A stretch of DNA of 64,000 nt. Origin: Ochrobactrum sp. RH2CCR150. Lineage in GTDB: Bacteria; Pseudomonadota; Alphaproteobacteria; Rhizobiales; Rhizobiaceae. The stretch's first letter is position 1. Each line of letters begins with the position of its first letter. The stretch lies in the NCBI GenBank assembly GCA_014138095.1, contig JACGXE010000014.1:1-64000 (forward strand), given 5' to 3'. The notes beneath the pieces were generated by a model, which was given only the letters and a program-made list of their open reading frames with translations, was not told the origin of the DNA and searched no databases. The translations under genes were made by a program, and so were the position numbers. Below are positions 1 to 64,000 of this stretch, one piece after another.

Positions 1-419
1 TTGCAGTCCAGGCCATCATGATCTCCATCGAATGTAAGCAATCCGATTGAATCATAACCGACTGAAATCGCTCAATCCTTTTTGGAACAGGCTCTTAACA
101 AGCCATCCAATGCAAGAATGTGATCTTAATTTTTGAAACATACACTGATGCATCTTAGTTTAAATTTCTCTATATGCGCCTATTATTTAATTATCGCCAC
201 CAAAGACAACACATAGGATCGAAATATACTTTCTAATTGAATCAATCTATACGTCATCAATTTCACATAAAAAGTTGATAAATTTTGTCATGATAAGTTG
301 ACGGCATTCCATGTTGATTATATATCTCGGTTACACAATCTGACACGTTACGACGTGAACAATATATTCAGTTGATTTACTTGACTGGCTTCGCTTGTGC
401 GTAGCCTTCTGGAGAGGAT
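1..419. promoter_or_regulatory. AT-rich upstream region of the siderophore receptor gene
   Basis: No gene is visible here. The stretch is AT-rich and holds several GTTGA words (near 273, 296, 313 and 371) and one short dyad, CACGT-TACG-ACGTG, at 344-357. It ends in a Shine-Dalgarno-like GGAGAGG at 411-417 in front of the receptor gene. It presumably carries the receptor promoter and iron-responsive control, but I cannot assign a known box with confidence. Confidence 0.4.
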
Positions 420-2603
420 TTGTTTGACGTGACCAGACTTCGCCTTCAGAATAAGTCTCTCCGTTTTATAACCCTTCAACTGTTGCAATCAACTTCAGTG
501 ATGGGAGCTACACTTGCCCTGGCTGGCTCTGCTTTTGCTCAGGATAGTGCGAGTAATACTACCCAGCTTGCGCCTATCGTTATCGACGGCGGCGGTATCG
601 GCGGCGTGAGTGAGGATAATGCTACTGTCGTGGCCAAACGAAGCGATGGCGCTACCAAGATTGCGACACCCATTCTCGAAACGCCTCGTGCGGTATCGGT
701 CATCACACAAAAAGAGCTTGAAGAACGCGCCACTAACAGCATCGTTGAGGCGGTCAACTATACCGCTGGTGTGACCACGGCCTCTACCGGTTTCGATCCC
801 CGCTACGATGTCATCATGTTGCGCGGTCAAATCCTGTCGCTCAATGGCGACTTCCGCGATGGCTTGCGCCAGTATTATGTCAATTACGGCAATTTCCCTA
901 CCGAGCCTTATTCGCTTGAACGTGTCGAAGTGATCAAAGGTCCAGTGTCGGTGCTTTACGGCGCAGGCTCACCGGGCGGTATCATCAATAAGATCTCCAA
1001 AGCGCCGACCGAAGAAACGTTCCGAGAAGTAGGCGTGCTCTACGGCACACAAAGCCGCGCGCAAGCGACCTTCGATGTTGGAGGACCGGTTAGTGAAGAC
1101 AACAACAATTTCTTGTATCGCTTCACCGGTCTTGCACGCGCTGGAGAAACCAATTTCGATATTGCCGATGATCGCTATATGTTCCAGCCATCCTTCACAT
1201 GGAAACCCGATGCCGCGACGTCGCTTACGGTTTATGGGCTGATACAGTCAGACGAATCCGACGCTAGCCCCAGCGCCGTTGTTACGGCGGATGGACGGGT
1301 GCTTGATCTTCGTGCCAGCGATCCGAAATACGACTATCAGAAAGTGCGGCAACAGCAGGTCGGCTATCGTTTTGAACATGAATTCGACAATGGAACTACG
1401 TTCCGGCAACATGCCCGTTATTCACATATGGATTTGCGCGCACGCTATCTCAGCATTTATAGCTGGACCGACACGATTGCCCATCGCGGTGCGACCGCGC
1501 TCAAGGATGAGGCTAACATCTTTCAGATAGACAACCAGCTCGAAGCCAAATTCGACACTGGACCTCTTTCGCATACGATGTTGTTTGGGCTGGACTACAC
1601 AAACCTGTCGTCATCCTTTGGTTATGGAATAGGCGCCGTCGATCCAGCTTTCGATCTCGACATTTCCAACCCGCAATACGGCATCACCGGCGCGACTCCT
1701 GACTTCAATTACTCTTTGCTGGATATGGACCTGCGCCAAACCGGCATTTATGCGCTCGACCAGATCGAACTAGACCGATGGCGATTTACACTGGGTGCAC
1801 GCCAGACCTGGGTGAACCAGAAGCGCAATACCACCTATGTCAGCGCAGGGACGCAAGAAAGCCAGGACGTCGATGACAGCGCAACATCGGTACAGTTGGG
1901 TGCGCTCTATCTGTTCGACAATGGCATAGCCCCTTATGCAAACTATTCCGCGTCCTTTGATCCCGTCACCCAACGCTCTGCATCCGGCGACACGCTGAAA
2001 CCAACCACAGGCGAACAATACGAAGTTGGCGTGAAGTACCAGCCTCCCGGAACGGATATTCTTCTATCCGCCGCGGCCTATCACATTGTGGAGCAGAACA
2101 AGCCACAATTGGTTGATCCGCTCACCCTCTCCTATCAATCACTGGGTGAAGTCACCACAAAGGGATTGGAACTCGAAGCGAGAATGGCAATCTCGTCCGG
2201 GCTCGATCTCATTGCGGCCTATACGTTGAGCGAGTCTGAAATCACCGAAGGCGAAAACTCCGGTAATGAGGTCGCGGTACGCCCACGGCATACCGCGTCG
2301 CTCTGGGCCAACTACACCTTCGATGAGGCTTCGGTGGCGAAGGGGCTCAGCCTCGGTGCGGGCCTGCGCTTCAACAGCAAGAGCTATACCGACAATGCCA
2401 ACACCGATAAGAACCCGTCGGCACTCTATGTCGATGGAGGCATGAGCTATGATTTCGGCGCGATTAATCGTGATCTTGACGGTCTGACAGCAGCCGTCAA
2501 CGTCCGCAACATTGCTGACCGTCGCCTTGATGTCTGCGAAAGCGGATTTTGTTATCTCAGTCAGGGCCGCAACGTGACTGGCTCACTCAAATATCGCTGG
2601 TAA
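420..2603 (+). CDS. TonB-dependent siderophore receptor (ferrichrome/hydroxamate type)
   Basis: Outer-membrane receptor that would bind a ferric hydroxamate siderophore and pass it to the periplasm with energy from TonB-ExbBD. The 727-residue product begins with a signal peptide ending near SAFAQDS (about residue 41), then a plug domain with the siderophore-receptor signatures SLERVEVIKGP and YGAGSPGGIIN (about 170-190), and a beta-barrel ending in an aromatic residue (KYRW). Two Cys close to the end (VCESGFC) resemble the C-terminal Cys pair of FhuA-type receptors. The listed start is TTG; an in-frame GTG at 429 sits at a better distance from GGAGAGG (411-417). It lies 6 bp before the FhuF-like reductase gene, so the two are probably cotranscribed. 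Exact ligand is unproven; the adjacent biosynthetic genes suggest a native trihydroxamate. Confidence 0.9.
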   Translation: MFDVTRLRLQNKSLRFITLQLLQSTSVMGATLALAGSAFAQDSASNTTQLAPIVIDGGGIGGVSEDNATVVAKRSDGATKIATPILETPRAVSVITQKELEERATNSIVEAVNYTAGVTTASTGFDPRYDVIMLRGQILSLNGDFRDGLRQYYVNYGNFPTEPYSLERVEVIKGPVSVLYGAGSPGGIINKISKAPTEETFREVGVLYGTQSRAQATFDVGGPVSEDNNNFLYRFTGLARAGETNFDIADDRYMFQPSFTWKPDAATSLTVYGLIQSDESDASPSAVVTADGRVLDLRASDPKYDYQKVRQQQVGYRFEHEFDNGTTFRQHARYSHMDLRARYLSIYSWTDTIAHRGATALKDEANIFQIDNQLEAKFDTGPLSHTMLFGLDYTNLSSSFGYGIGAVDPAFDLDISNPQYGITGATPDFNYSLLDMDLRQTGIYALDQIELDRWRFTLGARQTWVNQKRNTTYVSAGTQESQDVDDSATSVQLGALYLFDNGIAPYANYSASFDPVTQRSASGDTLKPTTGEQYEVGVKYQPPGTDILLSAAAYHIVEQNKPQLVDPLTLSYQSLGEVTTKGLELEARMAISSGLDLIAAYTLSESEITEGENSGNEVAVRPRHTASLWANYTFDEASVAKGLSLGAGLRFNSKSYTDNANTDKNPSALYVDGGMSYDFGAINRDLDGLTAAVNVRNIADRRLDVCESGFCYLSQGRNVTGSLKYRW

Positions 2604-2609
2604 AGCGAG

Positions 2610-3386
2610 ATGGCTGTACCTGAACCAACACATCGGGACGCTCTTGCCACAAAGACTTGGGACCCCCATGTGCTGGACAAAGCGATTGACGAACGCTTCG
2701 CTTATTGTCGCGGCAAAATGCTGCTCGCCTCTCCCGAAGAGAACGCAATAATTCCGTGCAGCGACCTGACCGATGCCGCCGTGTTCAGTGAAGTCATAGA
2801 GCGTTTCGCATCCTCATTTCCGGGTGGCGACCGTCGTGCCATAATTTCAATGTGGACGATGTATTATTTCAGCATCGTTTCCATCACGCCGACGGTGCTG
2901 CGGCTCGTTTGTGGAAAGCGGCTGCCTTTAAAATTGGATAGGACCGTTCTCGTCTGCAAACCTGCCAATGCTGCACCAACTGCACTCCTTCTCGACCACT
3001 CCGGCGACGACGCAAATGCTCCGGAGCGCACCTTCGATCTTCTCGCTTTGATGCGGGACCATATAGAACCATTGATTGAAGCCATTTGCACCAATGCAAA
3101 AGTAGCGCCAAAGCTCCTATGGAACAATGTCGCGGGCTATTACTCGTGGATTGTCGACGAAATCGGCACCCATGTAAATCCCGATCTCGGCCTTGCAGGA
3201 CGCGCGCTCCTTGATGAGCCGCTATGGCCTGACGGCGGAAAGAACCCGATGTATGGCATGATGCGCACCGCGCAACCGGCGTGCGGCAATGCCATCGTGC
3301 AGCGCAAGGTCTGCTGCTTGCGATATACTCTTCCGGGCGTGGCCGGCTGCGGGCAATTGTGCCCGCTGCCCAATGGTCGCCATTGA
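2610..3386 (+). CDS. fhuF: FhuF-like siderophore-iron reductase
   Basis: Probable cytoplasmic [2Fe-2S] protein that reduces ferric siderophore and releases Fe(II) after import. The 258-residue protein has a C-terminal Cys cluster VCCLRYTLPGVAGCGQLC. This matches the FhuF pattern Cys-Cys-X10-Cys followed by a fourth Cys; here the last two Cys are separated by three residues rather than the two I recall for E. coli FhuF. The gene begins 6 bp after the receptor stop codon, so translational coupling is likely, and it converges on the reductase gene ending at 3395 with only 8 bp between stops. Family assignment rests on the Cys cluster, length and context. Confidence 0.8.
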   Translation: MAVPEPTHRDALATKTWDPHVLDKAIDERFAYCRGKMLLASPEENAIIPCSDLTDAAVFSEVIERFASSFPGGDRRAIISMWTMYYFSIVSITPTVLRLVCGKRLPLKLDRTVLVCKPANAAPTALLLDHSGDDANAPERTFDLLALMRDHIEPLIEAICTNAKVAPKLLWNNVAGYYSWIVDEIGTHVNPDLGLAGRALLDEPLWPDGGKNPMYGMMRTAQPACGNAIVQRKVCCLRYTLPGVAGCGQLCPLPNGRH

Positions 3387-3394
3387 TCTTTGCC

Positions 3395-4120
3395 TCAGGC
3401 GAAATACTGACCGCCATTCACTGATAGCGTCGAGCCAGTGATGAAACCAGCCGCATCGGAAGCGAGGAACAATACGCAACGTGCAATCTCGTCTGGTGTC
3501 GCCAGACGGCCCGCAGGAATTTGCGGGAGAATGTGTTCGTTCATGACATTTTCAGGAACCCGCCTGACCATTTCCGTCCCGACGTAACCGGGACATACGG
3601 CATTGACCGTTATACCTTTCCCTGCGCCTTCCTGAGCCAGGGCTTTAGTAAACCCCAGATCTCCGGCCTTTGCAGCCGAGTAATTCACCTGTCCCATCTG
3701 ACCCTTCTGGCCATTGATGGACGAGATATTGATAACACGGCCGAAACTGCGGTCTCTCATTCCTTGCCAGATCGGGTGGGTCATATTGAAAAGACCACCG
3801 AGATTGGTGCTGATCACTTCATGCCATTCGCCCGGCGTCATTTTGTGAAACATCCGGTCGCGTGTAATGCCAGCATTGTTGACAAGAACGTTGATAGCAC
3901 CCAACTCTCCCTCAACCTTTTTGATTCCTTCTTCGCAGGCCGCATAATCGCAAACGTCCCATTGATATGTCGGGATGCCAGTGCTTTCAGAGAATGAAGC
4001 TGCAGCCTCTTTGTCACGGATATAGGTGGTGGCGACATTGTAGCCCGCCTCGTGCAGAGCCATCGATATGGCAGCTCCAATACCGCGAGTGCCTCCGGTT
4101 ACCAAAGCGACTTTACGCAT
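3395..4120 (-). CDS. phbB: Acetoacetyl-CoA reductase (PhbB/PhaB-type SDR)
   Basis: NADPH-dependent reductase expected to convert acetoacetyl-CoA to (R)-3-hydroxybutyryl-CoA. The 241-residue protein is a classical short-chain dehydrogenase: TGGTRGIG nucleotide-binding loop at residues 8-15, NNAG near 86, catalytic Ser of ISSINGQKG and the YSAAK Tyr/Lys pair near 153-157, and the substrate-binding VCPGYVGTEMV segment typical of PhaB. A GGAGAC ribosome site precedes the ATG. It is the last gene of a minus-strand unit (sigma factor, GNAT, FhuD, FhuB, this gene) and no PHB synthase is nearby. I infer that its product feeds siderophore assembly, since vicibactin contains (R)-3-hydroxybutyrate; a role in storage polymer cannot be excluded. 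Confidence 0.88.
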   Translation of the reverse strand: MRKVALVTGGTRGIGAAISMALHEAGYNVATTYIRDKEAAASFSESTGIPTYQWDVCDYAACEEGIKKVEGELGAINVLVNNAGITRDRMFHKMTPGEWHEVISTNLGGLFNMTHPIWQGMRDRSFGRVINISSINGQKGQMGQVNYSAAKAGDLGFTKALAQEGAGKGITVNAVCPGYVGTEMVRRVPENVMNEHILPQIPAGRLATPDEIARCVLFLASDAAGFITGSTLSVNGGQYFA

Positions 4121-4177
4121 TTCGTTGTCTCCAGATTGTTGTCAACTCGGATTTGTCAAAAACAGCCAGTTGTGAAC

Positions 4178-6169
4178 TCAGACTGAACGCCTGCGCTGCA
4201 ACAAAAGAACCAGCAATAGCGGCGTTCCGATCAATGCCGAAACAAGGCCAGCGGGAATCTGATAGGGAAAGGCGATCATGCGGCCAACCCAGTCGGCAAG
4301 AACCATCAGCCCGGCACCGGCCAGCGCAGCGCCAAGCACCTGCGGAATTGCACGACGCAAGCCAAGCTCGCGAGCGAAATGAGGCCCCATCAATCCAATG
4401 AAGCTCAGCGGCCCGACCACAAGCGTTGCCGCACTTGTCAGAAAAGCTGCCAGCATCAGCAGCGCCGAGCGTGCGAGCATCACATGAATACCCACCGATT
4501 GCGCTACCACAGGTCCGAGCGGCAACATGTCGAGCCATCGACGCATCAGCAGTGCCAGCAACAGACCTGCTACCCCGATTCCCGCAGCGATAAGCGCGAT
4601 CGGAGTTTCTATGAGATAGGTTGAACCACTCATCCATTGCAGCAAGGTGATGGCGCGTGGATCACCGCTGGCTGCGATGATCCCAACCGCTGCATCCAGC
4701 ATGGCGGTAAGCGCGATACCGGTCAGCAGGACTCGCTCCGGCGCAAAGCCCGAACGCAATCCAAGCACAATGATGATGACGAGTACAATCAATGCGCCAA
4801 TTGCAGCAAAGCCGATTTGCACAAACAAGCCCATGACGGGTAAGATAAATAACGCTACGGCCACGCCCATAGTGGCGCCGGCGGAGATACCGAGCACTTC
4901 CGGGCTCGCCATTTCATTTCCCGTCAACCGCTGGAGCAAGGTTCCCACCGTGCCCAACATCAGGCCCGCCGCAAAAGCGCCGATCACACGCGGAATGCGA
5001 TATGGTAAAATCTCGGACCACATACTGGTACCAGTGAATGCCCAATCACCGCCTGGATCACGCCCGAAGAAAATTGCCAACAATAATAGGGACAGCAACA
5101 CCAGACACACCAAAATCACCAGCCACGCCCTGGCAGCCATGACATGCTTCGGTCCTGCTGCAATGTCCGGCAAGCCGCGATGAACCGCTTTCAAACGGGG
5201 AACGAGCATCAGGAGTACCGGCGCTCCAAACAGAGCAGTGACGGCGCCGGTTGGAAGAAAGCTGGACGTCGTGCTTGTCAATACGAGCACCACTTCGTCG
5301 GTCAGAAACAATAGGCCTGCGCCAACGATTGGCGACCAGATAAGCTGGTTTTTTAGCGTGCGTGCGCCAGCAAGACGTGTGATTGCTGGTGCGACCAGAC
5401 CAACGAAACCAATGACACCAACGGCACTCGTCACCACGGCTGTTAACGCCACGGCGAGGCAAATGGCGGCAATACGTGTATGCTTGACCGAGAGACCAAG
5501 GCCACTCGCGCCACTGTCACCCAGCTCCATCAACGCAAGTGGACGCGCCAGTACGAAGATCGCCAAGAATAGAACAGCAACTTTCGGGATCAACGATAGT
5601 GGAATTGACCAGCTCTGCTGTGCCAGAGAACCCGCGCCCCATATGAACAGTCCCGACAAATAGCGGTCGTTCATCAAGATCAGAACGGAGGCCAACGCAC
5701 CGCACCACACACTGACAATCAAACCTGACAGAATAAGCGCAAAGGGCGAGAAATTCCGCCGCGCGCCGATAAGAAAAACCAATGCCGCCGCGATAGAACT
5801 ACCTATCAGTGCCACTGTGTCCCGGCTCAGACCTGCAAGCGAAGGAAAGGCCAGCATGGTGACTATAAGAGCCAGATTGGCTCCGGCCGAGATACCCAGC
5901 GTTGTTGGCGAAGCCAAAGGATTACGCAGTACCTGTTGCAATAACGTACCCGCAAGCGCCAGAGCCGCACCACCAATCAATGCGGTTACCAGACGTGGCA
6001 ATGTCGAGTAGGCCAGCACAATGTAACGCGGATCGTAATCCATACTCCGTTCGAATAATCTGCCGATGTCCGGGGCAATATTATGCCAAGCCAACAAGCC
6101 GCCAGCAAACAGCATTGCAATTGCAATGAACGGCGTGATGCCGCTTGACGATGGGCTGAGACGCGTCAT
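4178..6169 (-). CDS. fhuB: Fe(3+)-hydroxamate ABC transporter permease, fused double-length
   Basis: Inner-membrane permease for ferric hydroxamates. At 663 residues it is double the length of a single FecCD-type subunit and contains two homologous halves, each with about ten hydrophobic segments: the first half includes PRLVTALIGGAALALAGTLLQQ, the second repeats it as PRVIGAFAAGLMLGTVGTLLQR (shortened here to the matching cores RLVTALIGGAALA and RVIGAFAAGLMLG). Both halves carry the NPLASP/NEMASPE-LGISAGA motif. This tandem arrangement is that of FhuB. The start codon overlaps the stop of the binding-protein gene by 3 bp (ATGA). No FhuC ATPase gene is present in the window, so the ATPase must come from elsewhere. 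Confidence 0.92.
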   Translation of the reverse strand: MTRLSPSSSGITPFIAIAMLFAGGLLAWHNIAPDIGRLFERSMDYDPRYIVLAYSTLPRLVTALIGGAALALAGTLLQQVLRNPLASPTTLGISAGANLALIVTMLAFPSLAGLSRDTVALIGSSIAAALVFLIGARRNFSPFALILSGLIVSVWCGALASVLILMNDRYLSGLFIWGAGSLAQQSWSIPLSLIPKVAVLFLAIFVLARPLALMELGDSGASGLGLSVKHTRIAAICLAVALTAVVTSAVGVIGFVGLVAPAITRLAGARTLKNQLIWSPIVGAGLLFLTDEVVLVLTSTTSSFLPTGAVTALFGAPVLLMLVPRLKAVHRGLPDIAAGPKHVMAARAWLVILVCLVLLSLLLLAIFFGRDPGGDWAFTGTSMWSEILPYRIPRVIGAFAAGLMLGTVGTLLQRLTGNEMASPEVLGISAGATMGVAVALFILPVMGLFVQIGFAAIGALIVLVIIIVLGLRSGFAPERVLLTGIALTAMLDAAVGIIAASGDPRAITLLQWMSGSTYLIETPIALIAAGIGVAGLLLALLMRRWLDMLPLGPVVAQSVGIHVMLARSALLMLAAFLTSAATLVVGPLSFIGLMGPHFARELGLRRAIPQVLGAALAGAGLMVLADWVGRMIAFPYQIPAGLVSALIGTPLLLVLLLQRRRSV

Positions 6170-7077
6170 GCCGTGCGCTCCAGTGCATCAACCAGGAGAC
6201 CCGCAAAACGCAATGCCTCCACCACCATGCCAAACATCAGAACGCCGGGAAGAATTGTGTAGCCGCCAGCCTCGACAAAAGGCAATGAACTCCACAAAGG
6301 GCTCTCTTCCAGTCTTGTCATAATATCAGGCGGCGTCAGAGGTTCGAAGGCCACAAGTCGCATATTCTGGTCCATCAAGGCCAGTTGTTCGAGCCCAATG
6401 GTTTCGAAACCCCAATAGTTAGCAGAGCCAGTCCATGCATTTCTAAGACCTATGCGGCTCAAAACACTTTGATAGAGCCCGCCCCCGCCATAAATGCGAG
6501 CGTGACGCAAATCGACAAAGTTAACCAGTGCCAGTGACGGGGCCTTCAATTGTGCAATCCGCGCGGCATATTCATCAAATTGTCGATCGGCCTTTTCGAG
6601 AAAATCGCGCGCCTGCGCTTCGCGCCCAAGGGCCACGCCCAACGCCGATGTGGCCGCAATGGAACGAGACAAGGCATCCCCGCCTTCTGCATAGATCGTG
6701 AGTTCAAGCACAGGGCTGATGGCTTCCAGCTTCGGTTTCAGCGGCGCGAGAAACGGGGTCGTCAGAATGAGTGTCGGCTTGATACTCGCCAGAACTTCAA
6801 AATTGATTGCACTGGTGGATCCCAGATCGGCGATGCCCGACGGAAGCTCCGGCTCGACCACCCATTTGCTCCAGTCGGCTCGCCCTGCAATCGCCACTGG
6901 GACAACCCCGAATGCCAGCATGGTGGACACCAGTCCATAGTCCAGCGATACCACACGCTGCGCCGTCCGCTCGACATTCGCCAGCGCAGACGAACTGCTT
7001 GCCAGACAAATACCCGCCGCAGCCTGAAGAAGACTACGGCGTGTCAATAAAGAAAACGAAACAAATTCAGGCGTCAT
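6166..7077 (-). CDS. fhuD: Iron-hydroxamate periplasmic binding protein (FhuD-like)
   Basis: Periplasmic binding protein delivering ferric hydroxamate to FhuB. I place the start at the ATG at 7075-7077, giving about 303 residues, because it directly precedes a Tat-like signal peptide (TRRSLLQAAAGICLASS...SALA). An upstream in-frame ATG at 7254 would add 59 residues of unlikely sequence and overlap the neighbouring acetyltransferase gene. The mature part begins RVVSLDYGLVSTMLAFGV and contains PTLILTTPF, fitting the type III (TroA/FhuD) fold with a single long helix between lobes. Immediately upstream of, and overlapping, fhuB. Confidence 0.88.
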   Translation of the reverse strand: MTPEFVSFSLLTRRSLLQAAAGICLASSSSALANVERTAQRVVSLDYGLVSTMLAFGVVPVAIAGRADWSKWVVEPELPSGIADLGSTSAINFEVLASIKPTLILTTPFLAPLKPKLEAISPVLELTIYAEGGDALSRSIAATSALGVALGREAQARDFLEKADRQFDEYAARIAQLKAPSLALVNFVDLRHARIYGGGGLYQSVLSRIGLRNAWTGSANYWGFETIGLEQLALMDQNMRLVAFEPLTPPDIMTRLEESPLWSSLPFVEAGGYTILPGVLMFGMVVEALRFAGLLVDALERTA

Positions 7078-7120
7078 ATGACAACAGTTCTTGGAACAAT
7101 GGTTCGGCGATAAACAATCA

Positions 7121-7594
7121 TCAATGCGATGCATCCAGGGGTTTGACAAAGAAGAGGCATGGGTGGTCTTCATGCCACAGAGTAGGGAATGTCTCGGCCC
7201 TGATAAATCCGTTCTTGTCGTAAAAGGCGCGCGTTGCATCATACTGCGGCTCATTTTTGCCGCGTGGCGCGAGCGTCTTAACAGTTAGAAGCTGACAATT
7301 GGCTTCTCTCGCTGCGTTCTCAGCCGCAATCAGCAACCGCCTGCCAATTCCGGCGCGATGATGGGAACGCCGCGAAGCAATGACCAGTATTTCCATCGCC
7401 GACGGTGGATGTTGCTTCAGCGCGACGAACCCCACAATATCGCCGCCGTCCACGCAGCCGAACATCGGCAGTGTTTCAACCGCCTCCGCACAAGCCTCGA
7501 TCACCGCTGGTTCGCTGAACCAGTCAGATAACTCCGACATGATATCACGGCAAATCTGACCCTTGTTTTCACTTATCTCGATCGCATCATGCAT
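7121..7594 (-). CDS. GNAT-family N-acetyltransferase
   Basis: The 157-residue protein is a compact GNAT: central strand MEILVIASRR followed by the acetyl-CoA pyrophosphate loop HHRAGIGRRLL (about residues 76-90), and a final ATRAFYDKNGFIRAE motif. A GGGAG ribosome site sits just before the ATG at 7594. It lies between the sigma factor gene (16 bp away) and fhuD in a minus-strand unit. Vicibactin assembly needs an acetylation of the ornithine alpha-amine (VbsC in Rhizobium); this gene is the obvious local candidate by position, but sequence alone does not show the substrate. It could equally be an unrelated detoxifying or regulatory acetyltransferase. Confidence 0.85.
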   Translation of the reverse strand: MHDAIEISENKGQICRDIMSELSDWFSEPAVIEACAEAVETLPMFGCVDGGDIVGFVALKQHPPSAMEILVIASRRSHHRAGIGRRLLIAAENAAREANCQLLTVKTLAPRGKNEPQYDATRAFYDKNGFIRAETFPTLWHEDHPCLFFVKPLDASH

Positions 7595-7610
7595 AGATGG
7601 CTCCCGGCTC

Positions 7611-8168
7611 TCAGGCGTTTGTTCTGGGTTTCACCGGTGTTTTCCGCTCGTCATCCGACGCGATAGCCGCCACACAAAGCCGGTGCGCGTCTTTCAAAAG
7701 TCCGCAGACCAGCGCACAGGAAACTCCGGCGCGCTGGGCAATGACTTTCTGTGGAACCCCATCAAAATAATACTGCTCGTAGAATGCTCGCGTACGCGGC
7801 GGCATGACTTCCATGGCATGTCGAAAAGCTTCATAAGCCTGACATTCACGCACATGCTCTTCAGGGCTGCCATACTGCGACATACATCCGCTGGGTGGTT
7901 CTTCGACAAAAAGGGCTCTTTCGAATGCACGGCGCCGCAGATGATCAGTAGCGAGATTTTTCACCATCCGGGTAACATAGGAAGCTGGACGCGCCACCTC
8001 TGACCCTAGAGGCGTCGAGACAAGCTGCAGCATCACTTCCTGAACGATGTCTTCAGCTACTGTTGCACTGCCCGTGATACGCCGCGCAACGGCTAATAGC
8101 TTTCGGCGGATGAGAAGTGCTTCCTGAACCTGGCCATTCAACGTTGACTGTGAAAGATTGAGTGTCAT
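7611..8168 (-). CDS. ECF sigma factor, iron-starvation type (RpoI/PvdS/FecI-like)
   Basis: RNA polymerase sigma factor of the ECF class. The 185-residue form starts at ATG 8166-8168; in-frame ATGs at 8198 and 8249 could extend it. Region 2 is seen in AEDIVQEVMLQLVS...YVTRMVKNLATDHLRRR and region 4 in MPPRTRAFYEQYYFDGVPQKVIAQRAGVS (quoted here as LPP-type helix MPPRTRAFYEQ and HTH QKVIAQRAGVS). No FecR anti-sigma gene is adjacent, as with RpoI and PvdS, which directly switch on siderophore biosynthesis genes. It heads the unit containing GNAT, fhuD, fhuB and the reductase, so I infer it controls this siderophore island. Confidence 0.87.
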   Translation of the reverse strand: MTLNLSQSTLNGQVQEALLIRRKLLAVARRITGSATVAEDIVQEVMLQLVSTPLGSEVARPASYVTRMVKNLATDHLRRRAFERALFVEEPPSGCMSQYGSPEEHVRECQAYEAFRHAMEVMPPRTRAFYEQYYFDGVPQKVIAQRAGVSCALVCGLLKDAHRLCVAAIASDDERKTPVKPRTNA

Positions 8169-8297
8169 TTCTAGGCCCTTCGAAATCCAAATTTGCATTT
8201 CCCCGCCAAGTGACCGAAACAGCCTATAAAAGTGGAATATAATAATCAAGTTATATTTGATGTCATCTATCTGACTGTTTTAGCGGTGTTTATCCGG

Positions 8298-8999
8298 TTA
8301 AGGTGGTAAGTCGCTCATATTCCATTGCAATCTGCTTCCGCCGACATTTTTCTCGCAAGCTTCAGCTAGCGCCCAGAAATAGCGCGCTCCGGAGGCATCC
8401 AAAAATTGTCCTCCGTGAACCAATACCTGGGGCCACTCAGCCTGTAATGTCACGGAAGTTCCACACATATCCGGCGGGATGTTCACTTCTTTCGGATCGA
8501 CCTGAAAACCTTGCCCCCAACATTTCAGCACCGCTTCCTTCCGAACCCATGTAGACAGAAGCGCGTCATATCTCTGTGACCCGTCAAGTTGTGCAATGGC
8601 CCCTAACTCAACAGTGGATAACGTCAGTGAGGATGCCCCCTCAAGGTCGGCATAAAAATCGTTTCGGTCAGCTTCCACATCGATACCGATGTCCTCGTGA
8701 CAACTCGTCGCAAGCATCACGCAATTGGCATTGTGAGACAGGCTGAAGTGAATGCCACAGTCGGGCAAATAAGGCTTTCCTGCTGGATTGATCTCAAGTC
8801 GAATGTCCGACGGTGTTTGCCCGGTCATACATGCGATGACCGAGCGACAAAGCTGGCGCCCTGCAATAAAATGCTTGCGCCCGGAAACAGAGCGAAAGGC
8901 AGCGGCGCGCGCTTTTTCCTCCGGGCTCAAGACATCTGTATTGCAGACAGTATCATGTCTCAAATGCCAGCAATGAATGGCAATCTCGCTTTCACTCAT
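8298..8999 (-). CDS. 4'-phosphopantetheinyl transferase, Sfp type
   Basis: Activates the NRPS by attaching phosphopantetheine from CoA to the carrier-domain serine. The 233-residue protein shows the family motifs in order: GKPYLP (about 78), FSLSHN (about 87), GIDVE (about 105) with the metal-binding Asp and Glu, and WVRKEAVLKCWGQGF (about 150-164) with the WxxKEAxxK core. It starts 8 bp downstream of the ornithine hydroxylase stop, so it is the third gene of the NRPS-hydroxylase-transferase unit. It corresponds in role to VbsP of the rhizobial vicibactin system and to EntD/PcpS elsewhere. Confidence 0.92.
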   Translation of the reverse strand: MSESEIAIHCWHLRHDTVCNTDVLSPEEKARAAAFRSVSGRKHFIAGRQLCRSVIACMTGQTPSDIRLEINPAGKPYLPDCGIHFSLSHNANCVMLATSCHEDIGIDVEADRNDFYADLEGASSLTLSTVELGAIAQLDGSQRYDALLSTWVRKEAVLKCWGQGFQVDPKEVNIPPDMCGTSVTLQAEWPQVLVHGGQFLDASGARYFWALAEACEKNVGGSRLQWNMSDLPP

Positions 9000-9007
9000 C
9001 CGAGTGC

Positions 9008-10333
9008 TTATTCTGCAGCCTGAACAACTTCAACATCGCGCGAACGGAGTTCGCCACCCGTTTCGGCTTGCCATCGCACGATGGCATCTGGCGGGGTCAG
9101 ATCGAAATGCTGCCTTCCCAGAAGCGAGTTGGCGATTACCGCACTGCGCCAGGCTGCCAGACTGAGCTGCGGCTCTGCAATTCCGTGGCTGTGACGCCCA
9201 GCGTTCATGACGTATATTCTGTTCTTGTTCGGTCCATCCCAAACGAGCGAGAAGTCGCGCTCGAGAACCGGGTCACCCAGCGAATTCATTGCAAGAGGCG
9301 CATGCAAGGAGTTGAGAAATTCCGGCAGAACAAAACGATAGCCTGTCGCCAAAACGAGAGCGTCAACAGTTACCGTTTCTGTCGTCTGATCAAAACCGTT
9401 ATTCATGGTCAGATGTATTTCGCCATCGGCATAATCGGCGGCAACCACATCACGATACGGACAAAGCGAAATATCAGCTTCATGGCCCGCCGAATGCTCC
9501 AGTTTCCGTTCGTACAGCCGCCGGTAGAGCTTTTTGAGCGTCGAAGCCGATATGCCGTCGCTGGCCAGCATCTGGCGCTGGGTATGCGACAGACGCAGAG
9601 GCTCTGGCAACCCATGAAAACACCCCATATAGCCCGGGGTAAATAGTTCATTGGTGAATGGTGTCGCGTCCAATGGCTCAAAATTCGGCCTGCGGCTGAT
9701 CCAGTAAATGGAAGTGTCTGGATTTGCGTCAAGAAGCGCATCGACAATCTCTGCACCACTTTGCCCTCCACCAATCACAGCAATACGCCGGGCTTTCAAC
9801 GGGCCGAGCCTCTCGGCTGCGACGCTGTTGTGAAAGAATACTCGCTGGGGAAGGCTCGCCACCCAATCAGGCATAGAAGGTTGTTTGCCAACAGCCACAG
9901 ACAGGTTGCGCGTTTTGACCTCTTCACCATTGACCCGGACACTGAAGACGCTGTCATCAAAGCGCACATCTTCAACACGAGTGTCGAAATGCAGCGATTT
10001 CAATCCTGTCGCCACCCATTCGAGATATTTGGCGAATTCACGACGCGGCACGGCCTCATATTCAGCATTCAGGAATTGATAGAAGCGCTTGTGCTTGACC
10101 AGATAGGACAGAAAACTCCACGGACTCGTGGGATTCGTTCCCGTTACGAGGTCTTTCAAAAACGATGTCTGCATCTCCGCACCCGGTAGCAACATACCGG
10201 GATGCCACGCGAAAGCCGCTCGCTTGTCGAAAAAGCGCGCTTTAATGTCCGGTATGGAGTCCAATTGGGCCGCGAGACTGAGATTGAAAGGACCAATTCC
10301 GGCACCCACAAGGTCGAGCACTTCAGAGGACAT
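9008..10333 (-). CDS. vbsO: L-ornithine N5-monooxygenase (siderophore hydroxylase)
   Basis: FAD- and NADPH-dependent hydroxylase that makes N5-hydroxyornithine, the first step of hydroxamate formation. The ATG at 10331-10333 is chosen because AGGAGA precedes it; the longer reading from 10405 adds 24 poor residues. The 441-residue form has the FAD loop GAGIGPFNLSLAAQL (residues 9-23), the FAWHPGMLLPG segment, the NADPH loop GGGQSGAEIVDALL (about 200) and the C-terminal LATGYRF motif. Members act on ornithine (PvdA, VbsO) or lysine (IucD, RhbE); ornithine is preferred here because no aerobactin-type synthetase is present and an NRPS is. The symbol is by analogy. Confidence 0.88.
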   Translation of the reverse strand: MSSEVLDLVGAGIGPFNLSLAAQLDSIPDIKARFFDKRAAFAWHPGMLLPGAEMQTSFLKDLVTGTNPTSPWSFLSYLVKHKRFYQFLNAEYEAVPRREFAKYLEWVATGLKSLHFDTRVEDVRFDDSVFSVRVNGEEVKTRNLSVAVGKQPSMPDWVASLPQRVFFHNSVAAERLGPLKARRIAVIGGGQSGAEIVDALLDANPDTSIYWISRRPNFEPLDATPFTNELFTPGYMGCFHGLPEPLRLSHTQRQMLASDGISASTLKKLYRRLYERKLEHSAGHEADISLCPYRDVVAADYADGEIHLTMNNGFDQTTETVTVDALVLATGYRFVLPEFLNSLHAPLAMNSLGDPVLERDFSLVWDGPNKNRIYVMNAGRHSHGIAEPQLSLAAWRSAVIANSLLGRQHFDLTPPDAIVRWQAETGGELRSRDVEVVQAAE

Positions 10334-10443
10334 GATGTTTCTCCTGTTAGGCAGTTTGCGAAACGCCGGGAGGACAGCCTGCTTCGCGAAACTGCAGCAC
10401 GACAAACGCGCAAGGTTTGACTAAAGCCGAGTGACACAGCCAC

Positions 10444-13400
10444 TCAAACGAGTTCGTTAGTCCTATGCAATTTGCTGACCAGCGCTTCATCGAGTCTACG
10501 CGCAAAACGCTGGTGAAAGGGAGATTTACCGATAATCGTCAGATGGTTGGTGCCATTGACGATCTCGGGTGCCGTTGCCCGGGACGAATATCGGCGCCAG
10601 TCGATGACATTGAGCGATCGAGTTAAAGAATCCTCCGCCGCAAAAGCGTGAATGCGGAAATCACTTTGCGAAAGCTTGTAGTTACGGAAGATCATCGCAT
10701 TATCGACGAGAACCCAGAACGTATGTTCCTCAGAGCCAATGTCTGGTCCGTCGACAGGCAGAACCACATCGTGTTTCACCACATGACTGAGAAACTGCTC
10801 GTAGATTTCACTGTCCATCGCTGCGAATAGCCTCTGCCAGTCATCGCGCATTGGCGCTACCGTCAGCCATTCCTGTACGCGACGGTGGGTTCGGTCACGA
10901 ACACTCTCCTCAAAGCGGGGCAGAATTCCAACAGTGAACTCCTCGTCCATATCGCAGACGTCCACCATACCAATCATGCGCAGATCGATATCGCTTCCAA
11001 GCTGCTGCGCTGCCTCATAGGCAAGCAACCCACCCCACGACCAACCAAGAAAAGCACAAGGCCTGCCCTTGGCCAGGCTCCTGACTTCCTCGGCGTAACG
11101 TGCGGTGATGTCCTCCACCCTTGTGCTCAGCGTTTTGGTTTCGCTGAGCGAATAACAAATGAACCCCGTGGCTGGTTGATCGGGGCCCAGATAATCCACG
11201 AGACGCATATATTCGCGCGTGCTCACCAGCAGTCCCGGAAAACAGTAGAGTACAGGGCGGTCGCCACTGCGGCGCAGATAAATGACGTTGACGCCAGTGT
11301 CATCACGCGCGCCGTCGAGCGCTGCAGCAAGATCACGCACTGTTGGATGGTTGAACATATCTGCAATTGTCAGCGGCCAATCTGGATAATGCGTCTTGAG
11401 CCGTGACACGATGCGAACCGCCGCAAGGGATTGCCCGCCAATATCGAAAAAGTTCTCCGTAACGCCAACATCCGGTATGTCCAGTACGTCGCGCCAGACA
11501 GTCAGAATGTCTCGCTCACGGTCATTTTCCGGTGCAATGGTTTCACGCTCTAAATACGGCGCTGGAAGGGCGGCACGATCCAGCTTGCTGTTTGGCCCCA
11601 TCGGCAATTTATCGATCAGCATGATCGTCTGCGGAACCATATAATCCGGTAGCGCAACCATGGCAGCGCGGCGCAATTCAGTGACACTGACACTTTCGCC
11701 CTCGCGCGGCTCGACATAGGCAACCAGTGACGAGCGGGCACCGTCATGATGCAGCAGGACCACAGTTTCAGCAATGCGTGGATCAGCGCTTAAGACCGCT
11801 TCAATCTCACCCGGCTCGATACGGTAACCGCGTAGCTTGATCTGATGATCGACCCGACCGGCAAACTCGACAATGCCGTCCTCACGCCATCGGCCGAGAT
11901 CGCCGGATTTATACATTCGACCCGCGCCTGACGCGAAAGGATCAGGAATGAACCGCTCTTCCGTCAGATCCGGGCGTCCCTGATAACCACGGGCAAGGCC
12001 GCTGCCGCCAATATGAATCTCGCCGACGACACCGACCGGAACCGGGGCCAGATCCTCATCAAGAATGTAAATTCTGCGATCACCAACCCCTCGCCCGATT
12101 GGTGCCACAGTGCCCTCAAAGCGAGTTCCCAACGGAATCTTCCAGATCATGGGCGTCATGATGGTTTCTGTCGGGCCATAACCATTGATGAGGAGCGGAG
12201 CCTGAAGATTATCGTTGATCATATCGAAGACGGCGCGCGGCAGTGCCTCGCCGCCAAATGAATACAACCGCAATCCCGGTATATCAGGATGCTCGCTCGC
12301 ATACTCGGCCAGCCCGCGCACATAACTTGTCGGTAAGCTGGCATTATTGACACCGTGCTTGCGCATCAGCGCGAAAGCCTCGTCCGGGGTTGCAAGCTTG
12401 TCGGATGTCAGAATTACGCCGCCGCCAGCCATCAGCGGCACCATCCAGCGTTCGTGCCCACCATCGGATGTGAACGGTAAGACCGGATATTCACATGATT
12501 CCTCGCTCATCTCGTAAATGCGCAAAGTGGCCTTGCAGTGATGCGCCAGCGGACCCTGTTCGACGGCCACACCTTTCGGTACCCCGGTTGAACCCGATGT
12601 GTAGATGACATAGGCAAGCTGATCCGGCCTAATTGTCGATGTCGGTGGCTTGTCGCTTTCCAGCGACAGGTCTATCCCATCAATATCCAGTTTCGGCACA
12701 ACGACATCCTGCGGAAGACTTTCGCGGAAGCGTTTGCGCGTGATAACCAGCGAAAGGCCCGGCGCAGAAAGAATATGCCGGTTGCGGGCTTCAGGGTGAT
12801 CCGGCTCAACGGGCGTGAACGCCCCTCCGGCTTTCATAACCGCCAGAATCGCTACGATGGCATCAATGGATTTATCGAGCGCCACCGCCACACGTTTTTC
12901 CGGCCCGATCCCCAAGGCAATCAGATGATGGGCAAGGCGATTGGCTGAAGCCTCCAACTCACCATGGGTGACGGAGCGGTCACCTTGTGCAACCGCAAAC
13001 GCGTCAGGCCGTCGCGATGCCTGTGCCGCGATGACTTCATGCACTGGCACACCGTCATCCTGCTGCGGTTGGTCAGGATATGGCGCGGACAACCGTTCCA
13101 GTTCCGCTTGCGAAACAAACGGGGTATTTCGAATAAGTGGAGTCGGGGCGCTACCCAGATGGTCAAGAGCAATTTTCAGATCATCGGCAAACCGCGCCAC
13201 ATGCCTGAGGGACTGCTTTTGCGGATCGAAGCCAAAGGTTATTTTGAAACTACCATCGCTTCCGGGACGTACAGTCATCACCAGTTCAGCATCGCGGCGC
13301 GCTGGCGGTTCGATGATGACGCGCGTGGACGTGTCGTCGAGAGAGTATGCCGATCGCAGATCGAGAATGGTTCTGGCGAGCGCCGTGGTTTCGAAGCTTT

Positions 13401-14400
13401 CGTCCCGGCGTAGCAGGCTATCGGCCAGTGTTTCGAACGGAATAAAATTTTGTCGAGAGGCAGCAATCTCCCGTTCGAAATGCTGTCCCGTCTCCTGAAA
13501 TGTCATGCTGCCATTGATTTCGCCGACGACAATCAGAATGTCTTCGGTTCTCATCGCCACACCGGCAGCCGTCGCCCTGGTAGCCAAGCCGATCCGTTGC
13601 GTCCCAGAGCCCGAATAACGCCGCAGTACCACGGCCAAGCCGGTCAACAGATCAGTTTCAAGCCTCCCTTTCGATACCGAACTATCCAGCCGAACCCGTG
13701 TTTCTATTTCCGTCCAACTGCCCGGCTCAGACCCTTCAGGCATTACCGGAGTGAGAACCGCGATATTCTCCTGCCCTCCGAGACGATCAAACCAGAAATC
13801 GACCTTGTCGGCCGTGGGCGTGCGCGCTGCATCTTGCTTGAAAGACCATGATGTGGACGGAGCCTTTACGGTCTCACCAGAACCTGTTCGTAAGGATCTG
13901 GTAAAATCTTCGGCCAGTTGTCCCAGTGTTGCGCTGTCAGCAACAATTGCATGAAGGGAGAACAGCACTCCAACGGCCTTGTCTCCGCGTTTGAATAAGT
14001 AGAACCGCGCAGGATTTTCCTGCTCGAGATCGATGTGCCGGTCGCGTTCCGAGCGCGCCACAGCCCGCACCACATCATCAGTATCAGCACCGTCTGCCAC
14101 TTGGTGCTCGACAATGTCGAACCCGCCGGCGTCAGGTACATGCTGATAAACCACACCGCCCGGCTTGAGCTCAAATCGACGCGTGATGAGCGGGTGTCTC
14201 GCGCACAACTGCGCTAATCTTTTTGCGGCAAAATCTGCGTCTATATCGACCAGGGCCAGCCCCAGCATCTGGCGACCATAAATGCTTTCATTTCCGATAG
14301 CCGACAATAGCCAGATGCGCGACTGTGTCGATGACAGCGGCCACTCAGATGCAATCTGATGATTGCTATTCAATTCAATTATTTTACGGTCGATATTCAT
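10444..14400 (-). CDS. vbsS: Single-module NRPS, C-A-T-TE (VbsS-like siderophore synthetase)
   Basis: Non-ribosomal peptide synthetase of 1318 residues. Domains in order: condensation-like (about 15-440), adenylation (about 455-945), carrier (about 955-1030) and thioesterase (about 1045-1318). Adenylation motifs are clear: IYTSGSTGVPKG (599-610), NGYGPTE (739-745), KSGDLGRW (831-838), KLRGYRIEPGEIE (855-867), NSKLDRAALP. The carrier site is DIGGQSL with Ser991, and the thioesterase nucleophile is Ser1121 in GWSWGG. The condensation active site reads HAIVADS (150-156), lacking the second His of HHxxxDG. A single module with a terminal TE suits iterative cyclo-oligomerisation of one monomer, as for vicibactin. 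The ATG is preceded by AGGATG; downstream lie hydroxylase and transferase genes. Confidence 0.92.
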   Translation of the reverse strand: MNIDRKIIELNSNHQIASEWPLSSTQSRIWLLSAIGNESIYGRQMLGLALVDIDADFAAKRLAQLCARHPLITRRFELKPGGVVYQHVPDAGGFDIVEHQVADGADTDDVVRAVARSERDRHIDLEQENPARFYLFKRGDKAVGVLFSLHAIVADSATLGQLAEDFTRSLRTGSGETVKAPSTSWSFKQDAARTPTADKVDFWFDRLGGQENIAVLTPVMPEGSEPGSWTEIETRVRLDSSVSKGRLETDLLTGLAVVLRRYSGSGTQRIGLATRATAAGVAMRTEDILIVVGEINGSMTFQETGQHFEREIAASRQNFIPFETLADSLLRRDESFETTALARTILDLRSAYSLDDTSTRVIIEPPARRDAELVMTVRPGSDGSFKITFGFDPQKQSLRHVARFADDLKIALDHLGSAPTPLIRNTPFVSQAELERLSAPYPDQPQQDDGVPVHEVIAAQASRRPDAFAVAQGDRSVTHGELEASANRLAHHLIALGIGPEKRVAVALDKSIDAIVAILAVMKAGGAFTPVEPDHPEARNRHILSAPGLSLVITRKRFRESLPQDVVVPKLDIDGIDLSLESDKPPTSTIRPDQLAYVIYTSGSTGVPKGVAVEQGPLAHHCKATLRIYEMSEESCEYPVLPFTSDGGHERWMVPLMAGGGVILTSDKLATPDEAFALMRKHGVNNASLPTSYVRGLAEYASEHPDIPGLRLYSFGGEALPRAVFDMINDNLQAPLLINGYGPTETIMTPMIWKIPLGTRFEGTVAPIGRGVGDRRIYILDEDLAPVPVGVVGEIHIGGSGLARGYQGRPDLTEERFIPDPFASGAGRMYKSGDLGRWREDGIVEFAGRVDHQIKLRGYRIEPGEIEAVLSADPRIAETVVLLHHDGARSSLVAYVEPREGESVSVTELRRAAMVALPDYMVPQTIMLIDKLPMGPNSKLDRAALPAPYLERETIAPENDRERDILTVWRDVLDIPDVGVTENFFDIGGQSLAAVRIVSRLKTHYPDWPLTIADMFNHPTVRDLAAALDGARDDTGVNVIYLRRSGDRPVLYCFPGLLVSTREYMRLVDYLGPDQPATGFICYSLSETKTLSTRVEDITARYAEEVRSLAKGRPCAFLGWSWGGLLAYEAAQQLGSDIDLRMIGMVDVCDMDEEFTVGILPRFEESVRDRTHRRVQEWLTVAPMRDDWQRLFAAMDSEIYEQFLSHVVKHDVVLPVDGPDIGSEEHTFWVLVDNAMIFRNYKLSQSDFRIHAFAAEDSLTRSLNVIDWRRYSSRATAPEIVNGTNHLTIIGKSPFHQRFARRLDEALVSKLHRTNELV

Positions 14401-14704
14401 ATTGTTTTCATCCTAAGATAAAACAAAAGATATTCTCATCAGAATGATTCTCTGGAGAAATAATTCAATTTTCCAATCATTTTTTGATCAACACTTGATG
14501 AAAGTCACATGCTATATTCTCCATTGCTTTCCTGATGTTCGATAGACGAATGAGATAAATGAAAATTCAAATTTTTTATTCGTAAAAATTTCCATCTTTT
14601 CTCTGAATTTATTGATCGCTCAATCGTCTCTTTGGAGAACTAATCACAGACGACCAATTCGTCGTCATGGGCGACGCGCCAATTGAATTCCTGATGTTGG
14701 AGAA
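14401..14704. promoter_or_regulatory. Divergent siderophore promoter region with overlapping dyads
   Basis: AT-rich 304-bp gap between the divergently transcribed NRPS and acyltransferase genes. Near the NRPS start it has two overlapping inverted repeats that share one arm: ATTCT (14432-14436), AGAAT (14441-14445), ATTCT (14447-14451). The geometry recalls overlapping Fur-family dyads. The word TATTCTCATCA (14431-14441) recurs exactly at 34785-34795, upstream of the second siderophore receptor. I infer an iron-responsive or sigma-dependent control site; the actual regulator (Fur/Mur, RirA, Irr or ECF sigma) cannot be told from the sequence. Confidence 0.5.
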
Positions 14705-15874
14705 ATGACGATGGATACATCGCCAGCAAGAGAATATTCCTTCTACATGGGAGGCGAGAGCAGCATGCGACTGCGCCTGCCAGCATCGGGCTTCACCAGC
14801 CATGCGAGCGCAGTTGATACTCGAACGCCGACGCTCTTTGGACATGTTACAGCGACTGCAAATAGCTTCAGCGTAAAGCGCAACGATGAGAATATTGCCG
14901 CGGGCGCATTCTCATTTGCGAGCAGCCCTAATCTTGATTTCGAGACCTTGCCACCAGCATCCACAGAGGTTAAAAGCGCAGTTCTTGCTGTACTGGAAGC
15001 GCTTTTTACATGCCACCCGGATCTGCCTTGCGTAAAGCTGACCCTACCTGCTTACTATGACGCCACAAACCTTCTAGCTATAGGTGCGCTGGAACAGAGC
15101 GAGGATGGATTCACCTCCCGCCCGGAACTCCTTTTCCAGCTCGCACAACTTTGGCTTGGAGAGCCCCATCATAGCTATCCAGCTGTATCAACGATAACCA
15201 AAGGTATTCACCACCCGGTACGCCCGCCGAAGCCGCACGGCACCGTCTATCGGCGCCATATTCCCTGGATCGACAAGGTCCTGTCCTTTCACGTAGCCAA
15301 TCTGGAAAGCGATCTGGAGCATTTTCATCGCTGGATGAATGATCCCCGTGTTTCTGCAATTTGGGAGGACCAGGGCAGCCTCGATTATCACCGCGATTTC
15401 CTCAATGGACGGCTGACTGATCCGCGTACACTACCCCTAATAGGGACTTTTGACGGCATCCCCTTCGGGTATTTCGAGCTTTACTGGGCAAAGGAAGACC
15501 GGCTTGGTCCCTATTATGAGGCGGACCCATATGATCGGGGCTGGCATGTTGCGATTGGCGAAGACGCCTTTCGCGGCAAGGCTTTCGTCAGTGCCTGGCT
15601 ACCTTCCCTGATGCACTACATGTTTCTCGCGGATTCTCGAACAAGCCGGATCGTCGGAGAACCTGTCCATCATCATCAGCAGCAAATCCGTAATCTCGAC
15701 AGGTCCGGCTTTGCCAAAATCAAGCATGTCCAGTTTCCCCATAAGAAGGCGCTCCTGGTCATGTTGTTGCGCGAACGCTTTTTTGCAGACCGACTGCTAT
15801 CTCCCGACCTCGGTAGCCTGATCGATGAGCAGGGACAGCCGGTTATTGGCTCCTTGTCCCGCGATGCGGGTTGA
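14705..15874 (+). CDS. vbsA: IucB/VbsA-like hydroxyornithine acyltransferase
   Basis: Predicted acyl-CoA transferase that acylates the N5-hydroxyl-amine of hydroxyornithine. The 389-residue protein has a variable N-terminal half and a C-terminal siderophore-type GNAT domain (about 200-375) with the typical run WEDQGSLDYHRDFL, PFGYFELYWAKEDRLGPYY, GWHVAIGEDAFRGKAF and the late FPHKKALLVMLLRERFF. These are the hallmarks of the IucB/RhbD/VbsA acyltransferase family. In the vicibactin pathway VbsA uses (R)-3-hydroxybutyryl-CoA; the acetoacetyl-CoA reductase gene in the same island supports that donor. ATG at 14705 follows GGAGA closely; the next ATG at 14711 is better spaced and may be the true start. 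Its stop overlaps the region of the next gene. Confidence 0.88.
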   Translation: MTMDTSPAREYSFYMGGESSMRLRLPASGFTSHASAVDTRTPTLFGHVTATANSFSVKRNDENIAAGAFSFASSPNLDFETLPPASTEVKSAVLAVLEALFTCHPDLPCVKLTLPAYYDATNLLAIGALEQSEDGFTSRPELLFQLAQLWLGEPHHSYPAVSTITKGIHHPVRPPKPHGTVYRRHIPWIDKVLSFHVANLESDLEHFHRWMNDPRVSAIWEDQGSLDYHRDFLNGRLTDPRTLPLIGTFDGIPFGYFELYWAKEDRLGPYYEADPYDRGWHVAIGEDAFRGKAFVSAWLPSLMHYMFLADSRTSRIVGEPVHHHQQQIRNLDRSGFAKIKHVQFPHKKALLVMLLRERFFADRLLSPDLGSLIDEQGQPVIGSLSRDAG

Positions 15875-15924
15875 ACGCCGGAAACGAACATCCGCGACCC
15901 AATTTCTGCTTTGCGAGGATAATC

Positions 15925-17106
15925 ATGAACGAAACGCCGAAATTCGATGACCAGCACACAATTATTCCAAACAGTTTTACTTCCATACGCGACGACCCGT
16001 TCGACGCTGCCGTGCCGCCTATCTACCAGACATCCCTGTTTTTGTTCGACAACTATGCAGAACTGGAAGCGGTCTTCGCAGGCCGGTCGCCAAAGCCCAT
16101 TTATTCGCGCGGCGACAACCCAACGGTTCGCCTGCTTGAACAGCGGATTGCGGAAATGGAGGGTGCCGAAGATGCGCGCGCCTTTTCCAGTGGTATGGGC
16201 GCAATCGCGGCAACGATCCTCGCCTTTGTCAATCCCGGCGACCGTATTGTGACCGTCCGCCACGTCTATAGCGATGCGTTCCGTTTCTTTGAAAAAGTGC
16301 TGAAGCGCTTCGGCGTTCATGTCGAGTACATTGATGGTAGAGATACCGAGCGTATGATCGAAGCGCTGCCTGGTGCGCGTCTGGCTTATCTCGAAAGCCC
16401 CACATCAATGGTTTTTGAGCTGCAGGATCTGCAAACCATCGCGGAAGCTGCCCGCAAAAATGGCGTTCTGACAATCGTCGATAATTCCTGGGCGACCCCT
16501 CTTTTCCAGAATCCTCTGGCAATCGGCATTGATCTCGTCATCCACGCCGCTTCCAAATATTTGGGGGGGCAGAGCGATACGGTCGCCGGACTGGTCGCCG
16601 GACCGCGCGCACTGATTGATCGCGTCAACGCGGAAATCTTTCCCTATACCGGCGCAAAGCTGGCACCGTTTGAAGCATGGTTGGTGCTGCGCAATCTCGA
16701 AACACTTCCCCTGCGGATGCGTCATCATCATGAGGCTGGCTTAGAAGTTGCGCAATGGCTGCAAGCCTCGAGCACGATCGCTAACGTTATGCATCCGGCT
16801 TTCACGGACCATCCCGGCAGAAATAGTCTTTCCGGCTTTGGTGGCCTGTTTTCCTTCGAGGTGACAGATGCGGTGGATATTCCCACCTTCGTCGATGCGC
16901 TGAAAATCATTCGTATCGGGGTAAGCTGGGGCGGCCCTGAAAGTCTGGTTGTTCCAGCAAAAGCCGCACTCAGCATTTCGCCCGAAACCAATGTCTTCGC
17001 ACGCTTTGGTGTCAGCGAACGCACCATCCGATTGAACGTTGGTCTTCACAAAGCACAGGATCTCATCGAAGATCTCGATCAGGCACTGAAAGCGGCTAAT
17101 CGTTGA
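15925..17106 (+). CDS. vbsL: PLP-dependent Cys/Met-metabolism-family enzyme (VbsL-like)
   Basis: Fold type I PLP enzyme of the cystathionine gamma-synthase/O-acetylhomoserine sulfhydrylase family, about 393 residues from the ATG at 15925, which has GAGGA at good distance; an upstream TTG at 15871 overlapping the previous stop is less likely. The PLP lysine is in SKYLGGQSD (Lys211 in this numbering), the cofactor-phosphate region is SSGMGAI, and the PLP-ring Asp is in IVDNSW. It directly follows the acyltransferase gene on the same strand. As I recall, the rhizobial vicibactin enzyme VbsL is a PLP-dependent epimerase giving the D-ornithine unit; the NRPS here has no epimerisation domain, so that role is plausible. 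A sulfur-amino-acid role remains an alternative. Confidence 0.82.
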   Translation: MNETPKFDDQHTIIPNSFTSIRDDPFDAAVPPIYQTSLFLFDNYAELEAVFAGRSPKPIYSRGDNPTVRLLEQRIAEMEGAEDARAFSSGMGAIAATILAFVNPGDRIVTVRHVYSDAFRFFEKVLKRFGVHVEYIDGRDTERMIEALPGARLAYLESPTSMVFELQDLQTIAEAARKNGVLTIVDNSWATPLFQNPLAIGIDLVIHAASKYLGGQSDTVAGLVAGPRALIDRVNAEIFPYTGAKLAPFEAWLVLRNLETLPLRMRHHHEAGLEVAQWLQASSTIANVMHPAFTDHPGRNSLSGFGGLFSFEVTDAVDIPTFVDALKIIRIGVSWGGPESLVVPAKAALSISPETNVFARFGVSERTIRLNVGLHKAQDLIEDLDQALKAANR

Positions 17107-17195
17107 TCGACTGCTGGTTCCCCGATAAGGATGCCATATTTGCATAGCCACCAATGCACATCGGTCGCTAAGCAAGTCCAAGACCGAGATTGCGC

Positions 17196-17225
17196 CGCCG
17201 ATCTGAATCCGTTTCAGTATCGGCG
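17196..17225. terminator. Hairpin between convergent genes
   Basis: A strong stem-loop: CGCCGAT-CTGAA (17196-17207), loop TCCGT, TTCAG (17213-17217), one bulged T, ATCGGCG (17219-17225). It lies between the PLP enzyme gene (ends 17106, +) and the oxidoreductase gene (ends 17233, -), where a bidirectional stop is expected. There is no T-run after it, so it may work with Rho or only protect 3' ends. Confidence 0.5.
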
Positions 17226-17232
17226 CCACACA

Positions 17233-18825
17233 TCAGCTGCCAGCGAGCATCTTTGCAAGCATGAAGCCTGAGCCCGCGCCCGTACCAGCGCCGGGCCATG
17301 TGGAGGCGCCGCACATATAAAGCGAGCTGACGGGCGTCTTGTAACGCGAGTAGCCCGCGATAGGACGGAACAGGAAGTTTTGATCGAGATGGTGCGAACC
17401 GCTTAGATTGTCACCACCGATAAGATTGGCATTCTCGCGCTCCAGATCTGCGGGAGAAAAGACCGAGCGGGCCCGGATCATATCACGAATTCCTGGCGCA
17501 TAACGCTCGAGGATTCCGATGACCCGATCAGCATAGGAATCTTTCACACTGTTCCAATCCCTATCCGCAATCTCACCGATTGCATCACTTTTGATCTCGG
17601 CTGGGAGGACGCGCACCTGCACCCAAAGGACATGCTTGCCCTCCGGTGCGCGGGATGGATCAATGGCCGTGGGCTGGCCCACAACAAGCGCTGGCTCTCC
17701 CGGCAGCAATCCGTCCATAGCTTCCGCGTAGACGCGCGCCATCATGGCGAGGTCCGGGGCGATATGGACATAAGCAAAACGCTTGAGCTCAGCGCCCGCC
17801 GTCCAATCTGGCAACTCATCCATGGCAAGATGGATCATCATCGTACCGGGTCCGGCACGAAAAGCATCTGTCGCCTTATGAACCTTCGGCGGAATCGCCG
17901 ATTGAGGCAGCATGTCACCGCCGAACAAAATTTTGGGGTTGAGGTTGGCGATCACCGCTCGTTTTGCGTTCAACGCGCGCCCATCGGACAGAACCACCCC
18001 TGTTGCTCTTCCGGCATTGTCGAGATTGATCTTCTCGACACGTTGACCAAGAATGAGTTGTCCGCCGTTCTTCTGCAGAAGACCTACCATTGCGCGAATG
18101 ATTGTATCCGCTCCACCCTTGCCGATGACCATCCCAAATGCCTGGTTTGCCATTGATTCAAGATAGGGAAACAGCGCTCCGCCCGCAACGTCGGGTGCGA
18201 AATCAAGATGCAGCCCCCAGGCGGCCATCATGGCCTTGAGTTTAGGATTCTCGAAATTGGCATCGAGAAAATCACGTGGTGTCGCAAGCAGAAGTTGCCC
18301 AATGCGCCACAGATTATCCATGCCGAGCGCGCGATAAGCCTTCCAGGCCGTCTTTGCTGCTGCCAGCGACGGCATCGGCGAGCCGAGCAAACCGAAAATA
18401 TGCGGCGCATTACGCTCAAAATCTGACAGCATCTCTGCCCACGCCTTGGCGTCGGCGGGCGACAGTTCCGCAATCTTGGCATTCGTTACAGCCACGTCGC
18501 TGGACACGCCCAGATGGGTGCCGTCGCGAAAGACACTGGCAAAGCAATTTTGTGCGGGTACAAATTCAAGACCCTGCGCAGCGAGGTCTGCGGCGTAAGC
18601 TGCGTGAAAAGCTGATCCCGCAAACATAGATAAGTTCATGGCGGCCCAGTCATGACGGAAACCAGGCTCCGTCAGTTCCATGGTCTTCACCGCTCCTCCG
18701 GGTGACGCCTCCGCCTCCACAACAGCAACACGCCAGCCTTTAGCCGCCAGATGCACCGCGGCAGCGAGGCCATTATGCCCTGCGCCTATGACGACGGCAT
18801 CGAACTCCACGTCAGATCCACTCAA
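17233..18825 (-). CDS. FAD/NAD(P)-dependent oxidoreductase, PYROXD2/phytoene-desaturase-like (copy A)
   Basis: Flavoprotein of 530 residues in the amine-oxidase/phytoene desaturase superfamily. The N-terminal Rossmann motif is VIGAGHNGLAAAVHLAAKG (about 11-29) followed by VVEAEASPGGA; the C-terminal FAD contact is YMCGASTWPGAGTGAGSG near the end. The start is a TTG at 18825 with GGGGG about 7 bp upstream; a nearby in-frame GTG is possible. A homologue (copy B) lies divergently at 19187-20776, and a peptide-type ABC transporter follows that. Substrate is unknown: relatives include PYROXD2 and carotenoid desaturases, but no carotenoid genes are here. I infer oxidation of a small compound imported by the neighbouring transporter. 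Confidence 0.82.
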   Translation of the reverse strand: MSGSDVEFDAVVIGAGHNGLAAAVHLAAKGWRVAVVEAEASPGGAVKTMELTEPGFRHDWAAMNLSMFAGSAFHAAYAADLAAQGLEFVPAQNCFASVFRDGTHLGVSSDVAVTNAKIAELSPADAKAWAEMLSDFERNAPHIFGLLGSPMPSLAAAKTAWKAYRALGMDNLWRIGQLLLATPRDFLDANFENPKLKAMMAAWGLHLDFAPDVAGGALFPYLESMANQAFGMVIGKGGADTIIRAMVGLLQKNGGQLILGQRVEKINLDNAGRATGVVLSDGRALNAKRAVIANLNPKILFGGDMLPQSAIPPKVHKATDAFRAGPGTMMIHLAMDELPDWTAGAELKRFAYVHIAPDLAMMARVYAEAMDGLLPGEPALVVGQPTAIDPSRAPEGKHVLWVQVRVLPAEIKSDAIGEIADRDWNSVKDSYADRVIGILERYAPGIRDMIRARSVFSPADLERENANLIGGDNLSGSHHLDQNFLFRPIAGYSRYKTPVSSLYMCGASTWPGAGTGAGSGFMLAKMLAGS

Positions 18826-19186
18826 TTTTACGCCCCCATTATTTTCAAATGCATATAACTGCGTAAGTCGATATCGGCAGAGCCTCTGACGTCTCGGATC
18901 CAGATGCAGCGTTTACCGCGTGTATTGAGGGCCCGGGACGGCAGGATACGTCGAAAAGTTCAACTTAGAGAGCAGGCATTTCGTTGCATTCACATATGAT
19001 ATCTTTTAAGCTTCAAGAAAATTCATATCAAGCTTTTTAAAGAAGCGATTGAGGGGGACGTCCATGCCACAGAATTCATCGTTGGACTTCAGGGAACAGG
19101 CTTGTCGACACTCGCACTGATGACGAAGGAATCGATAAAGTTTGGCGTGCGCTGGACAGCGTCCAATTTCAGGGGAGCGACGACAC
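18826..19186. promoter_or_regulatory. Divergent intergenic region between two FAD oxidoreductase genes
   Basis: About 360 bp with no convincing gene. It must contain the promoters of both divergent oxidoreductase genes. It holds two AAGCTT words facing each other across 17 bp (19008-19036 area), flanked by TTTAA on both sides, and a GCATAT word (18850-18856) that also occurs in the dyad at 20941-20956. A GGGGAG ribosome site for the rightward gene lies about 10 bp before 19187. Confidence 0.4.
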
Positions 19187-20776
19187 ATGGCGACACATGA
19201 CTATATCGTGGTCGGTAGCGGCATTAATGCATTGGTGGCCGCTGCGATGCTCGGCAAAAAGGGTAAAAAGGTACTGCTACTCGAGCGCAACGAGCGGCTG
19301 GGCGGCTGTCTGCGTACTGAAGAGATCACTGCACCGGGCTTCCACCACGACGTCATGGCAACGACTATGGTGCTGTTCTTGACTTCGCCCGCCTATGGCG
19401 CACTCGGCAAGGATCTGGAAGCCCGGGGCCTCGAATTCGCCCATACCGATCTGCCGACAGGCGTTGTGCTGGCCGACGGACGGCATGCGATCCTATCCAA
19501 AGACCGCAAAGCCAATATCGCGGCCTTCGATGCACTGGCCGATGATGACGGCAAGGCCTTTGCCCGCGAGATGGACCGGATGGGAGCCGACGCACCGTTC
19601 ATGTTCTCGCTGCTTGGCGGATCACTCTGGTCTGGCGGCATCCTCAAGACGGTGCTGAAGGAAGCCTGGAAGCGTGGCCCCCGCAATCTCGCCGCGTGGT
19701 TTGGCGAGGCGCTCGTCAATGGCCGCCATCATCTCGAAACCACCTATCGGTCCGATGTGATGCGCGGGCTCTTTGCGCCCTGGGTACTTCATTGCGGTCT
19801 CAATCCGGAAAGCACCTATTCTGCTGCGATGCTCCGGGTTATCGGCTTTGCCATCGAACTTGCTGGCTGCCCGATTGTCAAAGGCGGCGCCGACAATCTC
19901 GTCAAAGCGTTCGCGCAACTCATTACAGATCACGGCGGGACCATCCGCACCGGCGCGGATGTGGACGCAATAATAGAGGGTCACAACGGTCAAGCCACGG
20001 GTGTTCGGCTTGCCAGCGGCGAGGTTCTTCAGGCGAGCAAGGGCGTCATTGCCTCGGTCACACCCAACCAGCTCTACGGTCGCCTGCTGAAGAGTTCCAG
20101 CAAGCCATTGCCCTCAGCCGTTGCGGAAGGACTGCAAGCCTATCGCTATGGCAAAGGCAACATGCAGATTCACTATGCGCTGAAGTCTCCCCCACGCTGG
20201 AAGGGCGGCGAAGACCTGTCGAAAGTGGCGCTCTTGCACCTTACACCCGGTCTCAATGGCGTATCCCGCGCAGCCAATGAGTGTGACCGTGGCATGTTGC
20301 CAGCGGTACCAACCATCTGCGTCGGCCAGCCGACCGCGCTTGACCCGTCGCGCGCGCCGGAAGGTCAGGCAATCCTCTGGCTGCAATTGCCGGAAGCCCC
20401 GCGACACATCGAAGGCGATGCTGCGGGAGAACTCGCCACGCCTGCCAATGGGTGCTGGACCGACGAATTGCGCGAACAATATGCCGACCGCGTTGAGCGT
20501 ATCCTCGCCCAACACATCGAGAGTTTTTCCGAGACCATTATCGCCCGTAAGTCTTATTCGCCAGCCGACCTTGAAGCGATGAATATGAACCTCGTTGGTG
20601 GCGACCCCTATGGCGGGTTTTGCGGCGTCGATCAATTTTTCATCTGGCGTCCATTCAAGTCGTCGGTCAACTACCGCACCCACGTGCCCGGCCTTTATCA
20701 TATCGGTGCATCGACCCATCCGGGGCCGGGATTGGGTGGCGGCTCCGGCATGCTGCTCGCGTCCTCGCTGAAATAG
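19187..20776 (+). CDS. FAD/NAD(P)-dependent oxidoreductase, PYROXD2/phytoene-desaturase-like (copy B)
   Basis: Second member of the same flavoprotein family, 529 residues. It opens MATHDYIVVGSGINALVAAA, with the GxGxxA/G dinucleotide loop and then LLERNERLGG; near the C-terminus it has YHIGASTHPGPGLGGGSG, the FAD-binding counterpart of copy A. The ATG at 19187 is preceded by GGGGAG; the ORF extends 15 codons further upstream but without a good start. The two copies share several motifs (for example VGQPTA-DPSRAPEG and SFSP/SYSPADLE) yet differ widely elsewhere, so they are ancient paralogues. It is followed, after 329 bp, by a dipeptide-type ABC operon. Substrate unknown. Confidence 0.82.
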   Translation: MATHDYIVVGSGINALVAAAMLGKKGKKVLLLERNERLGGCLRTEEITAPGFHHDVMATTMVLFLTSPAYGALGKDLEARGLEFAHTDLPTGVVLADGRHAILSKDRKANIAAFDALADDDGKAFAREMDRMGADAPFMFSLLGGSLWSGGILKTVLKEAWKRGPRNLAAWFGEALVNGRHHLETTYRSDVMRGLFAPWVLHCGLNPESTYSAAMLRVIGFAIELAGCPIVKGGADNLVKAFAQLITDHGGTIRTGADVDAIIEGHNGQATGVRLASGEVLQASKGVIASVTPNQLYGRLLKSSSKPLPSAVAEGLQAYRYGKGNMQIHYALKSPPRWKGGEDLSKVALLHLTPGLNGVSRAANECDRGMLPAVPTICVGQPTALDPSRAPEGQAILWLQLPEAPRHIEGDAAGELATPANGCWTDELREQYADRVERILAQHIESFSETIIARKSYSPADLEAMNMNLVGGDPYGGFCGVDQFFIWRPFKSSVNYRTHVPGLYHIGASTHPGPGLGGGSGMLLASSLK

Positions 20777-21105
20777 GAAATAATGTGGCTGATGGCGAGT
20801 TGGCGTGTGGGGCACATACGCCCGCCCCATCGAACGCATGCAGAATCATATTTCTTTGTCTGCATATTCGTGAAACTGCGAGTATCGGCACTTGGAGCCA
20901 ACACTCTCAATGATCTAGGAGCGAAGCAGGCAGAGAAACAATATGCATAAGCATATAGTTTGCCTTAAAATTGCTGTCAGAATGTACAATTCGCTTGCCA
21001 GCCCATCGGCGCTATTTTAAGATTAAAGTATTCCGAACAATAAATACCTTGGCGAGTGGGGGAACACTCAAAAAAGCCGGGGATCAGGGGAACGCGGAGC
21101 AAATC
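20777..21105. promoter_or_regulatory. Intergenic region upstream of ABC operon, with perfect dyad
   Basis: No gene seen. Just after the oxidoreductase stop there is a hairpin TGGGGC-(10 nt)-GCCCCA near 20810-20831, possibly a transcription stop although no T-run follows. Further on is a perfect inverted repeat ATATGC-ATAA-GCATAT at 20941-20956, a good size for a repressor operator in front of the ABC transporter operon. The ribosome site for the binding protein is GGAG at 21096-21099. Confidence 0.45.
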
Positions 21106-22641
21106 ATGACTGAATTCACCCGTCGTCAGACGCTGGGTATGGGCGCTGCTGCCTTTTTTTCAAGCATACTGGCCGGACGTGTGCCAGTGCAGGCAGCGGA
21201 AGCCGACACGCTTACCATCGCTTTCAACGTCAATCTCCCGTCCTTCGACCCGACCGTCGGTCCGTCGGCGGTCAATCCGACCATCCAGGCAATTTACCGC
21301 TCGATCTTCGACCAGTATATCGGCCAGGATCCCGACCTCAAATTTGTCCCGGGCCTACTGACCGCATGGGGCTGGAATGACGACAAGACCAAGGTCTGGA
21401 TGGATGTCCGCGAAGGCGTGACCTGGCATGACGGTTCGCCGTTCACCCCGGAAGATGTGGTCTGGGCGCTGGAGCGCGCCGCCAACGACAAGACCGGCAA
21501 CCCGATTCAGTTCGTCTGGTCGACCGCTGGTAACTACAAGATCGAAGGCAACAAAATCACCGGCGACGTGCTGCGCTTCGAACCCACCTATTTCATGTGG
21601 ATGGCTTTCCTCACGGGTTACATCCTGCCCAAAGCCTATTACGAAAAGGTCGGTGCGGAAGGTTTTGAAAAGAAGCCAATTGGTACCGGCCCTTACATGG
21701 TTGACGCCTACGAAGGCAACGCCTTCCTCCGCCTCAAGGCCAATCCCAACTATTGGGGTGGCAAGCCGGCTTTCGAAACAGTCATCTTCAAGTTTGTGCC
21801 CGATGGCACAAGCCGGGTTGCCGAAATCGAATCCGGCTCATCCGATGTCACTCTGGAAATCCCCTATGAGGAGTTCGACCGTCTGAAGGAAAAGGCAGGT
21901 CTGGCAGGCGTTGCGACCCCGATCTCCGATATTGGCATGATCTTCATCAACAATATCGAGGTAATGAACGACAAGAATGTGCGCCTGGCTGCCTGTCACG
22001 CTATCGACAAGCAAGCCATCGTCACGCGCCTGCTGCGTGGATATGGCGTACCGATCGATACGCTCGAAGCGCCGGAATATTCGGCTTACGATCCGTCTAT
22101 CAAGGTTCCATACGATCCCGTGCTCGCCAAGAAGCTGCTGGCCGATTCCGGCTATTCCACCGAAAAGCCAGTCAAGTTCAAGATCCAGACCACACGCGGA
22201 TTGAAGCCAAAAGACTACGAAATGGTTCAGGCCATCGTGGGCATGTGGCGCAAGGTCGGTATTGAAGCCGAAATCGAGGTCTACGAGATCGCCAAGCATT
22301 ATGAGTTGCGCGCTGCCGACCAACTCGCGCCAGCTGCCTTCTATAACTGGGGTAATGCGATTGGTGATCCGACCACCTCAACAGGATTTGCCATGTTTGG
22401 CCCATCGCCGCATTCGGTGTGGAACACCGATGACCTCGATAACATGATCGCGCCGCTATGGGGCGAGAAAGACGAGGCCAAACGCATCGCCGGATGGAAA
22501 GCTGTCTGCAAGTATATTGCGGAGCAGGGTTACGTGCTGCCATTGCTGCAATACGCACAGCCGATCATCTACAAGTCGACGCTGAAGGCTATTCCGAATG
22601 TTTCGGGTGCGCTGCAACCGACCCTCATATCGAAGGCTTGA
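21106..22641 (+). CDS. ABC transporter substrate-binding protein, family 5 (peptide/nickel type)
   Basis: Periplasmic solute-binding protein of about 511 residues. The ATG at 21106 has GGAG six bases upstream; a longer frame begins at 20971 but its first 45 residues look non-coding. The signal peptide is Tat-like (RRQTLGMGAAAFFSS, cleavage near VQAAE). The family 5 signature is present: VWMDVREGVTWHDGSPFTPEDVVWAL (core WHDGSPFTPEDV, about residues 104-115), and the mature protein begins DTLTIAFNVNLPSFDP. First gene of a complete five-gene ABC operon. Substrate unknown; family 5 proteins bind peptides, opines, glutathione, nickel chelates or other amides. Neighbouring flavoproteins suggest an oxidisable amine or similar compound. 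Confidence 0.9.
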   Translation: MTEFTRRQTLGMGAAAFFSSILAGRVPVQAAEADTLTIAFNVNLPSFDPTVGPSAVNPTIQAIYRSIFDQYIGQDPDLKFVPGLLTAWGWNDDKTKVWMDVREGVTWHDGSPFTPEDVVWALERAANDKTGNPIQFVWSTAGNYKIEGNKITGDVLRFEPTYFMWMAFLTGYILPKAYYEKVGAEGFEKKPIGTGPYMVDAYEGNAFLRLKANPNYWGGKPAFETVIFKFVPDGTSRVAEIESGSSDVTLEIPYEEFDRLKEKAGLAGVATPISDIGMIFINNIEVMNDKNVRLAACHAIDKQAIVTRLLRGYGVPIDTLEAPEYSAYDPSIKVPYDPVLAKKLLADSGYSTEKPVKFKIQTTRGLKPKDYEMVQAIVGMWRKVGIEAEIEVYEIAKHYELRAADQLAPAAFYNWGNAIGDPTTSTGFAMFGPSPHSVWNTDDLDNMIAPLWGEKDEAKRIAGWKAVCKYIAEQGYVLPLLQYAQPIIYKSTLKAIPNVSGALQPTLISKA

Positions 22642-22690
22642 TTGCACATTGGCCGGGCACCAGGTCCGCCAGCTTCCCACTGCTTGATTT

Positions 22691-22715
22691 GTGTCCGGCA
22701 TCTTCAGCCGGGCAC
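22691..22715 (+). promoter_or_regulatory. Intercistronic hairpin after the binding-protein gene
   Basis: A nine-pair stem GTGTCCGGC (22691-22699) / GCCGGGCAC (22707-22715) with one U-G pair and a 7-nt loop lies in the 117-bp gap between the binding-protein gene and the first permease gene. Such hairpins commonly protect the upstream mRNA and raise binding-protein yield over the membrane subunits. That role is inference from position. Confidence 0.5.
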
Positions 22716-22758
22716 ACTCGCATAGCATCTTCGTCTGCCTGCGTGAGGCTTCATACCC

Positions 22759-23772
22759 ATGCAAATGCTTGGTCTTTCAATCCTGAACCGTCTGGTTCTC
22801 GCGGCAGTGACCCTCTTCGGGGTCGCAGTTGTGGTTTTTGTTCTGCTGCGCATCGTTCCCGGCGACCCTATCGCCATGATGATTTCTCCGGGTGCTACCC
22901 CCGAACAGATCGCACAGCTTCGCGCAAACTATGGGCTGGATGGCAGCATCTTCAGCCAGTTTAGTATCTGGCTAAAATCATTGCTTTCAGGTGATTTCGG
23001 CACATCTATTTCGCTGCGCCGCAATGTTCTGGAGCTGCTGGCCGAACGTCTGCCGGCAACCCTCGAGCTGGCATTCGTCGCGCTACTGTTCGCAATATTG
23101 CTCGGCACCACCGTCGCCGTTGTCGGCACCCTTGTGCGCCGCACGCCAGCCGAACCTGTCATCGATACGGTCAACGGTGTAGTGCTGGCCGTGCCCGACT
23201 TCGTCTGGGCACTGGCGCTTGTGTTGTTGCTCGGTGTGTTCTTCCCTGTATTGCCTTTGTCCGGGCGCATCGATCCAAGCGTGCAGAGTGATTTCACAAC
23301 CTCCTTCTATCTGTTTGAGAGCTTGCTGCGGCTACGCTTTACTCAGTTCGCCGACATCGCCGCCCATATGACCATGCCGGTTCTGGCGCTCGGGTTGCCA
23401 CTCGCGGCGATTATCGCTCGTGTGCTGAAGGAAGCGCTGCTCGAAGCCATGGTGCAGGACTATATCCTGCTCGCAAAGCTAAAAGGCATGTCCTCGCTGC
23501 GACTGGTGCTGCAGGAAGCGCTGCGCAATGCCGTTGGCCCGACCATCGCGCTGACCGGAGTGCAGTTCACCTTTCTGATCGGCGGCACCGTCATCGTTGA
23601 GCGTATCTTCGCCTATCCCGGCATCGGCAATATGGCCATCGATGCCGTCATCAACCGCGACCTGCCGCTCATTCAGGGGCTTGTGCTCGTCTTCGGCGCG
23701 CTGTTCATCATTATCAATGTCCTGGTCGACGCACTCGTCGCCGCATTCAATCCGAGGCTGCGCCATGGCTAA
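22759..23772 (+). CDS. ABC transporter permease, DppB/OppB type
   Basis: Inner-membrane subunit of the peptide-type importer, 337 residues with about six membrane helices. It begins with the conserved helix LNRLVLAAVTLFGVAVVVFVLLRIVPGDP (core VFVLLRIVPGDP), a hallmark of DppB/OppB proteins, and has the EAA-type loop KEALLEAMVQDYILLAKLKGM followed by the HALRNAV-like segment EALRNAVGPTIAL. The gene overlaps the next permease gene by 8 bp (ATGGCTAA). Pairs with the DppC-like subunit at 23765. Confidence 0.92.
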   Translation: MQMLGLSILNRLVLAAVTLFGVAVVVFVLLRIVPGDPIAMMISPGATPEQIAQLRANYGLDGSIFSQFSIWLKSLLSGDFGTSISLRRNVLELLAERLPATLELAFVALLFAILLGTTVAVVGTLVRRTPAEPVIDTVNGVVLAVPDFVWALALVLLLGVFFPVLPLSGRIDPSVQSDFTTSFYLFESLLRLRFTQFADIAAHMTMPVLALGLPLAAIIARVLKEALLEAMVQDYILLAKLKGMSSLRLVLQEALRNAVGPTIALTGVQFTFLIGGTVIVERIFAYPGIGNMAIDAVINRDLPLIQGLVLVFGALFIIINVLVDALVAAFNPRLRHG

Positions 23773-24613
23773 GTCACTGCGCGCAGCGCTTTCCGAACCC
23801 AAAGTGATCCTCGGCGGGGGCTTTATTCTCTTTTTGATACTGGTCGCCATCTTTGCGCCTTGGCTCGCGCCAAAAGACCCGCTCGAACAGGACCTGATGC
23901 TCGGTACACTGCCTCCCGTAGGTTATACTGGCACCGAACCCGGCTACTGGTTCGGCACCGACGATCTCGGTCGCGACGTGCTTTCGCGCCTGATCTACGG
24001 GACGCGCATCGCCCTGCTTGTCGCCTTCATCGCCGCAGGTCTTGCGGCATTCGTAGGCACAGCTCTTGGACTGCTTGCAGGCTGGTATCGCGGCTGGGTG
24101 GACGCCATTATCTCGCGCCTTGTCGACATCTGGATGGCCTTCCCGCCGGTGCTGCTATCGATCCTGCTGGTCGCAGTCTTTGGCGCGGGCGTGCCTTCCG
24201 TTATTGCAGCCATCGTTATCATCGACTGGACACGGTTTTGTCGCGTCGTCCGTTCAGAAACCATGGCGCAGGCGCAAATGGACTACGTGACGGCAGCGAA
24301 GGTTCTCGGCTTCTCTCGCTTCAAGATTCTGATTGGCCAGATTCTGCCGAATGTAGGCCCGGTTCTGATCGCGCTCGTCAGTCTGGAAATGGGTATTGCC
24401 GTGATCGTCGAAGCCATTCTTTCCTTCGTCGGTCTTTCGGTCTCCTCAGACACACCGACTTGGGGCGGTATGATCGCGCAGGGCCGACAGATCATCTATC
24501 AGGGATGGTGGGTGCTGGTGACGCCTCTCATAATGCTGTTCCTGACCGTTCTTGCCTTTAATCAACTTGGCGACGGCCTGCGCCGCGCCCTTGACCCGAT
24601 GATGCGCCGATGA
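23765..24613 (+). CDS. ABC transporter permease, DppC/OppC type
   Basis: Second inner-membrane subunit, 282 residues from the ATG at 23765 that overlaps the dppB-like stop; a much longer upstream frame from 23597 is only a shadow of dppB. It shows the DppC features: N-terminal helix FILFLILVAIFAPWLAP with KDPLEQ, WFGTDDLGRDVLSRLIYGTR, and the EAA loop RSETMAQAQMDYVTAAKVLG followed by GFSRFKILIGQILPN. The stop overlaps the ATPase start (ATGA at 24610-24613). Confidence 0.92.
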   Translation: MAKSLRAALSEPKVILGGGFILFLILVAIFAPWLAPKDPLEQDLMLGTLPPVGYTGTEPGYWFGTDDLGRDVLSRLIYGTRIALLVAFIAAGLAAFVGTALGLLAGWYRGWVDAIISRLVDIWMAFPPVLLSILLVAVFGAGVPSVIAAIVIIDWTRFCRVVRSETMAQAQMDYVTAAKVLGFSRFKILIGQILPNVGPVLIALVSLEMGIAVIVEAILSFVGLSVSSDTPTWGGMIAQGRQIIYQGWWVLVTPLIMLFLTVLAFNQLGDGLRRALDPMMRR

Positions 24614-25470
24614 CAGCACCTCTTCTCTCCATCAATAATCTGTCAGCGGTCTCGGATCGGGACGGTGGCGCACTCGTGCTTCGCGACGTCGCCTTAACGC
24701 TAGAGCGTGGCGAAGTGCGCGGCCTTGTCGGTGAGAGCGGTGCTGGTAAATCAACCATCGCCAAAGCACTCCTTGGCATCCTGCCGCGCACTGTCCGCGT
24801 CACCGGCGGTTCCATCAATTTTGAAGGCCACGACCTGCTGACCATGCCTGCACCGCAATTGCGCCAGATCATGGGTAGCGAGATCTCGTTGATCCCGCAG
24901 GATCCCCAGACGGCACTCAATCCGGGCCGTCGCATCGAAGCACAACTGACTGATGGCCTGCGCCTCAAGCGTGGCCTGTCGAGCAAGGCCGCGCGTGAAC
25001 GCGCACTGACCTTGATGGAGGAAGTGCATATCCGCGATCCCGAACGCGTTTTGCGTGCGTATCCGCATGAATTATCAGGCGGCATGCGCCAGCGTGTACT
25101 GATTGCCTCGGCCTTTGCGCTCGAACCCAAGCTCGTGATTGCCGACGAGCCGACGACCGCGCTAGACGTTACCGTGCAAAAACAAATCTTGCGCCTTATT
25201 CGCAGCATGCAGCGTGCTCATGGCACGGGTGTAATATTCGTGACGCATGATCTCGGCGTCGTCGCCCAAATTTGCGACAGCGTAACGCTGCTCTACTCCG
25301 GTAAGGTAATCGAGCAAGGCAGCACTGCCGAAGTCCTGCAACGACCCAAACACATTTACACGAAAGCCCTGATGGCAGCTGGCCCTCGCTACGACAGGCC
25401 CGACGCCGGTCTGGAACCGGTGCCGCAATTGGTGTTCGAGCAACTGCGCACCGAGATCGGAACAACTTGA
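24610..25470 (+). CDS. ABC transporter ATPase, DppD/OppD type
   Basis: Cytoplasmic ATPase subunit, 286 residues. Walker A GESGAGKST (about 40-48), Q-loop SLIPQDPQTALNP, signature LSGGMRQRV (about 157-165), Walker B KLVIADEPTTALDVT, and the H-loop in VIFVTHDLGV. The C-terminus is shorter than usual for OppD and lacks the long Cys-bearing oligopeptide-transporter tail found in many relatives; only a short piece remains (YTKALMAAGPRYD...). Start overlaps the upstream permease stop by four bases; translationally coupled with both neighbours. Confidence 0.92.
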   Translation: MTAPLLSINNLSAVSDRDGGALVLRDVALTLERGEVRGLVGESGAGKSTIAKALLGILPRTVRVTGGSINFEGHDLLTMPAPQLRQIMGSEISLIPQDPQTALNPGRRIEAQLTDGLRLKRGLSSKAARERALTLMEEVHIRDPERVLRAYPHELSGGMRQRVLIASAFALEPKLVIADEPTTALDVTVQKQILRLIRSMQRAHGTGVIFVTHDLGVVAQICDSVTLLYSGKVIEQGSTAEVLQRPKHIYTKALMAAGPRYDRPDAGLEPVPQLVFEQLRTEIGTT

Positions 25471-26303
25471 TGAGTAACATGCTTCTCACGGCTCGCGGCA
25501 TTCAGGTCGCCTACGGTGCGGGCGGACTTTTCACCAAGTCTGCTGGCCACAAGGTGCTGCATGGTGTCGACATCGACATCGAACGCGGCGAGACAATCGG
25601 CATCGTCGGCGAATCCGGCTCGGGAAAGACCACGCTTGGCCGGGCGCTGCTGCGCCTCGTCGATACCTCTGCTGGCGAAATCCGGTTCGACGGACAAGAT
25701 ATCACTCGTCTACCCGATGACAGGATGCGACCGCTGCGCCGGCGCATGCAAATGATCTTCCAGGATCCGATGGCGTCGCTCAATCCGCGCCATTCCATTC
25801 GTCGTATTCTGATCGAGCCAATGCTACTGCACGGTTTGGCTCCCAACGCGACTGAGGCCGAGGCGAAGGTTCTCAAGATTCTCGACCGCTTTACCCTGCC
25901 CAAGGCTGTACTCGGTCGAAACGCCCACGAACTGTCTGGCGGTCAACGTCAGCGGGTGGGTATCGCCCGCGCCGCTCTTCTCGAACCAGACTTCGTTTTA
26001 GCCGACGAGATTGTCTCAGGTCTCGACGTCTCGACACAAGCGCAGGTTCTCAACCTGCTGAAGGACCTGTCGCGCGATATGGGTCTGTCCATGGCGTTCA
26101 TCAGTCATGATCTCAGTGTCATCCGGGCGATCTGCGACCGCGTCTATGTGCTTCGGTTCGGAAAGGTAGTCGAAGCGGGGGCTTGCGAGGAGGTCTTCGC
26201 CAATCCGAAGTCAGCCTATACGCGCGCTCTGCTCGACGCGATTCCGCTACCGGAAATAGACCCGGAATGGCTCGGGCGGGAACCACTATCCGCGACCCAA
26301 TAA
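25470..26303 (+). CDS. ABC transporter ATPase, DppF/OppF type
   Basis: Second ATPase subunit, 277 residues from the ATG at 25470, which overlaps the preceding TGA (TGATG); a TTG three bases upstream is also in frame. Walker A GESGSGKTT, Q-loop MIFQDPMASLNPRHS, signature LSGGQRQRVGIARA, Walker B DFVLADEIVSGLDVS, and H-loop FISHDLSV. The Walker B glutamate-bearing stretch reads DEIVSGLD where most paralogues have DEPVSALD; this I-for-P change is a minor oddity seen in the family. It closes the five-gene transporter operon. Confidence 0.92.
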   Translation: MSNMLLTARGIQVAYGAGGLFTKSAGHKVLHGVDIDIERGETIGIVGESGSGKTTLGRALLRLVDTSAGEIRFDGQDITRLPDDRMRPLRRRMQMIFQDPMASLNPRHSIRRILIEPMLLHGLAPNATEAEAKVLKILDRFTLPKAVLGRNAHELSGGQRQRVGIARAALLEPDFVLADEIVSGLDVSTQAQVLNLLKDLSRDMGLSMAFISHDLSVIRAICDRVYVLRFGKVVEAGACEEVFANPKSAYTRALLDAIPLPEIDPEWLGREPLSATQ

Positions 26304-26467
26304 CACTTCAACACGATTGTCATCTTGCTTAATGACGGTTCAGGAAACGAGCGGCAATAAGCGGCCAATAGTGGCGGGTGATTGACTGCTCCAATCGCCA
26401 ATCAGAAACGCGTGGGCGCTTCAGTTCGCAATGCTGCGCCGCATTAATATTTGTGGAGAGTTCGGCT

Positions 26468-26800
26468 TCATAAGCCCACAGCAAATCCCACACCAATGAT
26501 CACAAGGACCACCCCAGAGATCGTGGCATAGACGACATCGCGCGCACGCGCGAACTCGATCAACATAAGAGCTACACGAAAGACAGGCAGCAAGATGAAC
26601 ACTATGACACCCGCTTTTATCAAATTGCCTCCACTAAGGACAGCGGTTGCCATACCCAAAGAGCTCAACCACTGAGTGACCAACCCGATCGCAATGACGA
26701 ATGAAGCAACTGCCGTTCCATAGTGCAACAACCTGGCAATCTTCTGCTCAAGGCTCTCAATCAAATTTTTCTGTTCTCTCAAACTCTTTGTTCCGATCAC
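26468..26800 (-). CDS. DUF1634 small membrane protein
   Basis: A 110-residue protein with three hydrophobic segments (about 28-46, 60-80 and 92-109) and the motif GGNLIKAGVIVFILLPVFRV, which I recognise as the DUF1634 family core (quoted in part: IKAGVIVFILLPVFRV). It overlaps the end of the TauE/SafE-type permease gene by four bases and is the last gene of the GntR-TauE-DUF1634 unit. DUF1634 proteins commonly accompany TauE/SafE permeases and may be a partner subunit; no function is proven. Confidence 0.8.
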   Translation of the reverse strand: MIGTKSLREQKNLIESLEQKIARLLHYGTAVASFVIAIGLVTQWLSSLGMATAVLSGGNLIKAGVIVFILLPVFRVALMLIEFARARDVVYATISGVVLVIIGVGFAVGL

Positions 26801-27666
26801 GTTTTCAGGTACAGACCGAAACCGCTCATCGCCATTACGACAGCGAGCAGCACAAGCACCATTACGAAGAAGATGCGGAGTTTTTCGCTGGGCAAACCCA
26901 CCAGCATCCGAGCACCCGCAATCGACCCAATGACTGAACCAAGCGCGACTGGACCGGCGATGGCTGTATCTATGTCGCCGCGCATGAAGTACGCACCGGC
27001 GCTTGCGGCGGCAGTTACGCCGATCATAAAGTTTGACGTCGCAGACGACACCTTGAGTGGAAGCCGAAGTGCGGTATCCATTGCCGGAATTTTCAGAACT
27101 CCACTGCCAATCCCCAGTAGCGCCGAAACCAGACCCGCCCCATACATCAATGACAAGCCGAGCGGCACCGAGCCGACATGATACGACGTGGCCGCGCCGC
27201 TTGCCTCATCCAAAATTGTCGAATGTAAACGTAGCGTCGTCGCCCAGTTTTGAGAGGCAGGCGTGCTCGTTTGAGGTGCTTCGCTTCGACGCGCAAGCAT
27301 TTGTTGCGCAGACACCGCGAGAATTGCTGCAAATAGCAAGTAGAGATAAGCGGTTGCAACAATCCCAATAAGGAAAATGCCGGTCAGAGCGCCCAGCGTT
27401 GTTGCTGTCTCAAGAACGACGGCCAATCGAATATTGGTCAGCCGCTTTTTCAGGAGCGGCGCCGCACTGCCGCAGGAACATGCGATCACTGACACGAGAC
27501 TCGCAGCGATCGCCGCATGAATATCGATACCGAAAGCAAATGTAAGAATCGGCACAATAAAAATGCCGCTTGCCATACCCAGAACGCCACCAAGTGCGCT
27601 CGCACCGAAGGCGCCAACAAACAGCCAGAAAGCACTGATAGCCCCAACTTCGAATGTGCTTGTCAC
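26797..27666 (-). CDS. TauE/SafE-family sulfite/organic-anion exporter
   Basis: Inner-membrane permease, 289 residues, with about eight hydrophobic segments in two halves. Each half has the family's glycine-rich turn: ALGGVLGMASGIFIVPILTF (core GGVLGMASGIFIVPIL) and SALLGIGSGVLKIPAM, followed by SATSNFMIGVTAA. TauE/SafE members move sulfite, sulfonates or sulfoacetate, often for organosulfur metabolism; the actual anion here is not evident. Overlaps the GntR gene upstream and the DUF1634 gene downstream by four bases each, so the three are one operon presumably controlled by the GntR protein. Confidence 0.87.
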   Translation of the reverse strand: MTSTFEVGAISAFWLFVGAFGASALGGVLGMASGIFIVPILTFAFGIDIHAAIAASLVSVIACSCGSAAPLLKKRLTNIRLAVVLETATTLGALTGIFLIGIVATAYLYLLFAAILAVSAQQMLARRSEAPQTSTPASQNWATTLRLHSTILDEASGAATSYHVGSVPLGLSLMYGAGLVSALLGIGSGVLKIPAMDTALRLPLKVSSATSNFMIGVTAAASAGAYFMRGDIDTAIAGPVALGSVIGSIAGARMLVGLPSEKLRIFFVMVLVLLAVVMAMSGFGLYLKT

Positions 27667-28406
27667 CGAGTCTGCCCCGGACGGCGCAACAAGCGCGTGC
27701 TGAATTTGATCAGATCGCCCCGATAATAGAGCTTCTCATAATCAATTGGCCTCGGCCCTTCACAGTAAGACGTTCGCTCGATAAGGAATACCGGACTGGT
27801 GGGTGCAATCCCCAAGGCTTGAGCCACGCGATCATCAGCTGTTGCGGCCTCAAGCTGATACTCCGCTTCAATGAGCGGGAGGCCATACTTGTTTTCGAGC
27901 AAAGAGAAAATTGGCTCAGCCTCCAGATCGTTACTCACGATCTTCTCGCCAATATCCATGGGCAGATAGGTTTCGTCGAAAGACATGGCGATGCCATCAG
28001 CCAAACGCACGCGCTCAATGCGGTAGACCTGTGCCCCCTGCGGAAGATTCAAATGTTTAGCGACCACGTCGCTGGCGGGCACAAGCCGTTTATCCAAAAG
28101 CTTCGCAGTTGGATTGCGACCCAACGCAATCATGTCTTCCACAAAGCCGCTTAACTCGGTCAATTCCTGCCTGATTTTGGGCTCGGTAACGAAAGTACCC
28201 TTTCCGCGCCTAATCTCAAGCAGTCCGCGCGCAACCAAATTCTCAACGGCTTTCCGAACGGTCGTCCGGCTGACACCAAACCTCACCGTCAAATCATCTT
28301 CCGGCGGGAGTTGCGACCCGAAAGGCAATAGTGCTGATGCAATTTCCGAAGCCAAAGTGGCCTCGACCTTAGCGTAAAGGGGGGCGGAGCTGGTCTCTAT
28401 CGTCAT
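27663..28406 (-). CDS. GntR-family regulator, HutC/UTRA subfamily
   Basis: Transcription factor of 247 residues. N-terminal winged helix (about 8-75): LYAKVEATLASEIASA, LPPEDDLTVRFGVSRTTVRKAVENL and the wing GKGTFV. The C-terminal UTRA ligand domain (about 95-240) has YRIERVRLADGIAMSFDETYLP and the closing PIDYEKLYYRGDLIKFS. First gene of an operon with a TauE-like permease. A 24-bp palindrome sits immediately upstream of the start codon and probably is its own operator, suggesting autoregulation released by a ligand related to the transported anion. Confidence 0.92.
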   Translation of the reverse strand: MTIETSSAPLYAKVEATLASEIASALLPFGSQLPPEDDLTVRFGVSRTTVRKAVENLVARGLLEIRRGKGTFVTEPKIRQELTELSGFVEDMIALGRNPTAKLLDKRLVPASDVVAKHLNLPQGAQVYRIERVRLADGIAMSFDETYLPMDIGEKIVSNDLEAEPIFSLLENKYGLPLIEAEYQLEAATADDRVAQALGIAPTSPVFLIERTSYCEGPRPIDYEKLYYRGDLIKFSTRLLRRPGQTR

Positions 28407-28428
28407 AACGACATCATGATGTCATTAT
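28405..28428. promoter_or_regulatory. Likely GntR operator (palindrome)
   Basis: A perfect 14-bp palindrome GACATCATGATGTC at 28410-28423, extended to 24 bp with one mismatch pair (ATAAC on the left, ATTAT on the right). It overlaps the start of the gntR gene and its upstream region. Size and position match the operators of GntR/HutC regulators, so negative autoregulation is the simplest reading. Confidence 0.65.
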
Positions 28429-28443
28429 GACTTATTGTCAATC

Positions 28444-28501
28444 GGACATGGCCCCGCTGACCACCCTGATCATTCCCCGTCAGCCATAGACGGCCATGTC
28501 C
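28444..28501. repeat. Nested inverted repeat at end of phosphatase gene
   Basis: Outer stem GGACATGGCC (28444-28453) / GGCCATGTCC (28492-28501) is perfect over ten pairs; inside it a second stem GCTGAC (28456-28461) / GTCAGC (28479-28484) is perfect over six. The right outer arm codes for the last residues of the phosphatase-like gene, and the left lies toward gntR. There is no T-run, so it may be an mRNA-end or attenuator structure rather than an intrinsic terminator. Confidence 0.5.
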
Positions 28502-29064
28502 ACTTCCGCTCGACGACCGAGTGAAGTCATCCAGTCCTTTATCTCAGGCCGACTATTGAGCTGACGCCCATAGTGAAAGCCGAGTTGACGATTGAGTTCG
28601 CCATTGCGACCAAGCTGTTCGTCTGCGAAAGCGATCATGCGGGAATTTGGCCATGCCTGAGGACGGATAGCCACCAACCGCTGGAAGAGTGTCTCTGCCG
28701 GTTCATCTGGATTGGCTTGCGCCAAAAGGGTCATCATAGCCGCCGTAGATCGCGAAACACCCATATGGCAATGCACAAGGATGTGCCCCGGCGCATCATT
28801 GTCTTCACGGGTCTGGAACGATTGGCCGAAATTCAAAATTGCTTCCGTGTGTCTTTCTGTAGGAAGAATTTGTCCGTCCAGATCAGCAATGATGTCATGG
28901 AACCGTAGCGTCGTGCGAGCATGATCGGTATAGCCCGAAAACTCCGTAAGCTCGGACCGCTCTGGATCAATGATTGAAAGAACATGCGTAACGTTCTTGT
29001 CGCTATGTGTTGCCAGCTCTTCGATGCCGCAGATGGTCAGTTCGGGGGAGAGGATTATCTTCAC
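28480..29064 (-). CDS. Protein tyrosine phosphatase-like protein
   Basis: A 194-residue protein with the Cys-based phosphatase loop HCHMGVSRST (about residues 115-124), that is Cys-X5-Arg followed by Ser/Thr, and an upstream Asp-containing stretch (FHDIIADLDGQ) that could supply the general acid. The overall pattern (THVLSIIDPE, then HCxxGxSRS) resembles small cytosolic dual-specificity-like phosphatases common in alphaproteobacteria. It is transcribed toward gntR but separated by a hairpin, so may be its own unit. Substrate unknown. Confidence 0.78.
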   Translation of the reverse strand: MKIILSPELTICGIEELATHSDKNVTHVLSIIDPERSELTEFSGYTDHARTTLRFHDIIADLDGQILPTERHTEAILNFGQSFQTREDNDAPGHILVHCHMGVSRSTAAMMTLLAQANPDEPAETLFQRLVAIRPQAWPNSRMIAFADEQLGRNGELNRQLGFHYGRQLNSRPEIKDWMTSLGRRAEVDMAVYG

Positions 29065-29991
29065 AGATGTTCACCACGTATTATGTGTCAGATCAGGTTG
29101 AAAGCAGTGTCGAGTATGTTGGCTACAGGATCAAGCAGGACATTTTGATGACAGCACGAAAAATGTTCGATCTGAAACCACTGACTACGGATGGGCTTCT
29201 TTTCTGGAATAACCTGCCAACTTCTCCTCCCCTACGGAACGACTTGACCTTTGGCAGGACATGGGCGTGTGCCACTGGTCTCCCGAAGCCATTCAACGCA
29301 AGCTCAATGTTTACTTCTGATGAGGACGTCCCCGCTCTGATACTCATCATACTGCCCACAGCCTGCTGAATAGAATTGATAATCTGTTGGTATCGGTATG
29401 GTAGAGGCCATGCTGAAGTTTGGATGCGCCGCTCGAGAGTTCTTGGCTCAGACAGAAAGAAGTTAGAAGCAAAGGCTTCTGAAAAGGAACGTAGCATTAG
29501 TCAATGAAAGGGAAATCAACATCAAGCTTGTTGTCACAATGGGCAAACGGGCCGTGTCTATTTTGCTAACCAGTCTACACCACAAAAGCCACCCAGAACA
29601 ACGTGATGGTGTTTGAGCCATCTGATCGATTGCCCAGTAATCCGAACTTCGGTGTTGTACAGTTCAGATATCTCTCATCGCGTGCAGTTGCATAGGTCGT
29701 TAACGCTACCTCCGCCCTTCCGCATGAGGTAGCATTATTTATAAATACACCCACATCATTTCCATCATTCTTATATCTATCGTGTTATTTCTATAATTAC
29801 CCCTTTAATTACGTTGGTATAAAGTAAAATAAATTAAGTGCAGCAGAAATTATATTGATACTACTATATTAAATATCTGATAAATTTGTGTTTTGGAAAA
29901 TTGCATATTTGAAAATTCAGACTTAGATATTAGCTAGAATCGAAGAAAAAACGCTTAGCGCATCATCAATACAGTTCGCCAACGAGGATAA
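29065..29991. other. Gene-poor 0.9-kb stretch
   Basis: No supported gene. Two overlapping frames (29007-29369 on + and 29123-29497 on -) cover the first part but match no family I know, have no good ribosome site and probably mark decayed DNA. The second part, from about 29735, is strongly AT-rich and leads to the GGDEF gene, so includes its promoter. Between them is a perfect 8-bp stem (see the separate entry at 29706). Confidence 0.5.
29706..29734 (+). terminator. Stem-loop followed by AT-rich DNA
   Basis: GCTACCTC (29706-29713) and GAGGTAGC (29727-29734) form a perfect eight-pair stem with a 13-nt loop, followed directly by ATTATTTATAAAT. It looks like a transcription terminator, but no intact gene lies just upstream, so it may be what is left of a lost transcription unit. 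Confidence 0.45.
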
Positions 29992-31002
29992 ATGGACAAC
30001 ATCGACGGTACTTGCGATGAGCTCAGCTCTGAGACAGAAAACAAACATCTGTTGGAAGAAATATCGCGGTTAAACGACCAGATCAAAGCGCAAGAGAAGA
30101 TTCTTGTTGAGCAGTCGCTTGCCGTGCAGGATATGCGCCTGATTTTCGAACAATCCGCCAGAGTGGCCAAGGTTGGAATATGGCAATGCACTCTTCCCGA
30201 CCAGCGACTGCATTGGACCGATTTTGTGTATGATATTTTTGGCTTGCAACGTGGTAGTCCATTAACAAGAGAAAACACGCTAGCGCTCTATACCGAAGCA
30301 TCGCGCCAAGAACTGGAGCTCAGAAGGACACAGGCAATCAATGATCGCAGTGGCTTTTCATTGGATGCTGAAATTGTGCTTTCGACCGGCGAGCACAAGT
30401 GGGTACGCCTGACTGCTTCCGTGGAATGCGAGAATGGTGTTCCTGTAAGGCTTTTTGGCATGAAACAGGACATTACTGCACAAAAGCTGATGTTTGATCG
30501 TGCCATCCACGATGCGGAACATGATAAGCTGACAGGTTTGGTGAATAAGTATAGATTCAACCAGATGCTGGAAGAGTTGTGCTTGGCACCGAACCGAGGG
30601 GGCATCAAGGCATGCCTGCTTCTGATTGATCTGGATGGGTTCAAGGATATTAATGATCGGCTCGGTCATTTAGCAGGTGACAGATGCATCATGCAAATGG
30701 CCGTCCGCATTAAGAAAACTTGCCGTGAATCGGATATCGTAGCGCGCATTGGAGGGGATGAATTTGCAATTTTGGCACCCGGGATCACCTGTCCGGACGA
30801 CGTTGTCCGCCTGTCTGAAAAGTTGCTGTCCGAATTCAGAATGCCCGTGGAATTCAACGGGGATAGCATCTCCATCACCGGTTCAATAGGTTCTGCGCTT
30901 CTCATCGACGAAACTGATACCGAAATTTTCACTCTGGCGGATAACGCTTTGTACGCCGCCAAGGCAGCAGGGCGCGATGCTTATCGTCTCCATGAAGAGT
31001 GA
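29992..31002 (+). CDS. PAS-GGDEF diguanylate cyclase
   Basis: Predicted cytoplasmic diguanylate cyclase, 336 residues, making cyclic di-GMP. An N-terminal coiled-coil-like stretch (about 10-45) leads to a PAS domain (about 50-165: VAKVGIWQCTLPDQRLHWTDFVYDIFG, ending in the PAC motif FGMKQDITAQK), then a GGDEF domain (about 175-335) with DKLTGLVNKYRF, LLIDLDGFKDINDRLGH and the active-site RIGGDEFAIL. The GGDEF signature is intact, so the enzyme should be active. No membrane segment or EAL domain. The RxxD inhibitory site is not obvious: the region before GGDEF reads CRESDIVARIGGDEF, where RESD fits the I-site pattern at the usual spacing. Stands alone. Confidence 0.9.
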   Translation: MDNIDGTCDELSSETENKHLLEEISRLNDQIKAQEKILVEQSLAVQDMRLIFEQSARVAKVGIWQCTLPDQRLHWTDFVYDIFGLQRGSPLTRENTLALYTEASRQELELRRTQAINDRSGFSLDAEIVLSTGEHKWVRLTASVECENGVPVRLFGMKQDITAQKLMFDRAIHDAEHDKLTGLVNKYRFNQMLEELCLAPNRGGIKACLLLIDLDGFKDINDRLGHLAGDRCIMQMAVRIKKTCRESDIVARIGGDEFAILAPGITCPDDVVRLSEKLLSEFRMPVEFNGDSISITGSIGSALLIDETDTEIFTLADNALYAAKAAGRDAYRLHEE

Positions 31003-31092
31003 ACATGCACTCGAAAAGAAAGCCACCTTTTGGTCCCTGCTGATATCACAGTGTAACCGCGTTCAAATCCAATTGTATAAGTAGCCCGAGAA

Positions 31093-31143
31093 TGTTTTAA
31101 GGTTAAAGGCGAGTGGGTGTATCTCTATCGTGCCATTGATCGC
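31093..31143 (+). pseudogene. IS6-family transposase relic (catalytic core scrap)
   Basis: The frame starting at 31093 reads CFKVKGEWVYLYRAIDR, which is the conserved stretch after the first catalytic Asp of IS6/IS26-type transposases (usual form: VDETY-VKVKG-W-YLYRA-D). The match stops after this segment, and there is no start, no rest of the gene and no terminal repeat visible. It is a degraded relic. A larger C-terminal relic of the same family lies inverted at 42083-42440. Confidence 0.7.
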
Positions 31144-31247
31144 AATACCGCTTTCTCTCGAACAACAATTCTCAGTGCTCGCAGCATAATTACGTCTGCA
31201 GGTGGGCTGCGTTCTCTGCTAAACAAGTTTTTGCAACCCAGCCACAA

Positions 31248-32492
31248 TTACAGGGAAAGTCCATTGCCCCGCAATCTTCGCAAAATATAGAATGTCAAAG
31301 CGATCCCGAGTACAGAGAGCACTGTTGCCAACGTGAAAAGTTCGACATAGCCAAATTTATCGGCAAGGTAGCCGGCGACCGAAGAACCAACGAGATAAAT
31401 CAGCAGTTCGGCACAAGCAAGGATCGTGAAGTCCGTGCCGGGCTGATCGGAAGACGATGCTTTCATGAACAGTGAGTAGATCGCGACCAGTTCCATATAG
31501 CGCAAGAAGGTCTGGACGGCTGACACCGTCATAGCAATCGTGATCCCCGGCCATATTTCGGCAGCATTGAAACTGAACGCGAGGAAGCAAAGACTGCGCA
31601 ATAATCCAAGCAGAATGAGCGCAGAGAAAAGCCCGGTCCGGCGGATCAGCAGTGCGGCCAGAACTGCTCCGATCAGGCCGGCACCCGCAGCGGCAGCCCC
31701 GGAAAGATAGCCGATCCATGATAGCGGCAGCCCGATATCCACGAGATAGCTGCCTTCCATCCCCCTTACCATGCCTTCGCTCGCTCGATAGGTCAGAGCA
31801 AAGCACAGGATGAGCCAGGCGTTCGGTTGCTGGAAAAACCGCTTCAGGCTGGCGCGTGGCTTTTCCCGGTGCTGCTTCTGCTCACTTGCTTCGTCCATCC
31901 ATAACCCGGCCAGAAGTGGCAGAAGCGAAAGGGCGGCGACGATGAAAATCGTGGGACGCCAACCGATCTTGTGGAAGAGCACCAGCGCCAGCGTGCCACC
32001 CACGATCACACCAAGTGCAACTGCACCGGCCTGGATTGCATTGCCAGTGGCACGCGTCTTGTCATTGAGATGACGGACAGCATAGCCATCGGTAGCAATG
32101 TCCTGCAAAGAAGACAGAAGCGTTATGCAAAGGCAGATTGCAAAGAGTGCCCCCGCCTGCTGCGGCTCTGTAAACGCCATACAAGTAATGCCCAATGAGA
32201 CGAGAAGTTGGGTGACAATTACCCAGCTTCGCCGATGCCCCCAACTTGCGATGAGGGGATAACGATCCACCAATGGTGCAATCGCAAATTTTGCAATCAG
32301 TGGAATCATCAGAAGATAAAAAAGCCCGATAGCCGTGCGCGAGGCACCGCTTTCGCGCATCAGGGGAGGCAAGGCGACCAATAGAAGATAGGTCGGGATG
32401 CCCTGCGCGAGATAGAGCCCCCCAAGAACAGTATAAAGCCGTGCGTTTATGCCTATTTTCTGTGTCGATAGCTCGTTTTGTTGTGCGCTCAT
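31248..32492 (-). CDS. MFS siderophore importer, RhtX/FptX-like
   Basis: Inner-membrane major-facilitator protein of 414 residues with about twelve hydrophobic segments. It opens LYTVLGGLYLAQGIPTYLLLVALPPLMRE and has SLQDIATDGYAV, both typical of the AmpG/RhtX/FptX group; RhtX and FptX carry ferric siderophores such as rhizobactin 1021 and pyochelin from periplasm to cytoplasm as single proteins. It overlaps the stop of the TonB-dependent receptor gene by one base (TGATG) and so is cotranscribed with it. This pairing supports siderophore uptake without an ABC transporter. Ligand is not known. Confidence 0.86.
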   Translation of the reverse strand: MSAQQNELSTQKIGINARLYTVLGGLYLAQGIPTYLLLVALPPLMRESGASRTAIGLFYLLMIPLIAKFAIAPLVDRYPLIASWGHRRSWVIVTQLLVSLGITCMAFTEPQQAGALFAICLCITLLSSLQDIATDGYAVRHLNDKTRATGNAIQAGAVALGVIVGGTLALVLFHKIGWRPTIFIVAALSLLPLLAGLWMDEASEQKQHREKPRASLKRFFQQPNAWLILCFALTYRASEGMVRGMEGSYLVDIGLPLSWIGYLSGAAAAGAGLIGAVLAALLIRRTGLFSALILLGLLRSLCFLAFSFNAAEIWPGITIAMTVSAVQTFLRYMELVAIYSLFMKASSSDQPGTDFTILACAELLIYLVGSSVAGYLADKFGYVELFTLATVLSVLGIALTFYILRRLRGNGLSL

Positions 32493-34720
32493 CAGAAGGT
32501 TTTGCTCACAGCGAGGGCGAAGGTCCTGCCGCGGCCCTTGTAGTCGAAGATTTCTTCAGGCGCGAGTGCACCATAAAGCGCCTTGGCTCGCGATCCCCAC
32601 ACGGTGTTGTATTGCTTGTTGAACAGGTTGTGCACACCGAAATTCACAGTCATGTCGGCTTTCTCGACGTGATAAGAGCCAATAAGGTCAAACAGCGTGT
32701 AGCCTTCGATCTTGTAGCCGGAGTTGTCACCAAGGTCGAAAACATGCTGGCCCTGGAAGCGCAGATTCAATGTTTCATTGCCCCAGCCAATATGGCCGCC
32801 AAGCTTGGAAACACTGGCGGAACCGATAGTATCCTTGACCCAATCGCCGTCCTGATCGACTTCAGTGCGTATCCATTGGCCCAGAATACCGATATCGAAG
32901 CCACGATCGAGTTTCATGCCCGCCTTGCCTTCGATGCCATAAACCCGACGTTCGTTGTCCTCGAGTTCGACGGCAAGGGTCGTGCGATTGAGCACAATGG
33001 AACGGTCGGAAGTGGAGTAGAAACCCGCGGTTTCCAGGTTATAGGTGCCGTCATCAAGACGATAGCCGATCTCGAATGAATTGGTCTTGATGGCTTCCAA
33101 TGCCGAGTTTGCCACATTCACACCACCGAGCAGCGCGTAATGACCACCTGACAGTGAGTAGGCGCCATAACCGTAATATTTTGCCGGATCGGGCAGCTCA
33201 AAGCCTTGGCTGAAGTTTGCATAGACCTGCTGTATGTCTGTCAGACTGTAAGTTGCGCCAGCGTTGAACAGGAAAGCGTCGTAATCGACCGAGCCACCGG
33301 GAATCGAATCGGCAGAGGTCGCCGCCCCATTGAGAATAGCGATCTGTTGGGCTGCACCAACAAAATCTCCGATTTCCGTTTTGGTGTACTGATAGCGCAC
33401 GCCGCCATTGAAGGTAAGGCGATCGGTTGCTTCATAGGAAGCCTCTGCGAAGCCAGCAAACGTGGTAACGTCGATCTTTGGATACAGACCTGTGACGCCT
33501 GCGGTCTGGAAATCCATCGCGCCGCTCTGAAGAGCTTTGCCCATATCGAAAATATGTTGGTTTGAAGAAAGCGAATCCCTGTCAGCATCAACACCGTAGG
33601 TAATGCGCAACCCGTCAAGCGGTTCGGAGATAAGCGCGGCCTTTATGCCGTAATAATCCGTGTCCTGCGCGCTGCCATAAAAGTAGGTTGAACTTGGGAA
33701 CGGATGGAAATTGATCTTCTCGCTGCGATAGAAGCCTTGCAAAAGCAATTGCTGTCCAAAGAAGTCATTATCGGTGTAGGTTGCGTTAAACATGGCGCGG
33801 CGGGTGCGCGGATTGAAGTCCGAATTATAGCCGTCGCGTGTTTCGATAAGACTTGGATTCCGCAGCCCCGCGAGAAATTGTCCGAAGTAGACGCTATAAT
33901 CAGATTTCTGCTCTGAATTGAAGAACTGTCCGCTTAACTCCAACCGCCTATCCGGGTCGAACTGGAAACCTGCGCTGCCCATAAGATCGATGCGCCGGTT
34001 AAAAGCGGTCGACGTCTGGGTGATGTCCGGCACAACCATGGTGCCATCTGCGTCATAAAACGCGCCGCTGCGATTACCCGCCAGCGACAGTCGAGCATCC
34101 CATGTCTCACTATTATAGGTGACGGCTGCAGCGCCGTTACGATCCAAGTCGTTGCTGGCGCGGAAGCCGCTTTCTATGCCAGCTGTCACTTCGCTATGCA
34201 AACCCTCCGGCGCATCCTTGCCTTTCTTGGTGATGATATTGATGATGCCCCCGGTCGCATTGCCGCCATAGAGCGAGGTCGCTCCAGAAAGAACTTCAAT
34301 TCGCTCAATGTTGAATGGGTCTATAGAGTCAAACTGGCGGCTCAGCCCACGAGCAGAATTCATCGATATTCCGTCGATCAGCGCCAAAGCGGTGCGTCCG
34401 CGTAGGTTCTGCCCATACGAGGTACGTGCCCCTTGGCTCACCGGATCAAAACTCGGTATTTCCTGCGCCAAAATCTGCTGAATGGTTTCGCCTGAACGTG
34501 CGCGCATCTGAATTTGCTGTGCATCGATGACATAGACGGTGCGTGCTGTCTCCGAAATTTGCTGCCCACCACGACTGCCGGTGATCGTGATGGCATTCAG
34601 AACCGTTCCTTTACTTGTCTCGGTCTCCACTTCAGTCGCGTTCTGCGCCAGTGCTTGCGTAGTGACGCTGCCGGTCGCCATCAGGGCAGCGACCGAAAGA
34701 CCGAGATATTTGTTGTGCAT
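32492..34720 (-). CDS. TonB-dependent siderophore receptor (RhtA/IutA-like)
   Basis: Outer-membrane receptor, 742 residues from the ATG at 34718-34720, which has GGAG eight bases upstream; the frame runs eight codons further but with no ribosome site. Signal peptide ends near TQALAQNA. Plug motifs: QQILAQEIPSFDP, YGQNLRGRTALALIDGISMN, and IERIEVLSGATSLYGGNATGGIINIITKKG (core ERIEVLSGATSLYGG). The barrel ends in FALAVSKTF. The plug resembles receptors for aerobactin/rhizobactin-type citrate hydroxamates. Operon partner is the RhtX-like importer; a divergent AraC gene probably regulates both. No synthesis genes for such a siderophore are nearby, so it likely takes up siderophores from other strains. 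Confidence 0.88.
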   Translation of the reverse strand: MHNKYLGLSVAALMATGSVTTQALAQNATEVETETSKGTVLNAITITGSRGGQQISETARTVYVIDAQQIQMRARSGETIQQILAQEIPSFDPVSQGARTSYGQNLRGRTALALIDGISMNSARGLSRQFDSIDPFNIERIEVLSGATSLYGGNATGGIINIITKKGKDAPEGLHSEVTAGIESGFRASNDLDRNGAAAVTYNSETWDARLSLAGNRSGAFYDADGTMVVPDITQTSTAFNRRIDLMGSAGFQFDPDRRLELSGQFFNSEQKSDYSVYFGQFLAGLRNPSLIETRDGYNSDFNPRTRRAMFNATYTDNDFFGQQLLLQGFYRSEKINFHPFPSSTYFYGSAQDTDYYGIKAALISEPLDGLRITYGVDADRDSLSSNQHIFDMGKALQSGAMDFQTAGVTGLYPKIDVTTFAGFAEASYEATDRLTFNGGVRYQYTKTEIGDFVGAAQQIAILNGAATSADSIPGGSVDYDAFLFNAGATYSLTDIQQVYANFSQGFELPDPAKYYGYGAYSLSGGHYALLGGVNVANSALEAIKTNSFEIGYRLDDGTYNLETAGFYSTSDRSIVLNRTTLAVELEDNERRVYGIEGKAGMKLDRGFDIGILGQWIRTEVDQDGDWVKDTIGSASVSKLGGHIGWGNETLNLRFQGQHVFDLGDNSGYKIEGYTLFDLIGSYHVEKADMTVNFGVHNLFNKQYNTVWGSRAKALYGALAPEEIFDYKGRGRTFALAVSKTF

Positions 34721-34876
34721 GAATTTCTCCAAGGACATGAGCAATACGATATCCGTCAGTTATCCAGTATTTTCTAAACACGACTATTCTCATCATGTTT
34801 AATTCATTAAAAGACAGATAGCTTGGAGAAGAGCGAACCGGGAATGGATTGAAGCGAACCTTGAAGGGCTTTTGCA
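34721..34876. promoter_or_regulatory. Divergent promoter region of receptor and AraC gene
   Basis: The 156-bp gap between the divergent receptor and AraC-type genes is AT-rich and carries TATTCTCATCA at 34785-34795, identical to the word in the NRPS/acyltransferase divergent region at 14431-14441. It presumably contains the AraC-type activator site and an iron-dependent repressor site. No classical Irr or RirA box is obvious by eye. Confidence 0.45.
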
Positions 34877-35836
34877 TTGAATAAGATGGGAAGCGTTAGA
34901 CCGGTGAAATTTGGCAGTACGGCTTCAAGGGCGACTGACGGGTTGAAACCCTGCCTCAAGATACTGCGGGACATGATGGGGATGCCATCGGTATTGCCAG
35001 CGCAAGGTGACCTGTCAAATGTACGCGGTCTGTTTTGGAATCATGCATTGCTGTCGCTGACCACGATCTATTTTCCACTGATCCGCACACGTCTGTCGGC
35101 GGCCGGTTCCCGAGATTCGGGCATCCTGATTTTGCGTGCAATGAGTGGCTCGGTACAAGTCGAGCAGGGACAGATCCGGCTTGATCTCGCTAAAGGCGAG
35201 GCCATTTTTATACCATCAGATGTGCCGCTGTCGCTGATCCTCACGGACGGCGGACGCTTGGATTGCGCCTATCTGCCATCGGCGGCTATCACCCAAATCA
35301 AAGCAGACGTCTCCGGTTTATATTGGCAGCCACTTCCAATTACCTATTTACCTTTTCAATTACTGGTAACCTATGCAGGTTATCTGTTGCAGCAAGACTA
35401 TCAGACGGAAAGTGATGCCGAGACTATGGTCAATCACTTTTATGGATTGCTACCAATACTGATTGCAAACTTGAAGGCGGGAAATACACAACAGGCTCTG
35501 ACCGGACGAATGGGGGCTATAAAAGGCCGAATTGACGCCCGGATCATAGATGCCGGCTTCTCGATAATGGAGCTGGCCCAGGCAGAGGGGATAACTCCCC
35601 GTGCTATCCAGAAGCTATTTAAAAGAGAGAACACGACATTCTCTCGCTATCTGCTTGAACGCAGACTTGATATGGCACGGTCTGCGATATTGCATGGCGA
35701 CGCATCCGCCATCGCGAAAATTGCTTATGGTGTCGGCTTCGACGATCCCGCTTATTTCAGCAGGGTGTTTCGCAATTTTTACGGCGTCAGCCCATCTGAT
35801 CTGAGGCGTCAAATTGCTCGTAGTGTATCAGGATGA
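34877..35836 (+). CDS. AraC-family regulator of siderophore uptake
   Basis: Transcription activator of 319 residues. The C-terminal part (about 215-315) has two helix-turn-helix motifs: FSIMELAQAEGITPRAIQKLFK and IAKIAYGVGFDDPAYFSRVFRNFYG with PSDLRR (the second quoted in core form IAYGVGFDDPAYFSRVF). The N-terminal domain would sense a ligand. The TTG at 34877 is eight bases after AAGGG, better placed than the ATG at 34886. It is divergent from a TonB receptor-RhtX operon, as RhrA and PchR are from their target genes, so it probably activates that operon when the siderophore is available. Confidence 0.87.
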   Translation: MNKMGSVRPVKFGSTASRATDGLKPCLKILRDMMGMPSVLPAQGDLSNVRGLFWNHALLSLTTIYFPLIRTRLSAAGSRDSGILILRAMSGSVQVEQGQIRLDLAKGEAIFIPSDVPLSLILTDGGRLDCAYLPSAAITQIKADVSGLYWQPLPITYLPFQLLVTYAGYLLQQDYQTESDAETMVNHFYGLLPILIANLKAGNTQQALTGRMGAIKGRIDARIIDAGFSIMELAQAEGITPRAIQKLFKRENTTFSRYLLERRLDMARSAILHGDASAIAKIAYGVGFDDPAYFSRVFRNFYGVSPSDLRRQIARSVSG

Positions 35837-36022
35837 CGATTGCAGGTTCGCAAACCCGCCCCTGAGTTTGTTTCGTGACATGGCTGCTTGAGTACAAACC
35901 AGCCATGCCTTTCTTGCGCGCGCATTGGTTACAATAAATAGTGTACCAATGCTGATCCTTCCAGCTTGGACACCACACTTGCTCGCATTTGCTTGTATGG
36001 ATGTCCAGGCTGAAGTCGGCCC

Positions 36023-38812
36023 TTAGTAATGGACCGACAACGAGTCGATCAATGTAGCCTTGGGCGGGGCGAATTTTGTCAGATTTATTCCCTCAACGGC
36101 GGAACGATATTCTTCCACACTAGGCGTACGGCCGAGGATCGCCGACAGTACTACCAGCGGTGTGGAGGCGAGAAGCGATTCACCCTTCTTTTCCGCAGTG
36201 TCTTCAACGACGCGACCCTGGAACAGGCGGGTTGAGGTCGCGAGAACCGTGTCGCCCTTCTCGGCCTTTTCCTGATTACCCATGCAGAGGTTGCAGCCCG
36301 GACGCTCGAGATAGAGAATGTTCTCGTATTCGGTGCGGTTTGCGGTTTTCGGCTTCAGATCGTCGAATTCGAAGCCCGAATACTTCTGCAGTATTTCCCA
36401 ATCACCTTCGGCCTTCAGTTCGTCGATGATGTTGTAGGTCGGCGCAGCAACCACGAGCGGTGCCTTGAACTCAACCTTGCCCTGTTCTTTTTCGAGGTTC
36501 TTCAGCATCTGGGCAACGATCTTGATGTCGCCCTTGTGAACCATGCACGAGCCAACGAAGCCGAGGTCCACCTTCTTGGTGCCGCCATAATAGGAAACCG
36601 GACGGATCGTATCATGGGTATAGCGGCGCGAGACGTCGGCATTATTGACGTCCGGGTCGGCGATCATCGGTTCGTCAATCAGGTCCAGATCGACGACGAC
36701 CTCTGCAAAATATTTCGCATTATCGTCTGGCTTCAAGGCTGGCTTTTCTCCCGAACGGATTTCCGCGATGCGGGCATCCGCCTTGTCGATCAGGCCTTGC
36801 AGCGTGCGGGCAGCATTGTCCATACCCTTGTCGATCATGATCTGGATACGCGACTTGGCGATTTCCAACGACTCGATCAGCGTCTCATCTTCGGAGATAC
36901 AGATCGACGCCTTGGCCTTCATCTCGGCCGTCCAGTCAGTGAAGGTGAAGGCCTGATCGGCATGCAGCGTGCCGATATGCACTTCGATAATGCGGCCCTG
37001 GAAGACGTTGTCGCCGTGCTGCTTGAGCATCTGAGCCTGCGTGGCATGGACCACGTCGCGGAAATCCATATAGGGCTGCATCGTGCCCTTGAAGGTGACC
37101 TTGACCGACTGCGGGATCGGCATGGTCGCTTCGCCGGTGGCGAGCGCCAGAGCCACGGTGCCCGAGTCCGCGCCAAAGGCAACACCCTTGGACATGCGGG
37201 TATGGCTGTCACCGCCGATGATGATGGCCCAGTCGTCCACGGTGATGTCGTTCAGCACCTTGTGGATGACGTCCGTCATTGAATGATAGACGCCCTTCGG
37301 GTCACGTGCAGTGATGACGCCGAAATTGTTCATGAAAGACATCAGCTTCGGAATGTTGACCTGAGCCTTCTTGTCCCAGACCGACGCCGTGTGACAGCCC
37401 GACTGATAAGCGCCATCCACAAGTGGCGAAATGGTGGTAGCCGCCATCGCCTCAAGTTCTTGCGCAGTCATAAGACCGGTCGTGTCCTGCGAACCGACGA
37501 TGTTGACCGTCACGCGCACGTCGGAACCGGCATGCAACACCTTGCCAGGCGTTACGCCAACGGCGTTGCGATTGAAGATCTTCTCGACAGCCGTCAGACC
37601 CTGACCTTCAATCGAGAGTTCCTTGTTCGGAGCAAAAACCGGCGTCGCCTCGACACCAAGCGTCTGGGCTGCGAAAGTCTGCAGCTTCTTGCCGAAGACG
37701 ATAGCGTAAGAGCTGCCCGCCTTCATGAATTCCATCTTCTGCGGTGTGAACGAGGAAGCGACATCGACCAGCTCGTTGCCAGCTTCATCACGCAGCTTCT
37801 TGTTCTTGGCGTCGATCTTCAGCACCGTTCCGGTCTCGACCGAGAATTTCTGCTCGAGGATCGGGTTACCGTCATTGTTAAGGATCGGCTTGCCGTTCTC
37901 ATCGAGCTTCTTGACCCAGTTCTTCAGGTTGATGCCAATGCCGCCGGTCACGTCGACAGTGGTTGCGAAGATCGGCGAAATGCCGTTGGTACCAGCGACA
38001 ACCGGGGCGAAGTTGACGAATGGCACATAGGGGCTGGCCTGCTTGCCGGTCCACAGTGCCACGTTGTTGACGCCGGACATGCGCGACGAGCCGACGCCCA
38101 TCGTGCCTTTTTCGGCGATCATCATCACGCGCTTGTCGGGATGCTGCTTTTGAAGTGCTACAATTTCCTGCTGTGCTTCAGGCGTGATCATGCACTGACC
38201 ATGAAGCTGACGGTCGGAGCGCGAATGTGCCTGGTTGCCCGGGGAAAGAAGGTCGGTCGAGATATCGCCTTCTGCGGCGATGAAAGTTACGACCTTGATT
38301 TCGTCTTCAACGTCCGGGAGCTTTGTGAAAAACTCTGCCTTGGCATAGCTTTCGAGAACATCCTTGGCGACGGCACTGCCTGCCTTATAGGCATCGCGAA
38401 GGCGGAACATGTCAGCGTCGTAGAGGAAGACCTGAGTCTTAAGAATCTCGCCAGCCTTCTCAGCAATCGCGGCGTTGTCTCCAAGCGTGATGTCGAGCAG
38501 CACTTCCACCGAAGGCCCGCCCTTCATGTGCGACAGAAGGTCGAGGGCAAATTCGGGCGTGATTTCCGGGACGACGGTTTCGCCCAGTACAATTTTCTTC
38601 AGGAATGCAGCCTTGGCGCCAGCCGCACTCGTCGTGCCCGGCAGCGTATTATAGATGAAGAAATGCAGGGCGTCTTTCCGATGCTCGCTGCCAGCGTCCT
38701 CGATCAGCGCGATGATTTCACTGGTGAGCCTGCCATCGTCAATCGGCTTGGGAGCAAGCCCTTGTTTTTTTCTGCTTTCGATTTCAGCCAAGTAATCCAG
38801 ATAAAGATTCAT
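36023..38812 (-). CDS. acnB: Aconitate hydratase B / 2-methylisocitrate dehydratase
   Basis: TCA-cycle and methylcitrate-cycle [4Fe-4S] enzyme of the AcnB type, about 929 residues. I place the start at ATG 38810-38812 (MNLYLDYLAEIE), which matches the usual AcnB N-terminus; the frame extends 40 codons upstream with unlikely sequence. Iron-sulfur Cys are in VGSCMVHKG and PGCNLCMGNQ (C-X2-C), and ADSGTVALALATGEATMP and IGGDSHTRMSKGVAFGADSG are conserved active-site regions. Many alphaproteobacteria rely on AcnA, so an AcnB beside citrate-synthase-family genes may serve a special pathway. Transcribed alone, away from the small gene at 39006. Confidence 0.93.
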   Translation of the reverse strand: MNLYLDYLAEIESRKKQGLAPKPIDDGRLTSEIIALIEDAGSEHRKDALHFFIYNTLPGTTSAAGAKAAFLKKIVLGETVVPEITPEFALDLLSHMKGGPSVEVLLDITLGDNAAIAEKAGEILKTQVFLYDADMFRLRDAYKAGSAVAKDVLESYAKAEFFTKLPDVEDEIKVVTFIAAEGDISTDLLSPGNQAHSRSDRQLHGQCMITPEAQQEIVALQKQHPDKRVMMIAEKGTMGVGSSRMSGVNNVALWTGKQASPYVPFVNFAPVVAGTNGISPIFATTVDVTGGIGINLKNWVKKLDENGKPILNNDGNPILEQKFSVETGTVLKIDAKNKKLRDEAGNELVDVASSFTPQKMEFMKAGSSYAIVFGKKLQTFAAQTLGVEATPVFAPNKELSIEGQGLTAVEKIFNRNAVGVTPGKVLHAGSDVRVTVNIVGSQDTTGLMTAQELEAMAATTISPLVDGAYQSGCHTASVWDKKAQVNIPKLMSFMNNFGVITARDPKGVYHSMTDVIHKVLNDITVDDWAIIIGGDSHTRMSKGVAFGADSGTVALALATGEATMPIPQSVKVTFKGTMQPYMDFRDVVHATQAQMLKQHGDNVFQGRIIEVHIGTLHADQAFTFTDWTAEMKAKASICISEDETLIESLEIAKSRIQIMIDKGMDNAARTLQGLIDKADARIAEIRSGEKPALKPDDNAKYFAEVVVDLDLIDEPMIADPDVNNADVSRRYTHDTIRPVSYYGGTKKVDLGFVGSCMVHKGDIKIVAQMLKNLEKEQGKVEFKAPLVVAAPTYNIIDELKAEGDWEILQKYSGFEFDDLKPKTANRTEYENILYLERPGCNLCMGNQEKAEKGDTVLATSTRLFQGRVVEDTAEKKGESLLASTPLVVLSAILGRTPSVEEYRSAVEGINLTKFAPPKATLIDSLSVHY

Positions 38813-39005
38813 CGCAATTCCAACATCTTGAGGCTTGAGGTGCCGAAATGCACCGCTATTGAACGATATTTCCAATCGACCCGGGGTTTGAGTACGCCAA
38901 CATTGGCCGCATGACAAGATACTGAATTTCAATAAAACTGGTGTTTCTTACTCAACTTTTATCGACTAAAAAACGAGAGCATACATCTTCTATTGGACTG
39001 GATTT

Positions 39006-39464
39006 ATGGAAACCGAAGAATTCACCCCGCTTGGCTTTTCTGATCTGACCAGCGACGAAGCATTTATCGTTTCTGTGTTTCGATACTGGCAATCTTGCGG
39101 CTCAACGCCCAGGGAAGCTGAAAGTAGCTTGGTCGACATGCTGAAATATGATCGGCTGCATAGTGGTCTCCTTTTGTTGTTCGACCTTTTCAGAATGCTT
39201 CCAGACCAACATAGCCGACAACCGACGACCGACAGCGCCCTGTTGACCACGGTTGAGGAGGACTTGTTGGACGAAATCGGTTCCTTCAACGGCGAGCCCA
39301 AGCGAGGCGTCCGGGCGTTTCAGCAAGTCCTGGAAGGAGCAGGCGCGACCGTTCGGCCTACGTCGCAGATCTCACGCTCCGGTTACGACCAACTTGTAGA
39401 GGTTATTGACCGGAAGACAGCGAAGGTGTTCGACGTGCTTTACCCTGGTTACATAGCAAGCTGA
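39006..39464 (+). CDS. Hypothetical protein, 152 aa
   Basis: I do not recognise a family. The predicted product is soluble and acidic (starts METEEFTPLGFSDLTSDEAF), with no signal peptide, membrane segment or Cys pairs. It sits divergently 193 bp from acnB and runs toward the converging citrate-synthase gene, and the reading frame spans most of the gap with ordinary codon use, so a real gene is likely. No function can be proposed. Confidence 0.6.
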   Translation: METEEFTPLGFSDLTSDEAFIVSVFRYWQSCGSTPREAESSLVDMLKYDRLHSGLLLLFDLFRMLPDQHSRQPTTDSALLTTVEEDLLDEIGSFNGEPKRGVRAFQQVLEGAGATVRPTSQISRSGYDQLVEVIDRKTAKVFDVLYPGYIAS

Positions 39465-39567
39465 ATTCCAAGACAGAACCGCCCGCCAACGCCGGGGACT
39501 ATATACAGCATCAGTTCGTCGCGATTCACCAGCGAAGTTGAACTGATCCCCTCTCATCTGGCAAATT

Positions 39568-40668
39568 TCAGCGTGGCTGCGGCCCCGTATAGCGGGATTG
39601 CGGTCGGATCAACCGTCCCGTGCGCTCCTGTTCCAGCACATGCGCGGTCCATCCTGCCATACGGCCAGCAGCGAAGACATTGGTAAAGCTATCACGCGGA
39701 AAACCCACAGTTTCCAACACCAGTGCAGTATAGAACTCAACATTCGTTTGCAGAGGGCGAAGCGGCTTCTTTTGCTTCAGGAGGGCCAATGCTGCCTCCT
39801 CCACTTTGCCCGCGAAAGAAATGCGAGCGGAGCCCTCCTTGAGGGTAGACAGAGCCCCCTTCAGCACGTCGGCTCGTGGGTCACGAACACGATATATACG
39901 ATGACCAAAGCCCATCAGGCGCTCCCCGCGAGCCAGCGCATCCTGCAACCAAGGCTCGATATTTGCATCGGTTCCAATCGCGTCCAGCATATCAAGCACC
40001 GGGCCCGGAGCTCCACCATGGAGAGGTCCTTTCAAAGCGCAGAGCGCACCGACAACCGACGAAAGCAGCCCGGCTCCCGTCGAGGCAATCACACGGGCGG
40101 TGAAAGTCGAGGCGTTCAGCCCGTGATCGGCAACTGTGGTCATGTAAGTATCGAGCGCCCTCACCTTCTCCGGCGAACGCTGCACACCGGACAGCATCCG
40201 CAGGAAATCTGCCGAGTGCGCGAGTGCGCCATTAGGTGCAATTGGGGCGAGTCCTTGTTTGTCGCGAATGATTGCTGCGGTGAAAACCGGGACAGCAGCA
40301 ACAGTGATGATGTGATGTGGCATCTTTTCATTATCTGGCAGCGCCGACAGGAGAAGACGCAGTGCCTCGACCGATGAGAGGCGCGAAAGAGCTGGCAGCA
40401 AAGGTTGCATCAGCTCAAAGACGCGTTGCCGTGCCATGCCCAATTGATAGAGAATGTCCCGTGCAGTGACTACTGGCGAGATCTGCTCCTGCCAAAGCAA
40501 TTCCAACACCTGCTCGAAAGACCAGTCGGCAAGTTCCGCGAGGTGATGGCCTCGGATCACAAGCTCGCCTGCCTGTCCGTCCACATGGCTCAGCATGGTC
40601 TCCGCCGCGACGACATCATCAAGGCCAAAAGCCGAAGTTTGGCGAATAATAGCGGGGGTTGCGGACAT
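39568..40668 (-). CDS. Citrate synthase-family protein (366 aa)
   Basis: Member of the citrate/2-methylcitrate synthase family, 366 residues, shorter than the 430-residue type II citrate synthase. Catalytic regions are all present: VADHGLNASTFTARV and GPLHGGAPG (His), MGFGHRIYRVRDPR (His) and NVEFYTALVLETVGFPRD (with the acidic residue position), followed by GRMAGWTAHVLEQ. A short N-terminal segment (VVAAETMLSHVDGQ) is typical of the smaller bacterial paralogues. It is divergent from an HTH-containing homologue. Citrate, 2-methylcitrate or another acyl-CoA/oxoacid condensation is possible; acnB nearby would suit a methylcitrate-type route, but prpB or prpE is not in the window. Confidence 0.87.
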   Translation of the reverse strand: MSATPAIIRQTSAFGLDDVVAAETMLSHVDGQAGELVIRGHHLAELADWSFEQVLELLWQEQISPVVTARDILYQLGMARQRVFELMQPLLPALSRLSSVEALRLLLSALPDNEKMPHHIITVAAVPVFTAAIIRDKQGLAPIAPNGALAHSADFLRMLSGVQRSPEKVRALDTYMTTVADHGLNASTFTARVIASTGAGLLSSVVGALCALKGPLHGGAPGPVLDMLDAIGTDANIEPWLQDALARGERLMGFGHRIYRVRDPRADVLKGALSTLKEGSARISFAGKVEEAALALLKQKKPLRPLQTNVEFYTALVLETVGFPRDSFTNVFAAGRMAGWTAHVLEQERTGRLIRPQSRYTGPQPR

Positions 40669-40762
40669 GTCATTCTCCTCGGTTCGATGCGAATACGCTT
40701 GAGGATGGCGGAGCGCACATATATGGTCAATCTTGATTCATGTAATCAATACGAGATCAAAA
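40669..40762. promoter_or_regulatory. Divergent promoter region with TTGATT dyad
   Basis: The gap between the two divergent citrate-synthase-family genes holds the inverted repeat TTGATT-(5 nt)-AATCAA at 40733-40749, ending 13 bp before the start codon of the HTH-containing gene. MerR-type factors bind dyads in spacer regions, and the downstream protein itself begins with a MerR-like motif, so autoregulation is conceivable. Role is inferred. Confidence 0.5.
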
Positions 40763-41944
40763 ATGCAGCACGCCGACAAGTTTATAACCGCTGATCGCGC
40801 CTCTGCTGAGCTTGGTGTCAGCCGGGCAACGCTCTATGCCTATGTGAGCCGTGGGCTGATCCGTACAAGTATTGCTTCCGATGATCCCCGCCGCAAACTC
40901 TACAGCACGCATGACATTGAGGCGTTGAAGAAAAGGAAGGCCGTGGGACGGCGGCCGGGACAGGTAGCTGCCAACGCACTTGATTGGGGACTGCCCGTTC
41001 TGGAATCGGCCATTACCGAAATCGCGGAAGGCAGCCTGTGCTATCGGGGTCACAACGCTCTTGATCTCTCCGAGAAAGCGACCTTGGAAGAGGTGGCTTG
41101 CCTGTTATGGAATTGCGGTGACGCTGACCCCTTTGCCGATGCAAAGGCAACCCCGCCACCTTGGCCATGGCCAATTCTTGACCTTGCAAACAATCTGCCG
41201 CTCACAGAACGGTGCCAGACGCTTCTTCCCCTCGTTGAAGCGGGTCGCCTCACCACATGGCGGCGCGACAATCGACGTCTATGGCCTGGCGCAGCGGTTA
41301 TATTGCGGGCTATCGTCGGAGCCTGCACTTCAAGCCAACCAAATACCAAACCGGCCCACCTGTTTCTCGCAGATGCTTGGCAAACGGATGAACTGGGCGC
41401 TGATCTTATCCGTCGCGCACTGGTCCTTCAGGCAGATCACGAGCTTAATGCATCAGCATTTGCCGTGCGGGTTGTTGCTTCAACGGGCGCTTCTCTGGGC
41501 GCATGCCTGAATGCGGGGCTTTCTGCACTGAGTGGCCCTTTGCACGGTGGAATGACGAGCCTTGTCGAACTGCTATTCGACGAATTGGACAACGATGGCG
41601 ATATAGAACGGGTGATCGAAGAACGTCTGCGGCGAGGTGAAACCATCCCCGGCTTTCATCATCCGCTCTATCCGGACGGTGATCCGCGCGCGACTGGCCT
41701 GCTTCCCTATCTTCCACCGAATGCAAGAAGAGACGAATTTCTGCAGATAATGAATGACACCGCCGGGCAATTGCCCACCTGTGATGTGGCACTGGTGAGC
41801 CTACGGCGAAGTCTCAATTTGCCTCGCGGCTCCGCATTGGCAATTTTTGCCATCGCGCGAACTGTTGGTTGGATAGCTCATGCTCTGGAACAGAAGCTGG
41901 ACGACAAACTAATCAGGCCACGGGCCCGCTATGTCGGACAATAA
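40763..41944 (+). CDS. Citrate synthase-family protein with N-terminal MerR-like HTH
   Basis: A 393-residue fusion: residues about 5-60 form a MerR-like helix-turn-helix (ITADRASAELGVSRATLYAYVSRGLIR, then RRKLYSTHDIEALKKRK; quoted in part), joined by RRPGQVAANALDWG to a citrate-synthase fold. Catalytic motifs remain recognisable: ADHELNASAFAVRV, GPLHGGMTSLVE, GFHHPLYPDGDPR and CDVALVSLRRSLNLP with GWIAHALEQ. The ATG at 40763 is preferred over a start at 40733. Fusion of a DNA-binding domain to a metabolic enzyme suggests a trigger enzyme sensing its substrate, or structural reuse. It diverges from the shorter citrate-synthase gene and may regulate it. Confidence 0.85.
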   Translation: MQHADKFITADRASAELGVSRATLYAYVSRGLIRTSIASDDPRRKLYSTHDIEALKKRKAVGRRPGQVAANALDWGLPVLESAITEIAEGSLCYRGHNALDLSEKATLEEVACLLWNCGDADPFADAKATPPPWPWPILDLANNLPLTERCQTLLPLVEAGRLTTWRRDNRRLWPGAAVILRAIVGACTSSQPNTKPAHLFLADAWQTDELGADLIRRALVLQADHELNASAFAVRVVASTGASLGACLNAGLSALSGPLHGGMTSLVELLFDELDNDGDIERVIEERLRRGETIPGFHHPLYPDGDPRATGLLPYLPPNARRDEFLQIMNDTAGQLPTCDVALVSLRRSLNLPRGSALAIFAIARTVGWIAHALEQKLDDKLIRPRARYVGQ

Positions 41945-42687
41945 AGGTCAACTTTCAGATTGGCGGTCGATTAGGCCCCGAGAGCAAGCATTCCGCGCCA
42001 AACGCGAATTGTTCAGCAGGGTAACTGATTATGAGTCAAGAATTTAAACCCGTATCGGTCTCCAGGGTTCGGTTGCAAACATTCATTTCGCACGGAGCAC
42101 GATTGATCTGCAGGCGCAATTATGCCGCGGGCGCTGAGAATTGCTTTCCCGGGAAAGCAGTGCGGTTGAGTCGAAATTGCCTTGCAGCTTCCGCATTATG
42201 TAAAGGAGCCCAGTACCGGCGAGCGCTAGGCTTGCAGCGGCATCGAACTCGAAGCCGAGCATGGATCTCATCCGGCGTTTGATATACTCATGATCCTGCT
42301 CAATGATATTGTGCATGTATTTGTTGGACCGGATCGTAATAGATTTCCCAACCTAAGGCGCCTTCTGTTCGACGGCGCCAATTTCCTCCAGCTTCTGCCG
42401 TTTCGCGTCCTTTGGCCGGGTTTAGCCATTTCTCTAACCGTTCTTAATGTCAACTACGTTCGGGGACGTCATCCGTTATGCGCTCGTTTCACATTCCATC
42501 AAACGGTGAACGGGCTGGCAATGATCGCGCAAACGGGAGCGAGAAAACTAGGCCCGGCACTATGTTGCAAATTCATTTTTGCCTCTTAATCCGCCATTTT
42601 AGATTAAAAAATAGTCAATAAATAAAATGATTAATAAATAGACTTTTGGCTATTGCCAAGCCGGTTTCTCTACGGCAACAATGGCGC
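41945..42687. other. Gap with decayed transposase, otherwise no gene
   Basis: About 740 bp between the HTH-citrate synthase gene and nasT. The middle holds a broken IS6-family transposase on the minus strand (42083-42440, separate entry). Plus-strand frames at 42031-42282 and 42290-42589 are shadows of it. The last 100 bp are AT-rich and should include the nasT promoter. Confidence 0.55.
42083..42440 (-). pseudogene. IS6-family transposase, C-terminal relic with in-frame stop
   Basis: Read on the minus strand from about 42415, one frame gives PKDAKRQKLEEIGAVEQKAP, a TAG stop at 42353-42355, then VGKSITIRSNKYMHNIIEQD and HEYIKRRMRSMLGF. These are the C-terminal third of an IS6-type DDE transposase, including the catalytic Glu of NIIEQDH. 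Upstream the frame is shifted, and the N-terminal two thirds are missing. The frame then continues to a stop at 42083 with altered sequence. It is inactive debris of the same family as the scrap at 31093-31143, in opposite orientation. Confidence 0.75.
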
Positions 42688-43278
42688 ATGAAGCGCCCGG
42701 ACCTCACCATTCTGATCATTGACGAGAACGCCATTCGCTCCTCGATCATCGAGGAAGGATTGCGCGAGGCGGGCCACGGTAAGGTCGTCGTTATCAATGA
42801 GATGCACGGCGTTGCCCGGATGGTTGAAACACTCAATCCAGACGTGATTGTCATCGACATCGAGAACCCCAACCGTGACATGATGGAGCATCTGTTCCAA
42901 TTGACGCGCACAATCAGCCGCCCAATCGCCATGTTTGTCGACAGATCCGATACGGCCTCCATCGAGGCGGCCGTTGAAGCAGGTGTCTCTGCCTATATCG
43001 TGGACGGATTGAAGAAGGAGCGCGTAAAGCCCATCCTTGATATGGCGGTCAGTCGCTTCAATGCCTTCAGCCGTCTGCAGCGAGAACTGGCGGATGCCAG
43101 ATCTGCGCTGGAGGAAAGAAAAGTCGTTGAGCGCGCCAAGGGCATTCTCATGAAGATGCGAGGCCTTTCCGAAGAAGACGCATTTTCGCTACTTCGGCAA
43201 ACCGCCATGAACGAAAAAAAGAAAATGTCGGACATTGCCCAAAGCATCGTGACCGCAGCCGGGCTGCTCATGAAATGA
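42688..43278 (+). CDS. nasT: NasT-like ANTAR-domain antiterminator
   Basis: RNA-binding response regulator of 196 residues from ATG 42688 (MKRPDLTILIIDENA). The N-terminal receiver domain (about 1-120) keeps IIDEN and VIVIDIENP; the C-terminal ANTAR domain (about 135-195) contains LEERKVVERAKGILMKMRGLSEEDAFSLLRQTAM (core ERKVVERAKGILMK). NasT-type proteins bind paired hexaloop hairpins in leader RNAs and prevent termination when nitrate or nitrite is present; NasS sequesters NasT without nitrate. The next gene encodes NasS, and a leader with two such hairpins precedes nrtA at 44793-44856. Confidence 0.93.
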   Translation: MKRPDLTILIIDENAIRSSIIEEGLREAGHGKVVVINEMHGVARMVETLNPDVIVIDIENPNRDMMEHLFQLTRTISRPIAMFVDRSDTASIEAAVEAGVSAYIVDGLKKERVKPILDMAVSRFNAFSRLQRELADARSALEERKVVERAKGILMKMRGLSEEDAFSLLRQTAMNEKKKMSDIAQSIVTAAGLLMK

Positions 43279-43324
43279 CATGTGAACTTAAACCCTGGGC
43301 AAACAATTCCGGGAGCATGAGCGA

Positions 43325-44605
43325 ATGAACATACCGACCAGAATTGTTGAAACGGGCAGCAGCCTTGCCAAGCCTGCCGGCATTGCGGGCAAAGAAATCA
43401 AGATATTGCGCGCGGGCTTCATTCCGCTTGTTGACGCAGCCGTGCTAATCGCTGCTGCCGAATTTGGTTTCGCAAGGATTGAAGGTCTGAGCCTGGATCT
43501 TGTCAAAGACGTTTCCTGGGCCAACGTTCGTGACCGACTGGCTTTTCGACAGTTCGATATTGCGCACATGCTGTCGCCGATGCCCGTGGCGTCCATGCTA
43601 GGGCTGGGATCCAACCCATCACCAGCGATTACGCCTTTTTCTTTGGGGCGAGGTGGCAATGCGATTACGCTTTCAACACGGCTTTACGAGAAAATGCGCG
43701 CAACCGCCAGTCTGGCAGAAACCGCAACTGCGCTTGAAAATGCGCAGGCACTCGCTTTGGTCGTGCGGGACATACAATCGCGTGGCGAACCACTTTTAAA
43801 ACTCGCCATTACCTACCCTTTTTCGCCACACAACTATGAATTTCGCTACTGGCTGGCAGCAGGCGGCATCGACCCCGACAATGATGTAAAGCTTGTCGTG
43901 GTACCGCCACCCCTAACCTCGGATGCACTGGCGACCGGTGCCATCGATGGCTTCTGCGTCGGCGCGCCGTGGAACATGGTGGCCTCCGAACGCGGCACCG
44001 GGCGCATTGTTGCCGCCAAGCAGGACATCTGGCCGTCAGCGCCCGAAAAGGTCATTGGCATGCGTCCGGAATGGGCCGAAACTCATCCCGAAACCGTGTC
44101 TCGCCTCATTGTCGCTCTCGACAAGGCGGCACGCTGGTGCGACAGCATCGAAAATCACGACGCGCTGGCCGAAGTTCTGGCGGACGATCATTATCTTGGC
44201 GTGTCTCAGAAGGTCGTCCGCAACGTGCTAGCAGGAACGTTTAATCTCGACTCGCAAGGCAATCACCGCGTTATCGAGCATTACTTCACCTTCCATACCG
44301 ATTTTGCCAATTGCCCCCGCCCCAATGATGCGATGTGGATCTATAGCCAAATGGTGCGCTGGGGGCAGATAGAGGCATCGCAATCGGCGCAGCAAAAAGC
44401 GGCTCAATCCTACCGACCGGACCTCTATTGTACGGCCCTTGGCATTTCGCATCCGCCCTTCGAAGGGAATGCCGTTGAAGGCATCAGCACTAAGGACCGC
44501 TTCATGGATGGCCGAGCTTTCGACCCGTCGGACATAGAGACTTACGTGCAAGGATTTGATGTGCGACGTGAGACCTCTACGGGGCGGAGTGTGTCGGAAG
44601 ATTGA
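43325..44605 (+). CDS. nasS: NasS nitrate sensor (cytoplasmic NrtA-like protein)
   Basis: A 426-residue NrtA-family protein without a signal peptide (MNIPTRIVETGSSLAKPAG), which marks it as the cytoplasmic sensor NasS rather than the periplasmic nitrate-binding protein. The ligand fold begins IKILRAGFIPLVDAAVLIAAA and has FDIAHMLSPMPVASMLGLG and YWLAAGGIDPDNDVKLVVVPPP, matching the neighbouring NrtA. A GGGAG site precedes the ATG. It is 46 bp downstream of nasT on the same strand. NasS binds nitrate/nitrite and then releases NasT, as known from Paracoccus and Azotobacter. Confidence 0.92.
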   Translation: MNIPTRIVETGSSLAKPAGIAGKEIKILRAGFIPLVDAAVLIAAAEFGFARIEGLSLDLVKDVSWANVRDRLAFRQFDIAHMLSPMPVASMLGLGSNPSPAITPFSLGRGGNAITLSTRLYEKMRATASLAETATALENAQALALVVRDIQSRGEPLLKLAITYPFSPHNYEFRYWLAAGGIDPDNDVKLVVVPPPLTSDALATGAIDGFCVGAPWNMVASERGTGRIVAAKQDIWPSAPEKVIGMRPEWAETHPETVSRLIVALDKAARWCDSIENHDALAEVLADDHYLGVSQKVVRNVLAGTFNLDSQGNHRVIEHYFTFHTDFANCPRPNDAMWIYSQMVRWGQIEASQSAQQKAAQSYRPDLYCTALGISHPPFEGNAVEGISTKDRFMDGRAFDPSDIETYVQGFDVRRETSTGRSVSED

Positions 44606-44977
44606 GCTGTTAATGCCCAAATTGATTGCACAACAGACGGCATATCCTGTCATAAGCGCCTAAACTACAGTCAGAAGCATATCGACATGGAGCAGAGACT
44701 GTCCATTTTCTCGCCCCTTTAAACTTCGTATTTTCAATCACTTGCAAAACTTTTAGAAATCTGGCACGCTTCTTGCTTGTTAAACTTATGCACCGGTCAA
44801 CGGCGACTGGAGCAACAAGCGAGCCATATACCGCTCCTGTCACGACACCGACGTCGCAAGGAATTGCACCGCGAACTCAACGTTCGAGGATGCGATCTCC
44901 AGGCGGCGTTTTTTTGTGTCCGGATTCGAGGCAGCGGAACGAACAGTCACCAAGGCCAGCATAGGGGAAGCCAGCTG
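44606..44977 (+). promoter_or_regulatory. nrtA leader with NasT antitermination hairpins
   Basis: The 372-bp gap before nrtA carries two hairpins with six-base loops having A at loop position 1 and G at position 4, the ANTAR target pattern. P1: stem CCGGTC/GACTGG (44793-44810, one G-U pair) with loop AACGGC. P2: stem CGAC/GTCG (44843-44856) with loop ACCGAC. A T-run at 44909-44915 after GGCGGCG is the likely termination site, though its stem is weak by eye (CCGC near 44869 with GCGG near 44903). NasS-NasT, encoded just upstream, should control readthrough into the nitrate operon. The AT-rich start of the gap holds the promoter. Confidence 0.75.
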
Positions 44978-46288
44978 ATGACAACGCATAAGAAGGCAGA
45001 AACCAGAACCGGCATCACCCGGCGTAGCATTCTGAAGACCAGCGCCACTGCTGCTCTTTTCACCGCAATTCGCTCGACCTTTCCCGGCGGAGCCTTTGCA
45101 GCCAACGGTGGACCCGAAGTCAATGGTGCCAAGCTCGGCTACATCGCACTAACCGATGCGGCGCCGCTGATCGTGGCCAAGGAAAAGGGCCTGTTTGAAA
45201 AGCACGGCCTGCCGGATGTCGAGGTCGCCAAGCAGGCGTCCTGGGGCGCAACACGTGACAATCTCGTGCTGGGCGGCGCGTCAAACGGCATCGATGGCGC
45301 GCACATCCTTTCGCCGCTTCCATATCTCATCCATACCGGCAAGGTAACGCAGAACAACCAGCCAGTACCAATGGCCCTGCTGGCGCGACTGAATTACGAC
45401 AGTCAGGCTATTTCGGTTGCCAAAGAATATGCCGATACCGGTGTCCAGCTGGATTCATCCAAATTGAAGGCGGCCTTTGAAAAGAAGAAGGCGGACGGCA
45501 AAGAGATCAAAGCCGCGATGACCTTCCCCGGCGGCACACACGATCTGTGGATCCGCTATTGGCTCGCCGCAGGTGGCATTGACCCCGACAAGGACGTTTC
45601 GACCATCGTTGTCCCACCACCGCAAATGGTCGCCAACATGAAAGTCGGGAATATGGATCTGTTCTGCGTCGGTGAGCCATGGAACGAGCAGCTGGTCAAC
45701 CAGGGTATCGGCTTCACAGCAGCGACGACAGGTGAAATCTGGAAACATCATCCGGAAAAAGCGCTCGGCATGCGCGCCGACTGGATTGAGAAAAATCCGA
45801 ATGCCGCAAAAGCCCTACTCATGGCTGTAATGGAAGCCCAGCAATGGTGCGAAAGCATGGACAACAAGGCGGAAATGGCAGACATCCTTGGCAAACGTCA
45901 ATGGTTCAACGTGCCGCCGAAGGATGTGCTGGGTCGTCTCAAGGGCGACATCAATTACGGCAATGGTCGTGTTGTGCAAGGCACCGACCTGCAGATGAAA
46001 TTCTGGGCGCACGGCGCATCCTATCCGTTCAAAAGCCACGATACCTGGTTCATCGCGGAAAACATCCGCTGGGGTAAATTCGCGCCTGATACGGACATCA
46101 AGACACTGGTCGATCAGGTCAATCGCGAAGATATCTGGCGCGATGCCGCAAAGGATCTCGGCGTCGCAGCGGCGGATATTCCAGCTTCGACGTCACGCGG
46201 CAAGGAAACGTTCTTCGACGGCAAGGTCTTCGATCCGGAAAACCCTTCTGCCTATCTCGACAGTCTCGCGATCAAGGTTGCGTCCTAA
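44978..46288 (+). CDS. nrtA: Nitrate/nitrite ABC transporter binding protein
   Basis: Periplasmic nitrate-binding protein, 436 residues from the ATG at 44978 (GGGGAAG upstream). A Tat-type signal sequence follows (TRRSILKTSATAALFTA, cleavage near GAFAANG). The mature part shows GAKLGYIALTDAAPLIVAKE, WGATRDNLVLGG and YWLAAGGIDPDKDVSTIVVPPP, all hallmarks of NrtA/CmpA. The frame runs 67 codons upstream through the regulatory leader, which is not coding. First gene of nrtABC-nirBD-cynS-nasA-cysG; a stable hairpin at 46297-46319 follows its stop. Confidence 0.93.
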   Translation: MTTHKKAETRTGITRRSILKTSATAALFTAIRSTFPGGAFAANGGPEVNGAKLGYIALTDAAPLIVAKEKGLFEKHGLPDVEVAKQASWGATRDNLVLGGASNGIDGAHILSPLPYLIHTGKVTQNNQPVPMALLARLNYDSQAISVAKEYADTGVQLDSSKLKAAFEKKKADGKEIKAAMTFPGGTHDLWIRYWLAAGGIDPDKDVSTIVVPPPQMVANMKVGNMDLFCVGEPWNEQLVNQGIGFTAATTGEIWKHHPEKALGMRADWIEKNPNAAKALLMAVMEAQQWCESMDNKAEMADILGKRQWFNVPPKDVLGRLKGDINYGNGRVVQGTDLQMKFWAHGASYPFKSHDTWFIAENIRWGKFAPDTDIKTLVDQVNREDIWRDAAKDLGVAAADIPASTSRGKETFFDGKVFDPENPSAYLDSLAIKVAS

Positions 46289-46296
46289 GTCAATCT

Positions 46297-46319
46297 GGGG
46301 CGCGCAACCAGCGCGTCTC
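46297..46319 (+). promoter_or_regulatory. Intercistronic hairpin between nrtA and nrtB
   Basis: GGGGCGCGC (46297-46305), loop AACCA, GCGCGTCTC (46311-46319) form nine pairs including two G-U. It lies within the 56-bp nrtA-nrtB gap. As with the hairpin at 22691, it follows a binding-protein gene and may raise its share of the mRNA. Confidence 0.5.
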
Positions 46320-46344
46320 CCTCCCTTTCGAAGAGGAGCGCTAC

Positions 46345-47247
46345 ATGTCCGCCGTGCTGAAAGATCAAACCGTCGTTACGCCGCTAACACCAAAAGCGAC
46401 AAAGACTGCCGTAAATGTCGTCCGGCTAGCCCAGCAGCCCAGATCTGGCCTCGATATAAGTGCGCTGGCGCGCGGTGCCGTGCGTAACATCGCACCGCCG
46501 TTGGTGGTGCTGGCCGTACTGCTGGGTATCTGGCAACTCCTTTGTGCCGCCCCTGACGCATCCTTGCCTGCACCATCCAAAGTCTGGGAGGATAGTTATG
46601 ATCTGATCGCCTATCCCTTCTTCAATTATGGGTCTCAGGATATCGGGCTTGGCTGGCGCGTGCTCGTCTCGCTGGAACGTGTCGCCTACGGCTTTGGCCT
46701 CGCTGCTATTGCCGGCGTTGTGATTGGCGCGGTCATCGGCCAGTCAGTATGGGCGATGCGTGGCCTTGATCCGATCTTTCAGGTGCTGCGCACTGTACCG
46801 CCGCTGGCTTGGTTGCCCTTATCGCTTGCTGCGTTCCAGAACGCCAATCCGTCAGCGATTTTCGTTATCTTCATCACTTCAATCTGGCCGATCATCATCA
46901 ACACCGCGGTCGGCGTGCGCAATATTCCGCAGGATTATCGCAACGTCGCCAAAGTGCTGCGCCTCAACCAGTTTGAGTTCTTCTTCAAAATCATGTTGCC
47001 ATCGGCTGCACCCTATATCTTTACCGGCCTCCGGATCGGCGTCGGCCTCTCCTGGCTTGCCATCGTAGCGGCCGAAATGCTGACCGGCGGCGTCGGTATC
47101 GGGTTCTTCATCTGGGACGCGTGGAACTCCTCACGTCTGTCCGACATCATCGTCGCCCTCGCCTATATCGGCTTTGTCGGCTTCGCGCTCGACAAGCTGG
47201 TCGCAGCAGCCGGTCGACTTGTCACGCGCAATGCGTCTGTAAGCTAA
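46345..47247 (+). CDS. nrtB: Nitrate ABC transporter permease
   Basis: Inner-membrane subunit, 300 residues, with an N-terminal basic cytosolic segment (about 1-50) and about six membrane helices. The BPD-transport pattern includes VLRTVPPLAWLPLSLAAF and the EAA-type region NIPQDYRNVAKVLRLNQFEFFFKIMLPSAAPYIFTGLR (core NVAKVLRLNQFEFFFKI), typical of NrtB/TauC/SsuC permeases. An AGAGGAG site precedes the ATG. Lies between nrtA and nrtC. Confidence 0.92.
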   Translation: MSAVLKDQTVVTPLTPKATKTAVNVVRLAQQPRSGLDISALARGAVRNIAPPLVVLAVLLGIWQLLCAAPDASLPAPSKVWEDSYDLIAYPFFNYGSQDIGLGWRVLVSLERVAYGFGLAAIAGVVIGAVIGQSVWAMRGLDPIFQVLRTVPPLAWLPLSLAAFQNANPSAIFVIFITSIWPIIINTAVGVRNIPQDYRNVAKVLRLNQFEFFFKIMLPSAAPYIFTGLRIGVGLSWLAIVAAEMLTGGVGIGFFIWDAWNSSRLSDIIVALAYIGFVGFALDKLVAAAGRLVTRNASVS

Positions 47248-47258
47248 GGAGAAGAGAT

Positions 47259-48044
47259 ATGAACGCTTATCTCAAGCTCGACCATATCGACAAAGATTTC
47301 GACCGCTCGGAAGTCCTCAAAGACATCAATCTTTCGATCTCCAAGGGTGAATTCGTTTCCATCATCGGCCACTCCGGTTGTGGAAAGTCCACGCTTTTGA
47401 ACCTGATTGCCGGGCTGACGCCAGTCTCATCCGGTGCAGTCCTGCTCGAAAACAAGGAAGTCAATGCACCGGGGCCTGAACGGGCCGTGGTGTTCCAGAA
47501 CCATTCGTTGCTACCCTGGCTGTCGGTTTACGAGAACGTCAATCTTGCGGTGACGAAGGTTTTCCGGTCCAGCAAGACCAGAGCTGAACGGCATGACTGG
47601 GTCATGACCAATCTCGACCTCGTCCAGATGGCGCATGCAAAAGACAAGCGCCCGTCAGAAATTTCCGGCGGCATGAAGCAGCGCGTTGGCATCGCCCGTG
47701 CATTGGCTATGGAACCGAAAATACTGCTGCTCGACGAGCCTTTTGGCGCACTGGACGCGCTGACCCGCGCCCATCTTCAGGATGCAGTCATGGAAATCCA
47801 CGCCCGGCTTGGCAACACGATGGTGATGATCACCCATGATGTGGATGAAGCGGTCCTGCTCTCCGACCGCATCGTGATGATGACCAATGGTCCGGCGGCG
47901 AAGATAGGCGAAGTGCTCGATGTCGCTATCCCGCGCCCGCGCAATCGCATCGAGCTGGCCTCCGACCGCACCTATCTGAAATGCCGCGAGGCTGTTTTGA
48001 AGTTCCTCTACGAGCGTCATCGCTTCGTAGAAGCTGCGGAGTAA
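47259..48044 (+). CDS. nrtC: Nitrate ABC transporter ATPase
   Basis: Cytoplasmic ATPase, 261 residues from ATG 47259, preceded by AAGGAGAAG. Walker A GHSGCGKST, Q-loop VVFQNHSLLPWLSVYENV, signature ISGGMKQRVGIARALAM, Walker B ILLLDEPFGALD, H-loop MVMITHDVDEA: all match the NrtC/NrtD/SsuB/TauB group. It lacks the NrtA-like C-terminal sensor domain found in cyanobacterial NrtC, so it is of the NrtD/NasD form; the symbol only means the ATPase of this operon. Four bases separate it from nirB. Confidence 0.92.
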   Translation: MNAYLKLDHIDKDFDRSEVLKDINLSISKGEFVSIIGHSGCGKSTLLNLIAGLTPVSSGAVLLENKEVNAPGPERAVVFQNHSLLPWLSVYENVNLAVTKVFRSSKTRAERHDWVMTNLDLVQMAHAKDKRPSEISGGMKQRVGIARALAMEPKILLLDEPFGALDALTRAHLQDAVMEIHARLGNTMVMITHDVDEAVLLSDRIVMMTNGPAAKIGEVLDVAIPRPRNRIELASDRTYLKCREAVLKFLYERHRFVEAAE

Positions 48045-48048
48045 TCCT

Positions 48049-50496
48049 ATGGCTGAGAAACTCGTTATCATCGGCAATGGCATGGCGCCGGGCCGCATGC
48101 TGGAGCATTTGTTCGAGCAGGCACCGGACCGGTATGAAGTAACCATTTTCAACGCCGAGCCCCGTGTCAATTATGACCGCATCATGCTCTCGCCAGTCCT
48201 CTCCGGCGAGAAGACCTATGAGCAGATCGTCATCCATGGTGATGGCTGGTACATCAAGCACGGCATCACGCTCTATAAGGGCCACAAGATTGTCGCCATC
48301 GACCGCGATGCCAAGACCGTGACATCGGATCATGGTGTAACGGAAAGCTATGACAAGCTGGTGATTGCCACAGGTTCAGTGCCTTTCATCCTTCCTGTGC
48401 CGGGCAAGGACCTGCCCGGTGTCATCAGCTACCGCGATCTGGACGATGTTGATGCAATGCTGGTCGCCGCCCAATCGCGTGAAAAAGCCATCGTCATTGG
48501 CGGCGGGTTGCTGGGGCTGGAAGCGGCGGCAGGCCTTGCCCAGCGTGGCATGGATGTGACGGTGCTGCATGTCATGCCCACATTGATGGAACGCCAGCTC
48601 GATCCCGCCGCCGGCTATCTGCTGCAGCGTGCCGTCGAGGAGCGCGGTATCAAGGTCATCTGCAAAGCTAATACCAAGGCCATTATCGGCAACGGCAAGG
48701 TTGAAGGCGTCGAGCTTGACGACGGCACCCTTATACCTGCCACACTGGTGGTGATGGCCGTCGGTATTCGCCCCAATGTAGGTCTGGCGAGAGAGGCCGG
48801 TTTGGACGTCAATCGTGGTATCGTCGTGGATGCTGGGATGCGGACATCCGATACCAGCATTCTATCGCTGGGCGAATGTGCGGAAGTAGGCGGCATGGTC
48901 TACGGTCTTGTCGCTCCGCTTTACGAAATGGCACGTGTCGCCGCCTCACATCTGGCAGGCGACAACACTCCGTCCTTTACCCATTCCGACACGCCGACCA
49001 AGCTGAAGGTCACAGGCATTGACCTCTTCTCGCTGGGCGATTTTGCCGATGGTCCGGACCGCGAAGAGATCGTGCTGCGCGATGCGACTGCGGGCATCTA
49101 TAAGCGGCTTGTGATCAGAGAAAACCGGATCATCGGTACCGTCCTCTATGGAGAAACGGCCGACGGTGCCTGGTTCAACGATCTGAAGAAAAAGGCGACC
49201 GATATTTCGGCAATGCGCGATACGCTGATCTTCGGACAGACCTATCAGGGAGGAACCCCGCTGGACCCTATGGCGGCCGTTGCAGCCTTGCCGGATGATG
49301 CGGAAATCTGCGGCTGCAACGGCGTTTGCAAGGGTAAAATCGTCTCGACGATAAGCGAAAAGGGCCTGACCTCTCTCGATGACGTGCGAGCTCACACAAA
49401 GGCGTCCGCGTCTTGCGGTTCGTGTACAGGTCTGGTCGAACAACTTATGACGCTGACGCTTGGCGACAGCTACAATCCCAAGACGGTGCAACCCATGTGC
49501 GGCTGTACTGATCTCGGTCATGACGAAGTGCGCAGGCTCATCAAGGCGAAGAAGCTCAAGACCATTCCCGCCGTCATGCAGGAGCTGGAATGGAAAACAT
49601 CATGCGGTTGCGCCAAATGCCGTCCGGCGCTTAACTACTACCTCGTCTGCGACTGGCCCGATGAGTATGCCGATGACTACCAGTCGCGTTTCATCAATGA
49701 GCGTGTGCACGCCAATATCCAGAAGGATGGCACCTATTCCGTCGTGCCCCGAATGTGGGGCGGCGTGACCAATTCGAGCGAACTGCGCGCCATCGCCGAT
49801 GTAGTGGACAAGTTTGCCATTCCGATGGTCAAGGTTACAGGTGGACAGCGCATTGATCTGCTGGGAATCGAAAAAGACCAGTTACCAGCGGTCTGGTCAG
49901 ATCTCGGCAAGGCGGGCTTCATCTCCGGTCAGGCCTACGCCAAGGGATTGCGCACGGTGAAAACCTGCGTGGGCTCGGATTGGTGCCGGTTCGGCACGCA
50001 GGATTCTACAGGTCTTGGTATCCGCATCGAGAAATTCATGTGGGGGTCGTGGACCCCTGCCAAGCTGAAATTGGCGGTCTCCGGTTGCCCACGCAACTGC
50101 GCGGAAGCGACCTGCAAGGACATCGGCGTCATTTGTGTGGATTCCGGTTTCGAAATCCACTTCGCCGGCGCCGCCGGTCTCGATATCAAGGGCACGGAAG
50201 TTCTGGGGCTGGTGCCAACCGAAGACGAAGCGCTGGAGCATATTGTGGCGTTGACGCAGATGTATCGCGAGCAGGCCCGTTATCTGGAACGCATCTATAA
50301 ATGGGCCAAGCGCATCGGTCTTGATGAAATCCGCCGCCAGATCATGGACGATCCGGACAAGCGCCAGACCTATTACGACCGCTTCGTCTTTTCCCAAAAA
50401 TTCGCACAGGTCGACCCATGGTCCGAACGTGTCTCCGGCAAGGACAAACACGAATTCAAGCCCATGGCTGTTTTGACCGCGGAGGCTGCTGAATGA
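48049..50496 (+). CDS. nirB: Assimilatory nitrite reductase (NADH), large subunit
   Basis: Siroheme and [4Fe-4S] enzyme reducing nitrite to ammonium, 815 residues. Order: FAD/NAD domain (about 1-320, VIIGNGMAPGRMLEHL; second loop VIGGGLLGLEAAAGL), BFD-type [2Fe-2S] domain (EICGCNGVCKGKIV ... SASCGSCTGLVEQL, about 420-470) and a further Cys-rich stretch (MCGCTDLG, CGCAKCRP), then the siroheme domains with VGSDWCRFG and the cluster motif GCPRNCAEATCKD (about 680-695). Complete. nirD overlaps its stop (ATGA). Confidence 0.95.
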   Translation: MAEKLVIIGNGMAPGRMLEHLFEQAPDRYEVTIFNAEPRVNYDRIMLSPVLSGEKTYEQIVIHGDGWYIKHGITLYKGHKIVAIDRDAKTVTSDHGVTESYDKLVIATGSVPFILPVPGKDLPGVISYRDLDDVDAMLVAAQSREKAIVIGGGLLGLEAAAGLAQRGMDVTVLHVMPTLMERQLDPAAGYLLQRAVEERGIKVICKANTKAIIGNGKVEGVELDDGTLIPATLVVMAVGIRPNVGLAREAGLDVNRGIVVDAGMRTSDTSILSLGECAEVGGMVYGLVAPLYEMARVAASHLAGDNTPSFTHSDTPTKLKVTGIDLFSLGDFADGPDREEIVLRDATAGIYKRLVIRENRIIGTVLYGETADGAWFNDLKKKATDISAMRDTLIFGQTYQGGTPLDPMAAVAALPDDAEICGCNGVCKGKIVSTISEKGLTSLDDVRAHTKASASCGSCTGLVEQLMTLTLGDSYNPKTVQPMCGCTDLGHDEVRRLIKAKKLKTIPAVMQELEWKTSCGCAKCRPALNYYLVCDWPDEYADDYQSRFINERVHANIQKDGTYSVVPRMWGGVTNSSELRAIADVVDKFAIPMVKVTGGQRIDLLGIEKDQLPAVWSDLGKAGFISGQAYAKGLRTVKTCVGSDWCRFGTQDSTGLGIRIEKFMWGSWTPAKLKLAVSGCPRNCAEATCKDIGVICVDSGFEIHFAGAAGLDIKGTEVLGLVPTEDEALEHIVALTQMYREQARYLERIYKWAKRIGLDEIRRQIMDDPDKRQTYYDRFVFSQKFAQVDPWSERVSGKDKHEFKPMAVLTAEAAE

Positions 50497-50819
50497 ACGA
50501 GATGGTCAGGAACTGGATTGCCATCGGCACAATGGATGACATCCCCCGTCAGGGATCGCGTTGTGTAAAAAACGGGCCAACGACGATTGCGGTCTTTCGC
50601 ACGTTCGACGACCGTCTGTTCGCCATCGAGGATCGTTGTCCTCACAAGAATGGCCCGCTCAGTCAGGGCATTGTTCACGATGATTGCGTGACCTGTCCGC
50701 TGCATAACTGGGTCATCAATCTTGCGACTGGCAAGGCGCAGGGCGCCGACGACGGTGCCACGCGGACGTTTCCCGTCAAGCAGGAGGGCGACACCATTTA
50801 CCTCGCGCTTGCCATCTGA
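50493..50819 (+). CDS. nirD: Nitrite reductase small subunit (Rieske-like)
   Basis: A 108-residue Rieske-fold subunit of the NirBD nitrite reductase. It keeps both Rieske boxes: CPHKNGPLSQG (C-X-H) and CPLHNWVINL (C-X2-H), about residues 47-75, so unlike many NirD proteins that lost the ligands, it could still hold a [2Fe-2S] cluster. The start overlaps the nirB stop by four bases, indicating coupled translation. Confidence 0.93.
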   Translation: MNEMVRNWIAIGTMDDIPRQGSRCVKNGPTTIAVFRTFDDRLFAIEDRCPHKNGPLSQGIVHDDCVTCPLHNWVINLATGKAQGADDGATRTFPVKQEGDTIYLALAI

Positions 50820-50861
50820 ATGAACCGACACTGGTGCAATCAACCAACAAGAGGAGATAGC

Positions 50862-51305
50862 ATGTTGCGCAAAAGCGACGTCACCGATTTGATCTATGAG
50901 AAAAAGCGGCTTGCCGGTCTGACCTGGGCATCGATTGCCGAAGGTATAGGCATGAGCGAAGTGTTCGTCACTTCGGCCTGTCTTGGCATGAATGCCTTAC
51001 CACGTGACAAGGCGGACAAGTTGGTGATCAATCTCGGTCTACCCCAGGAAGCAGGCGTCGTGCTGGCGGAGTATCCGACCAAGGAATGGGACCGCACTGT
51101 TCCGACAGACCCTTGCATCTATCGCCTTTACGAAATCGTAGGGGTCTATGGCCCGACGCTGAAGGAACTCATTCAGGAAAAGAGCGGCAACGGCATCATG
51201 AGCGCCATCGATTTCGAGATGAGCGTAGACAAGGTGCCTAACCCGAAGGGTGAACGCATCGAAATCCGCATGAGCGGCAAGTTCCTCTCCTACAACAGCT
51301 GGTAA
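50862..51305 (+). CDS. cynS: Cyanate hydratase (cyanase)
   Basis: Decomposes cyanate with bicarbonate to CO2 and ammonia (via carbamate). The 147-residue protein has the N-terminal helical domain (TDLIYEKKRLAGLTWASIAE, GMSEVFVTSACLGMNAL) and the C-terminal cyanase domain with the catalytic residues in IYRLYEIVGVYG (Arg and Glu) and GIMSAIDFEM (Ser). The ATG at 50862 follows GAGGAGA; the frame extends 14 codons upstream without support. Position between nirD and nasA places cyanate use under nitrate-operon control and next to an NrtA-type transporter; this ABC family also carries cyanate in some bacteria. Confidence 0.95.
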   Translation: MLRKSDVTDLIYEKKRLAGLTWASIAEGIGMSEVFVTSACLGMNALPRDKADKLVINLGLPQEAGVVLAEYPTKEWDRTVPTDPCIYRLYEIVGVYGPTLKELIQEKSGNGIMSAIDFEMSVDKVPNPKGERIEIRMSGKFLSYNSW

Positions 51306-51348
51306 GGCAAACACGCTCCACGCTTGCGATTTCGATAAGGGGTTCGAA

Positions 51349-54012
51349 TTGACGACGATCACCGAAACAAAGACCACCTGCCCCTATTGCGGCGTCGGCT
51401 GCGGCGTAATCGCCAAGGTGGATGAAGCCGGTGCAGTATCAGTTAAAGGCGACCCCGATCACCCGGCTAATTTCGGACGATTGTGCTCGAAAGGTTCAGC
51501 CCTTGCAGAGACCATTGATCTCGATGGTCGGCTGCTCTTTCCTGAAATCGATGGCCAGCGTGCGGACTGGGACCGGGCGCTCGATCTTGTGGCCCAGAGA
51601 TTTTCGAAGACGATAGCTGAACACGGGCCAGATTCTGTCGCCTTCTACGTATCAGGTCAGTTGTTGACCGAGGATTATTATGTCGCAAACAAGCTGATGA
51701 AGGGCTTTATCGGTTCGGCAAACATCGATACGAATTCGCGTCTTTGCATGTCCTCATCCGTGGCGGGGCATCGCCGCGCTTTCGGTGCCGATACGGTGCC
51801 CGGCACCTATGAGGATATTGAACTTGCCGATCTGGTGGTGTTGACCGGCTCCAATCTCGCCTGGTGCCATCCAGTGCTTTATCAAAGGCTTGCCGCAGCA
51901 AAGGCGTTGCGACCGCAGATGAAAATTGTCGTCATCGATCCACGTCGAACGATGACCTGTGACATTGCCGATCTGCATCTGGCAATTCGCCCGGATGGTG
52001 ATGTCGCGCTCTTCATGGGACTGCTCGCCCATTTGGTGAAGAGTCCTGCACTCAACATGAACTATGTCAATGCGTATACATCCGGTCTGGGAGTAGCCGT
52101 CGAAGCAGCCGCAGCGATTGATACGGAAAGCCTGGTCGAGCGCACGGGCCTGTCTTCAGCCCAGCTTGGAGAATTCTTCCAACTCTACGAGGCGGCTGAA
52201 AATACGGTCACCTGCTACAGTCAGGGGGTCAATCAGTCATCCTCGGGAACCGACAAGGTCAATGCCATCATCAATTGCCATCTGGCAACCGGCAGGATCG
52301 GGCGCCCCGGAATGGGGCCTTTTTCACTGACCGGGCAGCCTAATGCTATGGGCGGTCGTGAAGTGGGCGGTCTCGCCAATATGCTCGCTGCCCATATGGC
52401 CATCGAAAATGCCGACGACCGTGACCGCGTGCAGCGTTTCTGGTCCTCACCCACCATTGCTACAAAGCCCGGATTGAAGGCCGTCGATATGTTCCGTGCG
52501 GTGGCGGACAGAAGCATCAAAGCACTGTGGATCATAGCCACCAATCCGGTTGTATCCATGCCGGATGCTGATGCCGTTGAAGCGGCGATAAAGGCGTGCC
52601 CCTTTGTAGTCGTCTCTGACATTATTAAGGACACCGACACAACGCGCCACGCTCATGTGCTGTTGCCATCGCTTGGCTGGGGCGAGAAAGACGGTACCGT
52701 CACCAATTCGGAACGACGCATCTCCCGGCAACGGGCGTTTCTGGCAGCCCCGGGTAATGCCAAGCCAGACTGGTGGCAGCTTGCGGAAGTGGCGCGTCGT
52801 ATGAACCATGAGGAACAGTTTACCTATAAAGACCCCTCTGCCATCTTTTTCGAACATGCCGCTCTTTCTGCTTTCGAGAACGATGGCAGCCGCGATTTTG
52901 ATATCGGGGCAGTCCGAAACGGTACACCGTCACAATACGACGCCATGACGCCTTTCCAATGGCCGCAGCCTTCGCAAGGCACCAGCACACCAGCGCGCTT
53001 CTTTGCAAAAGGGGGCTATTTTCATCCCGACCGGCGCGCCCGCTTTGTGGTCACGGCACTCCCGGATACTGACCGCACAAGCGCCGTTTTCCCGTTTGCA
53101 CTCAACACGGGTCGCATCCGCGATCAGTGGCATACAATGACGCGAACAGGCAAAAGCGCGCGGCTTTCAGCTCATATTGCAGAACCATTTGCCGAGCTTC
53201 ACCCGCGCGACGCCACAGAACTTGGCGTCATCAGCGCCGGACTGGTGGAAATCGAAAGCCAATACGGTAAAGCCATCGTGCGCGCACTTGCGACAGAACG
53301 TCAGGCGCGAGGTAGTGTCTTTGCTCCGATGCACTGGAACGATCAATCTTCTGCCTGCGCCCGTATTGATGCTCTGGTCGCGCCGGTCGTCGATCCGATT
53401 TCAGGCCAACCGGCTTCTAAAAATGTGGCAGTGGCTTTAAGGCCCTTTCACGCTGTCTGCTACGGTTTTGCAATTTCGCTCGCAAAACCATCAGATGTTG
53501 ACTGCGATTACTGGGCATTGGCGCGTGCTGACGGCGGCTGGCGGTTAGAGTTGGCCTCGCTCACGGAGGTATTCGATTGGGTGCAGTGGTGCCATACCCA
53601 TCTTAGTATTCCAAAAGCAATTGACCCGATCGGCTATACGGACAACGCAACCGGCGAGACGCGGCTTGCGTTCTTTGACGGCTCAAGATTACTTGCAGCG
53701 CTTTTCATCGCACCACAACCGGTTTCAGTTGCACGCAACTGGGCCATCCAGCAATTGACTGTCGCCCATGACAATTTGCGCAAGCGCTTTACCATCGTTG
53801 CAGGCCGTCCTGGCATCAACACGCCGGACCCTGGCGCAACGGTTTGCTCATGCTTCGGCGTGGGCATCAATCAAATTGTCGCTGCCATTCACTCCGGTTG
53901 CCATAGCGTCGAAGCCATAGGCAAAAAACTCAACGCCGGAACCAATTGCGGCTCGTGCCGCGCTGAAATCAGGGAGATCATCAATGGGTGTCTCACGAAC
54001 GCAGCAGAGTGA
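51349..54012 (+). CDS. nasA: Assimilatory nitrate reductase, catalytic subunit
   Basis: Molybdopterin (bis-MGD) enzyme reducing nitrate to nitrite, 887 residues, cytoplasmic. N-terminal [4Fe-4S] site CPYCGVGC ... RLCSKG (about 10-50); molybdopterin oxidoreductase core with SRLCMSSSVAGHRRAFG; molydopterin-binding dinucleotide domain (about 560-680) with LNTGRIRDQWHTMTRTG. The last 60 residues are a BFD-type [2Fe-2S] domain, VCSCFGVGINQIV ... GTNCGSCRAEI, as in NasA/NarB of proteobacteria. The start is TTG at 51349, about 5-9 bases after AAGGGG. It ends inside the start of the cysG-like gene (29-bp overlap). Confidence 0.94.
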   Translation: MTTITETKTTCPYCGVGCGVIAKVDEAGAVSVKGDPDHPANFGRLCSKGSALAETIDLDGRLLFPEIDGQRADWDRALDLVAQRFSKTIAEHGPDSVAFYVSGQLLTEDYYVANKLMKGFIGSANIDTNSRLCMSSSVAGHRRAFGADTVPGTYEDIELADLVVLTGSNLAWCHPVLYQRLAAAKALRPQMKIVVIDPRRTMTCDIADLHLAIRPDGDVALFMGLLAHLVKSPALNMNYVNAYTSGLGVAVEAAAAIDTESLVERTGLSSAQLGEFFQLYEAAENTVTCYSQGVNQSSSGTDKVNAIINCHLATGRIGRPGMGPFSLTGQPNAMGGREVGGLANMLAAHMAIENADDRDRVQRFWSSPTIATKPGLKAVDMFRAVADRSIKALWIIATNPVVSMPDADAVEAAIKACPFVVVSDIIKDTDTTRHAHVLLPSLGWGEKDGTVTNSERRISRQRAFLAAPGNAKPDWWQLAEVARRMNHEEQFTYKDPSAIFFEHAALSAFENDGSRDFDIGAVRNGTPSQYDAMTPFQWPQPSQGTSTPARFFAKGGYFHPDRRARFVVTALPDTDRTSAVFPFALNTGRIRDQWHTMTRTGKSARLSAHIAEPFAELHPRDATELGVISAGLVEIESQYGKAIVRALATERQARGSVFAPMHWNDQSSACARIDALVAPVVDPISGQPASKNVAVALRPFHAVCYGFAISLAKPSDVDCDYWALARADGGWRLELASLTEVFDWVQWCHTHLSIPKAIDPIGYTDNATGETRLAFFDGSRLLAALFIAPQPVSVARNWAIQQLTVAHDNLRKRFTIVAGRPGINTPDPGATVCSCFGVGINQIVAAIHSGCHSVEAIGKKLNAGTNCGSCRAEIREIINGCLTNAAE

Positions 54013-54916
54013 AGCCTTTACGCGCATCGCGCCACTGGCAAAACTTCCGGTATTTTGGGCGCTGGAGGGAAGACGCTGTATCGTTTCCGGCGGTTCCGAT
54101 GCCGCCGCATGGAAGGCAGAATTGCTGGCGGCCTGTGGGGCTCATGTCGAGGTTTATACCGATGCACCCGACGACATGATGCGCGCATTGGCCAACAGTC
54201 CCCTGTTGCATGCAAAAGCGCGCATATCGCTAATGCTGAGGCCATGGCGAGATACCGATTTGTGTGGCGCTACTATCGCGATTGCTGATTGCCACGATGA
54301 AGGTGAAGCCTCGGCCTTTCATACAGCCTGCAAACGGGCAGGTGTTCCCGTCAATGTCATCGACAAACCGCAATACTGCCAATTCCAGTTCGGATCGATC
54401 GTCAATCGCTCGCCGGTTATCGTAGCTATCTCGACGGATGGCGCAGCGCCTGTTCTGGCGCAAGCGATCCGCCGTAAGATCGAAGCGCTTTTGCCAGCAT
54501 CGCTGAAAGACTGGGCACAACTTGCACAAAACCTACGCACCCGTATCGCCTCGATGTTGACGACCGCAACGGCGCGTCGCCATTTTTGGGAGAACTTTAC
54601 TGATAAAGCCTTCTCGGAACCATGGACCAGCAACTCGGAAACCGATCTGCTCGCGGTTGCTTCGCAGGAAGTATCAGATACAGGCAGTGTACAAGTCTTT
54701 ACCGTCGATCCGCTAGATCCCGAACTGATGACGCTCAAAGCCATTCGCGCACTGCAAGCCGCCGACATTATCTATTTTGAGAAGGACATCGTTCCAGCAA
54801 TATTGGAATTCGGACGGCGCGAAGCCAGACGTTATCGAATTGGAGATATATCCGGTCAGATATCCATGCTAAATCAATACCGTATTGTTTATCTGAAATC
54901 GGAAAAGGGCACTTAG
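53984..54916 (+). CDS. cysG: CysG-like siroheme synthase with a decayed methyltransferase half
   Basis: Siroheme biosynthesis protein, 310 residues, for the nitrite reductase cofactor. The N-terminal part (about 20-215) is the Met8/CysG precorrin-2 dehydrogenase-ferrochelatase: NAD site VSGGSDAAAWKAELL and the expected acid in IAIADCHDE, then FQFGSIVNRSPVIVAISTDG. From about 235 it resembles the beginning of uroporphyrinogen-III methyltransferase: QVFTVDPLDPELMTLKAIRALQAADIIYF (core DPLDPELMTLKAI), where active enzymes have a GAGPGDPELLT loop; the glycines are lost and the domain stops after about 75 residues instead of 250. So the methyltransferase half is probably inactive and another SUMT must exist. 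Overlaps nasA; last gene of the operon. Confidence 0.82.
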   Translation: MGVSRTQQSEAFTRIAPLAKLPVFWALEGRRCIVSGGSDAAAWKAELLAACGAHVEVYTDAPDDMMRALANSPLLHAKARISLMLRPWRDTDLCGATIAIADCHDEGEASAFHTACKRAGVPVNVIDKPQYCQFQFGSIVNRSPVIVAISTDGAAPVLAQAIRRKIEALLPASLKDWAQLAQNLRTRIASMLTTATARRHFWENFTDKAFSEPWTSNSETDLLAVASQEVSDTGSVQVFTVDPLDPELMTLKAIRALQAADIIYFEKDIVPAILEFGRREARRYRIGDISGQISMLNQYRIVYLKSEKGT

Positions 54917-54968
54917 GACAGTAATTTTCGTAACAATACTTCGTAAGCAAATATCATATTCGCCTTTC

Positions 54969-55346
54969 TCATATGACGTGCTCGCTAAACTGGAGATAGG
55001 CGATCAATGCCCCTCCAGACAAAGCAATCAGTATCGCCGGAAAGATGACCTGCCTGATTAACGTGGAGAGCAGCCAGCCAGTAGTCGCCACGAATCCGCT
55101 ATAAAACAAACCAAAGTCTGAAACGGACAGCGCCATAGCGGTAATACAGATCGGGCTTGCAAACATCATCAGCATCAGATCCGCGTTCTCGTAACGGGGA
55201 TGCAACGAGAAGACCCCGGTAAACATATGCCAGGTCAGACCAAACGAAATGCTGAGTAAAACCGCCAGAAGGATCGAATGTGACACGAAAGACACCCTAT
55301 TTTGTTTACATTTAAACAAGCAGGTTTCGTGCCAGATTTGGGGCAT
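54969..55346 (-). CDS. Hypothetical small membrane protein
   Basis: A 125-residue frame with about four hydrophobic segments: SHSILLAVLLSISFGLTWHM, LMLMMFASPICITAMALSV, LFYSGFVATTGWLLSTLI and VIFPAILIALSGGALIAYL. That membrane pattern argues for a real gene. The start is uncertain: ATG at 55346 lacks a good ribosome site and a GTG near 55295 could be used. It is convergent with the cysG-like gene and matches no family I recognise. Confidence 0.5.
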   Translation of the reverse strand: MPQIWHETCLFKCKQNRVSFVSHSILLAVLLSISFGLTWHMFTGVFSLHPRYENADLMLMMFASPICITAMALSVSDFGLFYSGFVATTGWLLSTLIRQVIFPAILIALSGGALIAYLQFSEHVI

Positions 55347-56103
55347 TGGAATCGATTATGTGCGTTTGACCGAGCGTGCGTCAGCAAAGAGCCGATTTCT
55401 CTGGTTCGCACGGACTCTTGTTCCGAGCCTTTTCAATTTTATCTTTGTAACTACATTTTTCCGAGGCGACGTTGCCCATATTCTTGACAAAATCTGCAGC
55501 TTACGAGCAGAAGTACCAGGTTCACCTTTCCGCGAAAAAGAAAGCTGTCAAAGGCATGTCGATGAATTGCGGAACGCACTTCATCAGTTGATAAAACAGA
55601 GAAGAGCGTTGCATTCAGCGCAGTTTTCGTTCGGGTTCAGCAAAATGACGGGCTGCGAAACGCATGAGCCGCCCTGTCCATAATGCTGGTCATTGAGCCA
55701 TCTATATTATCGCGACGCCAATTGTAGCTATCAGAGCCCTTCACGATCCAAGTCATGCCACCTTTCGCGTCGGTCATCTTTGAGGTGATCTCTGGCTTCT
55801 GCGAGTTCGCCGTCTAGTGTACAGCCTAGTCGAGCAACCTAACCTCTTGTGAGATTTACGTGAAAATTGATCGCATAACTTCGAAGTTATATATTTATAT
55901 ATCCAAAAGTATTTCTTATCGTAAGTTGAATATACCATAGCAATAACTTGAATAATTTTTAATTTATACGAAAAACATATTTATATTAATATTTTCTATA
56001 TTCTATGTTATTTACTGAGATAAATCTCCTATTTGGAGTTGCCATTCGTATAAAACATGACTAAATGACTCATATTTCTGAATGTTTCTTTGGATCGGGT
56101 CGT
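55347..56103. other. Non-coding or decayed 0.75-kb region
   Basis: No convincing gene. A plus-strand frame (55249-55683) has no recognisable domain or ribosome site, and a short minus-strand open stretch near 55730-55830 (LAEARDHLKDDRRERWHDLD) looks like the tail end of some lost gene. From about 55860 the DNA is extremely AT-rich up to the sigma factor gene and must contain its promoter. Confidence 0.45.
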
Positions 56104-56598
56104 ATGTCTTCGATGAATGCCGTTTTTGAACGTTTCTTTGTGCGGGAACGTTCGCGTCTGAAACGGTTTGCGATAAAACTTCTCGGCAATGCGCACGACG
56201 CCGACGACATTCTGCAAGAGACCTACATCAAGCTCTCGTCACGCGAACTATCGGATGGTGACAGGGGATTAGTCGTTCGAACTCTGACCACATTAGCTTT
56301 TGATCACATTCGCAGTCGGAGGGTTCATGACACAGGTGGCAAACCAGCGAGTGACAAGATTTTCGTGGAACACATTCAGCCTGAACGCATCGTTTCGTCG
56401 AAACATGACCTCGCAGTTCTTCTCGAAGCGATAAATCATCTTCCGCGTCGCCGTGCACAGATATTCCTGCTGGCGCGCGTAGATGGCATGACTTATGGGC
56501 AAATCGCACAAACACTTCATGTTTCGCTCAGCACGGTCGAGAAAGAAATGGCTGCGGCCATAGCTTTTTGCCATAAGTGGCAGCAGTCGCATGGCTGA
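56104..56598 (+). CDS. FecI-type ECF sigma factor
   Basis: ECF sigma factor of 164 residues (ATG at 56104; 56065 and 56113 are alternatives). Region 2: AHDADDILQETYIKLSS ... LAFDHIRSRR; region 4: INHLPRRRAQIFLLARVDGMTYGQIAQTLHVSLSTVEKEM (core MTYGQIAQTLHVSLSTVEKE). The next gene, overlapping by eight bases, encodes a FecR-like regulator, and a TonB receptor with an N-terminal signalling domain follows. This is the classic cell-surface signalling set: receptor binds ligand, FecR releases or activates the sigma factor, which transcribes the receptor gene. Confidence 0.9.
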   Translation: MSSMNAVFERFFVRERSRLKRFAIKLLGNAHDADDILQETYIKLSSRELSDGDRGLVVRTLTTLAFDHIRSRRVHDTGGKPASDKIFVEHIQPERIVSSKHDLAVLLEAINHLPRRRAQIFLLARVDGMTYGQIAQTLHVSLSTVEKEMAAAIAFCHKWQQSHG

Positions 56599-57616
56599 TC
56601 GCGATTCATATGTCCTAAGGTCAAGTAGCGAAAGTATGTTGAAATCTGGCAACCACGAAAAGTCGAAAGACGTGGCAATTGACGAAGCCGCGACGTGGTT
56701 TGTCCATATGACTAGTGATCCGGTTACGGAGGATACACGACGCTTGTTTCAATTGTGGCTTCAAGAAAGCCCCACCAACCCGGACGCTTATGAGAGCATT
56801 TGCAATCTGTGGGGTGAGTTGCACGTACCGGCTCAAATCGTAGCCGGATCAAGCCGTCACAGATTGGGTTGGATGGCGGGCTTTTCCTCACATCAGACCT
56901 TGAAATGGGCAGCCGCCGCAACTGTGGCCGCATTGTTCATTGGCGCAGCCGCTCTCTGGCGCGACGAGGGTTTGATCACCCGCGGATTCGCGGACTATGC
57001 CGCCGCACCCGGAGCCCACCGTGAAATTGCACTTTCAGATGGAACCGAGATTTATCTGGACGGCGACAGCGCCATCGACACGGTGTTTTTGGCGGATGAG
57101 CGCCACGTGAAATTGATCCGTGGCCGTGCATGGTTTAACGTCGCACGAGATGAGGATCGACCGTTTTACGTCGAAACGCAAAACGCAACAGTCCGCGTTC
57201 TCGGGACGGTGTTTACTGTTGATATTGAGAAAAGCGATTCAACGACGATCAGCGTGGAAAGCGGCGCGGTGTCTGTACGCTCTTTAGCCGGACCGCAAAT
57301 CAAGCTTGGCGCGGGCGATATTGCTGCCGTTTCGTCAGTTGATTTTCACAAGCTGGAAAATGCCGACATCGACACAATGAGTTCCTGGCGGCGCGGGCTC
57401 ATTATTATGAATCAGACTCCACTCGAAACCGTCTTGTCGGAAATTTCGCGTTACACGACGGGGCGAATTGTTGTCTCGGATCGAAACATCAATATTCTTC
57501 AGCTTTCAGGTGTCTTCCGTACAGACGATACCGATGCAATATTCACTGCACTTCAGTCAGTGCTTGGTCTCAAAGTCAAAAGAATCCCTGGCTTTCTCAC
57601 ATTTGTTTATCGCTGA
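56591..57616 (+). CDS. FecR-type anti-sigma/sigma regulator
   Basis: Inner-membrane signal relay, 341 residues. N-terminal cytoplasmic segment (DUF4880-like, about 20-75: EAATWFVHMTSDPVTEDTRRLFQLWL in part), one membrane helix (about 112-130: WAAAATVAALFIGAAALW), periplasmic FecR domain (GAHREIALSDGTEIYLDGDSAI; FYVETQNATVRVLGTVF) and a C-terminal secretin/TonB-like part (TPLETVLSEISRYTTGRIVV). It starts eight bases before the sigma stop, so the two are coupled. It should bridge the STN domain of the downstream receptor and the sigma factor. Confidence 0.9.
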   Translation: MADRDSYVLRSSSESMLKSGNHEKSKDVAIDEAATWFVHMTSDPVTEDTRRLFQLWLQESPTNPDAYESICNLWGELHVPAQIVAGSSRHRLGWMAGFSSHQTLKWAAAATVAALFIGAAALWRDEGLITRGFADYAAAPGAHREIALSDGTEIYLDGDSAIDTVFLADERHVKLIRGRAWFNVARDEDRPFYVETQNATVRVLGTVFTVDIEKSDSTTISVESGAVSVRSLAGPQIKLGAGDIAAVSSVDFHKLENADIDTMSSWRRGLIIMNQTPLETVLSEISRYTTGRIVVSDRNINILQLSGVFRTDDTDAIFTALQSVLGLKVKRIPGFLTFVYR

Positions 57617-57720
57617 AATACTTCAGATAAAAACTGCGGAATATTTTTACGGGTTTTCCCGGTCCCATCCGTTCTTTGCATGAAGGGCCCCATGCCCATG
57701 CAATTGAACAGGGACGGTTC
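57617..57720 (+). promoter_or_regulatory. Possible FecI-type promoter before the receptor gene
   Basis: The 104-bp gap contains GGAATAT at 57638-57644, similar to the GGAAAT -35 element of FecI-class promoters, followed about 17 bases later by GTCC. A small CGGG-TTTT-CCCG hairpin lies between. The reading is tentative; the AGGGACGG ribosome site precedes the ATG at 57721. Confidence 0.35.
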
Positions 57721-60606
57721 ATGGAAAAGATACTCAGAACGGCGCTTGCGATAGGCAGCATTTCGCTGATTGCAGCGGTAGTCGCAAGGGCTCCGGGCGT
57801 CATGGAGCAGGAGATGGATTTAGAAAGCCAATCCCCTGCGTTCAATTTCAATATACCGTCGAAGCCACTTCTGGCTGCTCTTGCTGATTTCGCGGAAATA
57901 ACAGGCATCCAGATTGTGAGACGGGACGGCAACCCAATCCAGGGATCGTCCACTGCCGTTGCAGGTCGCCAGTCCGCGGAAACCGCACTAACGCAAATTC
58001 TATCCAAAACCCATCTCGGCCATCGTTTCATAGATGCACGCACGTTCAATATCTTTGAACGTCAAACCTCTGTTTCGCCGACGGATGGAACGACCTTGCT
58101 GGAAACAATTGTCGTTGATAACTCAAGGATGACAGATGCGGCTTCGGTGTATTCTGCACCTCGCTCCAGCGTTTATATCTCCGGTGAGGAACTCGACCGC
58201 TATGGCGCTATCTCTGCTGGTGACACGCTCAAAGGGGTGCCGGGCGTTCAAGTAGCCGACAGCAGGAACGGTGGCGGTGTCGATGTCAATATACGTGGGA
58301 TGCAAGGGCAAAGCCGCGTAGCGGTCACCGTGGATGGATCACAGCAGGCTTTAAATGTCTACCGTGGCTACGCAGGCACACAGCAACGAAGCTATTTCGA
58401 CCCCGACCTCATCAGCGATATGATCATAAGCAAAGGACCGGGGCTCGCCCCGGGTGCAGCCGGTGCCATTGGCGGCACCGTCGCAATCACAACCTTACGT
58501 CCCAAAGATATCCTCCCTTCCGGCAAGAATATTGGCATCCGATTGAAGGGTGAATTATGGGACAACGGCGTAAAACCGCCACATCGCAGCTCACAAATTG
58601 AAAGTAGCAGTGAATTGTTTGCCCGGCCTCAGCAAGGGAAAGGCGATCTGTTTGACTCCGATGCGAGGTCAGGAAGCGTGGCTTTTGCTTTCGAACAGGA
58701 CAATTTCGATTTCATCGCAGCCTATGCTCGCCGCAATCAGGGTAACTACATCGCCGGACGCCATGGCCACGATAAGTATCGGATATTCAACGGCTCCGGC
58801 TATCAAGAAAATTCGGCCGCGACGTCCTATGCACCTGGCGAAGAAGTTCTCAATACATCCGCCAATACAGAATCGGTTCTTTTGAAGACGACCGTTCGTC
58901 CAACGGACGAGCAGGAACTGGAGCTTAGCTACCGTCGCTTCAATGGTCGTTTCGGAGAAATCATGCCGTCGGACATCTTTCGTTCCGGTACTGCTGGTGT
59001 CTACCAGTATCCACAAGGTGAAATGCTGATCAACTCCGCTTCCATGCGCTACGCTTTCGATCCCGAGGATAACGACTGGCTTAATCTCAAAGCCAATCTT
59101 TGGTGGACTGATGCCCAAAGCAGCCAAATCAATGGCGTCACGGGTCCCAAGTCACAGTATTTCGCAAGTGATCGCAGTTGGGTCAGAATGTCCAATCGCC
59201 GGATCGGCGGGGATATTTCCAATAAATCGGATTTTGCAACCCGGTTTGGCGATTTCAATCTCACGTTCGGTGGTTCGTTCCAGCATGAAGATATCCGACC
59301 GCAGGACGGTGTTGTTATTACCGAGCACGATCTTGATACCAACCGATTTCTACGCGATGGTTCCAGAACAGAATTGAGCCTTTCAAGTCAACTACAGTAT
59401 AAACCGCTGGATACGCTCGAATTCTGGGCCGGCGGTCGCTACAGTATGTTTCGTTCAAAAGACCGCAACGCTATGTCTAGAATAAGATGGGAAAACGTTT
59501 TTGGACGCTGGATATATGCAGCCAACTCCAAAGATACTGGCTATATGTTCTGGCGACCGGATGCAAATGGCATATTTGACGATGCTACGGACCCCCGCCT
59601 GAACAATGGGCTGATCTTTGGCGACAGCAACAATCCATTCGATGGAGTACCATTCAACGAATTTGGTGCGACTTATACCCATGCGTTCGATCCCCGTTGG
59701 TCGGAGACCGTTGTCGGCTTTGACCGAGGAGCTTCAATGTCCGCCAAAGACAGCGGCTTCAACCCTGCTTTTGGGGTAAATTACGAGATCTCGCCCGATA
59801 CCTTCCTTTATGCCAGTTATGCCGAAGGGATGCGCATGCCTTCGCTGTTCGAAACAACCTTGGGAACGCTTCAGGTGGAGCCGACAGGCGGGCTGAAGCC
59901 GGAACGCTCGAGAAACTGGGAGATCGGAGCCAGCACCACACTTGACAATCTGCTAAGCGGGGGCGACACAGCATCTTTCAAGCTCGCCTACTTCAATACC
60001 AATGTCAAAGACTACATCACCCGCTATTATGATCCGAATACGAACGGTGTGATGACTTTCTCAAATGCAGAAAGCTACAAGACCAGTGGCCTAGAGTTGC
60101 AGTCAAAGTACGACAATGGCAGAATATTTGCCGATGTTTCCGCAACATACTATTTTAAAACTCAGACATGCGACCCCACTTTCGCGTCTTATCTGCGCGA
60201 TACCGCGGGTGTTTACCAACACACGGAGAATACGCCCAATTGCACGCCTGGCAGCTTCATGGGGTCCTATACCAATACGCAAAATCCCCCCAAATATGCG
60301 GTGAACGTGACCTTGGGCAGTCGCTTCTTCGAGGAAAAGCTGATCCTTGGAGGACGGATGACTTATACGTCTGGTCCGACAGAAGAAATAAGCAAACCCT
60401 GGCAAACGGGCGCGACGACGCCACAACTCGTTTATCACCCGGTCGCCATTTTCGATGCCTTTATGAGCTATAAGCTCAGAGATGACGCCATTCTCAATGC
60501 TTCAGTTCAAAATATCACCGACCGCTACTATCTGGATGCTCTGGCACAAAGCTTTATGCCCGCGCCAGGCCGTACATATCGCGCCGGGCTGACAATCAAA
60601 TTTTAA
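57721..60606 (+). CDS. TonB-dependent receptor with STN signalling domain (heme/haemoprotein type?)
   Basis: Outer-membrane receptor of about 961 residues from the ATG at 57721 (AGGGACGG upstream). Signal peptide is followed by a secretin/TonB short N-terminal domain (about 40-100: FNIPSKPLLAALADFAEITG, AETALTQILSKT), the part that contacts FecR. Plug: GDTLKGVPGVQVADS, VDVNIRGMQGQSRVAVTVDG, YFDPDLISDMIISKGPG. The long barrel ends in YRAGLTIKF. RGYAGTQQRSYFDP resembles hemoglobin/heme-type receptors (HasR, TonB-hemoglobin group), so heme, haemoprotein or another protein-bound iron source is my best guess. Regulated by the FecI-FecR pair immediately upstream. Confidence 0.85.
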   Translation: MEKILRTALAIGSISLIAAVVARAPGVMEQEMDLESQSPAFNFNIPSKPLLAALADFAEITGIQIVRRDGNPIQGSSTAVAGRQSAETALTQILSKTHLGHRFIDARTFNIFERQTSVSPTDGTTLLETIVVDNSRMTDAASVYSAPRSSVYISGEELDRYGAISAGDTLKGVPGVQVADSRNGGGVDVNIRGMQGQSRVAVTVDGSQQALNVYRGYAGTQQRSYFDPDLISDMIISKGPGLAPGAAGAIGGTVAITTLRPKDILPSGKNIGIRLKGELWDNGVKPPHRSSQIESSSELFARPQQGKGDLFDSDARSGSVAFAFEQDNFDFIAAYARRNQGNYIAGRHGHDKYRIFNGSGYQENSAATSYAPGEEVLNTSANTESVLLKTTVRPTDEQELELSYRRFNGRFGEIMPSDIFRSGTAGVYQYPQGEMLINSASMRYAFDPEDNDWLNLKANLWWTDAQSSQINGVTGPKSQYFASDRSWVRMSNRRIGGDISNKSDFATRFGDFNLTFGGSFQHEDIRPQDGVVITEHDLDTNRFLRDGSRTELSLSSQLQYKPLDTLEFWAGGRYSMFRSKDRNAMSRIRWENVFGRWIYAANSKDTGYMFWRPDANGIFDDATDPRLNNGLIFGDSNNPFDGVPFNEFGATYTHAFDPRWSETVVGFDRGASMSAKDSGFNPAFGVNYEISPDTFLYASYAEGMRMPSLFETTLGTLQVEPTGGLKPERSRNWEIGASTTLDNLLSGGDTASFKLAYFNTNVKDYITRYYDPNTNGVMTFSNAESYKTSGLELQSKYDNGRIFADVSATYYFKTQTCDPTFASYLRDTAGVYQHTENTPNCTPGSFMGSYTNTQNPPKYAVNVTLGSRFFEEKLILGGRMTYTSGPTEEISKPWQTGATTPQLVYHPVAIFDAFMSYKLRDDAILNASVQNITDRYYLDALAQSFMPAPGRTYRAGLTIKF

Positions 60607-60738
60607 GCCATTGAAATACCGAGTGCGTTACTTCAATCGCAGTCACCCAATATACGCATGCCGGCCGGGACGGATCATGTTCTTACGCAACATCTGATCG
60701 TCTCGCCGGTTAGGGCACCCCACAATGAGGGGAAAAAC

Positions 60739-60756
60739 ACCATCAGATAAGATGGT
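60739..60756. terminator. Bidirectional terminator hairpin
   Basis: ACCATC-AGATAA-GATGGT at 60739-60756 is followed by TTTG on the plus strand and by GTTTTT on the minus strand. It sits between the receptor gene (ends 60606, +) and the 2-hydroxyacid dehydrogenase gene (ends 60802, -), where both transcripts should end. Confidence 0.6.
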
Positions 60757-60801
60757 TTTGCTGTACGTCAATCGCAGCAAAATGATCCTCATATCTGAGC
60801 C

Positions 60802-61947
60802 TTAAACTCCCCTTGGCTTTTGCTCATTACGCTCAATTAGTTCTGAAATAGTGCCTAAGCCCAGCTGCGCCATAGCGTTGATCAATTCTGTGCGGAGCAA
60901 CTCAGCCATCTGATCTGGTCCCTCAGTCACGCCAAGTGCTGCAACGGCGTAAAGAAATGGACGGCCGACAAAGACATAATCGGCACCGTGGTTAAGAGCG
61001 ACAATAACGTCCGTCCCCGAGCGGATGCCGCCGTCCATCAACACCGGGAAGTTTAGCCCCACAGAATCCCGAATAGCTGACAAAGCAGTCAATGGCGCGG
61101 GGGCGGCCTCGAACTGTCGTCCTCCATGACTGGAAACAATGAGGGCATCCGCCCCGGAATCAACAATTCGTCTGGCATCCAGCGGATTCAAGACGCCTTT
61201 CACGACCAATATTCCTTTCCAACGCCGCCGCAGGTCGCTTAGAATTGCCCAGTTGAGCCTGCCCGAAGTTTGGCGGGTCATCAAACGTGCCAGCGATGTG
61301 CCAGACTGTGAACCCGCTGAATAATTTGCGAAATTGGCCACTTTCGGAGATCCCGCGCGTAACGTTGCAAAACACCACGTAGGATGGGTTGCGAAGCTAA
61401 GGATGCTTGCCGGGCTTGGACGTAGTGGTAACGTAAAGCCATTCGCCAGGTCCCGCAGTCGTCTGCCGGGGGCGGGTATGTCAACTGTAACGACAAGTTT
61501 TCTGATACCCGCAGCTTCCGCACGGTCGACCAGATTGTCCACGATGGATTGATCTTCACCCACATAGAGCTGGAACCATGCGTCCGGATTAACTTTAACG
61601 ATATCCTCGATAGTGGTCGATGCGGCTGTAGACAATATATAAGGAATGTCCAGACGATAGGCTGTCTGTGCTAAGGCGATATCTGTCTTCGGCCATACAA
61701 GATCGGCGAGACCTATCGGCGGAATACCAAAAGGCAATGACTGTTGTGTGCCGAAAAGACTGCAGCTCGTGTCAAATTGGGTGTGGCCCCTTAGTACCCT
61801 CGGTACCAGCTCAATGTCATTGAATGCAGCTTCTGCACGGCGCAGTGCATTCTCCCGCCCCGCGCCACCATCAATAAAGTCAAAAGCCATACGGGGAAGA
61901 CGCCGTTTGGCAGCCTGACGTGTTTGTGAAACGCTGATAAGAGCCAT
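60802..61947 (-). CDS. FMN-dependent alpha-hydroxyacid dehydrogenase (LldD/MdlB-like)
   Basis: FMN enzyme of 381 residues oxidising an L-2-hydroxyacid (lactate, glycolate, mandelate or similar) to the 2-oxoacid. It has the family start (QAAKRRLPRMAFDFIDGGAGRENALRRAE), FGIPPIGLADLVWP, the FMN-site LVVTVDIPAPGRRLRDL and LVVKGVLNPLDAR, and the active-site ALIVSSHGGRQFEAAP with catalytic His and Arg, then VLMDGGIRSGTDV. Four bases separate it from the tctA-like stop, so enzyme and transporter are one operon, and the substrate is probably the carboxylate imported by TctABC. Confidence 0.9.
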   Translation of the reverse strand: MALISVSQTRQAAKRRLPRMAFDFIDGGAGRENALRRAEAAFNDIELVPRVLRGHTQFDTSCSLFGTQQSLPFGIPPIGLADLVWPKTDIALAQTAYRLDIPYILSTAASTTIEDIVKVNPDAWFQLYVGEDQSIVDNLVDRAEAAGIRKLVVTVDIPAPGRRLRDLANGFTLPLRPSPASILSFATHPTWCFATLRAGSPKVANFANYSAGSQSGTSLARLMTRQTSGRLNWAILSDLRRRWKGILVVKGVLNPLDARRIVDSGADALIVSSHGGRQFEAAPAPLTALSAIRDSVGLNFPVLMDGGIRSGTDVIVALNHGADYVFVGRPFLYAVAALGVTEGPDQMAELLRTELINAMAQLGLGTISELIERNEQKPRGV

Positions 61948-61951
61948 TGCA

Positions 61952-63454
61952 TCAAACTTCTTCTACGCGTGTCAATCGGCTACGTCTCCACATTGCGATG
62001 AGTGCCGGAATGGCAATCATTGCAATCCCGACTGTCATGACACTTCCGACCAGCCAGTTCGAAAAGAAGATTGAAAGCGACCCTTGCGAGATCATCAAAG
62101 ACTGGCGAAAGGCATCCTCAGCCTTTTGCCCGAGCACCATTGCAAGCACAAATGGAGCAATGGGATAGTCCAGTTTTTTGAAAAGATAACCAACGACGCC
62201 GAATATAACCAGCAACACCATATCAAACGACGCACTGGCCACTGTGTAGGCGCCGATCAAACACACGAACATAATCAACGGGGCTACGATGGCGAAGCGA
62301 ACGCGCAAAATGATTGCAAAAAACGGGACCGTTGCAAGCGCAAAGATGACACCAATGACATTGCCAAGATACATTGAGGCAATCAAACCCCATACGAAAT
62401 CCGTATTTTGAACGAACAGCATCGGACCTGGATTGAGCCCCCAGATCAAAAGCCCTCCCATCATAACGGCAGCCGTCGCAGAGCCGGGAATGCCCAGCGC
62501 CAGCATCGGCAATATTGCCGAAGAACCGGCTGCGTGATCAGCCGTTTCGGGAGCAATGATACCCTCAGGAATCCCGGTTCCAAATTTCTTCTTGCTGGAG
62601 CGTTGCGCAACGCCATAACTCATAAAGGAAGCAGCAGTTGGCCCTCCTGGTGTGATCCCCATCCAGCAGCCAATGACGAGAGACCGCAGATATGTCGCCC
62701 AGTATCGCGGCAACGTCGCGATTGTTTTAAAAACACGGCGGATTTCCAGCTTCGACCTTACGGAATCGAACTTCAGGTCTTCTTCCATCGTAAGCAACAG
62801 TTCTCCGATGCCGAAAAGACCTATAACTGCGACGAGAAAGCTGATGCCGCGCAATAATTCGGAAAAGCCGTAAGTCAGTCGCACTTCACCTGAAACCGTG
62901 TCCATACCCACTGATGTGAGTGCGAATCCCAGCGCAATTACCGCCGCACTTTTCAGCATCGAACCGGAACCGAACCCTATAAAGCAGGAAAATGCGAGGA
63001 AATAGACGGCGAAATACTCTGCCGGTGAAAAGCTGAGGGCGAAGGAAGCGATCCAGCTCGATAGAACAGTGATCAGCGCCACCCCGAACAACGCGCCAAT
63101 ACCTGCGGAAGAGAATGCATAGGTTAATGCTTCAGTAGTCTCACCGCGTTTGGCCATGGGATGACCATCGAATGTGGTTGCCACAGATGATGGTTCACCG
63201 GGAATATTGAACAGGATCGATGTGGTCGATCCACCAAAAAGCGCACCCCAATACATGCTGGTTAGCAGTATGATGGCCGAGACGGGTTCCATCGAGAATG
63301 TCAAAGGCAACAATAGCGTCACACCATTGGGTGCACCCAATCCCGGTAGAACACCAACAAGTAGCCCCATCATCACGCCTGCGATCATCAAGAATATATG
63401 ATAACCGCTTACCGCGATAGAAAAGCCGTGAATAAGGTTTTCGAGGTTTTCCAT
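61952..63454 (-). CDS. tctA: Tripartite tricarboxylate transporter, large permease (TctA)
   Basis: Large membrane subunit, 500 residues, about eleven or twelve hydrophobic segments. ATG at 63452-63454 has GAGGTGG upstream; the frame extends 11 codons further. Family signatures: LLVGVLPGLGAPNGVTLLLPLTF (core GVLPGLGAPNGVTLLLP), YWGALFGGSTTSILFNIPGEPSSVATTFDGHPMAKRG (core GGSTTSILFNIPGEP), and ALGIPGSATAAVMMGGL. Acts with TctB (next gene upstream) and a periplasmic TctC, which is probably encoded beyond the window. Confidence 0.94.
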   Translation of the reverse strand: MENLENLIHGFSIAVSGYHIFLMIAGVMMGLLVGVLPGLGAPNGVTLLLPLTFSMEPVSAIILLTSMYWGALFGGSTTSILFNIPGEPSSVATTFDGHPMAKRGETTEALTYAFSSAGIGALFGVALITVLSSWIASFALSFSPAEYFAVYFLAFSCFIGFGSGSMLKSAAVIALGFALTSVGMDTVSGEVRLTYGFSELLRGISFLVAVIGLFGIGELLLTMEEDLKFDSVRSKLEIRRVFKTIATLPRYWATYLRSLVIGCWMGITPGGPTAASFMSYGVAQRSSKKKFGTGIPEGIIAPETADHAAGSSAILPMLALGIPGSATAAVMMGGLLIWGLNPGPMLFVQNTDFVWGLIASMYLGNVIGVIFALATVPFFAIILRVRFAIVAPLIMFVCLIGAYTVASASFDMVLLVIFGVVGYLFKKLDYPIAPFVLAMVLGQKAEDAFRQSLMISQGSLSIFFSNWLVGSVMTVGIAMIAIPALIAMWRRSRLTRVEEV

Positions 63455-63464
63455 TGTTGCCACC

Positions 63465-63980
63465 TCACAACCCGAGAGGGGGCTCAATCGGCCCCTTCAA
63501 CAAAGGGATGCGGAACCAGACTTCAAACATCACATAGAAAAGACCCACTGCAGATATAGCGATCAACAGTGCATTCAGCGTCGTTGCCTTGGCTTGAAAT
63601 CTGATGGTTAGAAACAAATAGATCAGGCCGGCGCAATAGATACCCAGAAGATAGCTTGCGACGACCAGTCCGATAATCGGCAGGAAGAACGAGACAACAT
63701 CGCGTGCGCCATCAAGTGTCAGAAACACTCTGGCTCTATACCGCTCACGTTCGAGGTAGCCTGAGATCGCGATCCCAGTTCCGGCGAGCGCAATGGCCCA
63801 CCCGAGATAAAATGGCACGTAGCCTGAGTCAGGCCCACTGGATGTCCAGCCAAAACCCAAACCAGCAGCGCCATACGCAACGATTACACCTATAGTCATA
63901 AGAAGCGCTGCCACAAACATTTCGGCGGCAAAGCGCGTCAGCAACACCTTCCTGGCATCATCCATATCGGTCTCTCCCAT
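63465..63980 (-). CDS. tctB: Tripartite tricarboxylate transporter, small permease (TctB)
   Basis: Small membrane subunit, 171 residues with four hydrophobic segments (about 18-38, 55-73, 90-110 and 120-155). It has the TctB motif GPDSGYVPFYLGWAIALAGTG, where G-P-D-S/A-G-x-x-P is typical. ATG at 63980, or 63965 (MDDARK) as alternative. Ten bases separate it from tctA. The window ends just upstream, where tctC is expected. Confidence 0.88.
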   Translation of the reverse strand: MGETDMDDARKVLLTRFAAEMFVAALLMTIGVIVAYGAAGLGFGWTSSGPDSGYVPFYLGWAIALAGTGIAISGYLERERYRARVFLTLDGARDVVSFFLPIIGLVVASYLLGIYCAGLIYLFLTIRFQAKATTLNALLIAISAVGLFYVMFEVWFRIPLLKGPIEPPLGL

Positions 63981-64000
63981 TTTCAGCAGACAGCGCGGCC

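What the first reader, a model, noticed from the sequence alone, without database searches (positions are those of the whole stretch)
2610..17106. Vicibactin-type siderophore locus outside the classical vbs arrangement
The set matches what a vicibactin-like cyclic trihydroxamate needs: ornithine hydroxylase, 3-hydroxybutyryl-type acyltransferase, PLP epimerase candidate, one-module C-A-T-TE synthetase, Sfp-type activator, plus a PhbB-type reductase that could supply (R)-3-hydroxybutyryl-CoA. Fhu-type uptake, reductase and receptor are interleaved. The gene order differs from the rhizobial vbsGSO/vbsADL pattern as I recall it, and the reductase inside a transport operon is unusual. Seen: the genes and domains. 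Known: the vicibactin pathway. Inferred: the product.
Basis: partly seen in the sequence, partly recalled or inferred. Interest (0 to 1): 0.72.

Follow-up and report, generated by a model that had tools for sequence, protein, structure and literature searches.

The report
Vicibactin-type siderophore locus with own reductase
This is an intact set of genes that most likely makes and re-imports a vicibactin-like iron-scavenging molecule in a relative of Ochrobactrum and Brucella, and it carries its own enzyme that probably supplies the hydroxybutyrate building block in a bacterium in which no plastic-storage synthase was found.

Summary
Window 420-17106 holds an intact vicibactin-type locus. The VbsS adenylation code (DGESSGGMTK) is identical in 37 of 37 VbsS compared, R. 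johnstonii 3841 included. The layout is not unique: it belongs to a second, MbtH-less kind of vbs locus (34 loci tabulated, mostly Rhizobium; 3 of 35 genomes of the window's genus, Brucella including former Ochrobactrum). Most interesting is the reductase. It scores like Rhizobium PHB-operon PhaB, is the only one of 78 matches in its genome over the acetoacetyl-CoA reductase cut-off, and sits after fhuB in four Rhizobium loci too, in a clade apart from PHB-operon phaB (87/80, moderate). No PHA synthase domain was found in the genome, so this enzyme is the likely source of (R)-3-hydroxybutyryl-CoA. vbsG, vbsD and fhuC are missing from the locus. The product is inferred. A new variant of a known kind; moderate interest.

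The parts
420..2603 (+). FhuA-type TonB-dependent hydroxamate receptor
   Evidence: 66% to the receptor of the R. johnstonii 3841 vbs locus; barrel and plug; under the cut-off of every specific receptor model, as is the 3841 receptor
2610..3386 (+). FhuF siderophore-iron reductase
   Evidence: TIGR03951 169 bits, cut-off 63.85; 52% to 3841 FhuF
3395..4120 (-). PhaB-type reductase, proposed supplier of (R)-3-hydroxybutyryl-CoA
   Evidence: TIGR01829 357.4 bits, cut-off 302.1, same pattern of models passed and failed as three thiolase-linked Rhizobium phaB; clade apart from those; dN/dS 0.037
4178..6169 (-). FhuB, two-domain ferric hydroxamate permease
   Evidence: NF007866 770.5 bits, cut-off 554
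6166..7077 (-). FhuD, periplasmic binding protein (start moved)
   Evidence: NF007864 188.8 bits, below its 252 cut-off; ATG at 7077 read; 61% to the R. tropici locus FhuD
7121..7594 (-).
   Evidence: 67% over 149 aa to the S. meliloti Ak57 and 60% over 153 aa to the 3841 counterpart; PF00583
7611..8249 (-). ECF sigma factor in the place of RpoI
   Evidence: Sigma70_r2; 58% to the R. tropici locus sigma, 29.5% to the 3841 one
8298..8999 (-). VbsP, Sfp-type phosphopantetheinyl transferase
   Evidence: ACPS and AASDHPPT_N; 33% over 151 aa to the 3841 one
9008..10405 (-). VbsO, ornithine N5-hydroxylase
   Evidence: Lys_Orn_oxgnase 378 bits; 49% to 3841 VbsO; both have one and the same best NCBIfam model, far under its cut-off
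10444..14400 (-). VbsS, one-module C-A-T-TE synthetase
   Evidence: domains; 44% to 3841 VbsS, 69% to the R. tropici group; adenylation code identical in 37 of 37
14401..14704 (.). divergent region between vbsS and vbsA, presumed promoters
   Evidence: position only
14705..15874 (+). VbsA, N5-hydroxyornithine acyltransferase
   Evidence: PF13523 182 bits; 64% over 226 aa to 3841 VbsA
15871..17106 (+). VbsL, PLP-dependent acyl-hydroxyornithine epimerase
   Evidence: 54% to 3841 VbsL; on the vbsL side of a tree against the chromosomal paralogue, 100/100

Best explanation
The locus makes, and takes back up, a vicibactin-type cyclic trihydroxamate. VbsO hydroxylates L-ornithine at N5. VbsA adds (R)-3-hydroxybutyrate from its CoA ester. 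VbsL turns the alpha carbon to D. VbsC acetylates N2. VbsS, primed by VbsP, activates the unit, joins three by ester bonds and releases the ring. The last gene of the same series, a PhaB-type reductase, reduces acetoacetyl-CoA to the (R)-3-hydroxybutyryl-CoA that VbsA needs, so the host does not need PHB metabolism for this precursor. FhuA, FhuD, FhuB and FhuF bring the ferric siderophore in and free the iron; an ATPase from elsewhere in the genome probably energises FhuB; the ECF sigma factor presumably switches the genes on. Shown here: genes, homology, code, trees, no PhaC_N domain found and no other reductase over the cut-off. Inferred: each reaction, the product, the role of the reductase, regulation and the ATPase.
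For: Counterparts of all tailoring enzymes of the 3841 locus (the vbs names of the 3841 genes are mine, from annotation and recall). Adenylation code the same in 37 of 37 VbsS. VbsL tree 100/100. Passages seen: VbsO uses L-ornithine (PMC7347517); VbsL is the acyl-hydroxyornithine epimerase and the marker in antiSMASH (PMC12971057); vbsC encodes an acetylase for vicibactin (PMC10510648); FhuA is the vicibactin receptor (PMC3836376). Reductase: only 1 of 78 matches in its genome passes TIGR01829; it passes and fails the same models as three thiolase-linked Rhizobium phaB; no PhaC_N in its genome and none in 34 of 35 genomes of the genus, own included; of the 14 genomes of other families, a reductase at 1e-60 or better is in 9 of 9 with PhaC_N and 0 of 5 without, and in 0 of the 20 other same-genus genomes of that call; G030, with the intact locus, has it. 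Same place after fhuB in four Rhizobium loci, clade 87/80, dN/dS 0.037 beside VbsL 0.036 and FhuA 0.039.
Against: No product is shown. vbsD and vbsG are missing at the locus; the nearest match to a Rhizobium VbsD in the genome is 22% and no MbtH was found. fhuC is not in the locus. Sigma and VbsP are only 29.5% and 33% like the 3841 proteins. The reductase also passes two models named 3-oxoacyl-ACP reductase (NF009464, NF009466) and fails the strict PhaB equivalog NF042966 (208 of 436 bits), although true phaB do likewise. In the four Rhizobium carriers it coexists with a second, phaB-type copy, and 24 of the 28 other loci of the scan lack it. Clade support is not starred. The relative G016 keeps the biosynthetic genes but has lost the reductase. 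Other SDRs (77 further matches) could supply some substrate. NCBIfam cannot tell VbsL from its paralogue: the paralogue scores higher on the shared model.
Confidence: 0.75

Rival explanations
1. Vicibactin-type locus as above, but the reductase is a passenger: a phaB copy that moved into the operon and does not serve the siderophore; 3-hydroxybutyryl-CoA comes from FabG-like or fatty-acid enzymes.
For: 24 of the 28 other loci of the scan lack it; Rhizobium carriers also have phaB; 77 further SDR matches in the genome; it passes two models named 3-oxoacyl-ACP reductase; G016 lost it but keeps the biosynthetic genes.
Against: Kept in the same operon place in two genera and under strong purifying selection; the only one over the acetoacetyl-CoA reductase cut-off in a genome without PhaC_N.
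Confidence: 0.2
2. The locus makes a different hydroxamate: an ornithine trimer with another acyl group, or without the N2-acetyl group.
For: VbsS is 44% and VbsA 64% (over 226 aa) identical to the classical proteins; acyl preference cannot be read from sequence.
Against: Identical adenylation code, a VbsC homologue, and a locus reductase that matches a C4, acetoacetyl-CoA, model.
Confidence: 0.15
3. The locus is decaying and makes no siderophore: exporter, MbtH and FhuC are gone, as in the sister genome with a truncated fhuB.
For: vbsD, vbsG and fhuC missing; in G016 a transposase-like stretch follows a truncated fhuB, and neither the reductase nor a FhuA better than 39% was found.
Against: The 12 window genes are open and under purifying selection between two species; 0 of 34 loci of this kind have vbsG and 8 of 34 lack vbsD.
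Confidence: 0.08

Closest known systems
Classical vbs locus (vicibactin), here Rhizobium johnstonii 3841 pRL12
   Same: Counterparts of VbsS, O, A, L, C, P, ECF sigma, FhuA, FhuF; identical adenylation code
   Different: Window has no vbsG (MbtH) and no vbsD (MATE); sigma, vbsC, fhuD and fhuB follow vbsSOP in line; added reductase; VbsS 44% identical
R. [quoted passage not shown] 11515TR clusters (reported in print as vbs-like and as predicted vicibactin)
   Same: vbsS-O-P-sigma-C-...-fhuD-fhuB in line, divergent vbsA...vbsL, no vbsG; VbsS 69% identical
   Different: Those two have fhuC, vbsD and a decarboxylase gene and lack reductase and fhuF; the window is the reverse on each
R. rhizogenes-type loci (R. 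rhizogenes NBRC 13257 and OV677, Rhizobium sp. BK602 and ICMP 5592)
   Same: Reductase after fhuB on the same strand, 74-76% identical
   Different: Have fhuC, vbsD and the decarboxylase gene, no vbsP match at the locus, and PhaC_N plus a second reductase elsewhere
PhaB acetoacetyl-CoA reductase of PHB operons
   Same: Same NCBIfam pattern as three thiolase-linked Rhizobium phaB; 73-76% identical to the phaB-type copies
   Different: Separate clade (87/80), neighbours are fhuB and fhuF, genome without PhaC_N

Membership tests
Vicibactin (vbs) biosynthesis | One-module C-A-T-TE VbsS with the adenylation code of a classical VbsS | tested here: met
   code the same in 37 of 37; positions placed by hand from recalled PheA numbering
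Vicibactin (vbs) biosynthesis | VbsO, VbsA and VbsC tailoring enzymes | tested here: met
   49%, 64% (226 aa) and 60% (153 aa) to the 3841 counterparts; homology, not activity
Vicibactin (vbs) biosynthesis | VbsL epimerase, the marker used by antiSMASH | tested here: met
   on the vbsL side, 100/100, with long-branch warnings; the antiSMASH model was not run
Vicibactin (vbs) biosynthesis | Phosphopantetheinyl transferase and ECF sigma factor at the locus | tested here: met
   low identity (33%, 29.5%) to 3841
Classical (3841-type) vbs layout | vbsG (MbtH) beside vbsS | tested here: not met
   none at the locus, none found in the genome; the 3841 plasmid rang as control
Classical (3841-type) vbs layout | vbsD (MATE) between vbsA and vbsL | tested here: not met
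   no room between vbsA and vbsL; best match elsewhere 22%
Vicibactin (vbs) biosynthesis | Product is the cyclic trimer with (R)-3-hydroxybutyrate and N2-acetyl-D-ornithine | not testable with these tools
   needs mass spectrometry and hydrolysis; the structure is recalled
R. tropici-type vbs layout | VbsS clade, vbsSOP-sigma-vbsC in line, no vbsG | tested here: met
R. tropici-type vbs layout | fhuC, vbsD and decarboxylase gene at the locus | tested here: not met
   0 of 3 same-genus loci have any of the three
PhaB acetoacetyl-CoA reductase | Score over curated models | tested here: inconclusive
   passes TIGR01829, fails equivalogs NF042966 and NF009546, passes two 3-oxoacyl-ACP reductase subfamily models; three thiolase-linked Rhizobium phaB do exactly the same
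PhaB acetoacetyl-CoA reductase | Reduces acetoacetyl-CoA to the (R) product | not testable with these tools
   enzyme assay needed
PHB operon | phaA and phaC partners | tested here: not met
   neighbours are fhuF and fhuB; no PhaC_N in the genome

The most novel reading that the evidence does not exclude
A self-sufficient vicibactin cassette: a phaB duplicate was recruited once into a vbs operon and specialised in supplying (R)-3-hydroxybutyryl-CoA, which lets the locus work in a lineage without PHB synthesis (Brucella/Ochrobactrum), with a VbsS clade that needs no MbtH partner.
Probability: 0.5. Interest if true: 0.55.

Novelty: new variant of a known kind. Interest (0 to 1): 0.42.

Why it matters
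It would show how a siderophore pathway whose acyl group can come from plastic-storage metabolism becomes portable by carrying the supplying enzyme. It would also place a hydroxamate system in a genus for which the catecholate brucebactin is in print (a reference title seen), and give a natural pair of VbsS clades with one adenylation code, with and without an MbtH gene, for testing what MbtH partners do.

Tried and rejected
Considered and set aside: (1) A plain Cys/Met-metabolism role for the PLP enzyme: a 50-55%-identical paralogue is in 20 of 35 same-genus genomes at 1e-100 and scores higher on the shared NCBIfam model, so identity could not decide; the tree did, but it flags long branches. 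(2) The reductase as FabG: it fails TIGR01830 and the FabG equivalogs listed, but passes two 3-oxoacyl-ACP reductase subfamily models; control phaB behave the same, so the models do not exclude FabG-like activity. (3) 'vbsC is absent': my first reading of the ORF list, wrong. (4) FhuC across the contig end: the window starts at base 1 of contig C14; the best FhuC-like stretch (59%, inside a 641-aa open frame) lies near the start of C20 beside another Fhu gene set; adjacency cannot be shown. (5) TGA-N9-TCA sites at 276 and 356 before fhuA: 12 such sites in 19.2 kb, so no evidence. (6) Megablast against plasmids: 44 records, each with a 200-base NRPS match. (7) Literature in the held library: 'vicibactin' with 'Ochrobactrum' gives 1 paper, with 'Brucella' 9. 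Of the 9, passages of 6 were seen (PMC3836376, PMC3557214, PMC10510648, PMC12971057, PMC8776678, PMC8822346) and none of those passages speaks of a vbs locus in that genus; PMC4145622, PMC5863699 (also the one Ochrobactrum paper) and PMC6386902 were seen in listings only. Heemstra 2009 is not held and Carter 2002 was not looked up; what is said of them comes from citing papers or recall. (8) No structure was predicted; thiolase supply of acetoacetyl-CoA was not tested; L121 and L122 were fetched and not analysed.
Full report
What is there. Between 420 and 17106 the window holds twelve open genes. On the minus strand, in the direction of transcription, run vbsS, vbsO, vbsP, an ECF sigma factor, a vbsC homologue, fhuD, fhuB and a PhaB-type reductase, with gaps of at most 57 bases by the listed starts, so one operon is likely (inference). 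On the plus strand lie vbsA and vbsL, overlapping by four bases by the listed start of vbsL and divergent from vbsS, and at the other end fhuA and fhuF. The vbsC homologue was not in the finding.

Where it comes from. The window starts at base 1 of contig C14 (109,978 bases) of a 5.54-Mb genome. So the genus is Brucella in the broad sense that takes in Ochrobactrum; that taxonomists did so is from the abstract start of PMC8954888 in a listing. The species was not identified. A full-length VbsS is in 3 of 35 same-genus genomes, own included, and a VbsL of 93% or more in the same three. The block is collinear with G030 from 259 to 17110; next to it, no flank is shared with the 60 kb fetched from G030 or the 60 kb from G016, except that window 31247-41994 matches a stretch of G030 on the other side of its locus.

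Is it a vicibactin pathway? Against R. johnstonii 3841 (L022; the record names families, the vbs names are mine from annotation and recall): VbsS 44%, VbsO 49%, VbsA 64% over 226 aa, VbsL 54%, VbsC 60%, FhuA 66%, FhuF 52%, VbsP 33% over 151 aa, sigma 29.5%. Only the NRPS was searched against a collection; the others were compared with a small reference set. The ten-residue adenylation code, placed by hand on recalled PheA positions, is DGESSGGMTK in 37 of 37 VbsS. In the 11 rows printed there the condensation motif lacks the first His of HHxxxDG, and the TE motifs GWSWGG and GTNH are kept. VbsL needed care because of a chromosomal paralogue in 20 of 35 same-genus genomes: a tree of 23 rows puts the window with 16 other vbsL rows and the six chromosomal copies on the other side, 100/100, with long-branch warnings. 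NCBIfam names are of no help here: the 3841 VbsO and receptor have the same best, sub-threshold models as the window's. From passages seen: VbsO hydroxylates L-ornithine (PMC7347517), VbsL epimerises acyl-hydroxyornithine (PMC12971057), vbsC encodes a vicibactin acetylase (PMC10510648), FhuA is the receptor (PMC3836376). Trimerisation by VbsS is recalled and alluded to in PMC8776678.

Two kinds of locus. The scan of named genomes with an alignment of this VbsS kind returned 30 loci, 2 of the window's genus and 28 others (20 named Rhizobium, the rest Allorhizobium, Ensifer, Sinorhizobium or unnamed 'Rhizobiales'). With the window and three plasmid loci, 34 were tabulated (about 10 kb on each side, so an absence near an end is unsure). 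vbsG is in 0 of 34, though the same comparison found it in the classical loci L022, L025 and L026. vbsD is missing in 8 of 34, vbsC in 5, fhuC in 9, vbsP in 6, the decarboxylase gene in 8; fhuF is seen in 2 and the reductase in 6 (window, L055, L061, L072, L073, L077). That R. tropici CIAT 899 has a hydroxamate cluster with vbs-like genes is in print (PMC3557214, passage), and vicibactin was predicted for Rhizobium sp. 11515TR (PMC6256449, passage). In the VbsS tree (quick method) the three proteins of the window's genus form one clade (100) in an unresolved fork with a 28-row clade of Rhizobium and others, a Sinorhizobium pair and Allorhizobium.

MbtH. PF03621 was sought in 12 genomes or records: found in the 3841 plasmid (positive control) and in G066, not in the other 10, among them G000, G016 and G030. 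VbsS of this kind therefore probably works without an MbtH partner (inference).

The reductase. It scores 357.4 bits on the acetoacetyl-CoA reductase model TIGR01829 (cut-off 302.1) and 261 on the FabG model TIGR01830 (cut-off 297.75). It also passes two models named 3-oxoacyl-ACP reductase (NF009464, NF009466) and fails the PhaB equivalog NF042966; three phaB genes of Rhizobium-type genomes that lie beside a thiolase (L101, L108, L110) pass and fail the same models. So the models make it a PhaB-like enzyme but do not exclude other 3-oxoacyl substrates. The first nine of 45 solved-structure matches are called acetoacetyl-CoA reductase. In its genome 78 places match TIGR01829 and only this one passes. 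PhaC_N was not found in the genome nor in 34 of 35 genomes of the genus, G033 being the exception (a few of these genomes are incomplete). It was found in 28 of the 28 other carriers of this kind of VbsS and in neither L055 nor L056. Of the 14 genomes of other families, a reductase at 1e-60 or better is in the 9 with PhaC_N and in none of the 5 without; of the 20 other same-genus genomes there, G016 included, none has it; G030 has it at 95%. So this enzyme type otherwise tracks PHB synthesis, and in the window's genome and G030 it tracks vbs instead. In a tree of 25 rows (21 different; four are second fetches of the same genes, so six distinct vbs-linked proteins) the vbs-linked reductases are one side of a branch, 87/80, not starred. 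Of the 15 rows called phaB there, 4 were checked for a thiolase neighbour and 4 have one. Between window and G030 the reductase has dN/dS 0.037; with VbsL 0.036 and FhuA 0.039 it is the lowest of 12. Against a need: Rhizobium carriers have a second copy as well, and 24 of the 28 other loci lack it.

Gaps. No exporter was found: the best match to a Rhizobium VbsD in G000 is 22%. fhuC is not in the locus; the best candidate is a 59%-identical stretch on C20 beside another Fhu gene set. G016 shows decay: a transposase-like stretch follows a truncated fhuB (read by eye, no family search), the reductase was not found in that genome at 1e-60, and its best FhuA is 39%. I described this and mended nothing.

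Verdict. A real, intact vicibactin-type locus of a second kind, with a reductase that most likely supplies its acyl group. The pathway is known. The self-supplied version in a lineage without a PHA synthase domain was not met in the passages and listings seen from the held library. Interest is moderate.

Noticed in passing
window 31248-41944: MFS transporter, TonB-dependent receptor, an unsearched 319-aa frame, aconitase B and two citrate synthases side by side; 10.7 kb is 88.6% identical in G030 (L029 4857-15604) on the same contig as its vbs locus but on the other side of it. Possibly a citrate-based iron island.
   Followed up: partly
L028 about 4200-5630: In G016 (the B. haematophila record) a transposase-like stretch, judged by eye, follows a truncated fhuB; the reductase and a vbs-type FhuA were not found in that genome.
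   Followed up: partly
L062, L066, L069, L070, L076: Loci of this kind without a vbsC match at the locus; the products may lack the N2-acetyl group.
   Followed up: no
L061, L072, L073, L077: The four Rhizobium loci with the reductase have no vbsP match at the locus.
   Followed up: no
L021 10823-12097, L023 10605-11849: A decarboxylase of the Orn/DAP/Arg family (annotated lysA in L021) lies near vbsL in 26 of 34 loci and is absent from the window; role unknown.
   Followed up: no
G000 C2:371872-373608: A second NRPS in the window's genome (1393-aa open frame, 35% to VbsS over residues 465-1039), perhaps a catecholate synthetase; not examined.
   Followed up: no
window 17233-20776: Two divergent CrtI/CrtO-like FAD oxidoreductases next to vbsL, under the cut-offs of the 25 best families listed for each.
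   Followed up: no
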